This document shows, piece after piece, positions 1-64,000 of a stretch of DNA of 64,000 bases. The DNA is from Algibacter mikhailovii. Its GTDB lineage: Bacteria; Bacteroidota; Bacteroidia; Flavobacteriales; Flavobacteriaceae. Both the position numbers and the translations under genes were made by a program. The stretch spans positions 198,697-262,696 of the forward strand of contig NZ_BMWZ01000006.1 in the NCBI RefSeq assembly GCF_014651495.1. Direction: 5' to 3'. The notes under the pieces are model-generated. The model did no database searches and was not told the DNA's origin. It was given only the letters and a program-made list of their open reading frames with translations. Every line of letters begins with the position of its first letter. Position 1 is the stretch's first letter.

Positions 1-51
1 GATCGTGTTTTCCCAACATTAGGAGGTGATAACTGGTGGGCCAAAAAATAA
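1..51 (+). CDS. C-terminal end of an unidentified protein (partial)
   Basis: The first 17 codons are open in frame 1 and end at TAA (49-51), encoding a tail that ends in GGDNWWAKK. The start lies outside the window. The tail is too short to assign to a family. It ends 18 bases before the esterase start on the same strand, so the two genes are probably co-transcribed. Confidence 0.5.
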   Translation, partial: DRVFPTLGGDNWWAKK

Positions 52-69
52 GTTTATAGCAATTTACAA

Positions 70-945
70 ATGAAGAGATTATTAATATTGGGTATTTTTA
101 TTATTGGAAACACTGCGCTTTGGGGAAACCCTGAACCCGATACTATAGTTGTTTACAAAAAAATAGATGGATTTGAATTGAAATTACACATGTTTTTTCC
201 TGAAAATCATGATAAAAGTGAAAAAGTACCAAGCATAGTATTTTTTCATGGTGGGGGTTGGAAAGGCGGAGGGGTGGCTCATTTTTATAATCAAGCCGCG
301 TATTTTGCCACAAGAGGACTGATTGCTATTAGTGCTCAATATAGGGTTGAAAAACCACATGGTACCACTCCAAAAGAATGCGTAAAGGATGCGAAATCGG
401 CCATGCGATGGATTCGCTCACATGCAACAGTTTATGGTATTGATCCTAATAGGATATTAGCAGGAGGAGGTTCTGCAGGCGGTCATGTCGCTGCTGCTGT
501 ATCGACTATTGACGGTTTTAATGAAGATGGAGAAGATCTTTCTGTGAGTTGCATACCCAAAGCTTTAATGCTTTTCAATCCGGTTGCCAATAACAGTAAA
601 GAAGGTTATGGTTATGATCGTGTCAAAGACTATTGGAAAGCGTTTTCACCAGCGCATAATTTAAAAAAAGGAACACCACCTACGCTTATCATGCTTGGCA
701 CCAAGGATCAGCTTTTTAAGATTGATTTAGCAAAACAGTATAAGGCTGATATGGAAGCTTTAGGGAATAGGTGTGATTTAATCTTGTATCAAGGTCAAGA
801 TCACGCTTTTTTTAACATTGATAGAAACAAAGAATTGCATTTTCAAACCATGATTGATGTAGATGTGTTTTTATCCTCTTTAGGGTACTTGCAAGGAGAA
901 CCCACTGTAGATGAGTTTCGAAAAACTTTAAATCAATATAAATAA
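70..945 (+). CDS. Secreted alpha/beta-hydrolase, carbohydrate esterase-like
   Basis: A 291-residue alpha/beta hydrolase of the BD-FAE/acetyl-xylan-esterase-like group, which remove acyl groups from polysaccharides or oligosaccharides. An N-terminal signal peptide (about residues 1-19) points to export. The oxyanion-hole motif HGGGW is at residues 60-64 and the nucleophile elbow GGSAGG places Ser135. Asp213 (in LGTKDQ) and His245 (in QDHAFF) complete a plausible Ser-Asp-His triad. It sits 16 bases upstream of a small secreted protein and ahead of two sulfatases, which suggests it removes acetyl or other ester groups from the same algal glycan. The substrate is inferred from context; a peptidase-like or lipid esterase role cannot be excluded. 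Confidence 0.85.
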   Translation: MKRLLILGIFIIGNTALWGNPEPDTIVVYKKIDGFELKLHMFFPENHDKSEKVPSIVFFHGGGWKGGGVAHFYNQAAYFATRGLIAISAQYRVEKPHGTTPKECVKDAKSAMRWIRSHATVYGIDPNRILAGGGSAGGHVAAAVSTIDGFNEDGEDLSVSCIPKALMLFNPVANNSKEGYGYDRVKDYWKAFSPAHNLKKGTPPTLIMLGTKDQLFKIDLAKQYKADMEALGNRCDLILYQGQDHAFFNIDRNKELHFQTMIDVDVFLSSLGYLQGEPTVDEFRKTLNQYK

Positions 946-961
946 CAAAAATTTAAGTATT

Positions 962-1321
962 ATGAAAAAAACAATTTCATTGATTGCCTTTTTAGTGGTA
1001 ACTATAACAAGTTTTGCACAGTCAAAAAGCAATTGGAATGAGGGCAGATTTGAACGTTCAAAAGTATATGCTGAAATGGCGGCAAAAGAATTCAATTTAA
1101 CTAAGGCACAGCAAGAAGAACTCTATGAAATGAAAGTTCAACATTATGAAGATCAATATGAAGCTACTCAGAAATTTAATAAAGGTGAAATAACTAAAGA
1201 AGAAAAAAAGGAATCAAATAAAAAATTTGGCAGATACTTCAATAAATTAACAGGAAAAAATTATAAGGAGTTAAAGCCCTTTTATGATAAGGTGAACAAG
1301 GAGCTGGCTAAATTGAAATAG
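962..1321 (+). CDS. Small secreted helical protein with LTxxQ motif
   Basis: A 119-residue protein with a clear signal peptide ending at SFAQ (about residue 20), followed by a highly charged, Lys/Glu-rich, mostly helical region. The LTKAQQEEL stretch (about residues 45-53) matches the LTxxQ motif of Spy/CpxP-like periplasmic proteins. Those act as envelope-stress sensors or chaperones, but the family is loosely defined and the role here is not known. It follows the esterase by 16 bases and so probably shares its transcript. It has no catalytic signature. It could bind sulfated polymer through its basic residues, but that is speculation. Confidence 0.75.
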   Translation: MKKTISLIAFLVVTITSFAQSKSNWNEGRFERSKVYAEMAAKEFNLTKAQQEELYEMKVQHYEDQYEATQKFNKGEITKEEKKESNKKFGRYFNKLTGKNYKELKPFYDKVNKELAKLK

Positions 1322-1454
1322 ACTTTTTTAAAAATATTAAGTAGTTAATTAATAGATGTTTAAGGTCTATTAGTTTTATTAATACCTTACTTTAATTAAA
1401 CGAAGATTATAAATGCTAGTCTTAATGATGTCCATAAGATTTAAAAAAATAACC

Positions 1455-2915
1455 ATGAACAGAATTACCTTTCTTTTAACTTTTTCCGTAATATCTTGTT
1501 TTTATACAAGTATATGCGCTCAAAACAATAAGAAGCCAAATCTTTTAATTATTCATACAGATGAACATAATCTAAGAACTCTTGGTGCTTATAGAGAAAC
1601 CATGTCTAAAGAACAAGCAGAAATGTGGGGAAAAGGCAATATTGTGGAAACTCCAAACATTGATAGCATAGCTAAAGAAGGCGCTTTAGCCTTAAATTGG
1701 TATGCAACTTCTCCTGTTTGTACACCTTCTAGGGCATCTATGGTTACTGGTTTGTATCCAGTTGCTACAGGGTCTCCAGTGAATGATATGCCGCTGAATG
1801 ATGATGTTATAACATTTGGTCAAATTCTAAAAGATAATGGATATGCCACATCTTATGTTGGTAAATGGCACCTGGATGGAGAGGATAAACCAGGTTTTGA
1901 ACCAGCTAGAAAATTTGGATTTGATCATAACCGATATATGATGAATCGTGGGCATTGGAAAATATTGAAAGAAGACGTAGAGGGTGTAAAAGTTGATCAA
2001 GAAATAAGTAAATATGGAGGTGGTGTTTTTGTTCAAGAAAAAGCGAACGAAGAATCTTTTACTACCGATTTTTTAGTGAATAGAGCGTTAAAAATATTAA
2101 ATCAAGACAAGGATAAACCGTTCTGTTTAATGCTTTCAATTCCAGATCCACATGGACCGGACCAGGTGCGTGCACCCTATAATACAATGTACACCCATTT
2201 AAAATTTGAGGACCCCAGGACCATGCATACTCCAAACGCCATTAATCCGGGTTGGGTAAATAAAAATGGGAAAAAGAATGTTGCTAAAAAAATTAAGCAA
2301 AATGCCATGGCCCAATATTATGGGATGGTTAAGTGTATTGATGATAATATAGGTCGTTTATTGAAATTTTTAAAAGACAATAATTTGGAGGAAAATACTA
2401 TTGTAGTTTTTACTTCAGATCATGGAGATTTGTTAGGAGAACATGGCAAACTTAATAAGGGCGTACCTTATGAAACATCTGCCAGAGTAGCTTTTTTGTT
2501 AAAATATCCAGAAAAGGTAATGGCCGGAAAACAAATAGAAAAAGCCTATACCATGGCTGATTTTACGCCTACGGTTCTTGGGTTGATGGGAGTTGATTTA
2601 TCGTCTTATAATTTTCATGGAACCAATGCTTCAGTTGATTTTAATAATAAGAAAAAGAAAATTGTGGATGATAGAATCGTTTACATCACTAATGCTAACA
2701 AAAGGTGGGTAGCTGCAGTAAATAATCAATATAAATTGGTCTTGTCTCCTAAAGATAAGCCATGGTTGTTTGACTTGAAAAGGGATCCAGATGAATTAGT
2801 GAATTATTATAATGATGAGGCCTATTCGGCAATAGCTAAAAAAATGGAGGCTGAGTTATATGCTCAGATGGAAAAATATAAAGAACCACTTAAGAAAAGA
2901 GCCATTTTAAAATAA
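1455..2915 (+). CDS. S1-family sulfatase (formylglycine type)
   Basis: A secreted type I sulfatase that hydrolyses sulfate esters. The motif C-T-P-S-R, the site where Cys is converted to formylglycine, is encoded from base 1719 (residue 103 counting from an upstream in-frame ATG at 1413). I chose the ATG at 1455 because it gives a clean signal peptide (MNRITFLLTFSVISC...CAQ). ATGs at 1413 and 1428 are possible but put extra basic residues ahead of it. The usual N-terminal Asp-Asp metal pair is Asp-Glu here (HTDEH). The second metal and substrate region is present (FTSDHGDLLGEHG), as is the GKWHLDG segment. Length of about 486 residues is normal. It is followed by a second sulfatase. The sulfated sugar and position cannot be read from sequence alone. 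Confidence 0.9.
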   Translation: MNRITFLLTFSVISCFYTSICAQNNKKPNLLIIHTDEHNLRTLGAYRETMSKEQAEMWGKGNIVETPNIDSIAKEGALALNWYATSPVCTPSRASMVTGLYPVATGSPVNDMPLNDDVITFGQILKDNGYATSYVGKWHLDGEDKPGFEPARKFGFDHNRYMMNRGHWKILKEDVEGVKVDQEISKYGGGVFVQEKANEESFTTDFLVNRALKILNQDKDKPFCLMLSIPDPHGPDQVRAPYNTMYTHLKFEDPRTMHTPNAINPGWVNKNGKKNVAKKIKQNAMAQYYGMVKCIDDNIGRLLKFLKDNNLEENTIVVFTSDHGDLLGEHGKLNKGVPYETSARVAFLLKYPEKVMAGKQIEKAYTMADFTPTVLGLMGVDLSSYNFHGTNASVDFNNKKKKIVDDRIVYITNANKRWVAAVNNQYKLVLSPKDKPWLFDLKRDPDELVNYYNDEAYSAIAKKMEAELYAQMEKYKEPLKKRAILK

Positions 2916-3015
2916 TACATATGGAAGAATAATGTTTGTTAACAGGTAACTCATAAAAAAAATAGAAGCGCAATTAGAAACTGTTGTTCGGAATAAACCT
3001 ATTTAAATTATTAAA

Positions 3016-4494
3016 ATGAAAATCAAATTTTACATCTTATTATTGCTTTGTTGTATCCAAGGAAGAGTACTTTTAGCACAAGAAAAGCAACCAAACATAT
3101 TATTTATTGCCATTGATGATATGAATGATTGGACTGGTTTTTTAGGAGGGCACCCTGAGACAATAACCCCAAATATGGACAAACTTTCAAAAAAGAGTGT
3201 GAATTTTACTAATGCCCATACTTCTGCTCCGGGTTGTTCTCCAAGCAGAAATGCGTTGTTATACGGTGTCCAACCATTTAATTCCGGTTTGTATCCATTT
3301 TATGAGCATAATATTCACGAGCAATTAATGCAACAGTATACGTCTTTGCCTAGACTTCTTAAAGAAAATGGTTATAGCACCTTTGGAGCAGGAAAAATTC
3401 ATCATGGTACACTTAAAGATCCTAGAGAATGGACAGATTATTTGGATACTCAAAAGAACAAAAAAGTATTTAGAAAAGGCGAGGGGTATATCAAAGGGAA
3501 AAATGGGAAATATTCTTTCAGACCAACGTTAAACCCTGATGAGGAGCATATTGATCATCAAGTGGCGTCATACGGTATTGAAAAACTAAATGAAAAACAT
3601 GACAAGCCTTTCTTTTTAGCAGTCGGTATTGTAAAACCACATTTGCCCTTTGATGCGCCCGCACGTTTTTTTGATGCCTTGCCTGAAAACATTACACCAC
3701 CTGATATGATTGAAAATGATGCCGACGATATTCCTAAAACAGGAAAATCATTACGTAAAATAGGGGAATACAATCACTACCTAAATAAAGATGTTTGGAA
3801 TGATGTGAGAAAAGCATATTTGGCTTGTATTTCTTGGGCAGATTATAATATTGGTCGTGTATTAGATGCGCTTGAAAATAGTGCGTATGCTGATAATACT
3901 ATTGTTGTATTATGGTCAGATCATGGTTATCATTTAGGAGAGAAACAGACTTTCAAAAAGTTTACACTTTGGGAGGAAGCTACTAAAGTTCCTTTCATTA
4001 TCTACGATGGAAGACCACAAGAAAAACTTAAACCAGGAACATATTCTGAAGCCGTATCTTTAATAAATGTATATAAAACCATTGCCGATTATACGAATAT
4101 CAATACGCCTGAATATGTAGATGGAGAAAGTCTTGTTCCTATTGTTAAAAACCAATCCGTTAAATTAGAAGACCCTACAATTATATCATGGGGAAGAGGA
4201 AATTATTCAGTAAGAAATAAGGATTATAGATACATCAGATATTTTGATGGGGGTGAAGAGTTGTATAATCATAAGATTGATTCAAATGAATGGCATAACC
4301 TTGCAAAAGATTCAGACTATCAAAAAATAAAAAATGAATTGAATGCCCATTTGCCTAAACATGAAAAACCTATGGTCAGTGAACATGTTAGTGTTTGGAG
4401 TATTGAAGGTGCTGATAAAGAGAAATTCAAGGCGAAAAAAAGTTCGTCAACCACAAAAAATGGAAATAAAAACCCTAAGAATAAAACTAAATAA
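3016..4494 (+). CDS. S1-family sulfatase, iduronate-2-sulfatase-like
   Basis: A 492-residue secreted sulfatase. The signal peptide ends near residue 21 (LLAQ), metal-binding Asp-Asp is in AIDDMNDW, and the formylglycine motif C-S-P-S-R places Cys74. The segment GAGKIHHG replaces the more common GKWH, and WSDHGYHLGEKQ supplies the second metal region. The DDMNDW...GGHP pattern and the LGEKQTFKKFTLWEEATKVP region resemble iduronate-2-sulfatase-type enzymes, also common in marine Bacteroidota for 2-O-sulfated sugars. The C-terminus is a Lys/Ser/Asn-rich low-complexity tail (about the last 25 residues). It lies 100 bases after the previous sulfatase in the same orientation. The exact substrate is unknown. 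Confidence 0.9.
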   Translation: MKIKFYILLLLCCIQGRVLLAQEKQPNILFIAIDDMNDWTGFLGGHPETITPNMDKLSKKSVNFTNAHTSAPGCSPSRNALLYGVQPFNSGLYPFYEHNIHEQLMQQYTSLPRLLKENGYSTFGAGKIHHGTLKDPREWTDYLDTQKNKKVFRKGEGYIKGKNGKYSFRPTLNPDEEHIDHQVASYGIEKLNEKHDKPFFLAVGIVKPHLPFDAPARFFDALPENITPPDMIENDADDIPKTGKSLRKIGEYNHYLNKDVWNDVRKAYLACISWADYNIGRVLDALENSAYADNTIVVLWSDHGYHLGEKQTFKKFTLWEEATKVPFIIYDGRPQEKLKPGTYSEAVSLINVYKTIADYTNINTPEYVDGESLVPIVKNQSVKLEDPTIISWGRGNYSVRNKDYRYIRYFDGGEELYNHKIDSNEWHNLAKDSDYQKIKNELNAHLPKHEKPMVSEHVSVWSIEGADKEKFKAKKSSSTTKNGNKNPKNKTK

Positions 4495-4954
4495 TAAGTA
4501 ATTTTTTTTTTGGCTTTTTATGCGGGCGTATTTAATTAAAATATTGTCAATTGAATTTTCGATATCCCTTATGAGTTAGCTTCAAATCTTTGCTTAGTCT
4601 ATATAAAGGTCGGCCGAGATGTTAATGATGTTATAGATACCTACAAAGGTGATATATAATCCAATCTACTCCGCTAATATTTAGATATAATATATACCCA
4701 TTAGATTTATCAAATGACACATATATGATCATTTAAAAAATGGTATTTAATCCAGATTCCTATTTATAGAAATATTTGACCAATATGACACGTGATTTGG
4801 TGTATTTGGCTTTAATTTAATCCGTCATTCTTAATATATTTGCTGAAATGCATAAGTTATTACTCGCATAAGTAATCAATAAAAAAATGAAATTTAATAT
4901 TCTAGGATTTTAGGTTAACAGTAAAGTTAATGGCAGATGTTAAATTTGAAAGTT
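4495..4954. other. Intergenic region upstream of the HTCS gene
   Basis: About 460 AT-rich bases between a sulfatase and the HTCS regulator. No ORF with a credible product is seen. TATATTTG at 4835-4842 matches the Bacteroidota -7 element TAnnTTTG. The nearest upstream TTTG (4805-4808) is 26 bases away, longer than usual, so this is only a weak promoter candidate. No strong hairpin follows the sulfatase stop, although a T-run starts at about 4502. Confidence 0.4.
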
Positions 4955-7900
4955 ATGAATAAATATTACATATATACAGTGTTCTTTTGGTGTTTATTGG
5001 GTTTTGCTCAAGAGAATCAGAACAATTTTGTGTTTGACTATATTTCTTCTAAAGAAGGGCTTTCGCATAATTATGTAACTAAAGTAGTTAGTGATTCATT
5101 AAATGTAAAATGGATTGCAACTGAAAACGGTATTACAAAATATGATGGTGTAAATTATTATACAATAAGACCAGGACTCAAATATCCAGGGTTACAAAAT
5201 GAAAATATTGAAACCTTGTTTTTAGATAGCAAAAATAATTTATGGATTGGAACAAAAAGTGGCGGATTATCTAAACTTGAAATAAAGACACATAAACTTA
5301 CCAACTTAAATAACATATTAACCAATGCAACAAAAGCGTCTTTAAGGATTAAGGCTATTCAAGAAGATAACGAAGGGAACATATGGGTTGGGACACATCA
5401 AAAAGGTATTTATGTTTTAGACCCTATTGAAGAAAAAATTGTTCAGCATCATGAAATTACTGAATATAGATTTATAAAAAAAGACAAACAGGGAAATATT
5501 TGGTTTACACAGGGTTTTTCATTGAAAAAGTATGTTCCTGAAAAAAGGCAAATATTTTCCTATTCAGTTGGAGAATATGTTTCAACTATGATTGATGACA
5601 CCTCTAGAAATTGCTTTTGGTTTGGTATAATTAATAATAAAGCGAAGCATCACGTCCTTAAACTAGATAAAACTACAAATAAATTCACGAAAGTTTACAC
5701 TAAAATCCCCGCTGAATTCACTTCTACTCTATATTTGGATAGGCATGATAATTTGTGGGTTGGTACTTGGGGTAATGGATTGTATACTAGTGATTCAGAG
5801 GTTAGTAAATTTAAAAAAATGAATTTGGTTTACCCTCCAGATGCTAAGAAAACAAACAATTATGAAATAATTTTGGATATCCATGAAGATAAGAATAATG
5901 TCCTATGGATATCTTCCGATTTTGGAGGAATTGTTACGTTAACAGAAGGTAGAGGGTTTGAAAATTTAGATCAATTTGTCACAAATAAAACACTTGTCGA
6001 GGAGAAGAATTTTCACTCAGTTTTTCAAGACGAAGAAGATGTTTATTTAGGCACGTTAAGAAATGGTTTATTTTACGGGAAAGACTTTGAATCGTTAGTT
6101 CAGCTTAAAGAGACTTCAAAAAGTAAGGTTCAAGCCATTTCAAAACACAATGATGACATTGTAATATCTACAAGCAAAGCAGTTCTATTTTTAAATAAGA
6201 ACCATAATGTGACTAATACTCTCAAAATAGGCAAAGCAACATGTTTCTTGTCAGAAAACAATAACACATTATGGGTAGGGAGCCAACTAAGTGGCCTTTT
6301 TAAAGTAAAAACTGGAGCGTCAGATGCTCCCGAAAAAGTTAAAATATTCTCTAGTAGAAATCCTAAAGCTAAAATTGAAAGTATGAGGATTACTTCAATG
6401 GTTAAAGATTCTCAGAACAATTTTTGGCTAGGGACCTATAATGGTCTGCATTTATACGATAAAGCAGCAGATGAATTTGTTCACCACTCCAAGCTCCTAA
6501 CTGAGGAAATACCTAATATTATTAACACCATCTATACAGATTCTGAATATGTCTGGCTTGGCACGCCAAGTGGGTTATTTAAATTGCAATATGCGGAGGG
6601 TAAATTGAGCGTTTTAAAAACTTATGACGCCTTACAATATGGTTTAGAAAATGATTTTATTTGTGGTATTACTTCAGATAATCAGGGTTTTATTTGGTTA
6701 ACCACCTCTACTAATTTAATACGATTTGATAAATTCAATGATTCATTTGTGAATTTTGGAGAACAAGATGGGGTGTACACATCCGTATTTAATTTACGTA
6801 GTCTATTCAATACCTCTTCTAAATCCGTTATATATGCAGGTGGAACAGATAACTTAACATATTTTAATCCAGAGAGTATCGTAGAGAGTCAAAAAGAAGA
6901 GGAACTTATATTTACTTATCTTAAAATTGATAACAAGAAAATTGAAGCATTTGACACGATCAATGAGCATATTATTCTTACCAAGGATTTTAACTATACA
7001 AATGCTATTAAATTATCTCATAAGGAAAAATCATTTGGAGTTGGCTTTACAAATGTTGATTATTTAGATAATTCAGCCATAAATTATCGTTATAAATTGG
7101 TAGGTTTTGATGAGCAATGGAATTACTTAAAAAATCAGAATGAGATTAATTTTATAGGTCTTTCAGCTGGGGCTTATGAGTTGTTGATAAGCTCCTCGAA
7201 AGATTATAAGAATTGGACAGTTCCAATAAAATTAAATGTGGATATATTATATGCGCCTTGGGCTAGCCCGTTTGCATATGCTTTATATTTTATGATAATT
7301 CTTGGGACTGTAGTTGGAGTGGTTTTTGTACTTATGAGGCAATTTCAACTTAAGGATAAGTTAGAAAAAGAGCGAGAATTAAGTGAAGCTAAATTTACTT
7401 TTTTTACCAATATTTCTCACGAATTTAGAACGCCTTTGACGCTCATTGTAAGCCCAATTAAGGAAATATTGCAAGGTGAAGAAAAATTGTCTCCTCATTT
7501 AACCGACAAACTAGTAACTATAGAGAAGAACTCAGATCGTTTATTTAATTTAATTACACAATTATTAGATTTTAGAAAAGCAGAACATGGTTTGCTAAAA
7601 CTTGATGTGAGAAATGGGAATTTTGTTCGTTTTTCAAATGAGGTTTTTCTGTATTTTAAGGAACAAGCACGAATTAAGAATATAGAATATACCTTTAGCT
7701 GCAATAAGGCAGAGATTCTTTTTCCTTTTGATAGAAATAAAATGGAGATAGTATTATGCAACCTTATTTCAAATGCTTTAAAATATACTGAAGAAAACGA
7801 CAAGATATCTTTGGATATTAAAGCTAATTCAGAAGTATGTAAAATTAGTTTGAAAGATACTGGGATTGGCATGAGTAAAATGTTTAAAAAGAAAATATTT

Positions 7901-8950
7901 GATAGGTTTTATCAAATTCAATCCACAAATACATCGAACATTATAGGTAGTGGTATAGGTTTAAGTTTTTCAAAAAAAATTATTGAATTGCATCATGGTT
8001 CAATTGATGTAGAGAGTAAAGTTGAGCATGGAACAGAATTTATAATTGAATTACCACTAGGTCATAATTTTTACCAACAGGAGGTGCTAAACTCAAAACG
8101 TCAGAGTACTGATTTAATTGAAAACTATCAGGAAATTGACAATTCAGCGGTTATTGATTTAAAAGTAAAATCAAAAGAGAATACGCTACTTATTGTAGAT
8201 GATAATAATGATATAAGAAATTACTTGAACCAATTGCTAAGGGGCGAGTATAATATATTAGAGGCTAAAAATGGTGTTGAGGGAGTAGAAGTGGCCACAC
8301 AAGAAGTCCCTGATTTAATTTTATGTGACATTATGATGCCTGAAAAGGATGGTCTTGCTGTCTGCAAAGACCTCAAGTCCCAAATAACAACATCGCACAT
8401 TCCAATTATACTATTAACAGCCAGATCTTCAAATATGTTTGAAATTCAAGGACTGGAAATTGGTGCTGATGATTTTATAACCAAACCATTTGATCCACAG
8501 GTTATAAAAGCGAGGATATCAAGTGTTTTACAGAATAGGGCTAAAATTAGAGAGTCCTTTTTAAATAAAATTCGCTTTGAACCTTCATCATCAAATATTG
8601 AGCAAAGTGATCCGGAGGGGGTATTTATTGAACAAGCTGTTTTATTAGTAGAAGAGAACTTAACTAATGAGAGTTTTGATATTAAAACCATGATTGACAA
8701 ATTAAACATGAGTCAATCTTCGTTATATAGAAAAATTAAATCTTTAACCGGACTTTCCATTACTGCATTTATTCGATCCGTTAGGTTAAAGAAAGCAGCA
8801 GAGTATATTTTAACAGGTGATGATAAATTGAGTGTGGTTTCCCAAAGAGTTGGATTTAACGATTATAAATATTTCAGGGAATCTTTCAAAAGCCAATTTT
8901 CATGTTTGCCTTCGGAGTATAAAATGAATAAAATAGAAAATAATAATTAA
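4955..8950 (+). CDS. Hybrid two-component system sensor/regulator (HTCS)
   Basis: A one-protein two-component system that senses oligosaccharide in the periplasm and activates polysaccharide-use genes. Starting at 4955 gives a good signal sequence (MNKYYIYTVFFWCLLGFAQ); an in-frame ATG at 4937 adds six residues. Residues about 25-690 are Reg_prop-type beta-propeller repeats (recurring W(I/V)GT and NLWIG units), followed by a Y_Y_Y domain and one membrane segment (about 772-794). The cytoplasmic part has HisKA with His822 in SHEFRTPL, an HATPase with NLISNALKYT, a receiver with LLIVDD and phospho-acceptor Asp1125 in CDIMMPEKDG, and a C-terminal AraC HTH (about 1235-1328). About 1331 residues is typical. 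No SusC/SusD pair lies next to it. Its targets are probably the surrounding sulfatase and glycosidase genes (inference). Confidence 0.95.
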   Translation: MNKYYIYTVFFWCLLGFAQENQNNFVFDYISSKEGLSHNYVTKVVSDSLNVKWIATENGITKYDGVNYYTIRPGLKYPGLQNENIETLFLDSKNNLWIGTKSGGLSKLEIKTHKLTNLNNILTNATKASLRIKAIQEDNEGNIWVGTHQKGIYVLDPIEEKIVQHHEITEYRFIKKDKQGNIWFTQGFSLKKYVPEKRQIFSYSVGEYVSTMIDDTSRNCFWFGIINNKAKHHVLKLDKTTNKFTKVYTKIPAEFTSTLYLDRHDNLWVGTWGNGLYTSDSEVSKFKKMNLVYPPDAKKTNNYEIILDIHEDKNNVLWISSDFGGIVTLTEGRGFENLDQFVTNKTLVEEKNFHSVFQDEEDVYLGTLRNGLFYGKDFESLVQLKETSKSKVQAISKHNDDIVISTSKAVLFLNKNHNVTNTLKIGKATCFLSENNNTLWVGSQLSGLFKVKTGASDAPEKVKIFSSRNPKAKIESMRITSMVKDSQNNFWLGTYNGLHLYDKAADEFVHHSKLLTEEIPNIINTIYTDSEYVWLGTPSGLFKLQYAEGKLSVLKTYDALQYGLENDFICGITSDNQGFIWLTTSTNLIRFDKFNDSFVNFGEQDGVYTSVFNLRSLFNTSSKSVIYAGGTDNLTYFNPESIVESQKEEELIFTYLKIDNKKIEAFDTINEHIILTKDFNYTNAIKLSHKEKSFGVGFTNVDYLDNSAINYRYKLVGFDEQWNYLKNQNEINFIGLSAGAYELLISSSKDYKNWTVPIKLNVDILYAPWASPFAYALYFMIILGTVVGVVFVLMRQFQLKDKLEKERELSEAKFTFFTNISHEFRTPLTLIVSPIKEILQGEEKLSPHLTDKLVTIEKNSDRLFNLITQLLDFRKAEHGLLKLDVRNGNFVRFSNEVFLYFKEQARIKNIEYTFSCNKAEILFPFDRNKMEIVLCNLISNALKYTEENDKISLDIKANSEVCKISLKDTGIGMSKMFKKKIFDRFYQIQSTNTSNIIGSGIGLSFSKKIIELHHGSIDVESKVEHGTEFIIELPLGHNFYQQEVLNSKRQSTDLIENYQEIDNSAVIDLKVKSKENTLLIVDDNNDIRNYLNQLLRGEYNILEAKNGVEGVEVATQEVPDLILCDIMMPEKDGLAVCKDLKSQITTSHIPIILLTARSSNMFEIQGLEIGADDFITKPFDPQVIKARISSVLQNRAKIRESFLNKIRFEPSSSNIEQSDPEGVFIEQAVLLVEENLTNESFDIKTMIDKLNMSQSSLYRKIKSLTGLSITAFIRSVRLKKAAEYILTGDDKLSVVSQRVGFNDYKYFRESFKSQFSCLPSEYKMNKIENNN

Positions 8951-9162
8951 TTTTTCTATTTCAACAATCCGCTATAATCCTATTTCAAGTGACTTAATTA
9001 AAAAAACAGAAACCATATTAAATACAGTGTTTACGGAGTAAATAAACGAAAATAACCTTAAAAAGACGAATTTGACACACTGATTGAATTATATGTACTC
9101 ACAGATAATTCATAATGCAAATAATTTTGTAATCATACTAATTAAACTAATAGCCTTGAATT

Positions 9163-10020
9163 ATGGAATTAAAATACAGTCCTTTAAAAAGTTTAGATTC
9201 GCAATCATTTTATGTAAAAAGACATCAGGTACCTTATTTTGGGCCGGATTGGCATTATCATGATGAATATGAATTAATCTTAACATTAAAGGGAGAAGGT
9301 GTAAGGATAATTGGCGATGAGATGGACCAATTTGAAGCTCCTGAACTAATATTAATAGGAAGCAATTTACCACATCTTTTTAAGAATAAGGTCGATGAGA
9401 CAGAGGTAGATTATATTGTTTTAAAATTTAAGGATGATATAAATGAACTACCTCTTTTTAAATTACCAGAACTAAATAGGGTAAAGGATTTACTTAGAAG
9501 ATCTAAACGTGGTATAAAATTCTCACCGGAAACCGTTCAAAAAATAAAGCCCTTATTCATAAAGCTTGCTGAAAATAAAGGCTGTAACAAAGTAATTAGT
9601 TTCCTTCAAATATTTGATATTTTATCAAATGCTTCCCAAACAGAGTATTTGGCCAGTGAAAAATTTTCATTACAACTAATTGAAGATGGTGAAGATAGAC
9701 TGCAGAAGGTGCTTAATTATTTGGGCGAAGAATATACAAGAGATATTTCTTTGGAGGAGTTAGCTGAAATAGCACATATGACCAAAAATGCATTTTGCAG
9801 GTATTTTAAAGAAAAAACAGGTAAAACAGCCTTTGGATATTTAAGAGAATATAGAGTTAGTAAAGCATGTCAGATGTTAATAAGTAGTAATAAAACCATA
9901 ACTGAAATTTGTTACGATACTGGCTTTAATTCGTTTTCAAGCTTCACACGCATTTTTAAGAGTTTGAAAAATATATCAGCTAGTGAGTATCAAAATAGAT
10001 ATCTGCGTATAGGAGCATAG
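9163..10020 (+). CDS. AraC-family transcription regulator with cupin sensor domain
   Basis: A 285-residue cytoplasmic regulator. Residues about 20-100 form a cupin-like sugar-sensing domain (WHYHDEYELILTLKGEG). The last about 100 residues hold two HTH motifs of the AraC/XylS type (ISLEELAEIAHMTKNAFCRYFK, then ITEICYDTGFNSFSSFTRIFK). The organisation matches regulators such as RhaS and MelR. TAATTTTG at 9122-9129 fits a -7 element. It is convergent with the RhaT-like/aldolase/dehydratase operon at 10108-14532 and separated from it by a shared terminator. It is the nearest candidate regulator of that operon; the effector is inferred to be a sugar or sugar acid. Confidence 0.9.
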   Translation: MELKYSPLKSLDSQSFYVKRHQVPYFGPDWHYHDEYELILTLKGEGVRIIGDEMDQFEAPELILIGSNLPHLFKNKVDETEVDYIVLKFKDDINELPLFKLPELNRVKDLLRRSKRGIKFSPETVQKIKPLFIKLAENKGCNKVISFLQIFDILSNASQTEYLASEKFSLQLIEDGEDRLQKVLNYLGEEYTRDISLEELAEIAHMTKNAFCRYFKEKTGKTAFGYLREYRVSKACQMLISSNKTITEICYDTGFNSFSSFTRIFKSLKNISASEYQNRYLRIGA

Positions 10021-10047
10021 TTATTAAAGCATTAGAATTAGTCATAA

Positions 10048-10089
10048 GAAAAAAGGCAACTAGTATTTATTTACTAGTTGCCTTTTTTT
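10048..10089. terminator. Bidirectional intrinsic terminator
   Basis: A perfect 11-bp inverted repeat (GGCAACTAGTA at 10055-10065, TACTAGTTGCC at 10072-10082) with a 6-base loop, an A-run on the left and a T-run on the right. It lies between the convergent AraC gene and the RhaT-like operon and should end transcription from both sides. Confidence 0.9.
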
Positions 10090-10107
10090 GCAATGAAAAT
10101 GTCATAA

Positions 10108-11127
10108 CTAAATTATACTATTAGAGTATCCTAAAATTACACTGGCTAAAATCAAAACAAATAAACCAATTAACAATAGATTAAAAGGTTTTTTTGCTTC
10201 TGTCCACTCCCCAGCTCTATAAGCCCAAAAATTACTTACAATTAACGACAAGCCTAATAACATTGGCCAGCCAATCACACCTCCTATAGGCCCGATTAAG
10301 GCCGCACCTTGACCATAAACACCCAAAGCTCCAAACCAAAAAATACTAGCTAATATGGCCCATTTATATGCCTTGGAGGTTCCCGCTACATTAAATGAAC
10401 TCCATGTGTTGTTTTTGAATAACAAGAAAAAACAATAACCTGCATTCATTATAAAGGCTCCTATTAAAACAATTACCCAAGCTGCCAAACTAGCATTTCT
10501 ATCAATAGCCCCCATTTCTTCTGCCAATTTTGCTATTGGAGTAGCTTTAACGAAACCTACATTAAGCAAAGCGGATAATACCCCGCATGCCGTTGCAATT
10601 AATATGCCTTTTAAAATATTTGATTTTTCATTTGTAGATTCAGTTTTCAATTTGTCTTTATCAATTCCGGCCTTGGCGGTTATACCAACTCCAATTAAGG
10701 TTATCGCTAATCCAGCAATCACATAGGGGAATTGAGGCGATGAGGTGGCGTTTTCCATTTGTAAAAGCGGTACTAGTGCTCCTATTGATCCTGCTAAACC
10801 CATAACGATGCCCATGGTGAGCGATAAACCTATATAGGGTACACTAATCCCAAATAGAATTCCTCCTATACCCCATAAAAATCCAAAAAACATGGCCATG
10901 AATACAACACTTTGCATGGATGGATCTGAAAAAGAAGTGTTTAGAACTTCTGATAAGTTTGGTACGGCAATATAGGCCCATGCCAGAGGTAAAATGATCA
11001 TAGCAATGGTAACATGTACAAGCCACCATGCTTCCCATTTTAAGGGTGCCATATATTTCATTCCAAGACCAAAAGAACCTTGAAAAACACTTGCGAAAAT
11101 GATTAATACTAAAGGAAAGAATTCCAT
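10108..11127 (-). CDS. RhaT-like sugar/proton symporter
   Basis: A 339-residue inner-membrane protein with about ten hydrophobic helices. It resembles the L-rhamnose-H+ symporter RhaT across its length: helix 1 GSFGLGMKYMAPLKWEAWW, then WGIGGILFGISVPYIGLSLTMG, then a charged cytoplasmic loop and GILIATACGVLSALLNVGF. It ends a minus-strand operon of dehydratase, aldehyde dehydrogenase and aldolase, 12 bases after the aldolase, so it probably imports the L-sugar or sugar acid that these enzymes process. A second RhaT-like protein is at 31450. The sugar may be L-rhamnose, L-fucose or L-galactose; sequence alone cannot decide. Confidence 0.85.
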   Translation of the reverse strand: MEFFPLVLIIFASVFQGSFGLGMKYMAPLKWEAWWLVHVTIAMIILPLAWAYIAVPNLSEVLNTSFSDPSMQSVVFMAMFFGFLWGIGGILFGISVPYIGLSLTMGIVMGLAGSIGALVPLLQMENATSSPQFPYVIAGLAITLIGVGITAKAGIDKDKLKTESTNEKSNILKGILIATACGVLSALLNVGFVKATPIAKLAEEMGAIDRNASLAAWVIVLIGAFIMNAGYCFFLLFKNNTWSSFNVAGTSKAYKWAILASIFWFGALGVYGQGAALIGPIGGVIGWPMLLGLSLIVSNFWAYRAGEWTEAKKPFNLLLIGLFVLILASVILGYSNSII

Positions 11128-11139
11128 AATATATATGTT

Positions 11140-11907
11140 TTAATTAGTTTTTAATTGATTAGTAATATTCTTAAAAGAGTTCATTATGAGCCCCACGTCC
11201 ACAGCGTATGAGATATATTGGACACCAATGCTTTGCCACATTTTTGCAGTTTCAGGAGATTCAGTAAAAGTGCCAATGACTTTACCCTGCCTTTTTGCTA
11301 ATTCTACAGCTTGTTTTATACTGTCAACCACTTTAGGATGGTTTATTTGACCAGGAACCCCGCAGGACTGAGATAAATCATAAGGCCCTAAAAAGATCAC
11401 GTCAATACCCTCAACTAATAATATTTCCGGTAAATTTTTCAGACCTTCCTGACCTTCAATATGAATAATTGAAATTATAGAATCGTTTGCTTTTCCAAAA
11501 TGATCTTCGGGTTTAATATTTGTATATTCCGCAGCTCTCACATATCTACACATACCTCTTTCTCCTATGGGGAAAAACTTTGTGGCTTTGACTACTTTTT
11601 CGGCGTCATTATTTGTGCAAATTTGAGGAACTTGAATGCATTTCACACCAATATCTAATACTCTTAAAATTAAAGTTTCAGAATTTTCCGTAACTCGAAC
11701 TATAGGGGTAATACCCTTGGCTTCAGCGGCTCTAACCATATTTTGAGTGGTCTCTATACTATACGGACCATGTTCCATGTCAATAATTACAAAATCAAAT
11801 CTGCTTAGGGCAACAATCTCAACAATGGTAGGATCTTGTATTTTACAAAAAGGACCAAATACGGTTAGCCTTTCGTTTAAACTTTTTTTTAGCTTATTCT
11901 CACTCAT
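11140..11907 (-). CDS. HpcH/HpaI-family 2-keto-3-deoxy sugar-acid aldolase
   Basis: A 255-residue class II, metal-dependent pyruvate aldolase of the HpaI/RhmA/GarL family. Signature segments are FVIIDMEHGPYS, VQVPQI-type substrate loop (CIQVPQICTNNDAEKVV), metal-ligand region IIHIEGQEGLKN, and IDVIFLGPYDLSQSCG. Family members cleave 2-keto-3-deoxy-L-rhamnonate, -fuconate or related acids to pyruvate plus L-lactaldehyde (or L-glyceraldehyde). It follows the aldehyde dehydrogenase by two bases in the operon. The neighbouring dehydratase would supply its substrate and the neighbouring dehydrogenase would oxidise its aldehyde product, giving a complete aldolytic route. Aromatic-acid (HpaI) function is unlikely in this context. 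Confidence 0.88.
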   Translation of the reverse strand: MSENKLKKSLNERLTVFGPFCKIQDPTIVEIVALSRFDFVIIDMEHGPYSIETTQNMVRAAEAKGITPIVRVTENSETLILRVLDIGVKCIQVPQICTNNDAEKVVKATKFFPIGERGMCRYVRAAEYTNIKPEDHFGKANDSIISIIHIEGQEGLKNLPEILLVEGIDVIFLGPYDLSQSCGVPGQINHPKVVDSIKQAVELAKRQGKVIGTFTESPETAKMWQSIGVQYISYAVDVGLIMNSFKNITNQLKTN

Positions 11908-11909
11908 AT

Positions 11910-13364
11910 TTATAGGGCTGTAGATACTCGTTTTTTTACTAAATAATCATCTAAAGCTAGGTGTGAACAATCATGCCCAATACCACTATTTTTTATGCCA
12001 CCATGTGGGAGGTAGATCGCATATTTTGCACCGTTAATTTGAATTTCACCAAACTCTAATTCCTCAGTAAATCTTTCAATTCTTTTATGGTTATTAGTAA
12101 AAATATATGAAGCTAATCCGTATTCGGTGGTATTTGCTAATTCTAAAACTTCATCATCAGAATCAAAACTCATGATACCAGCTATTGGACCAAAAGTTTC
12201 TTCTTTGAAAAGACGCATGTTTGGAGTGATTCCAGAAACGACAGTAGGTTGAATCCAGTTTCCTCTTACTGGAAAACCTGCTGGAATTTCTCCTCCATAT
12301 TCAAGTCTACCTCCTTTACTTATCGCATCTTCTACTAAGTCAAACATTCTATCTCTGTCTGTACGCGTCACCACAGGTCCCATAAAAACATCGGGGTTTT
12401 CTTTTAGGCCAAATCCTAATTTGAGTTTTGATGCTTTTTTTATAAATTCAATCATGAATCTATCATGTATGTTTTTATGCACAAAAATTCTATTGGCAGC
12501 AACACATATTTGACCTGAATTCCAAAAACTTAATGTCACAGCTAATTCTAGAGCTTTATCAAAATCTGCATCTTCAAAGATTATAAATGGTGCATTTCCG
12601 CCAAGTTCCATTCCTAATTTTTTTATGGATGTAGTACTGTCTGCAATTACTTTTTGACCTGTGATTGTAGATCCAATCATAGTTAAAACTGAGGGAATTG
12701 TACTCTTTGTCATAGTTGCAGCAACCTCTCTACTTGGGCCTGCCAAAATATTTACAACCCCAGGAGGGAAGTTAATGTCGTTTAGAATTTCGCCTATCAT
12801 GTATGCAGATAATGGAGACAAAGTTGAGGGTTTAATGATTATAGAACATCCAGAAGCCAAAGTTGGCCCTAACTTAAAACCAACGTTTAGTAATGGAAAA
12901 TTCCATGCTAAATAAGCCACTGCTACACCTGCTGGCTTTGAAATCATTTTATGAGTGTGTGTGTGCTCATAATCAGGAATTTGTTCTTCTCTTAAATTTT
13001 TCATTGCAGAAGGATACCATTCTAGGGCATTTATCACAGCTTCAATATCTTCATAAGCACCTGCATAGGTTTTCCCCATTTCATGCACCATGGCTGTTCT
13101 TAATTCGTGCTCTTTTTCTAATACTGCGGCCCTTAGTTTAGTCATCCAGGAAGTACGTTCAGCCAAGGATAATTTGGACCAGAATTTAAAACCTTTTTGA
13201 GCTGATAATAAGGCCTTTTGTGCATCTTCCTCTCCTGCTTTAGCCACTTGTGCAATTACTTCACCAGTAGCTGGGCAAATTACATCTTCTTTTTCGCTAC
13301 TAACAGCATCAATGAGCTGACCATCAATGTATAATTTTTTATATCCGAAATGTTCTGTTTTCAT
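11910..13364 (-). CDS. NAD(P)-dependent aldehyde dehydrogenase (lactaldehyde/glyceraldehyde candidate)
   Basis: A 484-residue cytoplasmic ALDH-superfamily enzyme. It has the Rossmann segment AYLAWNFPLLNVGFKLGP, general base Glu253 in ELGGNAPF, and catalytic Cys287 in NSGQICVAANR. Length and motifs are intact. It lies between the HpaI-type aldolase (2-base gap) and the dehydratase (13-base gap). In that setting oxidation of L-lactaldehyde to L-lactate, or of L-glyceraldehyde to glycerate, is the most economical role. It resembles succinate-semialdehyde/lactaldehyde dehydrogenases, and succinate semialdehyde, glycolaldehyde or the free sugar itself are alternatives. It is clearly different from the second ALDH at 36446. 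Confidence 0.85.
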   Translation of the reverse strand: MKTEHFGYKKLYIDGQLIDAVSSEKEDVICPATGEVIAQVAKAGEEDAQKALLSAQKGFKFWSKLSLAERTSWMTKLRAAVLEKEHELRTAMVHEMGKTYAGAYEDIEAVINALEWYPSAMKNLREEQIPDYEHTHTHKMISKPAGVAVAYLAWNFPLLNVGFKLGPTLASGCSIIIKPSTLSPLSAYMIGEILNDINFPPGVVNILAGPSREVAATMTKSTIPSVLTMIGSTITGQKVIADSTTSIKKLGMELGGNAPFIIFEDADFDKALELAVTLSFWNSGQICVAANRIFVHKNIHDRFMIEFIKKASKLKLGFGLKENPDVFMGPVVTRTDRDRMFDLVEDAISKGGRLEYGGEIPAGFPVRGNWIQPTVVSGITPNMRLFKEETFGPIAGIMSFDSDDEVLELANTTEYGLASYIFTNNHKRIERFTEELEFGEIQINGAKYAIYLPHGGIKNSGIGHDCSHLALDDYLVKKRVSTAL

Positions 13365-13377
13365 AGGTTTAATAATA

Positions 13378-14532
13378 TCATTTGGTAAACTTCAGTATTT
13401 CGGTTGAAGCGGTATATTCTTTTAATATATCCTCATTAACATCCATTCCCAAACCAGCTCGAGACGGTAGGTCTATCATACCATTTTTCATTTCAATTTT
13501 AGGATATGTTAATCGATCACGAAGACCATTTTCTGTTTGATCATATTCTATTAAGAACTCAGGCTGATAAAGTCTTCCGGGAACGGATTCTATATTGGAA
13601 ATAAAATGTAATGCCGCATGTAGTGCAATTGCTGTCCCCCAGGTATGTGGAATTAAATCAACTCCATTTGTACTGGCTATAGACGCAATGCGTTTGGCTT
13701 CTGTTAATCCGCCACATGCACAGATATCTGGTTGTATAATATCAACAGATTTGTTTTTTATCAACTGCTGGAATCCGAACCTTAAATATTCACATTCTCC
13801 ACTTGCAATAGGGATGTTTGTTTTCTGTCTAAGTTCGTAGTACTGCTCATAATACTCCGGAGAAATGGGCTCTTCAAACCATTTTATATCGAATTTTTCT
13901 ATTGCTCTAGATAACTCAAGCGCCTCTCTTAAGGTGTAGGCATGATTGGAATCAACCATCAATTCAATATCATTCCCAATAGTTTTACGAATTAATTTTA
14001 CATTATTAATGTCTTCTTCAATACCTAAACCGACCTTCATTTTAATGGCTTTGAAACCTTTAGAGACATATAACTTAGCTTCTTCTTCAAAGCCTTTAGA
14101 AAAATCATTATGGTCTGTGAAATATAACCCTGTAGCGTAAGGTTTAATTTTGGTTCTGTGTGCCCCACCTAATAATGTAGAAATAGGCAAACCAAGAATT
14201 TTTCCTTTTAAATCCCATATAGCGATATCTATGGCACTGACTGAAGCCATAAGGATACCACGACGAGAAAAATCCAACGTTTTACGATACATGATATTCC
14301 ATATCACTTCATTTTCTAGTGGGTTTTGACCAATAACCATAGGAGCAATGTGTTTAATACCTGCTTCAAGAACATTTGCTGGACCATATCCTTCCCCCCA
14401 ACCATGGGTTCCATTAGATGCTGTTACTTTCACGATACAAATGCACCGTTCAGAATATTCCCATTGCGAGAAGAAAAAACTTTTTTTTAGTTTGTCGCTA
14501 AGGATATAGGTTTCAATTTTTTCAATTTTCAT
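13378..14532 (-). CDS. Enolase-superfamily sugar-acid dehydratase
   Basis: A 384-residue member of the mandelate racemase/muconate lactonizing group. The catalytic K-x-K is Lys164/Lys166 in AIKMKVG. Metal ligands are Asp194 (LMVDSNHAY), Glu220 (KWFEEP) and Glu246 (ASGECE), with His296 in PHTWGT. It should remove water from a sugar acid to give a 2-keto-3-deoxy acid, the substrate of the downstream HpaI-type aldolase. L-fuconate, L-rhamnonate or L-galactonate are the leading candidates, since these lead to pyruvate plus lactaldehyde or glyceraldehyde. It is shorter than the roughly 440-residue FucD type, so identity within the superfamily is uncertain. It is the first gene of the four-gene operon. 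Confidence 0.85.
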   Translation of the reverse strand: MKIEKIETYILSDKLKKSFFFSQWEYSERCICIVKVTASNGTHGWGEGYGPANVLEAGIKHIAPMVIGQNPLENEVIWNIMYRKTLDFSRRGILMASVSAIDIAIWDLKGKILGLPISTLLGGAHRTKIKPYATGLYFTDHNDFSKGFEEEAKLYVSKGFKAIKMKVGLGIEEDINNVKLIRKTIGNDIELMVDSNHAYTLREALELSRAIEKFDIKWFEEPISPEYYEQYYELRQKTNIPIASGECEYLRFGFQQLIKNKSVDIIQPDICACGGLTEAKRIASIASTNGVDLIPHTWGTAIALHAALHFISNIESVPGRLYQPEFLIEYDQTENGLRDRLTYPKIEMKNGMIDLPSRAGLGMDVNEDILKEYTASTEILKFTK

Positions 14533-14924
14533 ATCATAGGCTTTTTAATTTGATTCGGAATGACAGCTTGCATCTGCATTAAATTATGGACTTTAAAATT
14601 AATCGATTTAAAAAGTGTTTTCAATTTAAATGTTACCTGAATTAATCCAATCATTATCAAATTATTTAGTCCAACCAATATGTTTACTCTACGCTTAACT
14701 TCTATACACAGTTCGATATTGTTCATGCCTTGAGCTTCTTCTTTTAGTTGCCAAAAAAACAACGTGTTTACATATTTGAGACTTCTAAATTTTATTAATT
14801 ACTCTTGGTAATAAAACTAATAGAATGTTCGATTGAATATCGAGCAATTATTATCTCTAAGCATGCATTTATATTCTGAGGTTAATTATTTTAAAAAAAA
14901 TGCCACTCGGCAATTATTAAAAAT
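14533..14924. other. Promoter region of the sugar-acid operon, no gene seen
   Basis: About 390 bases upstream of the dehydratase. It contains a 77-codon minus-strand ORF (14529-14762) that overlaps the dehydratase start but has no domain, no signal peptide and repetitive hydrophobic composition, so I do not call it. An AATCGATT core at 14601-14608 is noted separately. No convincing TTTG/TAnnTTTG promoter was found. Confidence 0.4.
14599..14610. promoter_or_regulatory. Possible LacI-type operator (AATCGATT core)
   Basis: TTAATCGATTTA lies about 67 bases upstream of the dehydratase start and shares the palindromic AATCGATT core with the two strong sites in the glucuronate regulator region (24693 and 24841). 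Flanking runs (CTTTAAAA and TAAAAAG) extend a rough dyad. An 8-bp core can occur by chance in AT-rich DNA, so this is weak evidence. Confidence 0.3.
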
Positions 14925-14958
14925 AAAAAGCCTCTGTTAAATCTAACAGAAGCTTTTT
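14925..14958 (-). terminator. Intrinsic terminator after the T9SS-secreted protein
   Basis: Inverted repeat AAAAGCCTCTGTTA / TAACAGAAGCTTTT with a 4-base loop and one internal mismatch. Read on the minus strand it forms a GC-containing hairpin followed by a T-run (complement of the A-rich bases at 14916-14929). It lies about 30 bases beyond the stop of the gene at 14987 and separates it from the downstream sugar-acid operon. Confidence 0.8.
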
Positions 14959-14986
14959 GGCTATTAATCAGTATATAAGAGTACTT

Positions 14987-16369
14987 CTATTCTTTAATGA
15001 ATTTCCTTGTAACAAGACCGCCGTTTTTAGCTTCAAGTTGCAATACATATAGACCTCTATTCAAAGAAGACACGTTAATATTTGATATTGGCTGTGATAT
15101 TTTTAAAACTTCTTTCCCTAAAAGGTCATATACTTTTGCAGAGGCAAGAGGTTCCTTAGTATTGAAGTTAATAATTTCTTTTACTGGGTTAGGGTACATT
15201 GAAAATTGAAATGCATTGTGCTTTTCTGTTGATAGCACTAAAGATGCCGCACCAATTAGGTTGCCTTCAGCATCTAAAGATAAAGGCTCACCCATTGGAG
15301 CTTGCTGACCGTCTATTCTAATATTGGCTAAATAAGCCCCACCATTTAAACTTGTATTATCAGTTCCGAATTTTACAACACCTTCTTTATAGCCTATTAT
15401 ATTTATGATTGAATTGGCATGCCAATTTGCATTATTAGCGCCAAAAGCTACTGAAGTAACTCCAGAACCTATATTTAAATTAAGTGTTGATCCATCACCT
15501 TTAATTTTAATTCCTTGTAACGTTTGGTTTGCATTAACAAACATATTTAAAATAAAGGCCTGACCAGCTTTTGTACTAACTCTAATTTCATTCGAGTTAA
15601 GAACATTCTCACTTTCTAATGTTAGTTTGCCAACATTTCCATTAAGTTGTACTTTAATGTTGTTAATGGTTGAGCTTCCATTAGACTGCAATGTAAGTTC
15701 AGATTCATTTGCTAAAGTAAGGGCGCCTGTAAAGCCAGAAACATCGGAGGTACTGCTGCCTAAATACAGTATTCCACCTCCTGCACCTCCTCCAACTAAT
15801 ATGCCTTGGGCTCCAATTAAAGTCCCATTAACATGAAATTCACCAAAACCCCAAAAACTTGTGGTACCTGTTCCGGCTATTTCTAATGTTTTACTAGAGT
15901 CAAAAATTACTTTACTGTCTGGATGACCATTTATATTACAAACAGAAACACCTTTGAATTGATCAATAGTTGCTGTGTTTGCAATAGTTACATCGCAGTC
16001 TAGTGTTAATGTTGTAGGGTCAGATGAATCATTTGCAATTGCTTTTAAACCAGAAACGTCATTTCCTTGTGTACCATCAGCGATATCAATAATAAGTTTT
16101 TCAGCGCCAGTAAGCGTGAAAGATTCTGCTTTGTTGGCAGGCATTTTAAGACCTTTTGCTGTATAAGCTTCATCAAGAGTGACCGTTGTTGGACCTTGAT
16201 AAATATCTATTTTTTGACCGGGAGCTAATTCGGTCACTCCTCCAGGAAATGCCCAGTTAGCGTCATTAGACCAAAGTTCATCTCCACCTGTGTTTGTAAA
16301 TCCTGCCCATTGCGCATTTGCAAAAGAAGCAGTTAAAGTTAAAATAAATATGAAGTAAATTTTTTTCAT
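14987..16369 (-). CDS. Secreted beta-repeat protein with T9SS sorting domain
   Basis: A 460-residue exported protein. The signal peptide ends at SFANAQ (about residue 20). The body is rich in Gly, Ser, Thr, Asn and Val with irregular short repeats, such as GGGAGGGILYLGSSTSDVSG and NNIKVQLNGNVGKLTLESEN, as expected for a beta-helix or autotransporter-like passenger. The last about 75 residues form a type A Por-secretion C-terminal domain (MYPNPVKEIINF, VYDLLGKEVL, LNRGLYVLQL, TRKFIKE). It should be secreted by the type IX system and held at the surface or released. No catalytic motif is visible. It lies downstream of a sulfatase and may bind or organise the polysaccharide, but its function is unknown. 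Confidence 0.85.
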   Translation of the reverse strand: MKKIYFIFILTLTASFANAQWAGFTNTGGDELWSNDANWAFPGGVTELAPGQKIDIYQGPTTVTLDEAYTAKGLKMPANKAESFTLTGAEKLIIDIADGTQGNDVSGLKAIANDSSDPTTLTLDCDVTIANTATIDQFKGVSVCNINGHPDSKVIFDSSKTLEIAGTGTTSFWGFGEFHVNGTLIGAQGILVGGGAGGGILYLGSSTSDVSGFTGALTLANESELTLQSNGSSTINNIKVQLNGNVGKLTLESENVLNSNEIRVSTKAGQAFILNMFVNANQTLQGIKIKGDGSTLNLNIGSGVTSVAFGANNANWHANSIINIIGYKEGVVKFGTDNTSLNGGAYLANIRIDGQQAPMGEPLSLDAEGNLIGAASLVLSTEKHNAFQFSMYPNPVKEIINFNTKEPLASAKVYDLLGKEVLKISQPISNINVSSLNRGLYVLQLEAKNGGLVTRKFIKE

Positions 16370-16803
16370 AATAGAGAGTTTAATTGATTAGTAATTAATT
16401 CGTTAAATAATGATGTTTGTAAAACTAGAAGATGGTAGGCTTTAATATCATGCAGGAATTATCCAAAAACTTTCATTTATAATCAAAAAAACATCTTGTT
16501 TAAATCAGAGGTTTTTGGGAATCTTCAATAATTGTATAATCAGAATTACTTTTTTTTCTACCTTAGAATATGGAGTGCTTCAACGTGCAAGAATACATTT
16601 GTTTTCTCAAAACTGTTTTGAGCTTGGTTTTGAAATTCAAATCCAATTAGGAATAAAGTAGTGCAGTATTTTTTTAAAACTTATGGTATAGAAGTTCAGA
16701 CTCAACCAAAATTATGATTGAAAATAAAAATTAGTGATTCCAATTATCTTTATGGAAGAATAATAATCAGAAATCAAAATTCAAACTTTTAATTCTGAGT
16801 AAC
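16370..16803. other. Intergenic region without recognised features
   Basis: 434 AT-rich bases between the sulfatase at 16804 and the T9SS-secreted protein, both on the minus strand. It presumably holds the promoter of the latter and the 3' end of the former. I see no ORF of credible composition, no perfect terminator hairpin and no clear TAnnTTTG element. Confidence 0.4.
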
Positions 16804-18465
16804 TTAATTTATTAAAAGTTCCAGTTCAGATTTTAGTTTAGCTTTAATATTGTGGTACTTGGAATCGACGGCTAAATTGTGCCATTCGAATGGGTCTTCA
16901 GAATTGTGATACAATTCCTCTTTCCCATTATGGTATAAAATATACCGCCATTCTTTGGTGCGGTACGTGTAATTTTGTTGCCATACGTATTCGGTATCTA
17001 AATCTTTTGTGATTTCTATATGCCAAAGTGCTCCTGGGTTGCTGCTAAATCCAAGGCCTTCAATGGGTTTGTTTATACCTGCACCTAATACGGTTAAAGC
17101 GCCTTCGGGCCCTTCCCAGTTTGTTGTTCTTGCATCTTCCAAAAATGGTTTTAAGCTAAAACCGTCAAGTTGTGATTGGGCGTGATTTTTTGTGATAGAT
17201 CCTTTTAATTGACATAAATCTTTAAAAGTGGGGAAAATATCAATTAAAGAAACGGCATGTTCAACTTGAGAACCTGGTTGGGATCTTTGTGGGTCTCTTA
17301 TTATAAAAGGTATTCTTGTACTTTCTTCCCAAGGTGAATTTTTGTATAAATAATCTTTCTCTCCCATTTGCCAACCGTGGTCGCTTACCAAAACTATAAT
17401 AGTGTTATCCTTAAATTTGCTATTATCTAAAGCCTCAATGACTTTACCTATTTGATCATCAACAAAAGCGACGCAAGCCAAATAGGCTTGAAGAAATTTG
17501 CGTAAACCTTCATTATCATTAGGGAAGGCTTGTTTTAGTTTTTTATAATAAGCAATGCCCATTTCAGTTGATTCATAAACAGAGGCGTAGTGCGTGTCAT
17601 CTTTGTCATTGCTTTTTACAACAGGCATTTTAATACTATCCAATGGATACATGTCAAAGTATTCTTGAGGCGCATATAATGGCGTATGCGGGTTGACAAA
17701 TCCTACTCCAATGAAAAAAGGTGATGTATTGTTTTCCTCTAGCCATTTGATTTTGTTGACTATCCATTCTGCATGTTGTTCATCAGGTAATTGGTCACGG
17801 TTATTATCATCAGTGTAATTATAGGTTTTTTTGCCATAAGTCCATCCTGTTTTAATTCTATGACCAGAGCGGTCTATTGTAAAGGGAGTGTCGGCCAATG
17901 ATGCAAAAGATCCATCTACAGAATTAATACTTCTAAAAGGTTCAGGAACCGATGGGTGTCCCATAATTCGTTTGCCATTTTCGTTTATACCACTATAAGC
18001 ATGTGGTCCGTAGTTTATACTTTCAGGAACGCCCCATTCAGTCCAATAACGTCTCAGGTTTTTATGCAATAATTTACCCGTCCCATAGGTTTGATAGCCG
18101 TTTTCTTTAAATAATTCTATAAAAGTTTTATGGTTTTTTAGAACCGCATGTTTGTAATGCGGCGTCCACCCAAAATCTCTTGAGTTATGTGGGTAGATGC
18201 CAGTCATTAGGCTGTTTCTTGAAGGAGAACAGACAGGTACATTTGTATGGCCGTTGGTAAACATAGTACCAGATTGTGCCAATTTATTAATGTTCGGCGT
18301 TTGGGCTTGTGGATGCCCACCATAAACGCTTTGATAATCATTGAGATCATCAACCATTATAAAAAGTACATTTGGCAGTTTATCCTGATTGGTTTCCATG
18401 TTTTGAGAATGGCAGCTTACTATAAATGCTAAAGAAAAAAGAACTCTTATTATTGCCATGAGCAT
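16804..18465 (-). CDS. S1-family sulfatase lipoprotein, iduronate-2-sulfatase-like
   Basis: A 553-residue sulfatase. The N-terminus carries a lipobox-like FIVSC (Cys18), so it is probably membrane-anchored in the envelope. A second in-frame ATG at codon 3 is an equally good start. It has the Asp-Asp pair in MVDDLNDY, formylglycine motif C-S-P-S-R (Cys79), GTGKLLHK in place of GKWH, and VSDHGWQMGEKD. The DDLNDY...GGHPQ pattern and the C-terminal region with a tandem of aromatic motifs (YVWQQNYTYRTKEWRYILY) match iduronate-2-sulfatase-like enzymes. It is divergent from the sulfatase/GH2 pair at 18702-23412 and upstream of the T9SS-secreted protein. Confidence 0.9.
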   Translation of the reverse strand: MLMAIIRVLFSLAFIVSCHSQNMETNQDKLPNVLFIMVDDLNDYQSVYGGHPQAQTPNINKLAQSGTMFTNGHTNVPVCSPSRNSLMTGIYPHNSRDFGWTPHYKHAVLKNHKTFIELFKENGYQTYGTGKLLHKNLRRYWTEWGVPESINYGPHAYSGINENGKRIMGHPSVPEPFRSINSVDGSFASLADTPFTIDRSGHRIKTGWTYGKKTYNYTDDNNRDQLPDEQHAEWIVNKIKWLEENNTSPFFIGVGFVNPHTPLYAPQEYFDMYPLDSIKMPVVKSNDKDDTHYASVYESTEMGIAYYKKLKQAFPNDNEGLRKFLQAYLACVAFVDDQIGKVIEALDNSKFKDNTIIVLVSDHGWQMGEKDYLYKNSPWEESTRIPFIIRDPQRSQPGSQVEHAVSLIDIFPTFKDLCQLKGSITKNHAQSQLDGFSLKPFLEDARTTNWEGPEGALTVLGAGINKPIEGLGFSSNPGALWHIEITKDLDTEYVWQQNYTYRTKEWRYILYHNGKEELYHNSEDPFEWHNLAVDSKYHNIKAKLKSELELLIN

Positions 18466-18701
18466 ATTGTTTTAAAAAAAAATGACGCTATTCTAAATTT
18501 GTATAAAATTAAAGTTTAAAACTTTATTGTTCATAGTTCTGATTAACCAATGTGTAGCATTAAATACCTTAATGAATACGCTCTGGCTTAATAATTAAAG
18601 TTGGTTAATTTTTGATATATACCAGATAGTTTCTGAATCTATAATTAACTCTAGAATATGAATATTTGTTTGAATATTATTCATTTCAATATACATTAAT
18701 T

Positions 18702-23412
<4,711 letters not shown>

Positions 23413-23614
23413 TAAATTAACATTAATAGGAATAAACGAGAAGCTTTTATTGCCCCGTTGAAAGTGCATAGAATTGAGTTTACAAATACTGCGTACATTT
23501 GTTGATGAGTAAGGGTAGTAAATATTTAGATTTTATTAAGAAGTACTCTATATATGAAAGGATATTAAAAATGTGGTATAGGCCAATGCGTTAAGAAATT
23601 TTGTAACATTAGAA

Positions 23615-24631
23615 TTAATCTACTAAGGCAGATGATTTTCTAATAATGAGTTCCGTTGGCAATACAATGTTTTTTTCAATTTTTTCGTCTGTAGTTGAAG
23701 CCACCTGTTCTAAAAAGACTTGAGCAGCTATTTTACCCATTTCTAAAGGGGATTGATCTACAGTTGATATAGAAAGCTCCATAAATTTAGTAAAAGGCTC
23801 ATTACTAAAGCCTACAACAGCAAACTCATTAGGTACTTTAATATGCTTCAATTTTAATTCTTGAATAGCCCCTAGAGCTGCTAAGTCACTGGCAGAAAAA
23901 ATAGCATTAGGCGCCGGATTTAATTTTAATAACGATTTTAAGCTGTTACTGCCTGAAATTCGATCACTCGAAGTTTGAATTACATAATCTTCATTAAATT
24001 CTAAGCCGTTATCAATAAGCGCTTGTTTGTATCCCAAATAGCGATTTTTATAAATTTCAATAGAGCGATTACCTGATAAATGGGCTATCCTAGTGTAACC
24101 CTGCTTAATTAAATGCAAGGTTGCGTTATAGCCACCTTCAAAATCATCTATAACAACAGAACTTACGCCTTTCATTGTTTTTTTTCTATCAAAAAATACA
24201 AGAGGAATGTTTTTGGCGAGCACACGATTAAAAGGCTCTATTTCTTTGTTTGAAGAGGAAATTAAAATACCATCAACTTGGGCATTTAGTAAAGTGTCTA
24301 TACTTTCGTTTTCTTTACTTTCATCACCATGGGTTTGACATATTATAATATGATACCCTTTTGGAGCTAATTCATCTTCAATGGCCCTAATAATTGATCC
24401 AAAAAAGTTCATGTCAATTCGTGGTACAACAACACCAACATTATAGCTTTTACCACTTTTAAGCGCTAGAGCTAACTTATTTTGCTCGTAGTTCATTTCA
24501 ACGGCTGTTTTTAAAACGAGCTTTTTTGTTGTTTCACTTATTTTAGAATTATTATTTAAGGCTCTAGAAACTGTAGCTGCCGTAATGCCAAGTTTCTCGG
24601 CAATATCATATATGGTAGTTTTTTTCTTCAA
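23615..24631 (-). CDS. LacI-family repressor of the glucuronate operon
   Basis: A 338-residue regulator with an N-terminal LacI HTH (TIYDIAEKLGITAATVSRALNN) and hinge (NKLALALKSGKSYNVGVVVP). A periplasmic-binding-protein-like effector domain follows (residues about 60-338, with VVIDDFEGGYNATLHLI and VVGFSNEPF). It is divergent from the fructuronate reductase/UxuA/UxaC/TRAP operon. The 251-base region between them carries two identical GTAATCGATTGC sites, one directly after the operon promoter. It therefore probably represses that operon, and perhaps itself, until a hexuronate or KDG-type inducer binds. It is functionally analogous to UxuR/KdgR, which are from other families. Confidence 0.92.
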   Translation of the reverse strand: MKKKTTIYDIAEKLGITAATVSRALNNNSKISETTKKLVLKTAVEMNYEQNKLALALKSGKSYNVGVVVPRIDMNFFGSIIRAIEDELAPKGYHIIICQTHGDESKENESIDTLLNAQVDGILISSSNKEIEPFNRVLAKNIPLVFFDRKKTMKGVSSVVIDDFEGGYNATLHLIKQGYTRIAHLSGNRSIEIYKNRYLGYKQALIDNGLEFNEDYVIQTSSDRISGSNSLKSLLKLNPAPNAIFSASDLAALGAIQELKLKHIKVPNEFAVVGFSNEPFTKFMELSISTVDQSPLEMGKIAAQVFLEQVASTTDEKIEKNIVLPTELIIRKSSALVD

Positions 24632-24692
24632 ATTAGATGGTGTCGTTTAAATGAGACTCTAAAAGTAAGTTATTTTTCTAGAAACTAGAAAT

Positions 24693-24704
24693 GTAATCGA
24701 TTGC
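24693..24704. promoter_or_regulatory. LacI-type operator 1
   Basis: GTAATCGATTGC, with the palindromic core AATCGATT, lies 62 bases upstream of the LacI-family start. It is identical over 12 bases to operator 2 (24841), start-to-start distance 148 bases, close to 14 helical turns, so DNA looping is possible. Its position suggests autoregulation. Confidence 0.75.
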
Positions 24705-24807
24705 TTATTTTTATGCTTATATCATCAGCTTTAATATTTAACCCAAAGCGTGGATGATGAGCTATGGATTAATATTCTTGGGAATAGGATGATTTATAGG
24801 AAAAACA

Positions 24808-24839
24808 TTTGTGTAGCTGCATGCAATTAAATATATTTG
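24808..24839 (+). promoter_or_regulatory. Bacteroidota-type promoter of the glucuronate operon
   Basis: TTTG (24808-24811), a 20-base spacer and TATATTTG (24832-24839) match the -33 TTTG / -7 TAnnTTTG consensus of Bacteroidota sigma factor promoters. The start codon is 44 bases downstream. Operator 2 begins two bases after the -7 element. Confidence 0.8.
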
Positions 24840-24840
24840 C

Positions 24841-24852
24841 GTAATCGATTGC
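24841..24852. promoter_or_regulatory. LacI-type operator 2, at the transcription start
   Basis: GTAATCGATTGC directly downstream of the -7 element, where bound repressor would block RNA polymerase. It is identical to operator 1 and lies 31 bases before the SDR start codon. Confidence 0.8.
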
Positions 24853-24882
24853 ATAATGTGATTTAATAATAGAATTTAAAGT

Positions 24883-25710
24883 ATGAGTAAAGTAATAGTT
24901 TTAACAGGTGCAGGAGGCGTATTGTGTAGTACTCTAGCAAAGTCATTAGCTAAGGAAGGTCATAAAATAGCCGTTCTAGATTTAAGAATAGAAGCTGCAA
25001 ATAGCGTGGCGGAGGAGATTAAAGCCGATGGAGGTGTTGCATTAGGTGTTGCCGCTAATGTTTTAGAAAAGGAATCTTTAATTAAGGCCAAAGAAATTGT
25101 AAATAATGAATTGGGTGCATGTGATATTTTAATTAATGGCGCCGGTGGTAATCATCCTTTAGGAACTACCTCTAATCCGTATTTAGAGCAGGAAGATTTA
25201 TTAAATAAAGAGGAAGGGTTTAAAACGTTTTTCGATTTAGATCCAAATGGGATTAAATTTACCTTTGATTTGAATTTCATTGGCACATTGCTTCCAACTC
25301 AAGTTTTTGCCGAAGACATGGTTGGAAAAGCAGGGTGTAGTATATTAAACATCTCCTCAATGAATGCCTTTACACCTTTAACCAAAATACCAGCATACAG
25401 TGGAGCAAAAGCTGCGGTTTCAAATTTTACCCAATGGTTAGCAGTGCATTTTTCTAAAGTTGGTATTCGAGTAAATGCTCTAGCTCCCGGTTTCTTTTTG
25501 ACAGATCAAAATAGAACATTATTAACAGAATCTGATGGTAGTTTAACACAAAGAGGACAACAAATTATTGATCAAACTCCAATGGGACGCTATGGCGAAC
25601 CTGAAGATTTGGTTGGAACAACGCTTTGGTTATGCGGTGATGGTGCAAAATTTGTTACTGGCGTGGTTGTACCAATTGATGGTGGATTTGCGGCCTACAG
25701 TGGCGTTTAA
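24883..25710 (+). CDS. SDR-family D-mannonate oxidoreductase (fructuronate reductase)
   Basis: A 275-residue short-chain dehydrogenase. The cofactor motif is TGAGGVLCSTLA (residues 8-19). The catalytic Ser is in ISSMNAF and the YxxxK motif is YSGAKAA. It belongs to the SDR group annotated as D-mannonate oxidoreductase in Bacteroidota, which replaces the unrelated UxuB. It reduces D-fructuronate to D-mannonate with NAD(P)H. It is the first gene of the operon, followed by mannonate dehydratase and glucuronate isomerase, so it supplies the missing middle step. An insertion around residues 85-115 (NHPLGTTSNPYLEQEDLL) is typical of this subgroup. Confidence 0.88.
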   Translation: MSKVIVLTGAGGVLCSTLAKSLAKEGHKIAVLDLRIEAANSVAEEIKADGGVALGVAANVLEKESLIKAKEIVNNELGACDILINGAGGNHPLGTTSNPYLEQEDLLNKEEGFKTFFDLDPNGIKFTFDLNFIGTLLPTQVFAEDMVGKAGCSILNISSMNAFTPLTKIPAYSGAKAAVSNFTQWLAVHFSKVGIRVNALAPGFFLTDQNRTLLTESDGSLTQRGQQIIDQTPMGRYGEPEDLVGTTLWLCGDGAKFVTGVVVPIDGGFAAYSGV

Positions 25711-25805
25711 AAGTTTTGTTGAAATTTTTAGCATAGATGGCTTTAAGAACAATTGAATAATAAAGAAAAAATCCTGTCTAATAACACAAGGTAGGTATTT
25801 ATAAA

Positions 25806-26996
25806 ATGGATTTAAAATTAGAACAAACATGGAGGTGGTACGGGCCAAACGATCCCGTTTCTCTTTTAGATATTAAACAAGCTGGGGCTACCGGTATTGT
25901 TTCAGCTTTACATCAAATTGCGAATGGCGAAGTATGGTCAATAGAGGATATTAAAGAGCGAAAAGCACTCATTGAACAAGCTGGACTTTCATGGTCTGTG
26001 GTAGAAAGTGTTCCCATTCATGAAGATATTAAAACGCAAACAGGGAATTTTCAGAAGTATATTGAGAATTATAAGCAAACGCTGACTAATTTAGGAGCTT
26101 GTGGTATAGATACTGTTTGTTACAACTTTATGCCTGTTTTAGATTGGACGAGAACGAGTTTAGATTTTGAAGTTGAAGATGGGTCTAGAGCGCTTCGTTT
26201 TGATGCTACGGCTTTTGTTGTTTTTGAAGTGTTTTTATTAAAAAGACCAGGAGCAAAAGCGGGTTATTCAGCTGAAGAATTGGAAAGGGCGGAAGCGATG
26301 TTTAAAACCATGAGTGATGCTGATAAACCCTTACTTATAAAAAATATTATTGCAGGATTACCTGGAGCAGAGGAGGGGTATACCTTGGAAGAGTTTAATC
26401 AAATCTTGGCGACCTATAGTAATATTGGTCCAAAAGAGTTGAAAAACCATCTTTTTTCCTTTTTGAAGGAAATTATTCCTGCTGCTGAAAAGGCAGGAAT
26501 ATTAATGTGTATACATCCGGATGATCCTCCGTTCCAAATTTTAGGATTGCCTAGAGTGGTTAGTACGGAGCAAGATATTCGTGATTTGTATGATGCGGTT
26601 GATAGTCCAAATAATGGTTTAACATTTTGTACTGGTTCTTTTGGTGTTCGTCCAGATAATGATTTACCGGGCATGGTGGAGCGTTTGGGAGATAGAATCC
26701 ATTTTATTCATTTAAGAGCGACCCAGCGCGATGCCTTTGGTAATTTTTATGAAGCCAACCATTTGGAGGGCGATGTTGATATGTATGGGGTTATGAAAGC
26801 GTTAATTTTAGAACAAAGAAAAAGGCAATTAGACGGGCGTAAAGATTTAAAGATGCCTATGCGTCCAGATCATGGCCATCAAATGTTGGATGATTTACAT
26901 AAAAAAACAAACCCGGGGTATTCTGGGATTGGCAGACTAAGAGGTTTAGCAGAACTGAGAGGTTTGGAGTTTGGTATTTCTAAAAGCTTAAACTAA
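25806..26996 (+). CDS. uxuA: Mannonate dehydratase
   Basis: A 396-residue enzyme, the usual length for UxuA, converting D-mannonate to 2-keto-3-deoxy-D-gluconate. Family signatures seen are [28 protein letters not shown] at the N-terminus, [13 protein letters not shown], the metal-site region MCIHPDDPP and [30 protein letters not shown], and [13 protein letters not shown]. All the metal-binding His, Cys and Asp positions expected in these motifs are present. It is cytoplasmic. Its stop codon overlaps the start of the glucuronate isomerase gene (TAATG), indicating translational coupling. Confidence 0.97.
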
Positions 26997-28405
26997 TGTC
27001 TGCTATAAAATCTGATTTGTTTATATCTGATAATTTTCTGCTTAATTCTAAGGAGGCAGAAATTTTGTATCACAATTACGCGGCAGCAATGCCCATTATA
27101 GATTATCATAATCACTTATCTCCAAAGCAAATTGCTGAAGATTTGCCTTTAAGGAATATTACAGATGCTTGGCTAGATGGCGATCACTATAAGTGGCGTG
27201 CTATGCGAGCCAATGGCGTTGATGAAGCTTTTATTACTGGTGATACGGCAAAGGAGGAGAAGTTTAAAAAATGGGCTGAAACCGTTCCTTACACGTTAAG
27301 AAATCCACTATTTCACTGGACGCATTTAGAGCTAAAACGCTATTTTAATATTGATGATATATTACAAGCTAGTAGTGCTTCTGAAATATATGCTAAAGCC
27401 AATAATGTATTAGCGTCAAAAACGCCATCTCAATTACTAGAGCAGATGAATGTTGAGGTTATTTGTACTACAGATGACCCTATTGATAGTCTGAAATATC
27501 ATAAGGCTATTGCTGATAAAAAGATATTTACTAAAGTATTCCCAACATTTAGACCAGATGCATTACTTTCCATTGAAAAGGATACGTATTCGGATTATAT
27601 CTTGAAATTGGGAACCTGTGTTGGTTTTTCTATAGATAATGCAGATGACCTTATAAACGCTGTACAAAGTAGAATTGATTATTTTCATGATCACGGTTGT
27701 AGACTATCTGATTACGGATTGGAGCAGATCTATGCTTATGATTTCAGCAAAGAAGAAGCCAATACGATTTTACAAAAACGACTAAAAGGTTTAGAAATTT
27801 CCTTGGAAGAATCTAATTTGTTCGCTTCATTCCTGTTACTTGAAATTTGTAAAATGTATCATGCCAATGGGTGGGTACAACAATTTCATTTAGGCGCTAT
27901 ACGTAATAATAATAGTAGGTTGTTGGGGCAAATTGGTTTAGATGCGGGCGTTGATTCTATTGGTGACTCAAGCCATGCTAAGGGAATGTCTGTACTCTTC
28001 AACAAATTGGAATCTGAGGACCAATTAGCTAAAACCATAACTTATAATTTAAACCCGGCTCAAAATGAAGTGTTCGCAACTATGATGGGAAATTTCCAAA
28101 ATGGTGACGTACCTGGTAAGATGCAATGGGGCTCTGGATGGTGGTTTCTAGATCAAAAAGATGGCATGGAAAAGCAGTTGAATACCCTATCAAATATGGG
28201 ACTATTGACTCGGTTTGTGGGTATGTTAACCGATAGTCGTAGCTTACTATCTTTTCCAAGGCATGAATACTTTAGAAGAATTTTATGTAATTTGATTGCC
28301 GAAGATTTAAACAAAGGTTTAGTGCCAAATGATATAGACTTCTTAGGGAAAATCATTCAAGATATTTGTTATAATAATGCAGTTAACTATTTCAAGTTTA
28401 ATTAA
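26996..28405 (+). CDS. uxaC: Glucuronate isomerase
   Basis: A 469-residue uronate isomerase, near the E. coli length of 470, interconverting D-glucuronate and D-fructuronate (and galacturonate and tagaturonate). It has the amidohydrolase-type metal motif DYHNHLSP at residues about 36-43, WKARAM-type segment HYKWRAMRANGV, CTTDDP, FRPD, QFHLGAIRNNN and the C-terminal LTDSRS...RHEYFRRILC. It overlaps uxuA by one base. With the SDR and UxuA it forms the full glucuronate-to-KDG route. The absence of tagaturonate reductase and altronate dehydratase favours glucuronate over galacturonate as substrate. Confidence 0.97.
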   Translation: MSAIKSDLFISDNFLLNSKEAEILYHNYAAAMPIIDYHNHLSPKQIAEDLPLRNITDAWLDGDHYKWRAMRANGVDEAFITGDTAKEEKFKKWAETVPYTLRNPLFHWTHLELKRYFNIDDILQASSASEIYAKANNVLASKTPSQLLEQMNVEVICTTDDPIDSLKYHKAIADKKIFTKVFPTFRPDALLSIEKDTYSDYILKLGTCVGFSIDNADDLINAVQSRIDYFHDHGCRLSDYGLEQIYAYDFSKEEANTILQKRLKGLEISLEESNLFASFLLLEICKMYHANGWVQQFHLGAIRNNNSRLLGQIGLDAGVDSIGDSSHAKGMSVLFNKLESEDQLAKTITYNLNPAQNEVFATMMGNFQNGDVPGKMQWGSGWWFLDQKDGMEKQLNTLSNMGLLTRFVGMLTDSRSLLSFPRHEYFRRILCNLIAEDLNKGLVPNDIDFLGKIIQDICYNNAVNYFKFN

Positions 28406-28418
28406 ACAATAGTGTTCT

Positions 28419-29393
28419 ATGAAAAATAAAATAATGCTCCTTGTTATTCTTTTGACAAGTTTTATGTCTTGTAAGAAAGAGGATGGCACTAAGATGCTTT
28501 ATTTAGGTCATACTTTACCGCAAACACATCCTGTTCATAAAGGGATTTTAGAGTTTCAGAAGGCCTTAGAATTAAAGTCAAAAGGTACTTTAAAAGTTAA
28601 AATTTTCCCGGATGCGCAGTTAGGTTCAGAACGTGAAGTTTTAGAATTATTACAAATAGGTTCTGTAGCTGCAACCAAAGTTAGTGCCGCGACCTTATCT
28701 AATTTTGTACCTGAGTACCATATTTTGGGAATTCCCTATTTATTTCGTGATAAGAATCATCAATTTGATGTTTTAGAAGGCGAAATAGGCAAGTCCATAT
28801 TGGAGAAAGGAAGTAAGTTTTGGCTGCGTGGACTTTGTTACTATGATGCAGGAAGTAGAAGTTTCTATACGAGTAATAAAGCCATAAGAACACCTGATGA
28901 TCTTAAAGGTTTAAAAATTAGAGTAATGAATAATCAAATGGCCATTAATATGGTGAATTCTATGGGCGGTTCTGCCACACCATTGGCCTATGGAGAACTA
29001 TATACTGCTATACAACAAGGTGTTGTTGATGGCGCGGAAAACAACCCACCATCTTTTGTGTCTTCAAATCATTATGAAATTAGTAAATATTATACTATTG
29101 ATCAGCATTCATCTGTTCCAGATGTGCTATTGATAGGAACGAAGTATTGGGATAATCTAACAGAAGAAGAAAAAGTATGGGTTCAGGAGGCTGCCGATGA
29201 ATCAGCGCAAGCTCAAAAGAAATTTTGGAGCGATTCTGTTGATGAATCTATGAAAATAGCTAAAGAAGCTGGTGTAGAGATTATTATTCCTGACAAATCA
29301 TTATTTGCAGAAAAATCAAAATCTGTAGTTGAAGAATTTGCGAAGGAATTTCCTGAAATGGCACCAATAATAAATAAAATTAAAAATAATTAA
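28419..29393 (+). CDS. TRAP transporter substrate-binding lipoprotein (DctP/UxuP type)
   Basis: A 324-residue extracytoplasmic binding protein of the DctP family. The signal peptide ends in FMSC, a lipobox (Cys18), so it is membrane-anchored. It shows the family features GHTLPQTHPVHKGILEF, FPDAQLGSEREVLELLQIG, the ligand-carboxylate Arg in LKGLKIRVM, and VDGAENNPPSFVSSNHYE. It starts 13 bases after uxaC and precedes the two membrane subunits, so the ligand is probably a hexuronate such as glucuronate. Confidence 0.93.
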   Translation: MKNKIMLLVILLTSFMSCKKEDGTKMLYLGHTLPQTHPVHKGILEFQKALELKSKGTLKVKIFPDAQLGSEREVLELLQIGSVAATKVSAATLSNFVPEYHILGIPYLFRDKNHQFDVLEGEIGKSILEKGSKFWLRGLCYYDAGSRSFYTSNKAIRTPDDLKGLKIRVMNNQMAINMVNSMGGSATPLAYGELYTAIQQGVVDGAENNPPSFVSSNHYEISKYYTIDQHSSVPDVLLIGTKYWDNLTEEEKVWVQEAADESAQAQKKFWSDSVDESMKIAKEAGVEIIIPDKSLFAEKSKSVVEEFAKEFPEMAPIINKIKNN

Positions 29394-29396
29394 TAC

Positions 29397-29888
29397 ATGA
29401 ATAAATCGGAACTTATTTTTAATAAAGTGAGTCGCATTCTTGAGATCTTTATGATCATCATCTTTGCGCTTTTAGTTTTGGATGTTCTTTTTCAGGTGTT
29501 TTCAAGATACCTTTTAGGAGAGTCTTTCACTTGGACAGAGGAGTTTGCTCGATTTGCCTTAATATGGATGACTATTTTAGGAGCCGCTTATCTCAATGGG
29601 AAGCAGGAGCATTTATCTATGGATTTTTTATATGACAAATTCTCTGATGTCAACAAACAAAAAGCATCTATCCTTATCGAGGTGTTAATATTCCTTTTTG
29701 CACTTATCGTTATGGTTGTTGGAGGCTTAAATTTGGTGTATACCACATTAATTTTAGAGCAGCTATCAGGTACATTAAGAATTCCTTTGGGTTATGTTTA
29801 TGCCATATTACCTTTTAGTGGGTTTTTAATTATGTGCTTTTCTGTATATCACATTTCAAATATTTTAAAAAACAAAATCAATAATTAA
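29397..29888 (+). CDS. TRAP transporter small membrane subunit (DctQ type)
   Basis: A 163-residue inner-membrane protein with four hydrophobic helices (about residues 15-37, 50-68, 90-112 and 130-152). The SRYLLGESFTWTEEFARFALIWMTILGAA motif region is typical of DctQ. It lies 3 bases after the binding protein and 2 bases before the large subunit, the standard order for a three-part TRAP system. It pairs with DctM to form the sodium-coupled transporter. Confidence 0.93.
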   Translation: MNKSELIFNKVSRILEIFMIIIFALLVLDVLFQVFSRYLLGESFTWTEEFARFALIWMTILGAAYLNGKQEHLSMDFLYDKFSDVNKQKASILIEVLIFLFALIVMVVGGLNLVYTTLILEQLSGTLRIPLGYVYAILPFSGFLIMCFSVYHISNILKNKINN

Positions 29889-29890
29889 TT

Positions 29891-31195
29891 ATGAGTATAG
29901 AAGTTATAAGTATTATCGTTTTGTTTATTAGTTTCTTCGGACTTTTATTGATGAAAGTACCGGTGGCCTATAGTATTGGTATTGCTACTACATTGAGTTT
30001 ATTATTGAATATAGATAAACTACCGGGGTTAACTACAATTGCACAGCGTATGACTACGGGTATTGATAGTTTTGCCTTGTTAGCCATTCCATTTTTTATC
30101 TTGGCTGGTGATATTATGAAGCGTGGTGGTATTGCCAATAGGCTTATCAATTTTGCTAAGTCATTAGTGGCAAGTCTTCCCGGAGGCCTCGCATATGTTA
30201 ATATCTTGGCTTCTATGTTATTTGGGGCCATTTCAGGGTCTGCTGTTGCTGCTGCATCGGCTATTGGTTCCATAATGACCGACAGAATGGAAGAGGAGGG
30301 CTATCCGCGTACAATAAGTGCTTCTGTGAATATTACAGCCTCTACCACGGGTTTACTAATTCCACCTAGTAATATTTTGATAGTGTATGCCTTAGCTAGT
30401 GGCGGAACAGCTTCAGTAGCAGCATTATTTATTGCGGGGTATTTACCAGGTATTTTATTAGGTTTAGCCATTATGGGCTATGTTGCTTTTATTGCTATCA
30501 GTAAAGGTTATTCAAAAGGTAAACGATCTACTTTGTTAGAAATTTGGACGTTTTTTAGAAAAGCCTTTTTTAGTTTATTACTACTTTTCATCGTGGTTGG
30601 GGGCATTGTTGCAGGTATTTTTACCGCAACGGAAGCTTCGGTTATAGCGGTTTTATATGCTGCTGTTTTAGCATTAATGTATGGAGATATGAAAATGAAA
30701 GATTTTCCTTCGGTACTTTTATCTAGTGCCAAAACAACGGCTGTGGTGATGTTTTTAATTTGTACCTCTATGGCCATGTCTTGGTTGTTTTCTTTTGAGG
30801 GTATTCCTGAGTTGATTAGTACATTTTTACTAGAATCTTTAAATAATAAATTCGCCATCTTTTTGGCTATTAATATTATTTTATTGGTCATTGGAACTTT
30901 TATGGATATGACCCCTGCAGTATTAATTTTTACACCTATTTTCCTTCCTGTAGTTACAACTTTGGGTATGGATCCTGTACATTTTGGGATTGTTATTGTA
31001 TTAAATTTATGTATTGGTATTTGTACGCCTCCTGTGGGGACCTTACTATTTGTAGGTAGTGGTGTGGCAAAGGTTTCGGTGACACAGGTGATAAGGCCGC
31101 TATTGCCATTTTTAGCAATTATGGTTGCTGTTTTAATGCTAATTAGCTTTATACCAGAAATTTCTATGTTTTTACCAAGGCTATTTGGTTTGTAA
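29891..31195 (+). CDS. TRAP transporter large permease subunit (DctM type)
   Basis: A 434-residue inner-membrane protein with about 12 helices. Family motifs include FFGLLLMKVPVAYSIGIA, AIPFFILAGDIMKRGG, LFGAISGSAVAAASAIGSIM, and LLIPPSNILIVYA in the first scaffold repeat, with GTFMDMTPAVLIFTPIFLPV and NLCIGICTPPVGTLLFVG in the second. It forms the sodium-driven transport channel for the substrate delivered by the lipoprotein at 28419. It is the last gene of the glucuronate operon and is followed by a strong terminator. Confidence 0.95.
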   Translation: MSIEVISIIVLFISFFGLLLMKVPVAYSIGIATTLSLLLNIDKLPGLTTIAQRMTTGIDSFALLAIPFFILAGDIMKRGGIANRLINFAKSLVASLPGGLAYVNILASMLFGAISGSAVAAASAIGSIMTDRMEEEGYPRTISASVNITASTTGLLIPPSNILIVYALASGGTASVAALFIAGYLPGILLGLAIMGYVAFIAISKGYSKGKRSTLLEIWTFFRKAFFSLLLLFIVVGGIVAGIFTATEASVIAVLYAAVLALMYGDMKMKDFPSVLLSSAKTTAVVMFLICTSMAMSWLFSFEGIPELISTFLLESLNNKFAIFLAINIILLVIGTFMDMTPAVLIFTPIFLPVVTTLGMDPVHFGIVIVLNLCIGICTPPVGTLLFVGSGVAKVSVTQVIRPLLPFLAIMVAVLMLISFIPEISMFLPRLFGL

Positions 31196-31293
31196 GAACA
31201 ACGTGCTTACATGTTTTAGTCTAAAACCATAGATTAATTAAAATGAAATCAATGGTTATTTAGAAGTAAAAAAAATATAATTAATTAGGCATA

Positions 31294-31342
31294 AAAAAAC
31301 TAACAGAACTATACATACAAGTGTAGTTCTGTTTGTTTTTTT
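31294..31342. terminator. Bidirectional intrinsic terminator
   Basis: An 11-bp stem (CAGAACTATAC at 31304-31314, GTGTAGTTCTG at 31321-31331, one G-T type mismatch) with a 6-base loop, an A-run before it and T-runs after it. It lies between the convergent TRAP operon and the operon ending at 31450, and serves both. Confidence 0.88.
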
Positions 31343-31449
31343 GTTTAGAGACCATAAGTTTTACCTATGACCCATTATTCGTTTGGTGTAAAATATTGTT
31401 TAACGTCCAATAAAGTCTTACCGAGAATATTGGACTAAAATATCTATCC

Positions 31450-32463
31450 TTATTTTAAACTATTACTATAAGCAACGATAAGGATACCTAGAACCATACA
31501 AGTAAGCCCAAAATATAAAAAGCCTTTCGCTTTGACTGAAGCTTTAACCCATTCTTTAGTGATTAATCCGCTAATAATTGCTGTTACAACACAAGAGGTA
31601 TTAAATATGGCATAACCAACGGTATTGCCGCTCTCTCCCAGCTTATAAGCCGCGTAAGCAAATAAAGCTGATGCCGCATAATGGAATACAGCCATTATTA
31701 AAATAAGGACAAAGTTTTTACTAAATGCTGGGGTTTTAAAATCTGCCCAAGCTTTTTTCTGAGATAATTGCCATAAGAAATACGCGGTCATAACAATACC
31801 GCCACTAATAAAAATAGGAAACATTACAGCAACAGCCGTTACCCATTCCGGATTGCCAGCGGCTTGACAAGCTTCGTGTAAGTAAGGTCTTCCGGCAGCG
31901 TTGGCATAACTAAAACCTGTGGCTAATAAACCTCCAACTACAGCAATTAATATTCCAGTAAGCATTGACCCTTTACCATCATTCTTTTCACCTGCTTCTA
32001 CTTCATCTTTTTCTCTAATTAATCCTGCTTTTCCATTGGCAAAAACACCTATTAGAACTACAAAAAGGCCAATTAATATGGTTATAAAAATGTTTGATGC
32101 AGGTAATGCTTCTTCCAAATAGGGTAGTAAGGATCCAACTAAAAGAATAGTACCTATGAATAGTGAGAAACCTAAAGACAGACCAATATGGTTAATGGCT
32201 TTTCCCCACATCATAACACCTATTCCCCAGAGGAAACTAGTTAAGCCCATCTTAATCCAAATATCTGTTGGCATATTTCCAAAAATATCTCCGAAGCCAT
32301 TAATTAAACTTACAGATGCTATAATGGGCACAACAAACATGGTTAGTAGAAAGAAAAGACTCCAGGTATTTTCGTATTTAAAATCTTTAGTAAATTTTTC
32401 AGGGAGTGCATATAATCCCAACATCAATCCTGCAAAAATTGCTAATAATACGCCTTCAATCAT
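31450..32463 (-). CDS. RhaT-like sugar permease
   Basis: A 337-residue inner-membrane protein with about ten helices, related to RhaT and to the paralogue at 10108. Helix 1 is LLAIFAGLMLGLYALPEKF, then FLWGIGVMMWGKAINHIGLSLGFSLFIG, a charged loop (REKDEVEAGEKNDGKG), and GLLATGFSYANAAG. It is the last gene of the eight-gene operon, 53 bases after the mutarotase. It presumably imports the monosaccharide handled by that operon. If the operon is for 3,6-anhydro-L-galactose, this is the candidate uptake system. Similar RhaT-like proteins occur in carrageenan and agar gene clusters of flavobacteria. Confidence 0.85.
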   Translation of the reverse strand: MIEGVLLAIFAGLMLGLYALPEKFTKDFKYENTWSLFFLLTMFVVPIIASVSLINGFGDIFGNMPTDIWIKMGLTSFLWGIGVMMWGKAINHIGLSLGFSLFIGTILLVGSLLPYLEEALPASNIFITILIGLFVVLIGVFANGKAGLIREKDEVEAGEKNDGKGSMLTGILIAVVGGLLATGFSYANAAGRPYLHEACQAAGNPEWVTAVAVMFPIFISGGIVMTAYFLWQLSQKKAWADFKTPAFSKNFVLILIMAVFHYAASALFAYAAYKLGESGNTVGYAIFNTSCVVTAIISGLITKEWVKASVKAKGFLYFGLTCMVLGILIVAYSNSLK

Positions 32464-32516
32464 AATTTTGGTGGTTTAGTGAATACTTAGTTTATGTTCT
32501 TTTTTCAAGTGTTATT

Positions 32517-33551
32517 TTATGAAATTTTAAAAACGGTTTTACTTTTAAAGGTTTCTCCCGCTTTTGTTATAGATTTTGGTGAACCTGGAATATTAGGTCC
32601 ATTTTGATAACGATGTGTTTCGCAACAGAAACCACGATATTTACCATACTGTTCTCCGTTTTCTCTTGCTAATTCATTGGAGGTGTATTTACCAGTATAA
32701 AGCAACATACAGGGCTCTGTTGTTGATACATCAAGACTGAGTCCATTATCGCTGCTTGAGATGGAAGCCACATGCTTTAGGTCTTCATTGGGATTATCAA
32801 AAATATAAAAGTTTTCAAATCCATCTCCCATAGCATCATGCACATCCCCAATACGTTGTCCCACTCTTAAATCATCTACTTGCCCTTCAAGGTTTACAAT
32901 TTCACCTGTAGCAGCTCCGGTTTCATCCATAGCCAAACGTTTATCAGTATTGACCTGTGCTATATGGTTTTCAACGGTTTCTGTAAAACTTGATAAATTA
33001 AAGTAGGTGTGATTAGTTAATGATAAGGGAGTATCTGCATCAGGCATTGCTGTATAGTCAATACATAATTCGTTATCATTACTCAATCTAAAAATCACGG
33101 AGACATCTACATTTCCTGGAAATCCCTCTTCTAGGTCTTTGCTTTGAAGTGTCATTTTAATTGACGACTTATCAACATTTTCAACTTGCCATATTTTCTT
33201 GTCAAATCCAACAATCCCGCCATGTAAATTATTATCTCCACAGTTATCTGCTAATTGAAAAGTTTCTCCATTTAAAGTAAACTTTGAATCTTTTATTTGA
33301 GAGCAATACCTACCAACCGTACAACCAAAATATGGGGAGTTTCCTTGGTAAACATCTGAAAAATAGCCCTCCAGAGTATCAAAACCACACACAATATTTT
33401 GTAATGTTCCATTCTTATTTGGAACAATGAATGAGGTAATTGTGGCGCCATAATTCGTTATTTTAAGTTCCATACCTGTATCATTGGATAAGGTATATAA
33501 ATAAATATCTTGATTTTGATAATTCCCGAAAGTGCTTTTAGTTTCTGCCAT
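32517..33551 (-). CDS. galM: Aldose 1-epimerase (mutarotase)
   Basis: A 344-residue galactose mutarotase-like protein. It has TLSNDTGMELKITNYGATITSFIVPNKNG at the N-terminus, NLHGG with the catalytic His, LTNHTYFNL with the second His, and a YTGKYTSN stretch with a C-terminal Glu-containing segment (GFCCETHRYQNGP). No signal peptide, so cytoplasmic. It interconverts alpha and beta anomers of free sugars such as galactose released by hydrolysis. It lies 9 bases from the upstream sulfatase gene in the operon and supports a free-aldose substrate. Confidence 0.93.
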   Translation of the reverse strand: MAETKSTFGNYQNQDIYLYTLSNDTGMELKITNYGATITSFIVPNKNGTLQNIVCGFDTLEGYFSDVYQGNSPYFGCTVGRYCSQIKDSKFTLNGETFQLADNCGDNNLHGGIVGFDKKIWQVENVDKSSIKMTLQSKDLEEGFPGNVDVSVIFRLSNDNELCIDYTAMPDADTPLSLTNHTYFNLSSFTETVENHIAQVNTDKRLAMDETGAATGEIVNLEGQVDDLRVGQRIGDVHDAMGDGFENFYIFDNPNEDLKHVASISSSDNGLSLDVSTTEPCMLLYTGKYTSNELARENGEQYGKYRGFCCETHRYQNGPNIPGSPKSITKAGETFKSKTVFKIS

Positions 33552-33560
33552 TAGTTTCTT

Positions 33561-35351
33561 TTAGATTAGTTTTTTAACATATATATAATAAACGCCATAA
33601 GTTTTATCTCCTTCCATAAAATCTGCTGTAAACAGGGTTTTTCCAGCCTCTAAATTCAATTCAAAAAGGACTTCTTCTGCGTCGGCATGAATTGGTTTTT
33701 CATAAGTTTCACCAAATAGTGCTATTCGAATTTTGTCAGGAGAAATGGTTTTATAATTGAATAGATACTCAGCATTTGTTTTAGGCATTCCGGTTATTGA
33801 ACCTGAATTTTCTATAGGCCATCTTCTGCAGGAAATTTGATATTTTCCATCCTCTGAGAATTCTAACGCATATTGATTATTCTTGTTATAAATTCCTTTA
33901 GCTATTTGTTCTTGCTTCCAGACCGGGCCATGATCGCCAATGGCATTTTGAATGGTCAATTTTGTGATTTCTTGATTTGCACTCCCAATAACCTCGTAGG
34001 CGAAATTATTATACTCCTCTCTTTGTTGTGCTTTTTCTATAAAATCCTTATTTTCAGATAGGAGATGATGGACTACTTCAGGAAACTCATCAGAAATATC
34101 ATTATTTTGGAGTGGATCTTTCTGAATGTCATATAGTTCTTTACCATGCAATAGGCGCCAATTCCCTTTCATGATGCATGTTTTTGCAGTAGGGTGTGGG
34201 GGTTTCCAATCTTGGTTGTTATGCACAAAAACGGTTCTATTGGTATTTGAATCCGATTTTCCATAGATTGCATTAGATAAATCAATACCATCCATATTCA
34301 TGTTTTCAGGTAGGGTCAGTCCGCACAAATTAGAAAGTGTTGGCAGTAAGTCAATATGTGCTGCCAAAACATTAACATCTGTACCGCCTTCAATTTCACC
34401 GTTAGGCCATCTAATAAAAAATGGTACCCTATGTCCTGCTTCCTCAATATCACCTTTTTGCCCTCTAAACCCCATATTATAACCAATAGTATTGTCCGGA
34501 CTATTACCAAACTGGCCACCATTGTCAGTAGCAAAAATGACTATGGTGTTTTCAATAAGATTCTGTTCTTTTAAAAACGTATTTAATTGGCCTATATTTT
34601 CATCAATATTAGCAATCATGCCGTAAAAATTAGCACTGGGAAAAGCCTTTCCTTCTAGATTCTTATACGGCTCAGCATATTTTTCAGCGACATTTAATGG
34701 CGAATGTGCGGCATTTGTGGGTAGGTATACAAAAAATGGTTTATTCTTATTAGCCTTAATAAATTTCTTTGTTTCATTAAACCAGACGTCTGTGCAATAG
34801 CCTTCAAATTGTTGCGGTGTATTATTTTTAGAATATACATCATCAAAATAGTCATTTCCCCAATAATCAGTGATTTCGCTAATACCACCGAATTGATGAT
34901 GGATTGCTTTTTGAAACCCTTTGTCTGTTGGTCTTGACGGATAATTATTTCCTAAATGCCATTTACCAAACATACCTGTTTGATAACCATTCGCTTTAAA
35001 TACGTCGGCTATGGTTTTTGTGTTTTCATGTAAAGTCGCTCTTCCTTTAAAAGTTGCCCAAGCCCCGTTATTAATAGGATACTGTCCTGTCATAAATGCA
35101 GAACGTGTAGGTGTACATACTGGACTTACATGAAAATCTGTTAAACGAACAGATTCTTGATAAAAGGCATCAATATTAGGGGTTTTTAACCAAGGATTTC
35201 CATGACAGCCTAAATCTCCTATACCTTGATCATCGGTTAAAATAAATATAACATTCGGCTTTGTATATGGCTTTTCTTTTTGACTACAGCTCCATAATAA
35301 TGGAGCCATAATCAAAAAATATATGGTTATATGTTTTAACCTTTGAATCAT
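33561..35351 (-). CDS. S1-family sulfatase lipoprotein with C-terminal domain
   Basis: A 596-residue sulfatase, longer than most. A lipobox-like LLWSC (Cys22) suggests lipid anchoring. Metal pair in LTDDQGIGDLG, formylglycine motif C-T-P-T-R (Cys79), GKWHLGNNYP, ATDNGGQFG. After the sulfatase domain, about residues 460-596 form an extra beta-rich domain (QYALEFSEDGKYQISCRRWPIENSG and onwards), shared with the paralogue at 43827. The gene starts directly at the end of the cycloisomerase candidate and is followed by the mutarotase, so an envelope enzyme is transcribed with cytoplasmic ones. Its sulfated sugar is probably the same galactan unit (inference). Confidence 0.92.
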   Translation of the reverse strand: MIQRLKHITIYFLIMAPLLWSCSQKEKPYTKPNVIFILTDDQGIGDLGCHGNPWLKTPNIDAFYQESVRLTDFHVSPVCTPTRSAFMTGQYPINNGAWATFKGRATLHENTKTIADVFKANGYQTGMFGKWHLGNNYPSRPTDKGFQKAIHHQFGGISEITDYWGNDYFDDVYSKNNTPQQFEGYCTDVWFNETKKFIKANKNKPFFVYLPTNAAHSPLNVAEKYAEPYKNLEGKAFPSANFYGMIANIDENIGQLNTFLKEQNLIENTIVIFATDNGGQFGNSPDNTIGYNMGFRGQKGDIEEAGHRVPFFIRWPNGEIEGGTDVNVLAAHIDLLPTLSNLCGLTLPENMNMDGIDLSNAIYGKSDSNTNRTVFVHNNQDWKPPHPTAKTCIMKGNWRLLHGKELYDIQKDPLQNNDISDEFPEVVHHLLSENKDFIEKAQQREEYNNFAYEVIGSANQEITKLTIQNAIGDHGPVWKQEQIAKGIYNKNNQYALEFSEDGKYQISCRRWPIENSGSITGMPKTNAEYLFNYKTISPDKIRIALFGETYEKPIHADAEEVLFELNLEAGKTLFTADFMEGDKTYGVYYIYVKKLI

Positions 35352-36446
35352 TTATTTTTCCTCGAAAGGTGCTAATTTTTCCCAATTAAAAATCACGCCT
35401 ACTCCCGGATAATCTGGAGCTACTGCTCTGTAGTTTTCAACAACCAAAGGTCTCGTTGTATATTCGTCTATTGGAAAGCTGTGCACTTCTAACCAACCTG
35501 AGTTAGGTTGTGAGGACACTAAGCTTACATGCAATTCTTGCATACCATGAGAACAAGCTGGGATGTCATGTTTATCTGCTAATCTTGCAGCTGCCAACCA
35601 ACCTGTAACACCACCACAATTTGAAGCGTCAGGTTGTACAAAGGATAATTTTGCTTGGTCAAAGGCATACTCAAACTCATGAATAGTATGCAAATTTTCA
35701 CCCATGGCTAATGGGAATCCTGTGGCATCAACTATTTCCCCAAAACCCTTGTAATTGTCTGGAATAATTGGTTCTTCAAACCAAGTAATATTATGTTCCT
35801 TGAAGCCTTCAATAGCTTTAATTGCTTTTTCAACGGTCATAGAATAGTTGGCATCTACCATGAATGTTACATCTGGACCAATGTATTCTCTAACAGCTTT
35901 GATTCTATCTAAATCCTCTTGAAGGTCTTCACGGCCTATTTTAATTTTTACAGCATTGAAACCTCTTGCTAAATACCCCTTCATATTATCCAATAATTTT
36001 TCAATTGGAAACATTAAATCAATACCACCACAATACGCCTTACAAGTATTACCATGTCCGCCAGCCATTTTCCATAAGGGTTGTCCAGCTTTTTTACATC
36101 TAATATCCCAAAGGGCAATGTCAACCGCTGAAATTGCAAAAGATGCTATACCGCCGCGCCCTACATAGTGCACATGCCATTCTAAGAAATCATAAATACC
36201 TTCAATATCCGTCCCATCTTTTCCTATTAAAGCATCGGCAAAATCATGCTCAACCATGGCCTTAATTGAAAAGCCTCCTTTGCCACCTGTATAAGTGTAA
36301 CCCGTACCCTCGCTGCCATCTTCGAGGGTAATGGTTACTGTAACTAACTCAAAATGGTAGTGGTCACCATGCTTAGCATCTGACATTACTTCCGGCAAGG
36401 GCACGGTAAACAGACGCGTTTTTACATTTGATATATTTGTACTCAT
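35352..36446 (-). CDS. Enolase-superfamily enzyme, candidate 3,6-anhydrogalactonate cycloisomerase
   Basis: A 364-residue mandelate-racemase-group enzyme. Catalytic K-x-K is Lys167/Lys169 (AVKIKIG), metal ligands are Asp198 (MVDANYS), Glu224 (WFEEP) and Glu250 (MGENLHT), and His300 is in [11 protein letters not shown]. The N-terminal segment [13 protein letters not shown] and the [11 protein letters not shown] loop resemble, as far as I recall, the anhydrogalactonate cycloisomerases of agar-degrading bacteria, which open the anhydro ring to give 2-keto-3-deoxy-galactonate. It overlaps the AldA-like dehydrogenase by one base, the expected partner. A GH117 lies nearby. If not a cycloisomerase it would be an acid-sugar dehydratase (L-fuconate, galactonate). 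It is clearly distinct from the dehydratase at 13378. Confidence 0.8.
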
Positions 36447-37906
36447 TACTTTTTAGGATTGTGTCTTACATAGAACGTTTTCTTTTCTAAATACTGCTCA
36501 AAACCATATTTACCATCTTCACCGCCAGATCCAGATAATTTGTATCCATTATGAAAACCTTGATGTTGCTCGCCATGACCTCTATTTACATAGATTTCGC
36601 CATATTCTAGCTCGTCATTACATTTCATAATAGTGTTCATATCATTGGTAAACACCATAGCCGCTAAACCATATTCACAATCATTGGCATAGCCTATAAC
36701 TTCATCAAAGGTTTTGAATTTTAATACGGGTAAAATTGGACCGAAAGATTCTTCGTGTACAATGGTCATGTCTTGTGTAACATCTGTTAAAACGGTAGGC
36801 TCAAACCAATAACCTTTTTCAAATTGAGCACCTGTTGGACGCTTTCCACCGGTAGCGAGTGTTGCACCTTCTTCAAGACTAACAGCTACTAAATGTTCCA
36901 TATGCTTTAATTCTGAAGCATTGACTTTTGGTCCCATATCCGTATCTTCTAACATAGGGTCGCCTACTTTAATTTCTTTAGTAGCCGCTATGAATTTTTC
37001 CATAAATACATCATAAATATCTTCATGTACATACATACGTTCGTTACAGGTACAAACTTGTCCACAGTTGTCAAATCGAGAATGTAAAGCCGATTCAACT
37101 GCAGCGTCAATATCAGCATCTTCAAATACTATAAATGGAGCTTTTCCACCTAATTCTAATTGAACATGTGTTAAATTATCAGCTGCCTTACGAGCAATTT
37201 GCTGTCCAACAGGGGTAGAACCTGTCATAGTAACCATTTTAGTAATTGGGCTTTCTACTAAAGCATTACCCATGGCACGACCTGGACCTGTTAAGATATT
37301 AATTACACCTTTAGGAATACCGACTTTATTAGCAAGATTTCCAAGTTCTAAGGTAGATATTGGTGTTTCTGAAGTTGGTTTAATGACAATTGAATTTCCT
37401 GCAACTAAGGCTGGTCCTAATTTACGACCTGCTAGGGCTAGTGGAAAGTTCCAAGCGGTAATAGCAACAACGACACCGCGTGGTACCTTTTGAATCCAAA
37501 TTTGTTCATTCGGGTTATCAGAAGGAATGATATCACCTTCAATACGTCTCGCGCCTTCGGCTGCATATCTTATAAATGAAGCGGTTACAGCAACCTCAAA
37601 ACGCGCTACTTTTAATAGCTTCCCTTGTTCCTTTGTTAACAATTCAGCTAAATGCTCTGTGTTTGCATCAATTTCATCAGCCAATTTATATAAGAAATCA
37701 GCACGTTCACGAGCCGGTAATTTTTTCCACTCTTTTTGTGCTTTATCTGCTGCTTTTAAAGCTTCCAAAGCTTCTTCAGCTGTACCATTTTGTACTCTTG
37801 CCACAACTTCTTCTGTTGATGGACTAAGAATGTCTATAGTCTCTCCTGAAGTTGATGTTCTCCATTCACCATTAATAAACAATTGGTAATCTTTAATTTC
37901 TGCCAT
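36446..37906 (-). CDS. AldA-like aldehyde dehydrogenase, candidate 3,6-anhydrogalactose dehydrogenase
   Basis: A 486-residue cytoplasmic ALDH with general base Glu251 (ELGGKAPF), catalytic Cys285 ([14 protein letters not shown]) and [18 protein letters not shown]. The C-terminus, with [15 protein letters not shown] and [17 protein letters not shown], is of the AldA (lactaldehyde dehydrogenase) type, a group that also includes the anhydrogalactose dehydrogenases of agar degraders. It would oxidise L-AHG to 3,6-anhydrogalactonate, feeding the next gene, which it overlaps by one base. Lactaldehyde or another aldose-derived aldehyde is the alternative substrate, but no aldolase producing lactaldehyde is in this operon. 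Confidence 0.85.
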
Positions 37907-37916
37907 AATTTTTTAG

Positions 37917-39344
37917 TTAATTATTAATTTTTGGTTTTCTGTATTTATCCATTCTAATTGCTGCCTTACCTTCGTATCGCCTTTTTAATTGCCAAAGCGG
38001 TCTTTCTAAGGTTAATTCCCAATCGAATAACATTTTATATAATTCTCTTACTTTTTCGGGCTGTTTTGAAGCTAAATCATTAATTTCTGAAATATCATTC
38101 TCAATATGATATAACTCTGCAGGTCTATCTGGAAAACGAATGAGCTTATAATCGTGATGTCTAATTGCAGCTCTCGATTCTTTTTTCCAATATAAAGTTT
38201 CATGAGGTTTTTCTTGATTTCCTTTTTCTAAATACGGTAAAAGATTAACCCCATCTAGCCCCTCTATTTTTCTGAGATCGCCGCCTGCTAAAGACACAAA
38301 TGTTGGAAACAAGTCTAAAGTGGAAATAGGATTGTTATAGACCGAATTCTTTTTCAAGGTTCCTTTCCAAGACATTAAAAAGGGAATACGAATACCGCCT
38401 TCTAAATGATTTGCTTTTGTTCCACTAAGAGGAAGGTTACTAGACCCATTAGAATCTGATGGACCTCCATTATCATTTGTAAAAACAATCAATGTGTTCT
38501 TTTCTATCCCTAAATCTTTTAGTTTTTGAAGCACCTCACCGCAAGCTCTATCTAGACCAATAGTCATAGCTGCTAATGTTCTTCGCTTCCCTGTTAAATG
38601 ACTTGGTACTTTTTTTAAGTCGTCTTTTCGAGCTTCCATTGGTGTATGAACCGCATTGAAAGATAAATACACAAAAAACGGATTGTCTTTATTACGTTCC
38701 ATGAAACTCATAGTTTCATTAGCTAAAGCATCTGTAAGGTATATCTCGCTTTCTTTGAAATTTTCAAAACCTCGTTCTAATTTTTTAGAAACAGATTCCT
38801 TTTGCTCTTCCTCAGCATATTCATAATAACTTCGCGCACCGTCTCTAAAACCATAAAACTCATCAAAACCTCTTTTTGTAGGATGAAAGCGGTCGGCATT
38901 ACCCATGTGCCATTTTCCAAAAATTGCAGTTTTGTAGCCTAAATCCCTAAGATAATAAGCTACCGTCATTTGATTTAGCGGTAACCCCATTTCATCAGCT
39001 AACAAACCTGATGCACTCATATAGCCAGGAACATTATTCTCCTCAAATCCAAATTTTTGTTGATATTTTCCTGTTAGAATCCCTGCTCTTGAAGGACCAC
39101 AAACTGCAGCCGAAACGTAAGCTTGAGTGAATTTTACACCACTTTTGGCTAAAGCATCTAGATGGGGAGTTTTGAATTCATTATTGCCTTGAAACCCAAA
39201 ATCGGCATAACCAGCATCATCAGATAGAATGAAAATAATATTGGGTTTATCTTGAGCTGAAAGCCCTTGAATAGCAACAATTACAATCATTATAAAGAAT
39301 AATGATTGTAATTGGTTAGCTATTTTAAGAGTTTTAAATTTCAT
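37917..39344 (-). CDS. S1-family sulfatase, arylsulfatase A/GALNS-like
   Basis: A 475-residue secreted sulfatase with signal peptide (about residues 1-31, ending GLSAQ). Metal pair in [11 protein letters not shown], formylglycine motif C-G-P-S-R (Cys82), [24 protein letters not shown] and [23 protein letters not shown]. The pattern is that of the arylsulfatase A/N-acetylgalactosamine-6-sulfatase group, often active on galactose 4- or 6-sulfate in marine bacteria. It sits between the KduD-like SDR and the AldA-like dehydrogenase with gaps of 19 and 10 bases, so it is an integral part of the operon. Confidence 0.93.
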
Positions 39345-39363
39345 TTATACTTGAAAAGTTCAA

Positions 39364-40134
39364 TTATCTTCCCATCCAACCTCCATCTACTAGAGTGATT
39401 GAACCGTGCATATAATCAGATGCTTTAGAAGCTAAGAATACTATAGGTCCTGCGAAATCTTGTGGTTCTCCCCAGCGCCCTGCAGGAATACGTGCTAATA
39501 TAGACTCTGCACGTTCTGGGTTGTTACGTAAAGCTTCGGTATTATCGGTTGCAATATAACCTGGTGCAATGCCATTCACATTTACACCTTTCCCGGCCCA
39601 CTCATTAGCAAATGCCATAATCATTTGACCTATAGCACCTTTACTAGCTGCATAACCAGGTACAGTAATACCCCCTTGGTAAGTCAATAGAGAAGCCGTA
39701 AATATTATTTTACCAGAACCTCTAGCAATCATATCTTTTCCTATCTCCCGAGTTAAAATAAATTGGGCGTTTTGGTTCACTTCAATGACTTTATCCCACA
39801 TGTCATCTGGATGCTCTGCAGCAGGTGTTCTTAAAATTGTTCCTGCATTATTTACCAAAATGTCTATTTGTGAATGATTCGCTTTGACCTCAGAGATAAA
39901 AGCGTATAAGGATTTTCTATCTGAGAAATCACATTGATATGCTGTGAATTTCTTTCCAAGCGCAGTAACTTCTTTTTCAATGGCACTACCTTCTATTTCA
40001 AGAGTAGCAGAAACCCCAATGATATCTGCTCCAGCTTCAGCTAAAGCAACGGCCATGGCTTTTCCTATACCTCTTTTACAACCTGTAACAATCGCTACTT
40101 TTCCTTCTAAATTAAAACTATTTAAAATACTCAT
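39364..40134 (-). CDS. KduD-like SDR, candidate 2,5-diketo-3-deoxygalactonate reductase
   Basis: A 256-residue cytoplasmic SDR. The cofactor motif is TGCKRGIG (residues about 18-25). NNAG, catalytic Ser in TASLLTYQGG, and YAASK are all present, and the C-terminus (ASDYMHGSITLVDGGWMGR) is typical of KduD, 2-dehydro-3-deoxy-D-gluconate 5-dehydrogenase. KduD-type enzymes reduce 2,5-diketo-3-deoxy acids to KDG, the last step in the L-AHG route described for agar degraders. Alternatives are L-fucose dehydrogenase or 2-keto-3-deoxy-L-fuconate dehydrogenase, both also SDRs. The operon lies 86 bases downstream of the Zn-alcohol dehydrogenase. Confidence 0.85.
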   Translation of the reverse strand: MSILNSFNLEGKVAIVTGCKRGIGKAMAVALAEAGADIIGVSATLEIEGSAIEKEVTALGKKFTAYQCDFSDRKSLYAFISEVKANHSQIDILVNNAGTILRTPAAEHPDDMWDKVIEVNQNAQFILTREIGKDMIARGSGKIIFTASLLTYQGGITVPGYAASKGAIGQMIMAFANEWAGKGVNVNGIAPGYIATDNTEALRNNPERAESILARIPAGRWGEPQDFAGPIVFLASKASDYMHGSITLVDGGWMGR

Positions 40135-40220
40135 TTTTTATTCTTTTGAGCAAAATGCCATTGGTCTTTGGCTTTTGCTGATTATTATGAAATGCTATCG
40201 GTTATCCGCCAATAGTTGTG

Positions 40221-41237
40221 TTATAATTGACAATCCATTAGAACTTTAAGTCCGTCAGGGTTTTTGTCGATATTTTCAAATACTTGTTGAATATTTGATA
40301 GTGGTTGTACGTCTGTAATCATCGCCTCAAAGGGTAATTCATTTGCCGTTATTAAAGCAATTGACTTTTCGTAATCTTCTCTTTCATAAACGCGAGCGCC
40401 AATTAGTTTTAATTCCTTCCAGAAGAATTTGAACAAATCAATAGGTTTCTTTTCACCATGTATAGCCACCATTAAAATTCTTCCACGAATTCCTGCAACT
40501 TCCGTCATGACATCAAGAGCAGGCTGCACACCAGCAACCTCAAAAACAACATCAGCTTTTCGTCCTTCTGTTTTACCATGTACATAATCTACTAAGTCAA
40601 CTTCTAAAGGACTTACCGCATCAAAACCTAATTCTTTAGCTTTAGCGATACGAATAGGGTTTACCTCTGAAATAATAACTTGGGCTCCTACTTCTTTGGC
40701 AACCATAGCTACCAATAATCCAATAGGACCACCGCCTAAAACAACGGCTGTTTCTCCAGCAACTAATCCGCTTAAGCGCACATCATGTGTGGCGACAGAT
40801 AGGGGTTCGATTAAAGCCGCTAGTTTTAAATCTGTATTTTCTTTTAATTTATGAAGCGTAAACGCAGGCACATTCCAATATTGCTGCATAGATCCTGGGC
40901 TATCAATCCCTATAAAATTCAACTCTTCACAAATATGATTAAATCCTTTATCAGAAGGTTTGGCTTTTGAGTCGTCTAAAGGGCGAACTACGACCTTATC
41001 TCCAATGGCAAATCCTGAAACTTCTGCACCCACTGCATCAATAGTTCCAGACATTTCATGCCCAATAGTTTGTGGCATATCTACTCTTTTATCCATCATA
41101 CCATGATAGATATGTACATCAGTACCGCAAACTCCGGAGTATGCTACCTTAATTCTTACGTCTTTTGAAGCTGGTTCTTCAACTTCTTTTTCGACTACCG
41201 TGAAGGTTTTATTGCCTTCATATTGTGTTGCTTTCAT
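40221..41237 (-). CDS. Zinc-dependent medium-chain dehydrogenase, candidate 2-keto-3-deoxygalactonate 5-dehydrogenase
   Basis: A 338-residue MDR-family dehydrogenase. Catalytic zinc ligands are in SGVCGTDVHIYHG and GHEMSG, and the Rossmann motif is VLGGGPIGLLVAMVAK. The structural-zinc four-Cys lobe is missing: the region holds SKAKPSDKGFNHICEEL with one Cys. It resembles threonine/sorbitol/galactitol dehydrogenases. It is the first gene of the operon, directly downstream of the IclR-regulated promoter. Oxidation of a secondary hydroxyl, such as C5 of 2-keto-3-deoxy-L-galactonate, would fit between the cycloisomerase and the KduD-like reductase. That assignment is inference; L-fucose or galactitol oxidation is possible. 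Confidence 0.85.
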   Translation of the reverse strand: MKATQYEGNKTFTVVEKEVEEPASKDVRIKVAYSGVCGTDVHIYHGMMDKRVDMPQTIGHEMSGTIDAVGAEVSGFAIGDKVVVRPLDDSKAKPSDKGFNHICEELNFIGIDSPGSMQQYWNVPAFTLHKLKENTDLKLAALIEPLSVATHDVRLSGLVAGETAVVLGGGPIGLLVAMVAKEVGAQVIISEVNPIRIAKAKELGFDAVSPLEVDLVDYVHGKTEGRKADVVFEVAGVQPALDVMTEVAGIRGRILMVAIHGEKKPIDLFKFFWKELKLIGARVYEREDYEKSIALITANELPFEAMITDVQPLSNIQQVFENIDKNPDGLKVLMDCQL

Positions 41238-41244
41238 TTTGATA

Positions 41245-41259
41245 AATTTAGTTTCAAAT
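41245..41259. repeat. AATTTAGTTTCAAAT repeat, copy 1 (IclR operator candidate)
   Basis: AATTTAGTTTCAAAT is repeated identically at 41345-41359, exactly 100 bases away. Copy 1 is 8 bases upstream of the Zn-dehydrogenase start. With GTTT..AAAC symmetry (41251-41266) it is a likely operator half. Confidence 0.6.
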
Positions 41260-41272
41260 GATAAACTATTTT

Positions 41273-41284
41273 CTTATTTGAAAC
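41273..41284. promoter_or_regulatory. CTTATTTGAAAC operator candidate at the promoter
   Basis: CTTATTTGAAAC is the exact reverse complement of GTTTCAAATAAG at 41351-41362. It overlaps the transcription-start region of the minus-strand promoter (41284-41316), where a repressor would act. The adjacent IclR gene is the natural candidate for binding it. Confidence 0.6.
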
Positions 41285-41316
41285 AAATATAAGAATTAAG
41301 CGTAAAATCAGCCAAA
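41284..41316 (-). promoter_or_regulatory. Promoter of the eight-gene operon
   Basis: On the minus strand TATATTTG (complement of CAAATATA at 41284-41291) and TTTG (complement of CAAA at 41313-41316) are separated by 21 bases, matching the Bacteroidota -7/-33 consensus. The Zn-dehydrogenase start is 46 bases downstream. Confidence 0.7.
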
Positions 41317-41344
41317 TAAATTCAAAATAATTTGTTCAAATATG

Positions 41345-41362
41345 AATTTAGTTTCAAATAAG
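41345..41362. repeat. AATTTAGTTTCAAATAAG repeat, copy 2 (IclR operator candidate)
   Basis: Second copy of the repeat (41345-41359), extended by AAG so that 41351-41362 mirrors the site at 41273. It lies upstream of the operon promoter and between the IclR gene end and the operon, so it probably serves co-operative binding. Confidence 0.6.
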
Positions 41363-41435
41363 GAATTTTGTATAAATTTCCTGACCCAAAAATAATGGTC
41401 TGACTTTCAGTTATTAAAGAATTGTAATTATGGGC

Positions 41436-42227
41436 TTACTGACCTAAATACCCAAGTTTTGTTGAAATTTCTAGGGCGTATTTTGCTACGGTTTTACCCT
41501 TAGCCTCAAATTCATTATGAGGCAATCTACCATGAGGTGCAGTAATCCAGAGTGCTGCCACAGGATAGCCGTATTCATTGAAAATAGGAGCGCCTAGACA
41601 GTGAATTCCTTGTATGTCTTCGCCGTTATCAATGGCATAGCCAATCTCTTTAACCTTTTTTAATTGCTCCTTGAATTCAACCTTAGAAACGATAGTGTTA
41701 TCGGTGAACTTGGTAAAGGGCATTGCTTTCAGTATTGTGGTGGCCTCTTCTTTAGGCAGGTTTGCTAAAATTGATTTGCCTCCAACAGAGCTATGTAAGC
41801 TAAATTGGGTGCCTTGTTCTACAAAAAGTTTCACTGGGTATGATGAAGAAACCTGTTCTAGAATAGTACCTTTTACACCTAGAATAACCCCAAGCATAAC
41901 AGATTCTTTTAATTCATCTCTAAGCGCACGCATAACATCAATAGACATTTCTACAATGCTTTGCTCATTCATAGACGAAATTCCAAGAGTCAATAGTTTT
42001 CTTGAAAGTGTTATCTTTTTAGTTGTTTCGTTTTTCTGAAGATAATTTTTAAAAATAAGTGTACTAACTATTCTAAAAGCGCTGGACTTAGAAATGTCTA
42101 ATTTTTCAATAATCTCAGCCAATGTTAAGCCTTGCTTGTAGGTTGCTAATAGTTCCATGACCAATAGTCCGCGCTCTAAATTAGGGACATTATAACTTGC
42201 TTTTGAATCTACATTAGCTTTACTCAT
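41436..42227 (-). CDS. IclR-family transcription regulator
   Basis: A 263-residue regulator. The N-terminal winged HTH is LERGLLVMELLATYKQGLTLAEIIEKLDISKSSAFRIVSTL (residues about 17-57) and the C-terminal effector-binding GAF-like domain follows (about 85-260, with GKSILANLP, GYAIDNGEDIQGIHCLGAPIFNEYG). It lies upstream of the eight-gene operon in the same orientation. The intervening 198 bases carry repeated GTTTCAAAT sites, so it most likely regulates that operon. IclR proteins such as KdgR respond to KDG or related keto acids, which would fit an operon that ends at KDG. CAAATATA at 42244-42251 is a minus-strand -7 element for the gene itself. Confidence 0.92.
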   Translation of the reverse strand: MSKANVDSKASYNVPNLERGLLVMELLATYKQGLTLAEIIEKLDISKSSAFRIVSTLIFKNYLQKNETTKKITLSRKLLTLGISSMNEQSIVEMSIDVMRALRDELKESVMLGVILGVKGTILEQVSSSYPVKLFVEQGTQFSLHSSVGGKSILANLPKEEATTILKAMPFTKFTDNTIVSKVEFKEQLKKVKEIGYAIDNGEDIQGIHCLGAPIFNEYGYPVAALWITAPHGRLPHNEFEAKGKTVAKYALEISTKLGYLGQ

Positions 42228-42280
42228 TTTTATTTTTCTCGTACAAATATATTTAACACTATTCTGTTGACCAATATATT

Positions 42281-42316
42281 AAATAAAAGACAGAATGAAA
42301 CTCATTCTGTCTTTTT
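42281..42316 (-). terminator. Intrinsic terminator after the GH117 gene
   Basis: A perfect 14-bp stem (AAAAGACAGAATGA at 42285-42298, TCATTCTGTCTTTT at 42302-42315) with a 3-base loop and an A/T-rich tail on both sides. It lies 17 bases beyond the GH117 stop and separates it from the IclR gene. Confidence 0.9.
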
Positions 42317-42332
42317 AGCTGTTAAAATTATT

Positions 42333-43565
42333 TTATTTTTTGTCTTCTTTTGACTCTCCCTTAGCGGTATGAGAGGTTTTTCTGTGTGAAGTAAATCGCA
42401 TGATACTTTGGTAATCACCATTATTATAAATGTGTGATAATCCCCAACGTAATATCTCTGTTGGTTCTTTTTCATTATCGGCGGTTCTATTCAACCCAAT
42501 GGCATGGGCATCAACGCCTTTTAAAACTGACATTATTTCAAAATTGATACCATCTGGAGCCCACTGTATGGTGTTTTTTTCTGGTCCATCGGTTGTAATT
42601 AAAGCTGCAATACCGCCGTTGTAAGGCCAAACACAAATTTCATGACCACTATTACTAATGGGGTTATATGGCGATTTGATGTAGGGGCCTAGAGGATTAT
42701 CTGCTATTGCCACACCGTGGCGTATTTGTCTCCCTCCAAATGTAATTTCTTCTCCCATTTGTTCACCTTTGTAATAAAGGTAAAATTTCCCTTTAAAAGG
42801 AAGAATGCAGGGGTCATGTACTTTATGGCTATCAAAATCTCCTTTTTTTATTACAGCATGACGGTCTTGCTTTTCACCTTTCCATATGCCGTTGTCTGCA
42901 GGACTTAATATAGGTTCTTTACTTTTTGTCCAAGGACCATCTGGTGAGTCTGACCAAGCTAAACCAACTTGATTTTTTACACGCACATTATAAGGTGATT
43001 TTACGGTTTGATAACATAAGTAATATTTGTTTTCATGTTTCATGATTTCAACAGTAAACACTGAACGGTCATCATAGGCGCCTTTTTCACCTCTAGGGAC
43101 TGCCAAGCCTTCTTCTTTCCAAGTAATACCATCCTCAGAAGTAGCATACCAAATATCACAACGGTCCCAAGGGAATACTTTGTCGTTTTCAATATCTCCG
43201 GCAAACCCTTGCGTTTTTCCCGTACTTCTGCTATACCAGACATAATATTTGCCATTTTCTTTAATCATTGCACTAGGATCTCTCCTCACAACACCTTCTT
43301 CATAAGCAAAATCACCTTTTAAGGGCTCAAGTTTTCCAAACTCAATAAACCATTCATTGCCCAATTCAGTAGGCCATTTCAGGGCTCGCTTTGAAGCCGC
43401 ACTAAGATGGTTCACATCTGTAATTCCAAGGTGATCTATTTGTTCAGCAGTGTATTCTATGGTGTTTGTGTTAGCGTCTTCTTTGGATTTCTCCTTTGTA
43501 TTTGATGTGCAGCCTACTACCAATAGGGTCATTAAAACAATTGAAAAGGCATTTCTTTTACTCAT
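42333..43565 (-). CDS. GH117 alpha-1,3-(3,6-anhydro)-L-galactosidase-like lipoprotein
   Basis: A 410-residue lipoprotein (lipobox VVGC, Cys19) with a five-bladed beta-propeller of clan GH-F. GH117 enzymes release 3,6-anhydro-L-galactose from the non-reducing end of neoagaro-oligosaccharides. The N-terminal helical motif LSAASKRALKWP matches the SxAxxR motif of the family's dimerisation arm. Catalytic candidates are Asp96 (RRDPSA), Asp241 (VHDPCI), and His298-Glu299 (SGHEICVWPY), with spacing much like that of known GH117. It stands alone between two terminators or promoters, next to the IclR gene and the operon for the candidate L-AHG pathway. Other GH117 clades act on unknown substrates, so agar specificity is not proven. 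Confidence 0.88.
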   Translation of the reverse strand: MSKRNAFSIVLMTLLVVGCTSNTKEKSKEDANTNTIEYTAEQIDHLGITDVNHLSAASKRALKWPTELGNEWFIEFGKLEPLKGDFAYEEGVVRRDPSAMIKENGKYYVWYSRSTGKTQGFAGDIENDKVFPWDRCDIWYATSEDGITWKEEGLAVPRGEKGAYDDRSVFTVEIMKHENKYYLCYQTVKSPYNVRVKNQVGLAWSDSPDGPWTKSKEPILSPADNGIWKGEKQDRHAVIKKGDFDSHKVHDPCILPFKGKFYLYYKGEQMGEEITFGGRQIRHGVAIADNPLGPYIKSPYNPISNSGHEICVWPYNGGIAALITTDGPEKNTIQWAPDGINFEIMSVLKGVDAHAIGLNRTADNEKEPTEILRWGLSHIYNNGDYQSIMRFTSHRKTSHTAKGESKEDKK

Positions 43566-43826
43566 TTGGTTTAGTATTATTTAGTTTGCTTGTTGTCTAT
43601 ATTGATGTAAAACTAATCATATCATGGATATTAAAGTAGCACAAATGATGAAATAACTAGCTTGTATAGTTTATGTCAAGTTTAAAACTAATAATAGTTC
43701 TTAAATTAAGTAACCCTAAAAAGCCGCTAGTATGAATGAAATGTTTATGGAAAACAGTAGCGCAATAAATTTCAATCTATTTTTAAGACGAGACTAAGGT
43801 AGTTCACACGGATTCCTGTTAAGGCT

Positions 43827-45644
43827 TTAAAGTTTATTTATATAAACATAATAGGCTACATTTTGTTCATTTTCTTGATTCATAAAGTGTGCTCTAAATT
43901 TTGTTTTTCCTGCTTTTAAATGGGTCTTGAAGTTTATAGATTCTGCTCCAGCAATTACTTCAGCCTGTTTTGAAAATGCATTTTCGAATTGAATAGACGC
44001 TTTTGTGTATTCAAGATTTTTCCCCTTTGGAATATTAAATTGTAAACCTTTAACCTCTTCTGTTGTAACTTCTGGAATTGTTTGGTTAATGGGTAAATTT
44101 GATTCAATAGGGTAGCGTCTTAGTGAAATTTCATAATCCGCTTCTTCTTGGATTTCAAGCGTCCAATATCCAGAACCCACATTGCCATTTCTAATTTTTA
44201 TTTGATTCCAAACATAATTATCTTTTGATGAGTGGACATCATGCGCTGTTAAGGTCACAGGGTTTTCGTTTGGGTTTCCTATTTTAAAAAAGATTGGTTT
44301 ATCATAATCTACAGATGTTTTAGTCCACCATGCGTCATAAAAAGCTCTCATTTTTCGAACTTGTTCCGGGTGTTCTTTTGCAATGTTGGTTGATTGACCT
44401 TGATCCTTTTCAATATCAAATAACTCTTTACCATTAACCAATCGCCATTTGTTTTGCATTACTGAACAGTTTTTCCATTTCACAGGTTCTTGTACCCGCT
44501 GCGAATCTGTGATCAGCATCCGGTTTCCAATATTGTCATTGTTTTCAAAAACGGACACAAGACTTTGACCATCAATAGGTTTGTGGTTTTTAGGTAGGTT
44601 TATGTTACACAATTCAGCTAGGGTGGGTAAAATATCAATTTGAGCTGTTAACTGGTTAATATCTTTTGGCTTTGAGATATTGCCGTTTTTCCAGTGAATA
44701 AAAAACGGTACCCGATGTCCGCCTTCATACTCGCTGCCTTTTTTACCTCGCATTCCTGAATTAAAACCTGTAACTTTTCCTTTAGAATTATTGTAGCCAG
44801 CAGCCGTACCGTTATCAGTCATAAAAATTAATATGGTATTGTCAGCAATATTTAATTCTTTTAGGGTATGCCTTAGTTTTCCAAAATTGTCGTCTACATT
44901 AGTAATCATCCCGTAAAAGCGCTTTTGAGTGTCTGTTAAAACATCATTTGGTAAATCTTTATACATATTGTAATATTCTAAAGGTACGTTGTAAGGGCCA
45001 TGAGGGGCATTGGTAGATATGTAGCAAAAAAAAGGTTGGTCTTTTCTGTCCTTTATAAAATTAATGGCTTCTTTAAAAAAGACATCGGTACAATAGCCTT
45101 TATAGGGCGTTGGCTTTCCGTTTTTGAAATAAGTGTCATCAAAATAATTATTATTCCAATAGTCTGGTGTTTGCTGAGCGCCGCCGCCATAATGCATTAC
45201 AGTTTCCTGAAAACCACGATCATGAGCTCTAAAAGGATAGTTGTCGCCCATATGCCATTTGCCAAAGGCTCCAGTGGCATATCCGTTTTCAGAAAACATA
45301 TTAGCCAGAGTTTTTTCTTGTTCTCTTAGTAAAGACCAGCCACCAACGGTGTGCCATACGCCTGTACTATTGGCATATCTGCCAGTCATTAAGCCCGCCC
45401 GAGTGGGGGCGCAGGTAGGGTTTACATGAAAATCTGTAAGGTGATAACTTTCTTTATAAAATCCATCAATATTTGGTGTTTTTATTACATCATTTCCATG
45501 AATGCCAATATCACCATAACCTTGATCATCTGTAATTACTAAAATGACATTAGGTTTTTCGGTTTTAATGTTATTTTGTTTTTCTGCCTTATTACAACTT
45601 AGAATTGTTGTACATACAATTAAGAATAAAAAGAGTGTTTTCAT
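43827..45644 (-). CDS. S1-family sulfatase lipoprotein with C-terminal domain
   Basis: A 605-residue lipoprotein sulfatase (lipobox ILSC, Cys17). Metal pair in ITDDQGYGDIG, formylglycine motif C-A-P-T-R (Cys78), GKWHMGDNYP, FMTDNGTAAGY. About residues 470-605 form a C-terminal beta-rich domain (WTLEIQEEADYEISLRRYP onwards). It is a paralogue of the sulfatase at 33561: both share the DFHV.P.C.PTR, GYCTDVFF/W and GHRVPFFI segments and the extra domain. Next to GH117 in orientation and location, it is likely to act on the same galactan. A TTATTTGAAA site resembling the IclR repeat lies about 30 bases upstream. Confidence 0.92.
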   Translation of the reverse strand: MKTLFLFLIVCTTILSCNKAEKQNNIKTEKPNVILVITDDQGYGDIGIHGNDVIKTPNIDGFYKESYHLTDFHVNPTCAPTRAGLMTGRYANSTGVWHTVGGWSLLREQEKTLANMFSENGYATGAFGKWHMGDNYPFRAHDRGFQETVMHYGGGAQQTPDYWNNNYFDDTYFKNGKPTPYKGYCTDVFFKEAINFIKDRKDQPFFCYISTNAPHGPYNVPLEYYNMYKDLPNDVLTDTQKRFYGMITNVDDNFGKLRHTLKELNIADNTILIFMTDNGTAAGYNNSKGKVTGFNSGMRGKKGSEYEGGHRVPFFIHWKNGNISKPKDINQLTAQIDILPTLAELCNINLPKNHKPIDGQSLVSVFENNDNIGNRMLITDSQRVQEPVKWKNCSVMQNKWRLVNGKELFDIEKDQGQSTNIAKEHPEQVRKMRAFYDAWWTKTSVDYDKPIFFKIGNPNENPVTLTAHDVHSSKDNYVWNQIKIRNGNVGSGYWTLEIQEEADYEISLRRYPIESNLPINQTIPEVTTEEVKGLQFNIPKGKNLEYTKASIQFENAFSKQAEVIAGAESINFKTHLKAGKTKFRAHFMNQENEQNVAYYVYINKL

Positions 45645-46121
45645 TATGCCGTATTAATGGTTTTACTACCTTTTTTATTTGAAAAAAGTTAAAAAAAGGT
45701 GTGTCAATATTTTATTAATCCTAATTAAATAAGATTGATCATTTTAGTTTGGTTATGTCTTATTTTTATCTGTGGTTAAAAGTATTTAATAATTATATCA
45801 AGTTATAGTCCCTCTGACTTTTAATACATATCATATGTCCATATATGTATAACTAAATTTAAATACTACGGTCCTAAACCTATTATGAAGTCAAATTGCT
45901 TTGCTTATAATTTTGATTTTTTTTGTTATGTATTTCTTTGGGTGATTAACATTTAATAAGGAGCGTTAAATCAGGCTTTACTTTAAGGGTGTTGCACATC
46001 AATTTCTGGCATTTTTTGTTTTATTATTGTCTTATGAATAAATATTTGCACTGTTTAAAACATATATGGTATAATCATCTATTTTGCTTTACGATCTTTA
46101 CTTCTTAAAAATTAGTATACA
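45645..46121. other. Divergent intergenic region between two sulfatases
   Basis: 477 bases between the minus-strand sulfatase at 43827 and the plus-strand sulfatase at 46122, so it must hold both promoters. TTATTTGAAA at 45675-45684 shares 10 of 12 bases with the IclR operator candidate CTTATTTGAAAC. No gene, hairpin or unambiguous TAnnTTTG element seen on the plus strand. Confidence 0.4.
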
Positions 46122-47807
46122 ATGAATGCCATTAAGATATTCTTTTATTTTCTTTTCACCGTTGTCCTCTTTTCATGCAATTCTAAAGTATCTCAGGAAA
46201 GTAAAACTCAAAAACAGCCGAATATATTGTTTATTATGTCTGATGATCATACCACTCAAGCTTTTGGTGTATATGGGAGTAGATTGGCCGATTTAAATCC
46301 AACTCCAACATTAGATAAAATCGCGAATGAAGGTGTAATCTTTGATAATTGCTTTGTTACCAATTCTATTTGTACACCAAGTAGAGCTACTATTATTTCA
46401 GGACAGTATAGTCAGGCAAATGGGGTTTTAGACCTTGAAGGTTCGGTAGAAACAAGTAAGCAGTATTTACCAATGGAAATGAAAAAACTTGGTTATGAAA
46501 CTGCTTTAGTAGGCAAATGGCATTTAGAACACAAACCAAATTTCGATTACTATAATATTTTTACTCAGCACCATCAACAAGGTTCTTATTTTGATCCCAA
46601 CTTGACTGAAAGTGGCATGAATTATAAACCATTTGCTGAAATGCCAGGCTATGAAGGTAAAGTGTATAAAGGGCATAGTTCAGATGTAGTCACTGATATT
46701 ACTTTGAATTGGTTGAAAAACAAACGCGATAAGAATAAGCCTTTTTTTCTGATGCATCAATTTAAAGCGCCGCATGACGATTTTGAATATGCACCACGTT
46801 ACAAAGATTATTTAGCAGATACTAAAATACCTGAACCTGAAAGTTTATATGATAATGGGAATAATGGTTCAGTGGCTACGCGTGGCATTAATGATTCCTT
46901 AATACACGATATAGGGTCTTCTGTGTCCAAGCGAAATTCCATTCGTCATATGGGCATGCGTTTGTGGAGTGATACTTATATTAAAAGTAATAATCCTGAT
47001 TTTGATACAAATCAGGTGAAAGGTTTAGATGATGATGCTTACACCAGTGCTACATACCAAGAATATTTAAAGCGCTATTTAAGATGTGTAAAAGGTGTTG
47101 ATGATAATGTTGCTCGTCTCATAGCGTACTTAAAAGAAGAAGGCCTTTATGATAACACTATTATTGTGTACACGGGAGATCAGGGGTTTATGTTGGGTGA
47201 GCATGATTATATTGATAAAAGATGGATGTACGAAGAATCTATGCGTATGCCTTTCTTTGTTAGATATCCCGAAAAAATAAAGCCTGGAACAAGAACGGAT
47301 GCTCTAATAAACAATGCTGATTTTGCACCAACTTTAATAGATTTAGGAGGCGGTAAAGCACCAGAACTTATGCAAGGGCATAGTTTTAAACAGATTTTAG
47401 AAACAGGAAAAGAACCTGATAATTGGCAACAGTCAACCTATTACAGGTATTGGATGCATATGGCACACGCCCATGCTAATCCTGCTCACTTTGGAATAAG
47501 AACTAAGCGGTATAAGCTTATTTTTTATTATGGTAAATATTGGGTAGATACAGATAACCCGCAGGCAGAATGGAATACGAAAAGTTGGGGAAATAGATTT
47601 ACCATGCATACACCAGTGGCTTGGGAGTTTTATGATTTAACTAAGGATCCAAAGGAAATGAATAATGCTTATAATGATGTGCAATATAAAGCAGTTATTA
47701 ACGATTTAAAAAATCAGCTTCAGGCAAAGCGCGCAGCATTACATGAAGATGATGGTGATAAATTCGCGCATATTCAAGAAATTATTGATAACCATTGGAA
47801 CGACTAA
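46122..47807 (+). CDS. S1-family sulfatase lipoprotein, 6-sulfatase-like
   Basis: A 561-residue lipoprotein sulfatase (lipobox LFSC, Cys19). Metal pair in IMSDDHTTQAFG, formylglycine motif C-T-P-S-R (Cys84), GKWHLEHKP, YTGDQGFMLGEHDYIDKRWMYEES. The MSDDHTTQ...NCFVTNSICTPSR and RWMYEESMRMPF pattern resembles N-acetylglucosamine-6-sulfatase-like sulfatases, a group that also includes the L-galactose-6-sulfate sulfatase of a porphyran locus, as I recall it. It lies 53 bases upstream of a GH29 gene. Desulfation followed by alpha-L-fucose or alpha-L-galactose removal is a coherent pair (inference). Confidence 0.9.
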   Translation: MNAIKIFFYFLFTVVLFSCNSKVSQESKTQKQPNILFIMSDDHTTQAFGVYGSRLADLNPTPTLDKIANEGVIFDNCFVTNSICTPSRATIISGQYSQANGVLDLEGSVETSKQYLPMEMKKLGYETALVGKWHLEHKPNFDYYNIFTQHHQQGSYFDPNLTESGMNYKPFAEMPGYEGKVYKGHSSDVVTDITLNWLKNKRDKNKPFFLMHQFKAPHDDFEYAPRYKDYLADTKIPEPESLYDNGNNGSVATRGINDSLIHDIGSSVSKRNSIRHMGMRLWSDTYIKSNNPDFDTNQVKGLDDDAYTSATYQEYLKRYLRCVKGVDDNVARLIAYLKEEGLYDNTIIVYTGDQGFMLGEHDYIDKRWMYEESMRMPFFVRYPEKIKPGTRTDALINNADFAPTLIDLGGGKAPELMQGHSFKQILETGKEPDNWQQSTYYRYWMHMAHAHANPAHFGIRTKRYKLIFYYGKYWVDTDNPQAEWNTKSWGNRFTMHTPVAWEFYDLTKDPKEMNNAYNDVQYKAVINDLKNQLQAKRAALHEDDGDKFAHIQEIIDNHWND

Positions 47808-47860
47808 TCCGTGAACTCCAAATAAATTGGTTTTAAACAATGGATTGAGAAAACTATAAA

Positions 47861-49429
47861 ATGAAATTTATAAAACTACTACTATTAGCAACGTTTGTAC
47901 TAATTGCAGTTTATGCTTGTAAGGAAGAAAAAAGGAAGGCGTTAATATTAAACAAAGCACCAAAGTATTCGGCGGACTGGGAATCTTTAAAAAAGCACGA
48001 AACTCCAGAATGGTTTTTAGATGCTAAATTTGGCATTTATTGTCATTGGGGGCCTTATAGTGTCCCTGCATATGAAAACGAATGGTATTCACATTGGATG
48101 TATGTAAATGCAGATAATCCAGAAGCCAAAGAAGGGAAGGCTAGTGATTTCTATAAATATCATGTGGAGACCTATGGACCTTTAAATGAGTTTGGGTATA
48201 AGGATTTCATTCCTTTGTTTAAGGCAGAGAAATTTGATGCCGCTGAATGGGCTGACTTATTTAAAAAGGCAGGAGCCAAATTTGCCGGTCCCGTTTCTGA
48301 ACATGCAGATGGATTTGCCATGTGGGATAGTGATTTAACTGAGTGGGATGCCAAAGACAAAGGACCTAAACGTGATATAATGGGCGAATTGTCTAAAGAA
48401 ATACGCAAGCGAGATATGAAGTTTATTGCAACATATCACCGCCATTGGTTGTTTGGTTGGTATCCCACTTGGGATGAATCTACAGATGCATCTAATCCAG
48501 AATATGCTGGATTGTATGGGCCTAGATTAAAAAAGGGGGATAATAAAATGCCAAGAAGTAAGCATGAAATAGACAATGGTATTGATCGTTATTATCCTGT
48601 GGCAGATCAAGAATTTAATGATGATTGGTTAAATCGATTAAAAGAAATCATTGATAAATACGATCCAGATTTAGTTTGGTTTGACAATAAAATGGATGTG
48701 ATTTCTGAAGCACACAGAAAAGCGTTTTTAGAGTATTATTATAATCATGCCGACAAAACAAATAAGGAAGTTGTTGCTACTTATAAGTTTTATGATTTTG
48801 CTGAAGGATCAGCTGTTTATGATTTGGAGCGTGCTAGAATGCGTGATAAGAAGGATTTTCCGTGGTTAACAGATGATTCTATTGATTGGAAGGCTTGGTG
48901 TCATATTGATGACCCTAATTACAAAACGACTAACAGACTTATTGATTTTTTAGTAGACGTTGTAAGCAAAAATGGCGCTGTTTTGTTGAACATAACACCA
49001 AGAGCAGATGGCCTAATTCCTGAGCCTGTAAAGAAGCGATTATTAGAAATGGGAGAGTGGCTAAATATAAACGGCGAAGCCATTTATGGAACTCGAACTT
49101 TTGAAATTTATGGAGAAGGAGATGCTGAGGTTGTTGAAGGTCATTTAAGTGAGATCAATAATGCCGATAATACGGCAAAGGATATTCGATTTACAACCAA
49201 AGGAGATGTTTTGTATGCCATTGTTCTTGATTGGCCACAGGGCGAAGAGTTAATCATTAGATCTTTAAAAGAAGGAAATACATTGTATTCTCGCGATATT
49301 GAATCTGTTCAATTACTTGGTCATAAAGGGCATTTGGAGTTTGATGTTGATGAGGCAGGGCTCAAAATAAAATTGCCTAATAAAGTAGGCGAACATGCTT
49401 TTTCTTTCAAGATAACGCCAAACGAGTAA
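47861..49429 (+). CDS. GH29 alpha-L-fucosidase/alpha-L-galactosidase lipoprotein
   Basis: A 522-residue retaining GH29 glycosidase. The lipobox VYAC (Cys20) predicts an envelope lipoprotein. Family signatures are FGIYCHWGPYSVPAYENEW, AKFAGPVSEHADGFAMWDS and the nucleophile segment YDPDLVWFDNKMD with Asp275. The C-terminal part has KNGAVLLNITPRADGLIPE, followed by a beta-sandwich of about 110 residues. It removes non-reducing alpha-L-fucose, or L-galactose, which differs only at C6 and is the substrate of a GH29 enzyme from a porphyran locus. The second GH29 (51296) is a paralogue of different sequence. Which sugar it accepts is not visible. Confidence 0.93.
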   Translation: MKFIKLLLLATFVLIAVYACKEEKRKALILNKAPKYSADWESLKKHETPEWFLDAKFGIYCHWGPYSVPAYENEWYSHWMYVNADNPEAKEGKASDFYKYHVETYGPLNEFGYKDFIPLFKAEKFDAAEWADLFKKAGAKFAGPVSEHADGFAMWDSDLTEWDAKDKGPKRDIMGELSKEIRKRDMKFIATYHRHWLFGWYPTWDESTDASNPEYAGLYGPRLKKGDNKMPRSKHEIDNGIDRYYPVADQEFNDDWLNRLKEIIDKYDPDLVWFDNKMDVISEAHRKAFLEYYYNHADKTNKEVVATYKFYDFAEGSAVYDLERARMRDKKDFPWLTDDSIDWKAWCHIDDPNYKTTNRLIDFLVDVVSKNGAVLLNITPRADGLIPEPVKKRLLEMGEWLNINGEAIYGTRTFEIYGEGDAEVVEGHLSEINNADNTAKDIRFTTKGDVLYAIVLDWPQGEELIIRSLKEGNTLYSRDIESVQLLGHKGHLEFDVDEAGLKIKLPNKVGEHAFSFKITPNE

Positions 49430-49636
49430 GAATAAGGATAGGGCATTGTTTTTGCCGTGGTGTTAAATTTCGTTTACATGTATCGCAAGCTATAGATAAT
49501 GTAAAATATACGAATTGACTCTTTGGTTGTCTAAATACCTCTTTTTTCACGCTAAGCTTAAAAGAATTTCTTGTTTAATTCAATTAAAATAATTCCGCTT
49601 AAGCCTTAAGGTAACCCAAATAAAGCATCAAATTTG

Positions 49637-51280
49637 TTAGTGTTGACCATGGGGGTGACTATCGTTCGTGTAACGCAACACTTTTGGTGCTCCGGATCCT
49701 CTTGCATTTATAATTTCGGTCTTCCAAACACTTCGTAATTCATTTAACATTCCTGAGTCATTTGAATTATCAATTCGATTGACAAGTTCGTTAGGGTCCT
49801 CAGATAAGTTATATAATTCTTCGTAAACCGGTTGCTCGCCCTGTATTGGTGCTTCTATATAATTTCTGTAAACAGCGATATCGGGGTCATGCACCGCGTA
49901 AAGCATTTTATTTTCTTTTATACCCAGTTGTTTTGCAGTAGCTATTTTTTTACTTGCCGAAAAGGTGTTGTTTTTGTAGTATCTAATGTATTTCCATTCT
50001 TTGCTTTGAACAGATTCACAGCGCGGGTTCCCAAATTGTGTTGACCAAAGGTTTTCGGTAAATACATACTTTCTAGGCTCCTGATGATTTCCATGTATAA
50101 GGTTTGTAATGTCCTTGCCTTGAAACTCAACTGGAATTGAAATATCAGCCATAGTTAGCATTGTTGGAGCAATGTCAATACTCTGCACCAAAGCATCACT
50201 TTTAAGACCTTTGTTTTTCCTTTTAACCATTGGATTCATAACGATAAGAGGAACGTGCGTGGTTTTTTCGTAGCATAATGATTTACCACCTAAACCTTGT
50301 TCCCCCATAAATAATCCATGATCTGAGGTGAAAATAATAATGGTGTTCTTTGCTATATTAAGATCCTTAAGTTTGGTTGTTAGGTTGCCAACTAGTCTAT
50401 CAATGCCATGCATGGCCTGATATTGCCTTATTAGACGTTCTTTTAAAGCATTGGGGGTGTCAACAAAGCTATAGCTCTTTTGTCTATCTTCTACTCTTAG
50501 TAAATTGGCTGGTAGTTTTGGTTCGACTATATCAGCTTTTGCAATGTAATTACCGGGCAATGCAATATTCTCATCTCTGTAGCGTGTTTTGTAAATGGCG
50601 TCATCAGTATCTCTTAATGCCATTGAACTTGTTCCGGCACTGTGCGGTAAATTAAAATTTACTGAAAGCATAAAAGGCTTTTCTTCCGGTCTTTGTTCTA
50701 AAAATTGAATGGCCCCTTTTAGGCGTCTTTCATTATTGTCTAAAAAGTCATTAATACCTTCATTGATAACTTCCGGTTGCGTAGAGGCTAGGGCATCGTT
50801 AAATATCTTATGTCTGTCTTTGGGATAAAAACCAATATGTCCGTGACCAGCATACCAATAATCAAAACTTTCTTCCATTAAACCACCCGCATAACCGCCT
50901 TCACCTACGGGGGCGTGATTTTTACCAATCCAACCCGTGTAATAACCCGCTCTTCGCATCACCATGGGATAAGATTGTTCCCAAGCCTCTTGCGATACAC
51001 TGGTTCCAGAATTAAAATTCACCCCATGTTTACGTTCAAATTGACTTAATAAAATTGATATTCTACTAGGGGTACAAATAGCACTGGTAATATGGGCATT
51101 AGTAAATAGAATGCCTTGCTCAGCTAGTTTGTCAATATGTGGCGTTTGTACCACACTATTACCCGTGCAGCCCAACATGCCGTATGATTGATCATCGGTT
51201 AAAATAAATATTATATTGGGCTTCTCTTGAGCAAGAATCAAATTTATTCCCAACAGGAACCAGATAACAATGGTTTTCAT
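49637..51280 (-). CDS. S1-family sulfatase, sulfamidase/choline-sulfatase-like
   Basis: A 547-residue secreted sulfatase with a signal peptide ending at ILAQ (about residue 18). Metal pair in LTDDQSYGMLG, formylglycine motif C-T-P-S-R (Cys69), WIGKNHAPVGEGGYAGG instead of GKWH, FTSDHGLFMGEQGLGGKSLCYEKTTHVP. The C-terminus ends in a His-containing segment (NDSHPHGQH). It follows the GH29 gene at 51296 by 15 bases in the same minus-strand operon. This arrangement mirrors the sulfatase-GH29 pair at 46122-49429, with the order of the two enzymes reversed. Confidence 0.9.
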   Translation of the reverse strand: MKTIVIWFLLGINLILAQEKPNIIFILTDDQSYGMLGCTGNSVVQTPHIDKLAEQGILFTNAHITSAICTPSRISILLSQFERKHGVNFNSGTSVSQEAWEQSYPMVMRRAGYYTGWIGKNHAPVGEGGYAGGLMEESFDYWYAGHGHIGFYPKDRHKIFNDALASTQPEVINEGINDFLDNNERRLKGAIQFLEQRPEEKPFMLSVNFNLPHSAGTSSMALRDTDDAIYKTRYRDENIALPGNYIAKADIVEPKLPANLLRVEDRQKSYSFVDTPNALKERLIRQYQAMHGIDRLVGNLTTKLKDLNIAKNTIIIFTSDHGLFMGEQGLGGKSLCYEKTTHVPLIVMNPMVKRKNKGLKSDALVQSIDIAPTMLTMADISIPVEFQGKDITNLIHGNHQEPRKYVFTENLWSTQFGNPRCESVQSKEWKYIRYYKNNTFSASKKIATAKQLGIKENKMLYAVHDPDIAVYRNYIEAPIQGEQPVYEELYNLSEDPNELVNRIDNSNDSGMLNELRSVWKTEIINARGSGAPKVLRYTNDSHPHGQH

Positions 51281-51295
51281 GTTTAATTTATTATG

Positions 51296-52834
51296 TTAGT
51301 CCTTATGTGCTTCTACGTCACCGCCAATATCATTTTCCGTATAGCCTTCTAATACAATTTTGAAGGAAAAAGCGAATTTAGAAGGATAGGACTTTGGTGG
51401 TTTTATAATTAATCCTTCTTCAGTTCTTTTCCATTCTATTTTTTCGTTGCTTCCTAAAAGCGTAATATCCTCAATTTTGGAGTTTAAAACACCAATTTGA
51501 GTACTTAATGACTTAATTATTATCTGATCTTCGGGCACATCCAAAACAATGGCATAGAATTCTTTATCGGATTTTTTTGTAAATCTAATATCCTTATTGG
51601 TATACTCTATTTTATGTTTTTCTACTTTATGACCACCTTCTGGTAATCTAGTAGGTCCTTCACCAAATATAGTCCATGGTCTTGTACTATAAATGGCATC
51701 CCCATTTATGGCTAACCAATTCCCGATGTTTAAAAGTAAGTCTTCCATGACTTGCGGAATGGTGCCATCTGGATTTGGTGGCACATTTAAAAGCATGAGG
51801 CCATTTTTAGAAACAATGTCAACAAGTATATCTACAAGTTCGTTAGCTGTTTTAAATTTGGCATTAGGTCTATAAAACCAAGCCCCTGGAGATGTATCTG
51901 TTAGCCAAGCTGGAGATTTGGGTTGATTAGGTCTACCTCTTTCATAATCTTTCACAGCTGTGGTAATTGGGAATGTACTTTCTTTATAAGCCACAGCAAC
52001 TTCTTTATTCCATTCTAAACCTTTGTTATAATAATAAGCCAAGAATTCTTGACGGCATTCTTCAGTCATATTTTCTAACCACCAATCAAACCATATTAAA
52101 TCTGGCTGATAGACATCAATATACTCTTTTAATTTAGCCCACCATTCTTGATAAAAACGGTCATCGGGTGTATTAGATTCTAGGGCATGTGGACTTGTAT
52201 ATAAATCATAATCTTTTGGGTTTATATTTCCATGAGCGTGAGCTGGAGCGAAGAATTTCCAAGTAAAAGCATGATGAAAAGAAGCCATAAAGCGCATCCC
52301 ATTGGCTTCAATGGCCGACTTTAAATCGGCTGATGGGTCAATGCCACCATAGTTTTTCGAATTCCATCGCGTCGCTTTACTATCCCACATGGCAAAATTA
52401 TCATGATGCATGGCTACAGGTCCGGCAAATTTAGCTCCTGATTTTTTGAACAAATCCGCCCATGTTTTTGCATCAAATCCAGAAGGGTCAAACTGTTCAA
52501 TTATATGTTTATAACCGTATTTTTTAGGATTCCCATACTTCTTTTTATGATGTAAGTAATTATTGCTTGGTTTTCCGTTATCGGTGGGTACTTTTTTACC
52601 ATCTTTATACATTAGCATACCATGCCAACCACCATAATGTTTATCTGGATCGATACCCGAAAACACCGAAGAAGCTGGTCCCCAATGGGCGTAGATGCCA
52701 AATTTAGCATCTTGAAACCATGCAGGTACTTGATTAACGGTGGCCAAGGATTTCCAGTTTTTTTGATATTTTTCTTGAGCACTTAACATGCTATAAAAAG
52801 TACAAGTAAGAATAATTAATAAGGTGTTTTTCAT
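51296..52834 (-). CDS. GH29 alpha-L-fucosidase/alpha-L-galactosidase, secreted
   Basis: A 512-residue GH29 enzyme with a signal peptide (MKNTLLIILTCTFYSMLSAQ). Signatures: AKFGIYAHWGPASSVFSG, KFAGPVAMHHDNFAMWDSKA, and YQPDLIWFDWWLENM with nucleophile Asp250. KNGLMLLNVPPNPDGTIPQ marks the barrel end, followed by a C-terminal beta-sandwich. The long N-terminal loop (HYGGWHGMLMYKDGKKVPTDNG) is absent from the 47861 paralogue and probably shapes the substrate pocket. It is the first gene of a two-gene operon with a sulfatase. Alternatives to fucosidase are as for the paralogue. Confidence 0.93.
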   Translation of the reverse strand: MKNTLLIILTCTFYSMLSAQEKYQKNWKSLATVNQVPAWFQDAKFGIYAHWGPASSVFSGIDPDKHYGGWHGMLMYKDGKKVPTDNGKPSNNYLHHKKKYGNPKKYGYKHIIEQFDPSGFDAKTWADLFKKSGAKFAGPVAMHHDNFAMWDSKATRWNSKNYGGIDPSADLKSAIEANGMRFMASFHHAFTWKFFAPAHAHGNINPKDYDLYTSPHALESNTPDDRFYQEWWAKLKEYIDVYQPDLIWFDWWLENMTEECRQEFLAYYYNKGLEWNKEVAVAYKESTFPITTAVKDYERGRPNQPKSPAWLTDTSPGAWFYRPNAKFKTANELVDILVDIVSKNGLMLLNVPPNPDGTIPQVMEDLLLNIGNWLAINGDAIYSTRPWTIFGEGPTRLPEGGHKVEKHKIEYTNKDIRFTKKSDKEFYAIVLDVPEDQIIIKSLSTQIGVLNSKIEDITLLGSNEKIEWKRTEEGLIIKPPKSYPSKFAFSFKIVLEGYTENDIGGDVEAHKD

Positions 52835-52949
52835 TTTAGTTTGATTGAAATTTTGAAGGTGAAAGTCTTTTTTAGCTACACGTTTTAATCTTAAAAATCA
52901 TGAGGTCACCTTTTGCTTTTTTGATTTTGTATAGCTTCCTCAAATGTAT

Positions 52950-52968
52950 AGTTAGATTGTTTTAACGA
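52950..52968. repeat. AGTTAGATTGTTTTAACGA repeat, copy 1
   Basis: Differs at two positions from the copy at 53341-53359. The core TTGTTTTAA (52957-52965) recurs inverted as TTAAAACAA at 53415-53423. Located upstream of the GH29 operon, it is a candidate regulator site. Confidence 0.5.
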
Positions 52969-53340
52969 GGTTTACAAATGAGTATTTTTATAAAACGTAT
53001 GTTCTTTATAAGGTTCGTAATAGTATTTTTAGCTCTATTTACATGTTGTTTAGTTTTGATGGAGCGCACATAGTGTTCATCGTTAAAGACGGAACTCTTT
53101 TGTAGGTAGCTATAATTTTTATATGGCTAATACCATCCCATTTTTTTCATAACTGCTCCATCAATAGGAGAGACTTCTGTGGTTCATAGGTTTGCATTTT
53201 GAAATGATCTTTTAATGCACTAGTTATATAGAAAATTGAATGTTGACATGTAGAATCATTGTATCCTACGAATAGTGGATTTTAGAAGTTTTTTGTTAAA
53301 TATTATTAATTAAATCATTTGTTGTAGAGATAAAAACAAC

Positions 53341-53359
53341 AGTTAAATTGTTTTAATGA
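53341..53359. repeat. AGTTAAATTGTTTTAATGA repeat, copy 2
   Basis: 17 of 19 bases match copy 1 at 52950. It lies 78 bases upstream of the plus-strand sulfatase start, and the core TTGTTTTAA is at 53348-53356. A bidirectional operator pair is plausible. Confidence 0.5.
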
Positions 53360-53436
53360 AGTAGGGTATAATTTTACGAAAGTTCCTATTATTAACTGTT
53401 TTGTCTATGTTTAGTTAAAACAAATACATTGACCCA

Positions 53437-54879
53437 ATGCGTATACATCCTTTATTTTATGCTTTAAAGATTTTTGTTCCAACCGCGTTCATTGCTTTCT
53501 TTTCTATTGTTGTTTTACTCGGTTTTAAATCAAATATCGGGCTAGATGTTCAGGAAAGGCCTAATATAATTGTAGTTCTTACTGATGATCAAGGGTGGGC
53601 AGATGTTGGATTTAATGGCGCCACAGATATCCCTACGGAACATTTGGATAAACTTGCGGAAGAAGGGGTGATATTTTCTAATGGCTATGTCTCGCACCCA
53701 TATTGCAGCCCTTCAAGAGCCGGATTATTAACGGGTAGATATCAAGCAAGGTTTGGACATGATTGCAATATGCCATATCAAGGTGAAAATGATGATACTA
53801 TTGGAACGCCACTTAGTGAAAAGATGATTTCAGAAGCCTTGAAAAAGCATGGTTATACAACAAGTGCTATTGGAAAATGGCATGTTGGTGACCATCCAAA
53901 TCTACACCCAACAAACCAGGGGTTTGATCATTGGTTTGGTTTTCCTGGTGGCGGGATGAATTATTGGGGTATGCCAAATGGACCTCTAAGAACAGTTTAT
54001 AGAAATGGGGTAGAGGTGCCTCAAAATGAATTGTCTTATTTAACCGATGATTTTACAGATGAAGCCATAGGTTTTATTAAAAAAAATGAAGACCGTCCGT
54101 TTTTTATATATCTAGCCTATAACGCTCCTCATGCTCCAAATCATGCGCGTAAACAGTATTTAGAAAACACAAAACATATAGAATATGCGGGTAGAAGTAT
54201 TTATGGAGCTATGGTAAATGCCGTAGATCACGGTATAGGTAGAATAGATTCAACATTAGTGGCTCATGATATAAAGGACAATACGGTAATTGTATTTTTA
54301 AGCGATAATGGCGGCAGGATAGAGTATGCTGATAATAGGCCGAATAGAGGGCATAAGGGCATGCTATTTGAAGGCGGTATTAAAGTGCCTTTTTTTATGA
54401 GCTGGCCAGATGGGCTTAAGGGAAATCAACATTATGAACAACCTGTGTCGTCTTTAGATTTATATCCAACATTATTAAATATCGCTGGAGGTCAAGCGGC
54501 ATCTGAAAAACAACTGGATGGGGCAGATTTGATGCCTTATTTAAAGGGTGAAAACAAAGGAAAACCGCATGATTTATTATTTTGGCGTTCGTCCGGTGGA
54601 TTTGAATATGCGGTAAGAAATGAGCAGTATAAGCTTTATAAAAGTGCCTACAAGGATAAGGTGTTACTTTTTGATTTGGAGAACGACCCTTTAGAACGTC
54701 ATGATATTGCTGATGAAAATCCAGATTTAATAGCAGCCTTAAAGGCCGAATACCTGAAGTGGGATTCTAAAAATATAAAGCCCGGATGGTTTGATCCTCA
54801 TGCAGAGAATGTAATAAAAGAAGAGGCCAAAGTTAAAAGTGAAAGAAATAAATCATTAAGCCCAACAGAGCGGGACTAA
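53437..54879 (+). CDS. S1-family sulfatase, arylsulfatase A/GALNS-like
   Basis: A 480-residue sulfatase. The N-terminus is a long hydrophobic segment (residues about 11-31, IFVPTAFIAFFSIVVLLGF) preceded by MRIHPLFYALK. That is either an uncleaved anchor or a long signal peptide. Metal pair in LTDDQGWADVGF, formylglycine motif C-S-P-S-R (Cys90), GKWHVGDHPNLHPTNQGFDHWFGF, and LSDNGGRIEYADNRPNRGHKG. This is the arylsulfatase A/N-acetylgalactosamine-6-sulfatase pattern, similar to the sulfatase at 37917. It is a single-gene unit, divergent from the GH29 operon and convergent with the GH2 at 55222. Confidence 0.92.
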   Translation: MRIHPLFYALKIFVPTAFIAFFSIVVLLGFKSNIGLDVQERPNIIVVLTDDQGWADVGFNGATDIPTEHLDKLAEEGVIFSNGYVSHPYCSPSRAGLLTGRYQARFGHDCNMPYQGENDDTIGTPLSEKMISEALKKHGYTTSAIGKWHVGDHPNLHPTNQGFDHWFGFPGGGMNYWGMPNGPLRTVYRNGVEVPQNELSYLTDDFTDEAIGFIKKNEDRPFFIYLAYNAPHAPNHARKQYLENTKHIEYAGRSIYGAMVNAVDHGIGRIDSTLVAHDIKDNTVIVFLSDNGGRIEYADNRPNRGHKGMLFEGGIKVPFFMSWPDGLKGNQHYEQPVSSLDLYPTLLNIAGGQAASEKQLDGADLMPYLKGENKGKPHDLLFWRSSGGFEYAVRNEQYKLYKSAYKDKVLLFDLENDPLERHDIADENPDLIAALKAEYLKWDSKNIKPGWFDPHAENVIKEEAKVKSERNKSLSPTERD

Positions 54880-55221
54880 AATTGCATAGCAAAAATACTT
54901 AGTTTTTATCTATGTGCTTCTAAATTAATAATTGATTAAATTCAAAGGTGACAAGACTGCTGGTATTAAAGAGAATGTCCCTGTTTCAATAGAATAAAAG
55001 TCCGTAAGAATAATCAAACAACACTGTAATTGATATGATGACTTTTCAAAATAGAGGTCCTAAATCGTCTAAGTTATATTGCCTGCTATAGCGCTTTTGG
55101 TCTGACCATTAAGACATATATTATAGACGCTATTCAAAAACTTGCAGCAGTTAAGTCAATAGATCATGGTGCTTAATTCTCAAACTGTGTTGTTTGTTTT
55201 GTTTATTATTCTAATTAGAAT
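54880..55221. other. Convergent intergenic region
   Basis: 342 bases between the plus-strand sulfatase and the minus-strand GH2. It holds a perfect 14-bp palindrome ATTCTAATTAGAAT (55208-55221) ending one base before the GH2 stop codon. It lacks a GC stem and T-run, so it is not a convincing terminator. No gene seen. Confidence 0.4.
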
Positions 55222-58089
55222 TTACATTATTCTCCTAATAATAAAGCCATTTAGCCAGATAGCCTCTTTCTCGATTTTATTTTCAAATTCCAATACAACA
55301 GAATGGTTACCATCTGTTTGGAAGGTAGATTTAATTGATAAAGGCTTGCGTTCCCCAGTATTACCGTTATCATAATAATCCACAATATGATCATCAGATG
55401 TTCTACTGAAAACACCATTTATATCTGTTATACGCACATTAATATTATTATTCAATTTACCTTTTACGGCATGATGAAAGGTCTCTATTTGGTAGGTTCC
55501 CTTATCTAAACCATTAATTTTTAACGACAGACTGCCTTCTTGAATATAAACACCATCTGATCCCATGAAACTTAGATCTCCTAACATACCATTATTGGCT
55601 TCCCAGTTTATACTTTTGTCCGAATTAATTTCAACGCTAGCATCATAATCAACAAGCTTGTATTGTAGGTTTTGTGTGGTATTTCCGGTCCATTCTAACC
55701 AGTCAAATTGAACCAATTGTTTTTCTCCTCCTAAATCCACTCGGGTAATAGGGAAATCATAAATGGCTAATGCGTTATTAGCAATCTCATTTGGATTATA
55801 ATATGATGTTGAAATTGTTGCTTTTGCAGATTTTAGTTTAGACGATTTAGCGGTAATAGTAATATTACCTGGGTTTTGATGGCCCCTTAAATAAATGGAT
55901 GCTACACCATTATGGGGTTTAGCTGGATTGGCGTAAATTTCGCCGTTATCTAAGAGTTCACCATCACCTGAGACAGAAAACTCAATGGCATTATTTGCAT
56001 TAGTAACTACTTCATCATTCTCATCTAGAATATAAGCATGCACTAATCTTAAATCTGACCCACCAGCATAAAATGGTTTGTCTTTAATATTGAACTCTAT
56101 TTTTAGATGATGAGGTTCACCTTGTTTTTCTCTTGAGAATTCGGTTATTTTTTCACCATTGGTATAGCCAATAGCTTTTAATTTTCCAGATTTCCAATGA
56201 AAAGGAAATGTGAAAGAGGGATGGTTTAAATTAGATTTTGTGATATCATTATCAGGATGCTGTTTGCTTATTAATTTGTCGTTATGGTATAGTGCAACTT
56301 CTTGACAGTTACTGTAAACTCTGACTTTTCCATCTTTTGAGGCCGTTTCGTCAGCGATATGAACTATTGGTTTATGGACTAATTCAGATTGGTACCAATA
56401 GTATACTGGTTTAGGCAATCTATATGGTGATAGAACGCCATAGGTTGTCATGAAATCGCGTTTCCATTGATCATCAACAATGTCTGGTTGAAGATGGTTA
56501 TAATCAGCGCCTAGCCATGTTATAGCAGCAAAATTGTTTTTATTGCTTTTATATCTTGAAATATGAAATTGATTAACTTCAGCATTGGGAGAACTACCGT
56601 GCTCCATTACCATGGTAAACGCATTTTCAGGAAATTCAGTGCGTCTGTAATCCATAGTGGCATAGATATCGGTAATCCCTTCATTTTTTGCAGCATTCCA
56701 AGGACTAGAGGCAGAAGCAGTTAATCTAAAGGGGTCTTCTTCTTTTGCAACGGTTTGCATTCTAGGTACAGGACCTCTATGATTTATACCAGCACCCCAA
56801 ATAATAATGGAGGGGTGATTTCTGTGATTTCTTATCATGGTTCTTGTTGCGCTCTCTAAATTTGAAAACCAAGAATCATCGCCCCATTCTATCCATGTTG
56901 AAGGCTCTTCATAAATTAAAATGCCTAATTCATCGCAAGCATTAATAAAGGCATCGTCTTGAGTATAGTGCGACAAACGAATAATATTTAGTCCTGCTTT
57001 TTTATATTGCAGGGCTTCATTGTAGTGGAATGAATTGGGTACGGCATCTCCTATGTTCGGATAGCTTTGATGTCTATTTGCCCCAATCAAAAAAAGAGGT
57101 TCACCATTCAGAACAAAACCTTTGCCTTTTTCTAAAGAAAATTTTCGAAAACCAAAAGTGTTTTCCACAAAATCAACAGGTTCATCATTAGCATAAATTA
57201 CTGAATGTGCACGGTATAAATATGGCGTATCGGGTGACCATAAGTGGTAATTGTCTTCAATAATGGCAGATTGTCTAAACGTGTATGTTGTGTGCGCTTT
57301 AATTTCTGTATTGCTGATTAGTTCCTTAATAAGGTAGCCATCAGCATCTATAATCTGGGTCACTATTTTAGCTTGTTTGGAGTCTGCGTTTTCATTTTTA
57401 ATCGTAGTCTTTATTGTAACCGTACCATTGTTTTTATTTACTGTAGGCGTGGTTATATGCACGCCAGCATTAAAGGCTTCCCAGTTGTAATTAACATGAA
57501 GTTTGTTTGTGGTTACCAGGTATACATCTCTATACAGACCTGCATATTTTACATAATCAGTGCGGTGTGGGTCTGGAGGTATTACCTGACTGTAGCTGTT
57601 GTCAGCCTTTACAGTAATGGTATTTTCCTCATTAAGGTATACATAATCGGTAATATCAAAATGGAAAGGGACATAGCCATTTATAGCATGGTGTCCAACC
57701 TTTTTACCATTGACCCATAACTCTGTTGCATTGTGTACTGCTTCGAACTCTAGAAATATTTTATCCTCAGGATTCGCTTTAATTTTTAGTTTTTTTCGGT
57801 ACCAATTAATATCACGTAAATAGTTTTTTTGAACCCAAGTCTCTTTAATGCTATCCATTTCGTATGAAAATAATTTGGGGGTATGCGGGATTGAAACCTC
57901 TTCCCAAGAATTGTCGTCAAATTCTAGGTTACTTGGGGAATCAATAAAATCCCCTGAATGAAATTTCCAATTGTAATTTAAGTTCAATTTTGTCCTGTTT
58001 CCTATTTCATATCCAACAGGTAAACCTTCAGTTTGACCTAAGATAGAACAACTAATTAAAAGAATGACTAGAGATAAATTTTTAAACAT
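55222..58089 (-). CDS. GH2-family protein with altered acid/base residue
   Basis: A 955-residue exported multidomain protein. The N-terminus (MFKNLSLVILLISC) has a lipobox-like LISC. It has a GH2 sugar-binding domain (about 35-200), an Ig-like domain (200-305), and a TIM barrel (305-570). DUF4982-like and Ig-like segments follow (about 620-780), then a C-terminal beta-sandwich of CBM type (about 820-955). The nucleophile segment MVMEHGSSP retains Glu496. Where other GH2 enzymes have G-N-E the sequence reads WGAGINHRG, with His437 replacing the acid/base Glu. It may use another residue, be a substrate-assisted variant, or be inactive. It is divergent from the Tat-type oxidoreductase gene. Confidence 0.88.
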   Translation of the reverse strand: MFKNLSLVILLISCSILGQTEGLPVGYEIGNRTKLNLNYNWKFHSGDFIDSPSNLEFDDNSWEEVSIPHTPKLFSYEMDSIKETWVQKNYLRDINWYRKKLKIKANPEDKIFLEFEAVHNATELWVNGKKVGHHAINGYVPFHFDITDYVYLNEENTITVKADNSYSQVIPPDPHRTDYVKYAGLYRDVYLVTTNKLHVNYNWEAFNAGVHITTPTVNKNNGTVTIKTTIKNENADSKQAKIVTQIIDADGYLIKELISNTEIKAHTTYTFRQSAIIEDNYHLWSPDTPYLYRAHSVIYANDEPVDFVENTFGFRKFSLEKGKGFVLNGEPLFLIGANRHQSYPNIGDAVPNSFHYNEALQYKKAGLNIIRLSHYTQDDAFINACDELGILIYEEPSTWIEWGDDSWFSNLESATRTMIRNHRNHPSIIIWGAGINHRGPVPRMQTVAKEEDPFRLTASASSPWNAAKNEGITDIYATMDYRRTEFPENAFTMVMEHGSSPNAEVNQFHISRYKSNKNNFAAITWLGADYNHLQPDIVDDQWKRDFMTTYGVLSPYRLPKPVYYWYQSELVHKPIVHIADETASKDGKVRVYSNCQEVALYHNDKLISKQHPDNDITKSNLNHPSFTFPFHWKSGKLKAIGYTNGEKITEFSREKQGEPHHLKIEFNIKDKPFYAGGSDLRLVHAYILDENDEVVTNANNAIEFSVSGDGELLDNGEIYANPAKPHNGVASIYLRGHQNPGNITITAKSSKLKSAKATISTSYYNPNEIANNALAIYDFPITRVDLGGEKQLVQFDWLEWTGNTTQNLQYKLVDYDASVEINSDKSINWEANNGMLGDLSFMGSDGVYIQEGSLSLKINGLDKGTYQIETFHHAVKGKLNNNINVRITDINGVFSRTSDDHIVDYYDNGNTGERKPLSIKSTFQTDGNHSVVLEFENKIEKEAIWLNGFIIRRIM

Positions 58090-58440
58090 TGTTGTGATTC
58101 AATTACGATTAGATTTCGAAATTAGGTGTTTGTAGTTATTTTCACTGTGAGAAATATGCAGAATACTATAACATATGGCTTATAATATACCAGCCCTTAC
58201 AAAAGGGATGAATTCATTAGCTTAATCTGTTTTAGATGAACAGTAAATTCACCATATTGTAGCTAATATTTATTGTAATCATTGAATGCATATTAAGACC
58301 GATGAAAAGCTTTAATAGTGTTTTTAAGAAAATATTTAGCGGGGATTGTATTATATTTTTAACTTAAGCCTCTTTAAAAGATTTCATTAAAAAATATGCT
58401 CCTTATTGAGATTATAACAACTAAAAAAACTAAATAAATT
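58090..58440. other. Divergent intergenic region
   Basis: 351 AT-rich bases between the minus-strand GH2 and the plus-strand Gfo/Idh/MocA gene. It must contain both promoters, but no complete TTTG/TAnnTTTG pair, repeat or hairpin stood out. Confidence 0.4.
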
Positions 58441-59625
58441 TTGAAAAGACGCTCATTTATTAAAAAAACAGGAGTTGTTGCATCAGCAGTGGCTTGCTCT
58501 TCTTATGCTTATGGAAGTTTGTTATCTAATGCTAATATGCATAATAAAATAAATATTGGAGTTATTGGAACCGGGGACCGAGGCGGTGGATTGACGTCCA
58601 TAATTAACTCTATTGAGAATATTAACGTCATTGGCTGCTGTGATATTCTTCCTTTTAGATTGGAGCATGGACTATCAAAGGCTAATTCCAAACCCATTGG
58701 GTATTCTGATTATAGGAAGTTGCTTGACAATAAGGATATTGACGCAGTGCTTGTAGCAACGCCCTTTAGCACACACTCAAAAATTGCTATAGATGCCTTG
58801 GATGCAAATAAGCACGTGTATTGTGAAAAAACCTTGGCTAAAGGAAACAGCGGCATACAATCATTAGTAAAAAAATCCAATCAATCAAATAATATATTTC
58901 AAACGGGGCATCAATACCATAGCTCTAGACTATATACGCATGTTGTTGATTTGATAAAACAAGGAAAGGTTGGCAAGATTAGTGCATTTGAATGCCAATG
59001 GAATCGTCATGGAAATTGGAGAAGACCAGTGCCTGAGTCTAAATATGAGAAGGCCGTAAATTGGAGAATGTATCGCGAGTTTTCTGGTGGACTAACTGCC
59101 GAATTAAGTTCACATCAAATTGATTTTGTGAATTGGGTATTAGATGAAGTTCCTTATCAAGTTATGGGTGTTGGCGGTGTTGATTACTGGAAAGATTCAA
59201 GAGAAACTTTTGATAATATACATTTAACATATAGTTACCCTAGTGGCGTGAAAGCAAAATTCACCTGTTTAACAAGTAATGCTAAAAATGGTTATGAAAT
59301 AAAGGTAATGGGTGATAAGGGGACTATTATTATTGATACGCATCGCGCTTGGTTTTATCCTGAAGGTCAAAAAAATAAGGTCATTAAGGATGTTGATGGT
59401 GTTAGTGGTGCTACAGCTCAGTGGGATGAGAATAAAGGATATCCTATTAATGTGGAACATTTAGAACCTAGCAAACAGGCATTGCTTGATTTTAGAGATG
59501 CCATTATAAATAATACTCAGCCAAAGTCTAGCGTGTTAACCGGAGCAAATACGGCTACATGTGTTCAGATGGGACTGGATGCCATGTATAATAATACCGT
59601 AGTACAGTGGCCAAAAGATTTATGA
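58441..59625 (+). CDS. Tat-exported Gfo/Idh/MocA-family protein
   Basis: A 394-residue protein that starts at TTG. No nearer ATG keeps the Tat signal: MKRRSFIKKTGVVASAVACSSYAYG, with twin Arg at residues 3-4, implies folded export with cofactor bound. The Rossmann motif is IGVIGTGDRGGG, the usual EKP is EKTLAKG, and the C-terminal sheet domain is present (HQIDFVNWVLDE). Members are NAD(P)-dependent oxidoreductases; some, grouped as GH109, hydrolyse glycosides through a transient NAD-linked oxidation. Between a GH2 and a sulfatase, a sugar-processing role in the periplasm is likely. The substrate is unknown. Confidence 0.85.
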   Translation: MKRRSFIKKTGVVASAVACSSYAYGSLLSNANMHNKINIGVIGTGDRGGGLTSIINSIENINVIGCCDILPFRLEHGLSKANSKPIGYSDYRKLLDNKDIDAVLVATPFSTHSKIAIDALDANKHVYCEKTLAKGNSGIQSLVKKSNQSNNIFQTGHQYHSSRLYTHVVDLIKQGKVGKISAFECQWNRHGNWRRPVPESKYEKAVNWRMYREFSGGLTAELSSHQIDFVNWVLDEVPYQVMGVGGVDYWKDSRETFDNIHLTYSYPSGVKAKFTCLTSNAKNGYEIKVMGDKGTIIIDTHRAWFYPEGQKNKVIKDVDGVSGATAQWDENKGYPINVEHLEPSKQALLDFRDAIINNTQPKSSVLTGANTATCVQMGLDAMYNNTVVQWPKDL

Positions 59626-59746
59626 TTAGATTGTTTTTTAAGGGGTGAATACCTTTATTATTAACAAAGTATGTGTTTCCTAGTAGGGAATAAGGATGAG
59701 TTTCTAGGTATAGAATAATCAAGTACAGTTTTGGAAAATTTATATT

Positions 59747-61195
59747 ATGAAGAGACATAGTCTATTGATTTTATTAGTTTTTGTTCTTTTCACTTGTTCC
59801 TGTAAGCAAGAAAAGAAAACAGTTGTAGTTCCAAAGAAAAAACCAAATATTATTTACATTTTAGCTGATGATTTAGGGTATGGTGATTTGGGCTGTTATG
59901 GTCAAGAAAAAATACAAACACCCCATATTGATAAACTCGCAGCAGAAGGAATAAGGTTTACCCAGCATTATAGTGGTTCCACGGTTTGTGCACCGTCCCG
60001 TTCAGCATTAATGACAGGACAACATACAGGACATACACCAATACGTGGTAATAAAGAATTGAAAGGGCAGGAAGGTCAAACACCCCTACCTCATGCTTCT
60101 GTGACTATAGCAGAAGTTTTAAAAAAGGCAGGATACGTTACGGGAGGATTCGGAAAATGGGGATTAGGATTTATTGGTTCTGAAGGGGACCCGAATAATC
60201 AAGGTTTTGATGAATTTTATGGTTATAACTGCCAAAGGATGGCACATAGATATTATCCGCCATATCTATGGAGAAATCGCGAAAAGGATAGTTTAAAGGG
60301 GAATAATTGGATAGATACTGTGACCTATGCCCCCGATAAAATACAAGAGGAAACTCTTCAGTTTATTGAGAAAAATAAAAATAAACCTTTTTTCGCGTAT
60401 GTCCCTATTGTTTTACCTCATGCCGAATTAATCTCCCCTAAAGATTCCATTCTTGCTAAGTATATTGGGAAATTTAGGGAGACACCTTTTAAGAATGCCA
60501 AATCTTCTGATTATGGGCCAGACTTGATTATAAGCAGATATTGTTCTCAGGAAACACCATATGCAGTTTTTGCCGCAATGATAAGTAGAACGGATGCTTA
60601 TGTGGGGCAAATTATAGAAAAATTAAAAACACTTGGTCTGGATGAAAATACCATTGTGATGTTTTCAAGTGATAATGGGCCACATGAGGTTGGTGGTGCA
60701 GACCCCTATTTTTTCAATAGTTCAGGAGGGTTGAAAGGTGTGAAAAGAGATTTATATGAAGGCGGTATTAGAGTACCGTTTATTGTAAAATGGCCAAAAA
60801 AAATAAAACCAGGAACAACATCAAATCATGCATCGGCCTTTTGGGATATTCTGCCAACTTTGGCAGAGCTAGTAGGAGATCAAACGGTCATTAAATCTAG
60901 TGACGGCATTTCATTGTGGCCCACGCTTTTAGAGGAAGGTGAGCAACAGCAGCATGAATATCTTTATTGGGAATTTAGTGCTAAAGGTGGACGCAAAGCG
61001 GTAAGGAAAGGTAATTGGAAAGGCGTTTGTTATGATATTCATAAGAACGGTTATGATAATTTTGAACTTTATGATTTATCAATAGATGCATTAGAAACGC
61101 AAAATTTAGCGGAACAACATCCAGATATTGTAGTAGCATTAAAGGCGCTAATGAATAGCTCAAGAACAGAATCAAGTCTATTTCCTTTTAAATAA
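59747..61195 (+). CDS. S1-family sulfatase lipoprotein, GALNS-like
   Basis: A 482-residue lipoprotein sulfatase (lipobox TCSC, Cys19). Metal pair in LADDLGYGDLGCYGQ, formylglycine motif C-A-P-S-R (Cys81), GFGKWGLG in place of GKWH, and FSSDNGPHEVGGADPYFFNSSGGLKG. The pattern TVCAPSRSALMTGQHTGH with RGN is typical of the N-acetylgalactosamine-6-sulfatase/arylsulfatase A group. It lies 121 bases after the Tat-exported oxidoreductase in the same direction and may share its transcript. The last plus-strand sulfatase in the window, it is followed by a 547-base gap. Confidence 0.92.
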   Translation: MKRHSLLILLVFVLFTCSCKQEKKTVVVPKKKPNIIYILADDLGYGDLGCYGQEKIQTPHIDKLAAEGIRFTQHYSGSTVCAPSRSALMTGQHTGHTPIRGNKELKGQEGQTPLPHASVTIAEVLKKAGYVTGGFGKWGLGFIGSEGDPNNQGFDEFYGYNCQRMAHRYYPPYLWRNREKDSLKGNNWIDTVTYAPDKIQEETLQFIEKNKNKPFFAYVPIVLPHAELISPKDSILAKYIGKFRETPFKNAKSSDYGPDLIISRYCSQETPYAVFAAMISRTDAYVGQIIEKLKTLGLDENTIVMFSSDNGPHEVGGADPYFFNSSGGLKGVKRDLYEGGIRVPFIVKWPKKIKPGTTSNHASAFWDILPTLAELVGDQTVIKSSDGISLWPTLLEEGEQQQHEYLYWEFSAKGGRKAVRKGNWKGVCYDIHKNGYDNFELYDLSIDALETQNLAEQHPDIVVALKALMNSSRTESSLFPFK

Positions 61196-61742
61196 CATGT
61201 TTTTTGTTTGGACATTCTTCACTGTTAATATTAATTCTACTAGCTTAAGTTTTATGGTTAATTATTGAAGATGCGACTTTTTTAAGCTCTTTTGGCTTCG
61301 TTGTTTATTTCTAAATAATTATTGGACTGAACCTAGTGAATCTCTCCAGTGTGTTTTTTTATCGGGTTACTTGTAATATTTAGAGAAATGTTATTCAAAT
61401 AACAATAATTTCAATTTATAGATGATTTTATGGGAAGTTGATAGTGTTTGTTCTATTTGGTTTCTAGATGTTTTTTATGTTCTAACCATTTGTTTTAATA
61501 TGTGTTACAACGTTTTGAGAAATTAATCAAGTGGGTGAATTATAAGTTTTATAAGGAAATCCTGGCCATTTTGTATTCAAGCATCACCAGTCACAAACGA
61601 ATCTTTTTTAAAGGCATACAGAAAGTACAGGATAGATATTTCGTTTTTATATAATTTATTTGATATAGCTGATATCAATATTTTCAATAGTACTAAAGTT
61701 TTATTCTAAAGTATCCAATCTATTCTAACCTTTTAATTACAC
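61196..61742. other. Long intergenic region upstream of the GntR gene
   Basis: 547 AT-rich bases with no credible ORF or terminator hairpin. TTGTTTTAA at 61490-61498 repeats the core of the motif in 52835-53436. The region probably contains the regulator's promoter and possibly its own binding site. Confidence 0.4.
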
Positions 61743-62744
61743 ATGATTGCTAAGAAAGTTTTTATAAAGGATTTTAATGGTAACAATAATCCTAAATATC
61801 TTAAAATTGTTAATGCCTTTAAGGAATCTATCAATATTAATGCATTAAGTTTTGGAGATAGTATACCCTCCATAAATGAATTTAGTAAAGATTATGGGGT
61901 TTCTAGAGATACTGTGTTTAAGGCCTATACTTTGCTAAAGAAACAAGGATACATAAAAGCAACACCAAATAAAGGCTATTATATAGCTGAAAGCAGAAAA
62001 AAAATTCTATTACTAATAAGTACCTTTAAAGCCTATAAAGAAGTTTTTTATCATTCTTTTATGAGTTATATGCCAGATGATGTTATTGTAGATTTACAGT
62101 TTCATCATTATAATATTAAAAATTTTAAGGCAATGTTAAACCAGGAGAAGGGAAAGTACTATAAATATGTTGTTATGGGCTTTGATCATCCTGAAGTTGC
62201 TGAAAGTCTTTCAAAAATAGCGGAAGAAAAGCTATTGCTTATTGATTGGAAAGCGAATTTATGCGATTCTGGGAATTATGTGTTTCAAGATTTCGGGAAG
62301 GGGTTTTATACTGTTTTAAAGAATGCGTCACATTTATTTGTTAAGTATGATCGTTTAAATTTTGTTTATCCGGAGTATACACATCATCCTTTTGAAAGTG
62401 TAGAAAACTTTAAAACGTTTTGTGAAGATCATAAATTTAAATATACCATTTGCACTGATTCTAACGAGTTATTGGTAAAAAAGGGTACAGCTTACATTTG
62501 CGTTAATGATCGCATACTGCATGAGTTGCTTCGTCAAGCTAATGCTTTTAAATATGAAATTGGGAAAGATGTGGGTATATTATCTTATAATGATACACCC
62601 TTAAAGGCGTATACTTTTAAAGGAATTTCGGTAGTCTCAGTAGACTTTAAGGAATTTGGAGCAAAAGTTGCAGATTTTATAATTTCGAATCAAAAATCAC
62701 AAACGTACTTAACAACAAAATTAATTTTAAGAGATTCCTTGTAA
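61743..62744 (+). CDS. GntR-type HTH/sugar-binding regulator
   Basis: A 333-residue regulator with an N-terminal GntR winged helix (residues about 20-85: INALSFGDSIPSINEFSKDYGVSRDTVFKAYTLLKKQGYIKATPNKGYYI). A LacI-like periplasmic-binding domain follows (about 88-333, ILLLISTFKAYKEVFYHSF..., ending VSVVSVDFKEFGAKVADFII). This fusion is seen in AraR-type and Bacteroidota sugar regulators. It precedes the cytoplasmic oxidoreductase gene by 127 bases on the same strand and probably controls it, perhaps also the flanking GH2/sulfatase genes. The effector is inferred to be a monosaccharide. Confidence 0.88.
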   Translation: MIAKKVFIKDFNGNNNPKYLKIVNAFKESININALSFGDSIPSINEFSKDYGVSRDTVFKAYTLLKKQGYIKATPNKGYYIAESRKKILLLISTFKAYKEVFYHSFMSYMPDDVIVDLQFHHYNIKNFKAMLNQEKGKYYKYVVMGFDHPEVAESLSKIAEEKLLLIDWKANLCDSGNYVFQDFGKGFYTVLKNASHLFVKYDRLNFVYPEYTHHPFESVENFKTFCEDHKFKYTICTDSNELLVKKGTAYICVNDRILHELLRQANAFKYEIGKDVGILSYNDTPLKAYTFKGISVVSVDFKEFGAKVADFIISNQKSQTYLTTKLILRDSL

Positions 62745-62871
62745 TAAATTTAATTTACTTACCATGGTATTTGGTGTAATCTATGGGGGGGTTAGCAGGT
62801 TGCAGCAGGACACAATAGTAAAACTAGTGTTTTATGTTTGAGTTTAGCATGGTAAAAAATACATATTTTAA

Positions 62872-63837
62872 ATGACAGATAATTCAATAGTTTGGGGGGT
62901 AATAGGTTGTGGTGATGTTGTAGAAGTAAAAGGTGGTCCTGGGTTTCAAAAGTGTGATAATTCAAAATTGTTAGCTGTAATGCGCAGAAACAAGGATCTA
63001 GCTGAAGATTTTGCTAAAAGACATAATGTGCCTTTGTGGTATGACGATGCCGATCAATTACTTGCAAATCCAGAAATAAATGCTGTATATATTGCCACTC
63101 CGCCATCCACACATCTAGAGTATGCATTAAAAGCGTTGGATGCCGGAAAGCATGTGTATGTAGAGAAGCCTATGGTGCTATCTAATGCAGAAGCCGAAGA
63201 ACTTATCAAGGCTGTTGATAAAAGTAATACTAAACTTGTTGTAGCACATTATAGACGCTTTCTGCCCATGTATAAACAGGTTAAGAATTTAATCGATACA
63301 GATGCGATAGGAGCTATTAAATTTGTCGATTTGAGGTTTTTACAGCCTTTTGATTTTAATTCTAAAGCGACTTGGCGATTGGATAAAGACGTTTCGGGAG
63401 GAGGCTATTTTCATGATATTGCGCCACATCAAATTGATTTAATGTATCACTTTTTTGGAGCCTATAATGCTGCTAAAGGTATTGCTGTTAACCAATCTAA
63501 AATTAATAATGTGGATGATACCGTTAGCGGAATAATAAGTTTTGAGAACGGTATACAATTTAGAGGGTTGTGGTCTTTTGCGATTCCTAAAGGTTTGCAG
63601 GAAGATAGATGTGTTATTTATGGTGAAAATGGAACTATTGAATTTTCTTTTTATGAGGAGCAAGTTTTCTTGAAATCTAAAACTATGGAACGCACATTTG
63701 GATTTAAAAACCCTACAGATATCCAACGGCCAATGATACAGGAAACGGTTAATTATTTCTTGGAAAAACGCAGTAATCCATGTCCTGTTGAAGATGGGGC
63801 ATTGGTAACACGGTTAATAGAAGAATTTACAAAGTGA
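62872..63837 (+). CDS. Gfo/Idh/MocA-family cytoplasmic oxidoreductase
   Basis: A 321-residue NAD(P)-dependent oxidoreductase without a signal peptide. Rossmann motif VIGCGDVVEVKGGP (residues about 10-23), catalytic EKP in VYVEKPMVL (Lys about 98), and the C-terminal domain with GGGYFHDIAPHQIDLMYHFFG. It resembles 1,5-anhydrofructose reductase, glucose-fructose oxidoreductase and inositol dehydrogenase-like enzymes. It lies downstream of the GntR-type regulator and is clearly distinct from the Tat-exported paralogue at 58441. It could oxidise or reduce a sugar released by the upstream hydrolases. The substrate is unknown. Confidence 0.88.
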   Translation: MTDNSIVWGVIGCGDVVEVKGGPGFQKCDNSKLLAVMRRNKDLAEDFAKRHNVPLWYDDADQLLANPEINAVYIATPPSTHLEYALKALDAGKHVYVEKPMVLSNAEAEELIKAVDKSNTKLVVAHYRRFLPMYKQVKNLIDTDAIGAIKFVDLRFLQPFDFNSKATWRLDKDVSGGGYFHDIAPHQIDLMYHFFGAYNAAKGIAVNQSKINNVDDTVSGIISFENGIQFRGLWSFAIPKGLQEDRCVIYGENGTIEFSFYEEQVFLKSKTMERTFGFKNPTDIQRPMIQETVNYFLEKRSNPCPVEDGALVTRLIEEFTK

Positions 63838-64000
63838 TAATAACATCGTTTTAATAAATAGTTCAGTGATAGGTTGATACCCTCGGAAAGGAAGTGCATC
63901 GGGCAGTTTAATCATATGATATTATTACGTATGATTTTTTTCTTTAATTAAATTTCTACTTTTTTCAATTTCGATGATATAATGGGGGTATAATCCATAA

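Follow-up and report, generated by a model that had tools for sequence, protein, structure and literature searches.

The window, by which we mean the whole 64,000-nucleotide stretch of the Algibacter mikhailovii genome analysed here, contains many sulfatases alongside GH117 and GH29 glycosidases, and it is in this agar/porphyran-type locus that we find the gene for a GH2-like protein, P0001 (Table 1). The sugar-acid catabolism genes of the locus, we infer, serve the use of anhydrogalactose, and the sulfatase at 49637-51280 is without a close solved relative, its best match being 6hr5 (E 8e-58). The frame of P0001 is complete on the minus strand, running from an ATG to a stop codon over 955 amino acids, and frame 1 of the plus strand across 55222-58089 is riddled with stops. 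There are 21 GH2 matches in the genome which, once P0001 itself and five C-terminal pieces belonging to loci already in the count are set aside, leave 15 other GH2-like loci, all with at most 38% identity to P0001 over the aligned stretch.

Table 1. Features of P0001 and of its surroundings, in window coordinates.
Feature	Coordinates	Strand	Basis
GH2-like protein P0001	55222..58089	-	955 aa, Pfam; N-terminal signal sequence by eye (LISC lipobox-like)
GH2 sugar-binding domain, residues 37-194	57508..57981	-	PF02837
GH2 second domain, residues 212-315	57145..57456	-	PF00703
TIM barrel, residues ~322-570, end estimated	56380..57126	-	PF02836 on 322-494, AF2 model, GH2 fold matches
DUF4982 (588-648) and GH2_C5 (667-757)	55819..56328	-	Pfam
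C-terminal beta-rich part, residues ~770-955	55225..55782	-	No Pfam match; AF2 model
Motif W431-G-A-G-I-N-H-R-G439	56773..56799	-	Starts in model strand 428-432, taken as beta-4
His437 codon, acid/base Glu position	56779..56781	-	Alignments; contrary register in two alignments
Glu496 codon, nucleophile position, in VMEHG	56602..56604	-	81/81 and 17/17 aligned sister rows
Glu394 (80/81) and Glu395 (81/81) codons	56905..56910	-	Candidate His437 partners; putative pairing
Asp348 codon (81/81)	57046..57048	-	Candidate His437 partner; putative pairing
GH117 3,6-anhydro-alpha-L-galactosidase	42333..43565	-	PDB 3p2n, E 3.8e-241; PF04616
GH29	47861..49429	+	Nearest solved: 7snk and exo-alpha-L-galactosidase 7ljj
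Second GH29	51296..52834	-	Pfam scan
Sulfatase	49637..51280	-	Homologue near 24/80 relatives
Sulfatase	53437..54879	+	Pfam scan
Sugar-acid catabolism genes (MR_MLE, aldehyde dehydrogenase, SDR, zinc ADH) and a sulfatase	35352..41237	-	Pfam

In terms of Pfam domains, P0001 is made up of GH2_N, GH2 and GH2_C (the TIM barrel) followed by DUF4982 and GH2_C5, and the N-terminal, second and TIM-barrel domains all pass their curated cut-offs (PF02837, PF00703 and PF02836). The NCBIfam equivalogs GalA, GalB and LacZ4 score below theirs (339/900, 259/900 and 244/950 bits, respectively), and neither a GH117 (PF04616) nor a GH3 (PF00933/PF01915) profile is found among the 11 Pfam families that match at E ≤1. 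Judged by eye from its N terminus, the protein is likely to be exported. An AF2 model, built with 59 of the best 80 relatives, has a mean pLDDT of 89.5; its top VIA-align match is 5euv, of GH2 fold (Z 35.4, 2.4 Å over 665 residues), and Foldseek places 6hpd first by E-value and 5euv 39th.

In GH2, a textbook case of a retaining family, the acid/base Glu is treated as a signature, and the preliminary description of this gene had drawn attention to the loss of that residue, with H437 of WGAGINHRG (residues 431-439) in its stead and the nucleophile, Glu496 of VMEHG, kept. Both observations stand, and they extend well beyond this one protein. A collection scan confirmed 134 relatives, the best 80 of which were retained with their record titles; in the resulting alignment of 81 rows, P0001 included, N436, H437, R438 and the nucleophile E496 are invariant (81/81), and the canonical Glu that follows the Asn at the end of beta-4 is thus absent, His taking its place throughout. 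The set is biased, because the scan worked with two patterns, WGAG[IV]NHR being one of them; the 14 of 80 relatives outside that pattern, all of which match the other one, also read NHR. In addition, the 26 relatives obtained from motif-free, whole-protein similarity searches, which overlap with the 80 (some organisms occur in both), all have NH, 25 of them by regular expression and L026 in direct reading. Strong matches to P0001 (E ≤1e-120) occur in 18 of 299 genomes of the family, its own included, and the relatives from this family search have N-H in 18/18 cases, as P0001 itself does. A His-clade GH2 is carried by 9/9 of the Zobellia genomes searched, and in a phylum-wide draw, which overlaps the other sets, 3 of 395 genomes gave a match, including one that had not turned up before. 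By record titles, the hosts are mainly marine Bacteroidota, with others among Verrucomicrobia, Kiritimatiellales, Calditrichaeota, Acidobacteria, Colwellia and Pseudocolwellia. His437 is therefore the mark of one distinct GH2 clade and not a private oddity; with 81/81 sequences in agreement, chance, decay or assembly error can be ruled out as its source and, just as had been argued at the outset, nothing about this 955-residue frame points to simple decay. It had also been asked whether I-N-H might be ordinary in some well-studied active subfamily: ordinary it is, within its own clade, but we found no study of that clade, nor any of a His swap in GH2, in searches of an open-access library.

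A missing catalytic Glu often marks a pseudoenzyme, and P0001 does have extra C-terminal domains, so that it might be regarded as a GH2-like protein that binds galactan oligosaccharides without acting on them. We consider this distinctly unlikely, since E496 is kept in 81/81 rows along with N436, H340, R371, H374 and W525, and a binder would not need its nucleophile retained across several phyla; moreover, the swapped position is fixed to one residue and not scattered. Indeed, H340, R371, H374, E395 and W525 are each present in 81/81 members of the clade and in seven or eight of eight Glu-type paralogues, and the retention of the nucleophile position, the Asn and these barrel residues argues for a double-displacement enzyme. 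In all, P0001 is probably a member of a distinct, working GH2 subfamily with a different chemistry.

Exactly which residue fills the acid/base place is less simple a matter than it looks. Ordinary GH2s read W-S-x-G-N-E, with the Glu five residues after the Trp, and gapless alignment to them brings N436, not H437, under that Glu, both with MAFFT against Glu-type paralogues (in 7/8) and with hhalign of the His subfamily against ordinary GH2s. Taken at face value, this would mean a register shift, with Asn436 in the Glu position and His437 merely flanking it, a reading that we find highly improbable, since a sister group and a solved enzyme share the longer spacing and have N-E. The sister group, found through a search with the paralogue L002, reads W-E-x-x-x-N-E in 20/20 loci, its Glu six residues after the Trp, and H437 falls on this Glu without a gap in 17/17 aligned members (of the 20 loci). 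The solved enzyme is the GH2 beta-D-galactosidase of Paracoccus sp. 32d (5euv/5ldr), which reads WGVRINES, the Glu of which we take to be the acid/base on the strength of the GH2 N-E motif; residues 368-436 of P0001 align with 5ldr without a gap, and the very next pair is H437 with that Glu. The Paracoccus enzyme shares with P0001 the W-G-x-x-I-N spacing and the preceding E-E-x-x-x-W stretch, whereas it continues after I-N with Glu and then Ser where P0001 has His and then Arg and, at about 730 residues, has no counterpart of the C-terminal part. There is no Glu or Asp in residues 431-443 of P0001 on either register. The alignment check that had been proposed for another Glu at the acid/base place consequently returned none, and that candidate is ruled out, the Glu of the sister group falling on H437 itself. 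A fragment model of P0001 ending at R438 had a mean pLDDT of 46 over its last three residues. As far as alignment with the sister group and 5ldr goes, H437 occupies the acid/base Glu position, and ordinary GH2s by themselves would leave the register ambiguous.

In a tree of 59 rows (27 of the 81 His proteins, 17 of the 20 sister loci and 15 others), made by a quick method and with three long outgroup rows, SH-aLRT support was 100 for the His clade, 99 for the sister group and 93 for the union of both. By BLAST, the 20 sister loci score 214-374 bits against P0001, 15 of them at ≥275, and ordinary Glu-type paralogues reach up to 234 bits, a range that overlaps the low end of the sister group. 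The sister group (L155-L174), next to the His clade in the tree, is like P0001 in its identical spacing and in its nucleophile Glu (17/17 aligned rows), but differs in having Glu as acid/base in all 20 loci and in lacking, across the 17 aligned rows, a Glu where P0001 has E395. The simplest reading would be that Glu changed to His once, in an ancestor, after the longer spacing was in place. Other residues that are constant within the His clade but replaced in its sister include R438, D348, R92, H119, E394, E395, D452, R455, M479 and Y481. For example, the sister group has Thr or Ser at the R438 place, Asp, Val, Thr or Asn at that of Glu394, Ala, Cys, Asn or Thr at that of Glu395, and Tyr, Asn or His at that of Asp348. 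E395 and D452 are, however, found in 7/8 ordinary paralogues, which indicates that these two were retained and not gained together with the His.

Among the 299 family genomes, GH117 is present in 17/18 His-clade carriers versus 17/281 others (Fisher p 2e-17, uncorrected for relatedness), and GH86 in 13/18 versus 4/281 (p 1e-15, likewise uncorrected). The alginate lyase family PL7, our control, is enriched too, but far less (12/18 versus 58/281, p 7e-5), and part of the co-occurrence must accordingly be put down to general seaweed life. Within flanks of up to 10 kb on each side of the 80 loci (12 of which had less than 20 kb in total), homologues were found of GH86 at 21 loci, of GH29 at 27, of a Glu-type GH2 at 25 and of an S1_15-like sulfatase at 22, and 46 of the 80 had a match to one or more of six sulfatase queries. 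The best solved relative of the GH86 query is a beta-porphyranase, and the L046 sulfatase closely matches entries that bear the names S1_15A and S1_15B. In 21 of the 80 loci the flanks held no match to any sulfatase, GH117, GH29, GH86 or GH16 query, six of these 21 being shorter than 20 kb. The flanking GH2 cluster that matches the Glu-type query has N-E in 27 of 28 proteins, the remaining one being without the motif. As many of the loci hold such a Glu-type GH2 as a gene of its own, the His enzyme may do a different step.

Putting these strands together, the reading that we favour, with a probability of about 55%, is that P0001 would be an active, exported, retaining exo-beta-galactosidase of agar/porphyran breakdown, with His437 as its acid/base and a site suited to an anionic galactan oligosaccharide. 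In such an enzyme, Glu496 would attack C1 of a terminal beta-galactose, giving the usual covalent intermediate, and His437 would protonate the leaving sugar and then activate water; a nearby carboxylate (Glu394, Glu395 or Asp348) might tune the His, a guess from conservation. His437 and the adjacent Arg438 would be a good match for a negatively charged substrate, for instance a galactan oligosaccharide with 6-sulfation, by which a Glu would be repelled, and we propose that it is because of such a substrate that the Glu was given up and an Arg follows. The sulfated galactan suggested in the preliminary description fits the neighbourhood of P0001, and the alpha-L-galactose units of porphyran bear a 6-O-sulfate (PMC5613140).

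The invariance of R438, where the sister group has Thr or Ser, could also be taken in another way. P0001 might be active as a retaining glycosidase and yet use His437 not as the proton donor but to bind the substrate, for example a sulfate together with Arg438, while the leaving group needs little help or the proton comes from a charge on the substrate, a bound water or a residue of another loop. GH1 myrosinases function without the acid, and E394 and D348 differ from the sister group as well. On the other hand, galactans have poor leaving groups. H437, moreover, is aligned with the N-E Glu of both the sister group and 5ldr, and His serves as the acid in other families (PMC11574756). We would call this reading unlikely.

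For His437 as the acid, there are precedents outside GH2. In GH117, QM/MM work assigns the general acid to His302/Asp320, and in GH3 NagZ and in GH156 a His general acid has been proposed, each with a neighbouring Asp (PMC11574756). The GH117 3,6-anhydro-alpha-L-galactosidase is like P0001 in its agar-type setting and in having His at the general-acid place (by alignment, in the case of P0001), whereas it is of another family, inverting, and acts on an alpha-L linkage. The Asp-His dyad of GH3 NagZ/Nag3, also treated in PMC11574756, offers a retaining mechanism with a proposed His acid, but again in another family, and in P0001 a dyad is only guessed. The agarose exo-beta-galactosidase BuGH2C is a GH2 from an agar-type locus, as P0001 is, and takes off galactose once GH117 has acted; it differs in having the catalytic residues characteristic of GH2, with E552 as nucleophile (PMC5849685). 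It is also more distant, with 5t9a matching P0001 at E 8e-53 versus 7e-69 for the best PDB match.

A more adventurous idea, and in our view a rather unlikely one, is that the exchange of Glu for His lets an anion join the turnover, in which case P0001 would be a phosphorylase or transferase of beta-galactosides, or else an enzyme that uses the substrate's own sulfate in a proton relay; in the literature searched we met no such strategy of His for Glu in GH2. A retaining phosphorylase or transferase, in which His would let an anionic nucleophile reach the galactosyl-enzyme, strikes us as very unlikely when taken by itself. Macdonald et al. 2015 are said to have found that GH3 enzymes having a His acid/base are phosphorylases, but the export signal (by eye) argues the other way, since phosphorolysis outside the cytoplasm wastes the sugar phosphate; as a weaker point, Pfam scans of 40 other proteins of the window brought up no sugar-phosphate enzyme.

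The favoured exo-beta-galactosidase can also be set against work on Zobellia. One genome of our collection, G301, has a gene (L151:17025-18266) that matches PDB 4u6d, presumably Zg3615, over 414/414 residues, and we take G301 to be Z. galactanivorans or a near copy; the Zobellia member of the His clade lies near this gene. Ten Zobellia GH2 constructs, all active on pNP-beta-galactoside, are described in PMC5698469, and a His-clade member may be among them. With so good a leaving group as pNP, even activity would not identify His437 as the acid. Two Zobellia GH2s described there, ZGAL_3633 and ZGAL_4655, act on carrageenan oligosaccharides and are probably not members of the clade, since their presumed counterparts in G301 read WSIGNE, the former being placed by its position beside a GH28 pair (gene order from PMC5698469) and the latter by its position at ~5.367 Mb alone.

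What might all this mean for the family? A His that has become fixed apparently once, with the nucleophile kept across phyla, is in effect nature's own test of why glycosidases rely on Glu at all, and the clade bears on whether anionic substrates drive a switch to His. Profile searches group these proteins with ordinary beta-galactosidases, and agar/porphyran loci may contain a step beyond those performed by ordinary GH2s.

The C-terminal part of P0001, the GH2-like protein with His437 at the acid/base position, may be a carbohydrate-binding module: W797, W800, W829, H872 and H873 are near-invariant there (at least 90% conserved), and a Pfam scan gave this part no family match. The GH2 group that our tree places as sister to the His clade, the N-H-R subfamily of P0001, is marked by a W-E-x-x-x-N-E motif (loci L155-L174), and in its 17 aligned rows the position of E395, a candidate partner of His437, is never occupied by Glu.

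At locus L085, the His GH2 is followed by an FAD oxidoreductase and preceded by a DUF7133/cytochrome c protein, neighbours that hint at an oxidative step; homologues of the DUF7133 protein occur at 4 of the 80 loci of relatives (the best 80 of 134), L085 counted. In genome G301, one frame separates the His GH2 from a GH117 paralogue.

Coordinates of the features discussed
Feature	Position	Remark
P0001 C-terminal part	window 55225-55782	residues about 770-955
Aldehyde dehydrogenase + MR_MLE enolase-type pair, first	window 11910-14532	
Aldehyde dehydrogenase + MR_MLE enolase-type pair, second	window 35352-37906	apart from first
GH117 paralogue	L151:17025-18266	Zobellia-type genome G301; identical to PDB 4u6d
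DUF7133 + cytochrome c protein	L085:7688-9949	immediately precedes His GH2
Uronate module	window 24883-31195	SDR, UxuA, UxaC, TRAP transporter DctP/Q/M

The sulfated-galactan region encloses the uronate module, which a LacI regulator adjoins. The two aldehyde dehydrogenase/MR_MLE pairs possibly each serve a different sugar acid.
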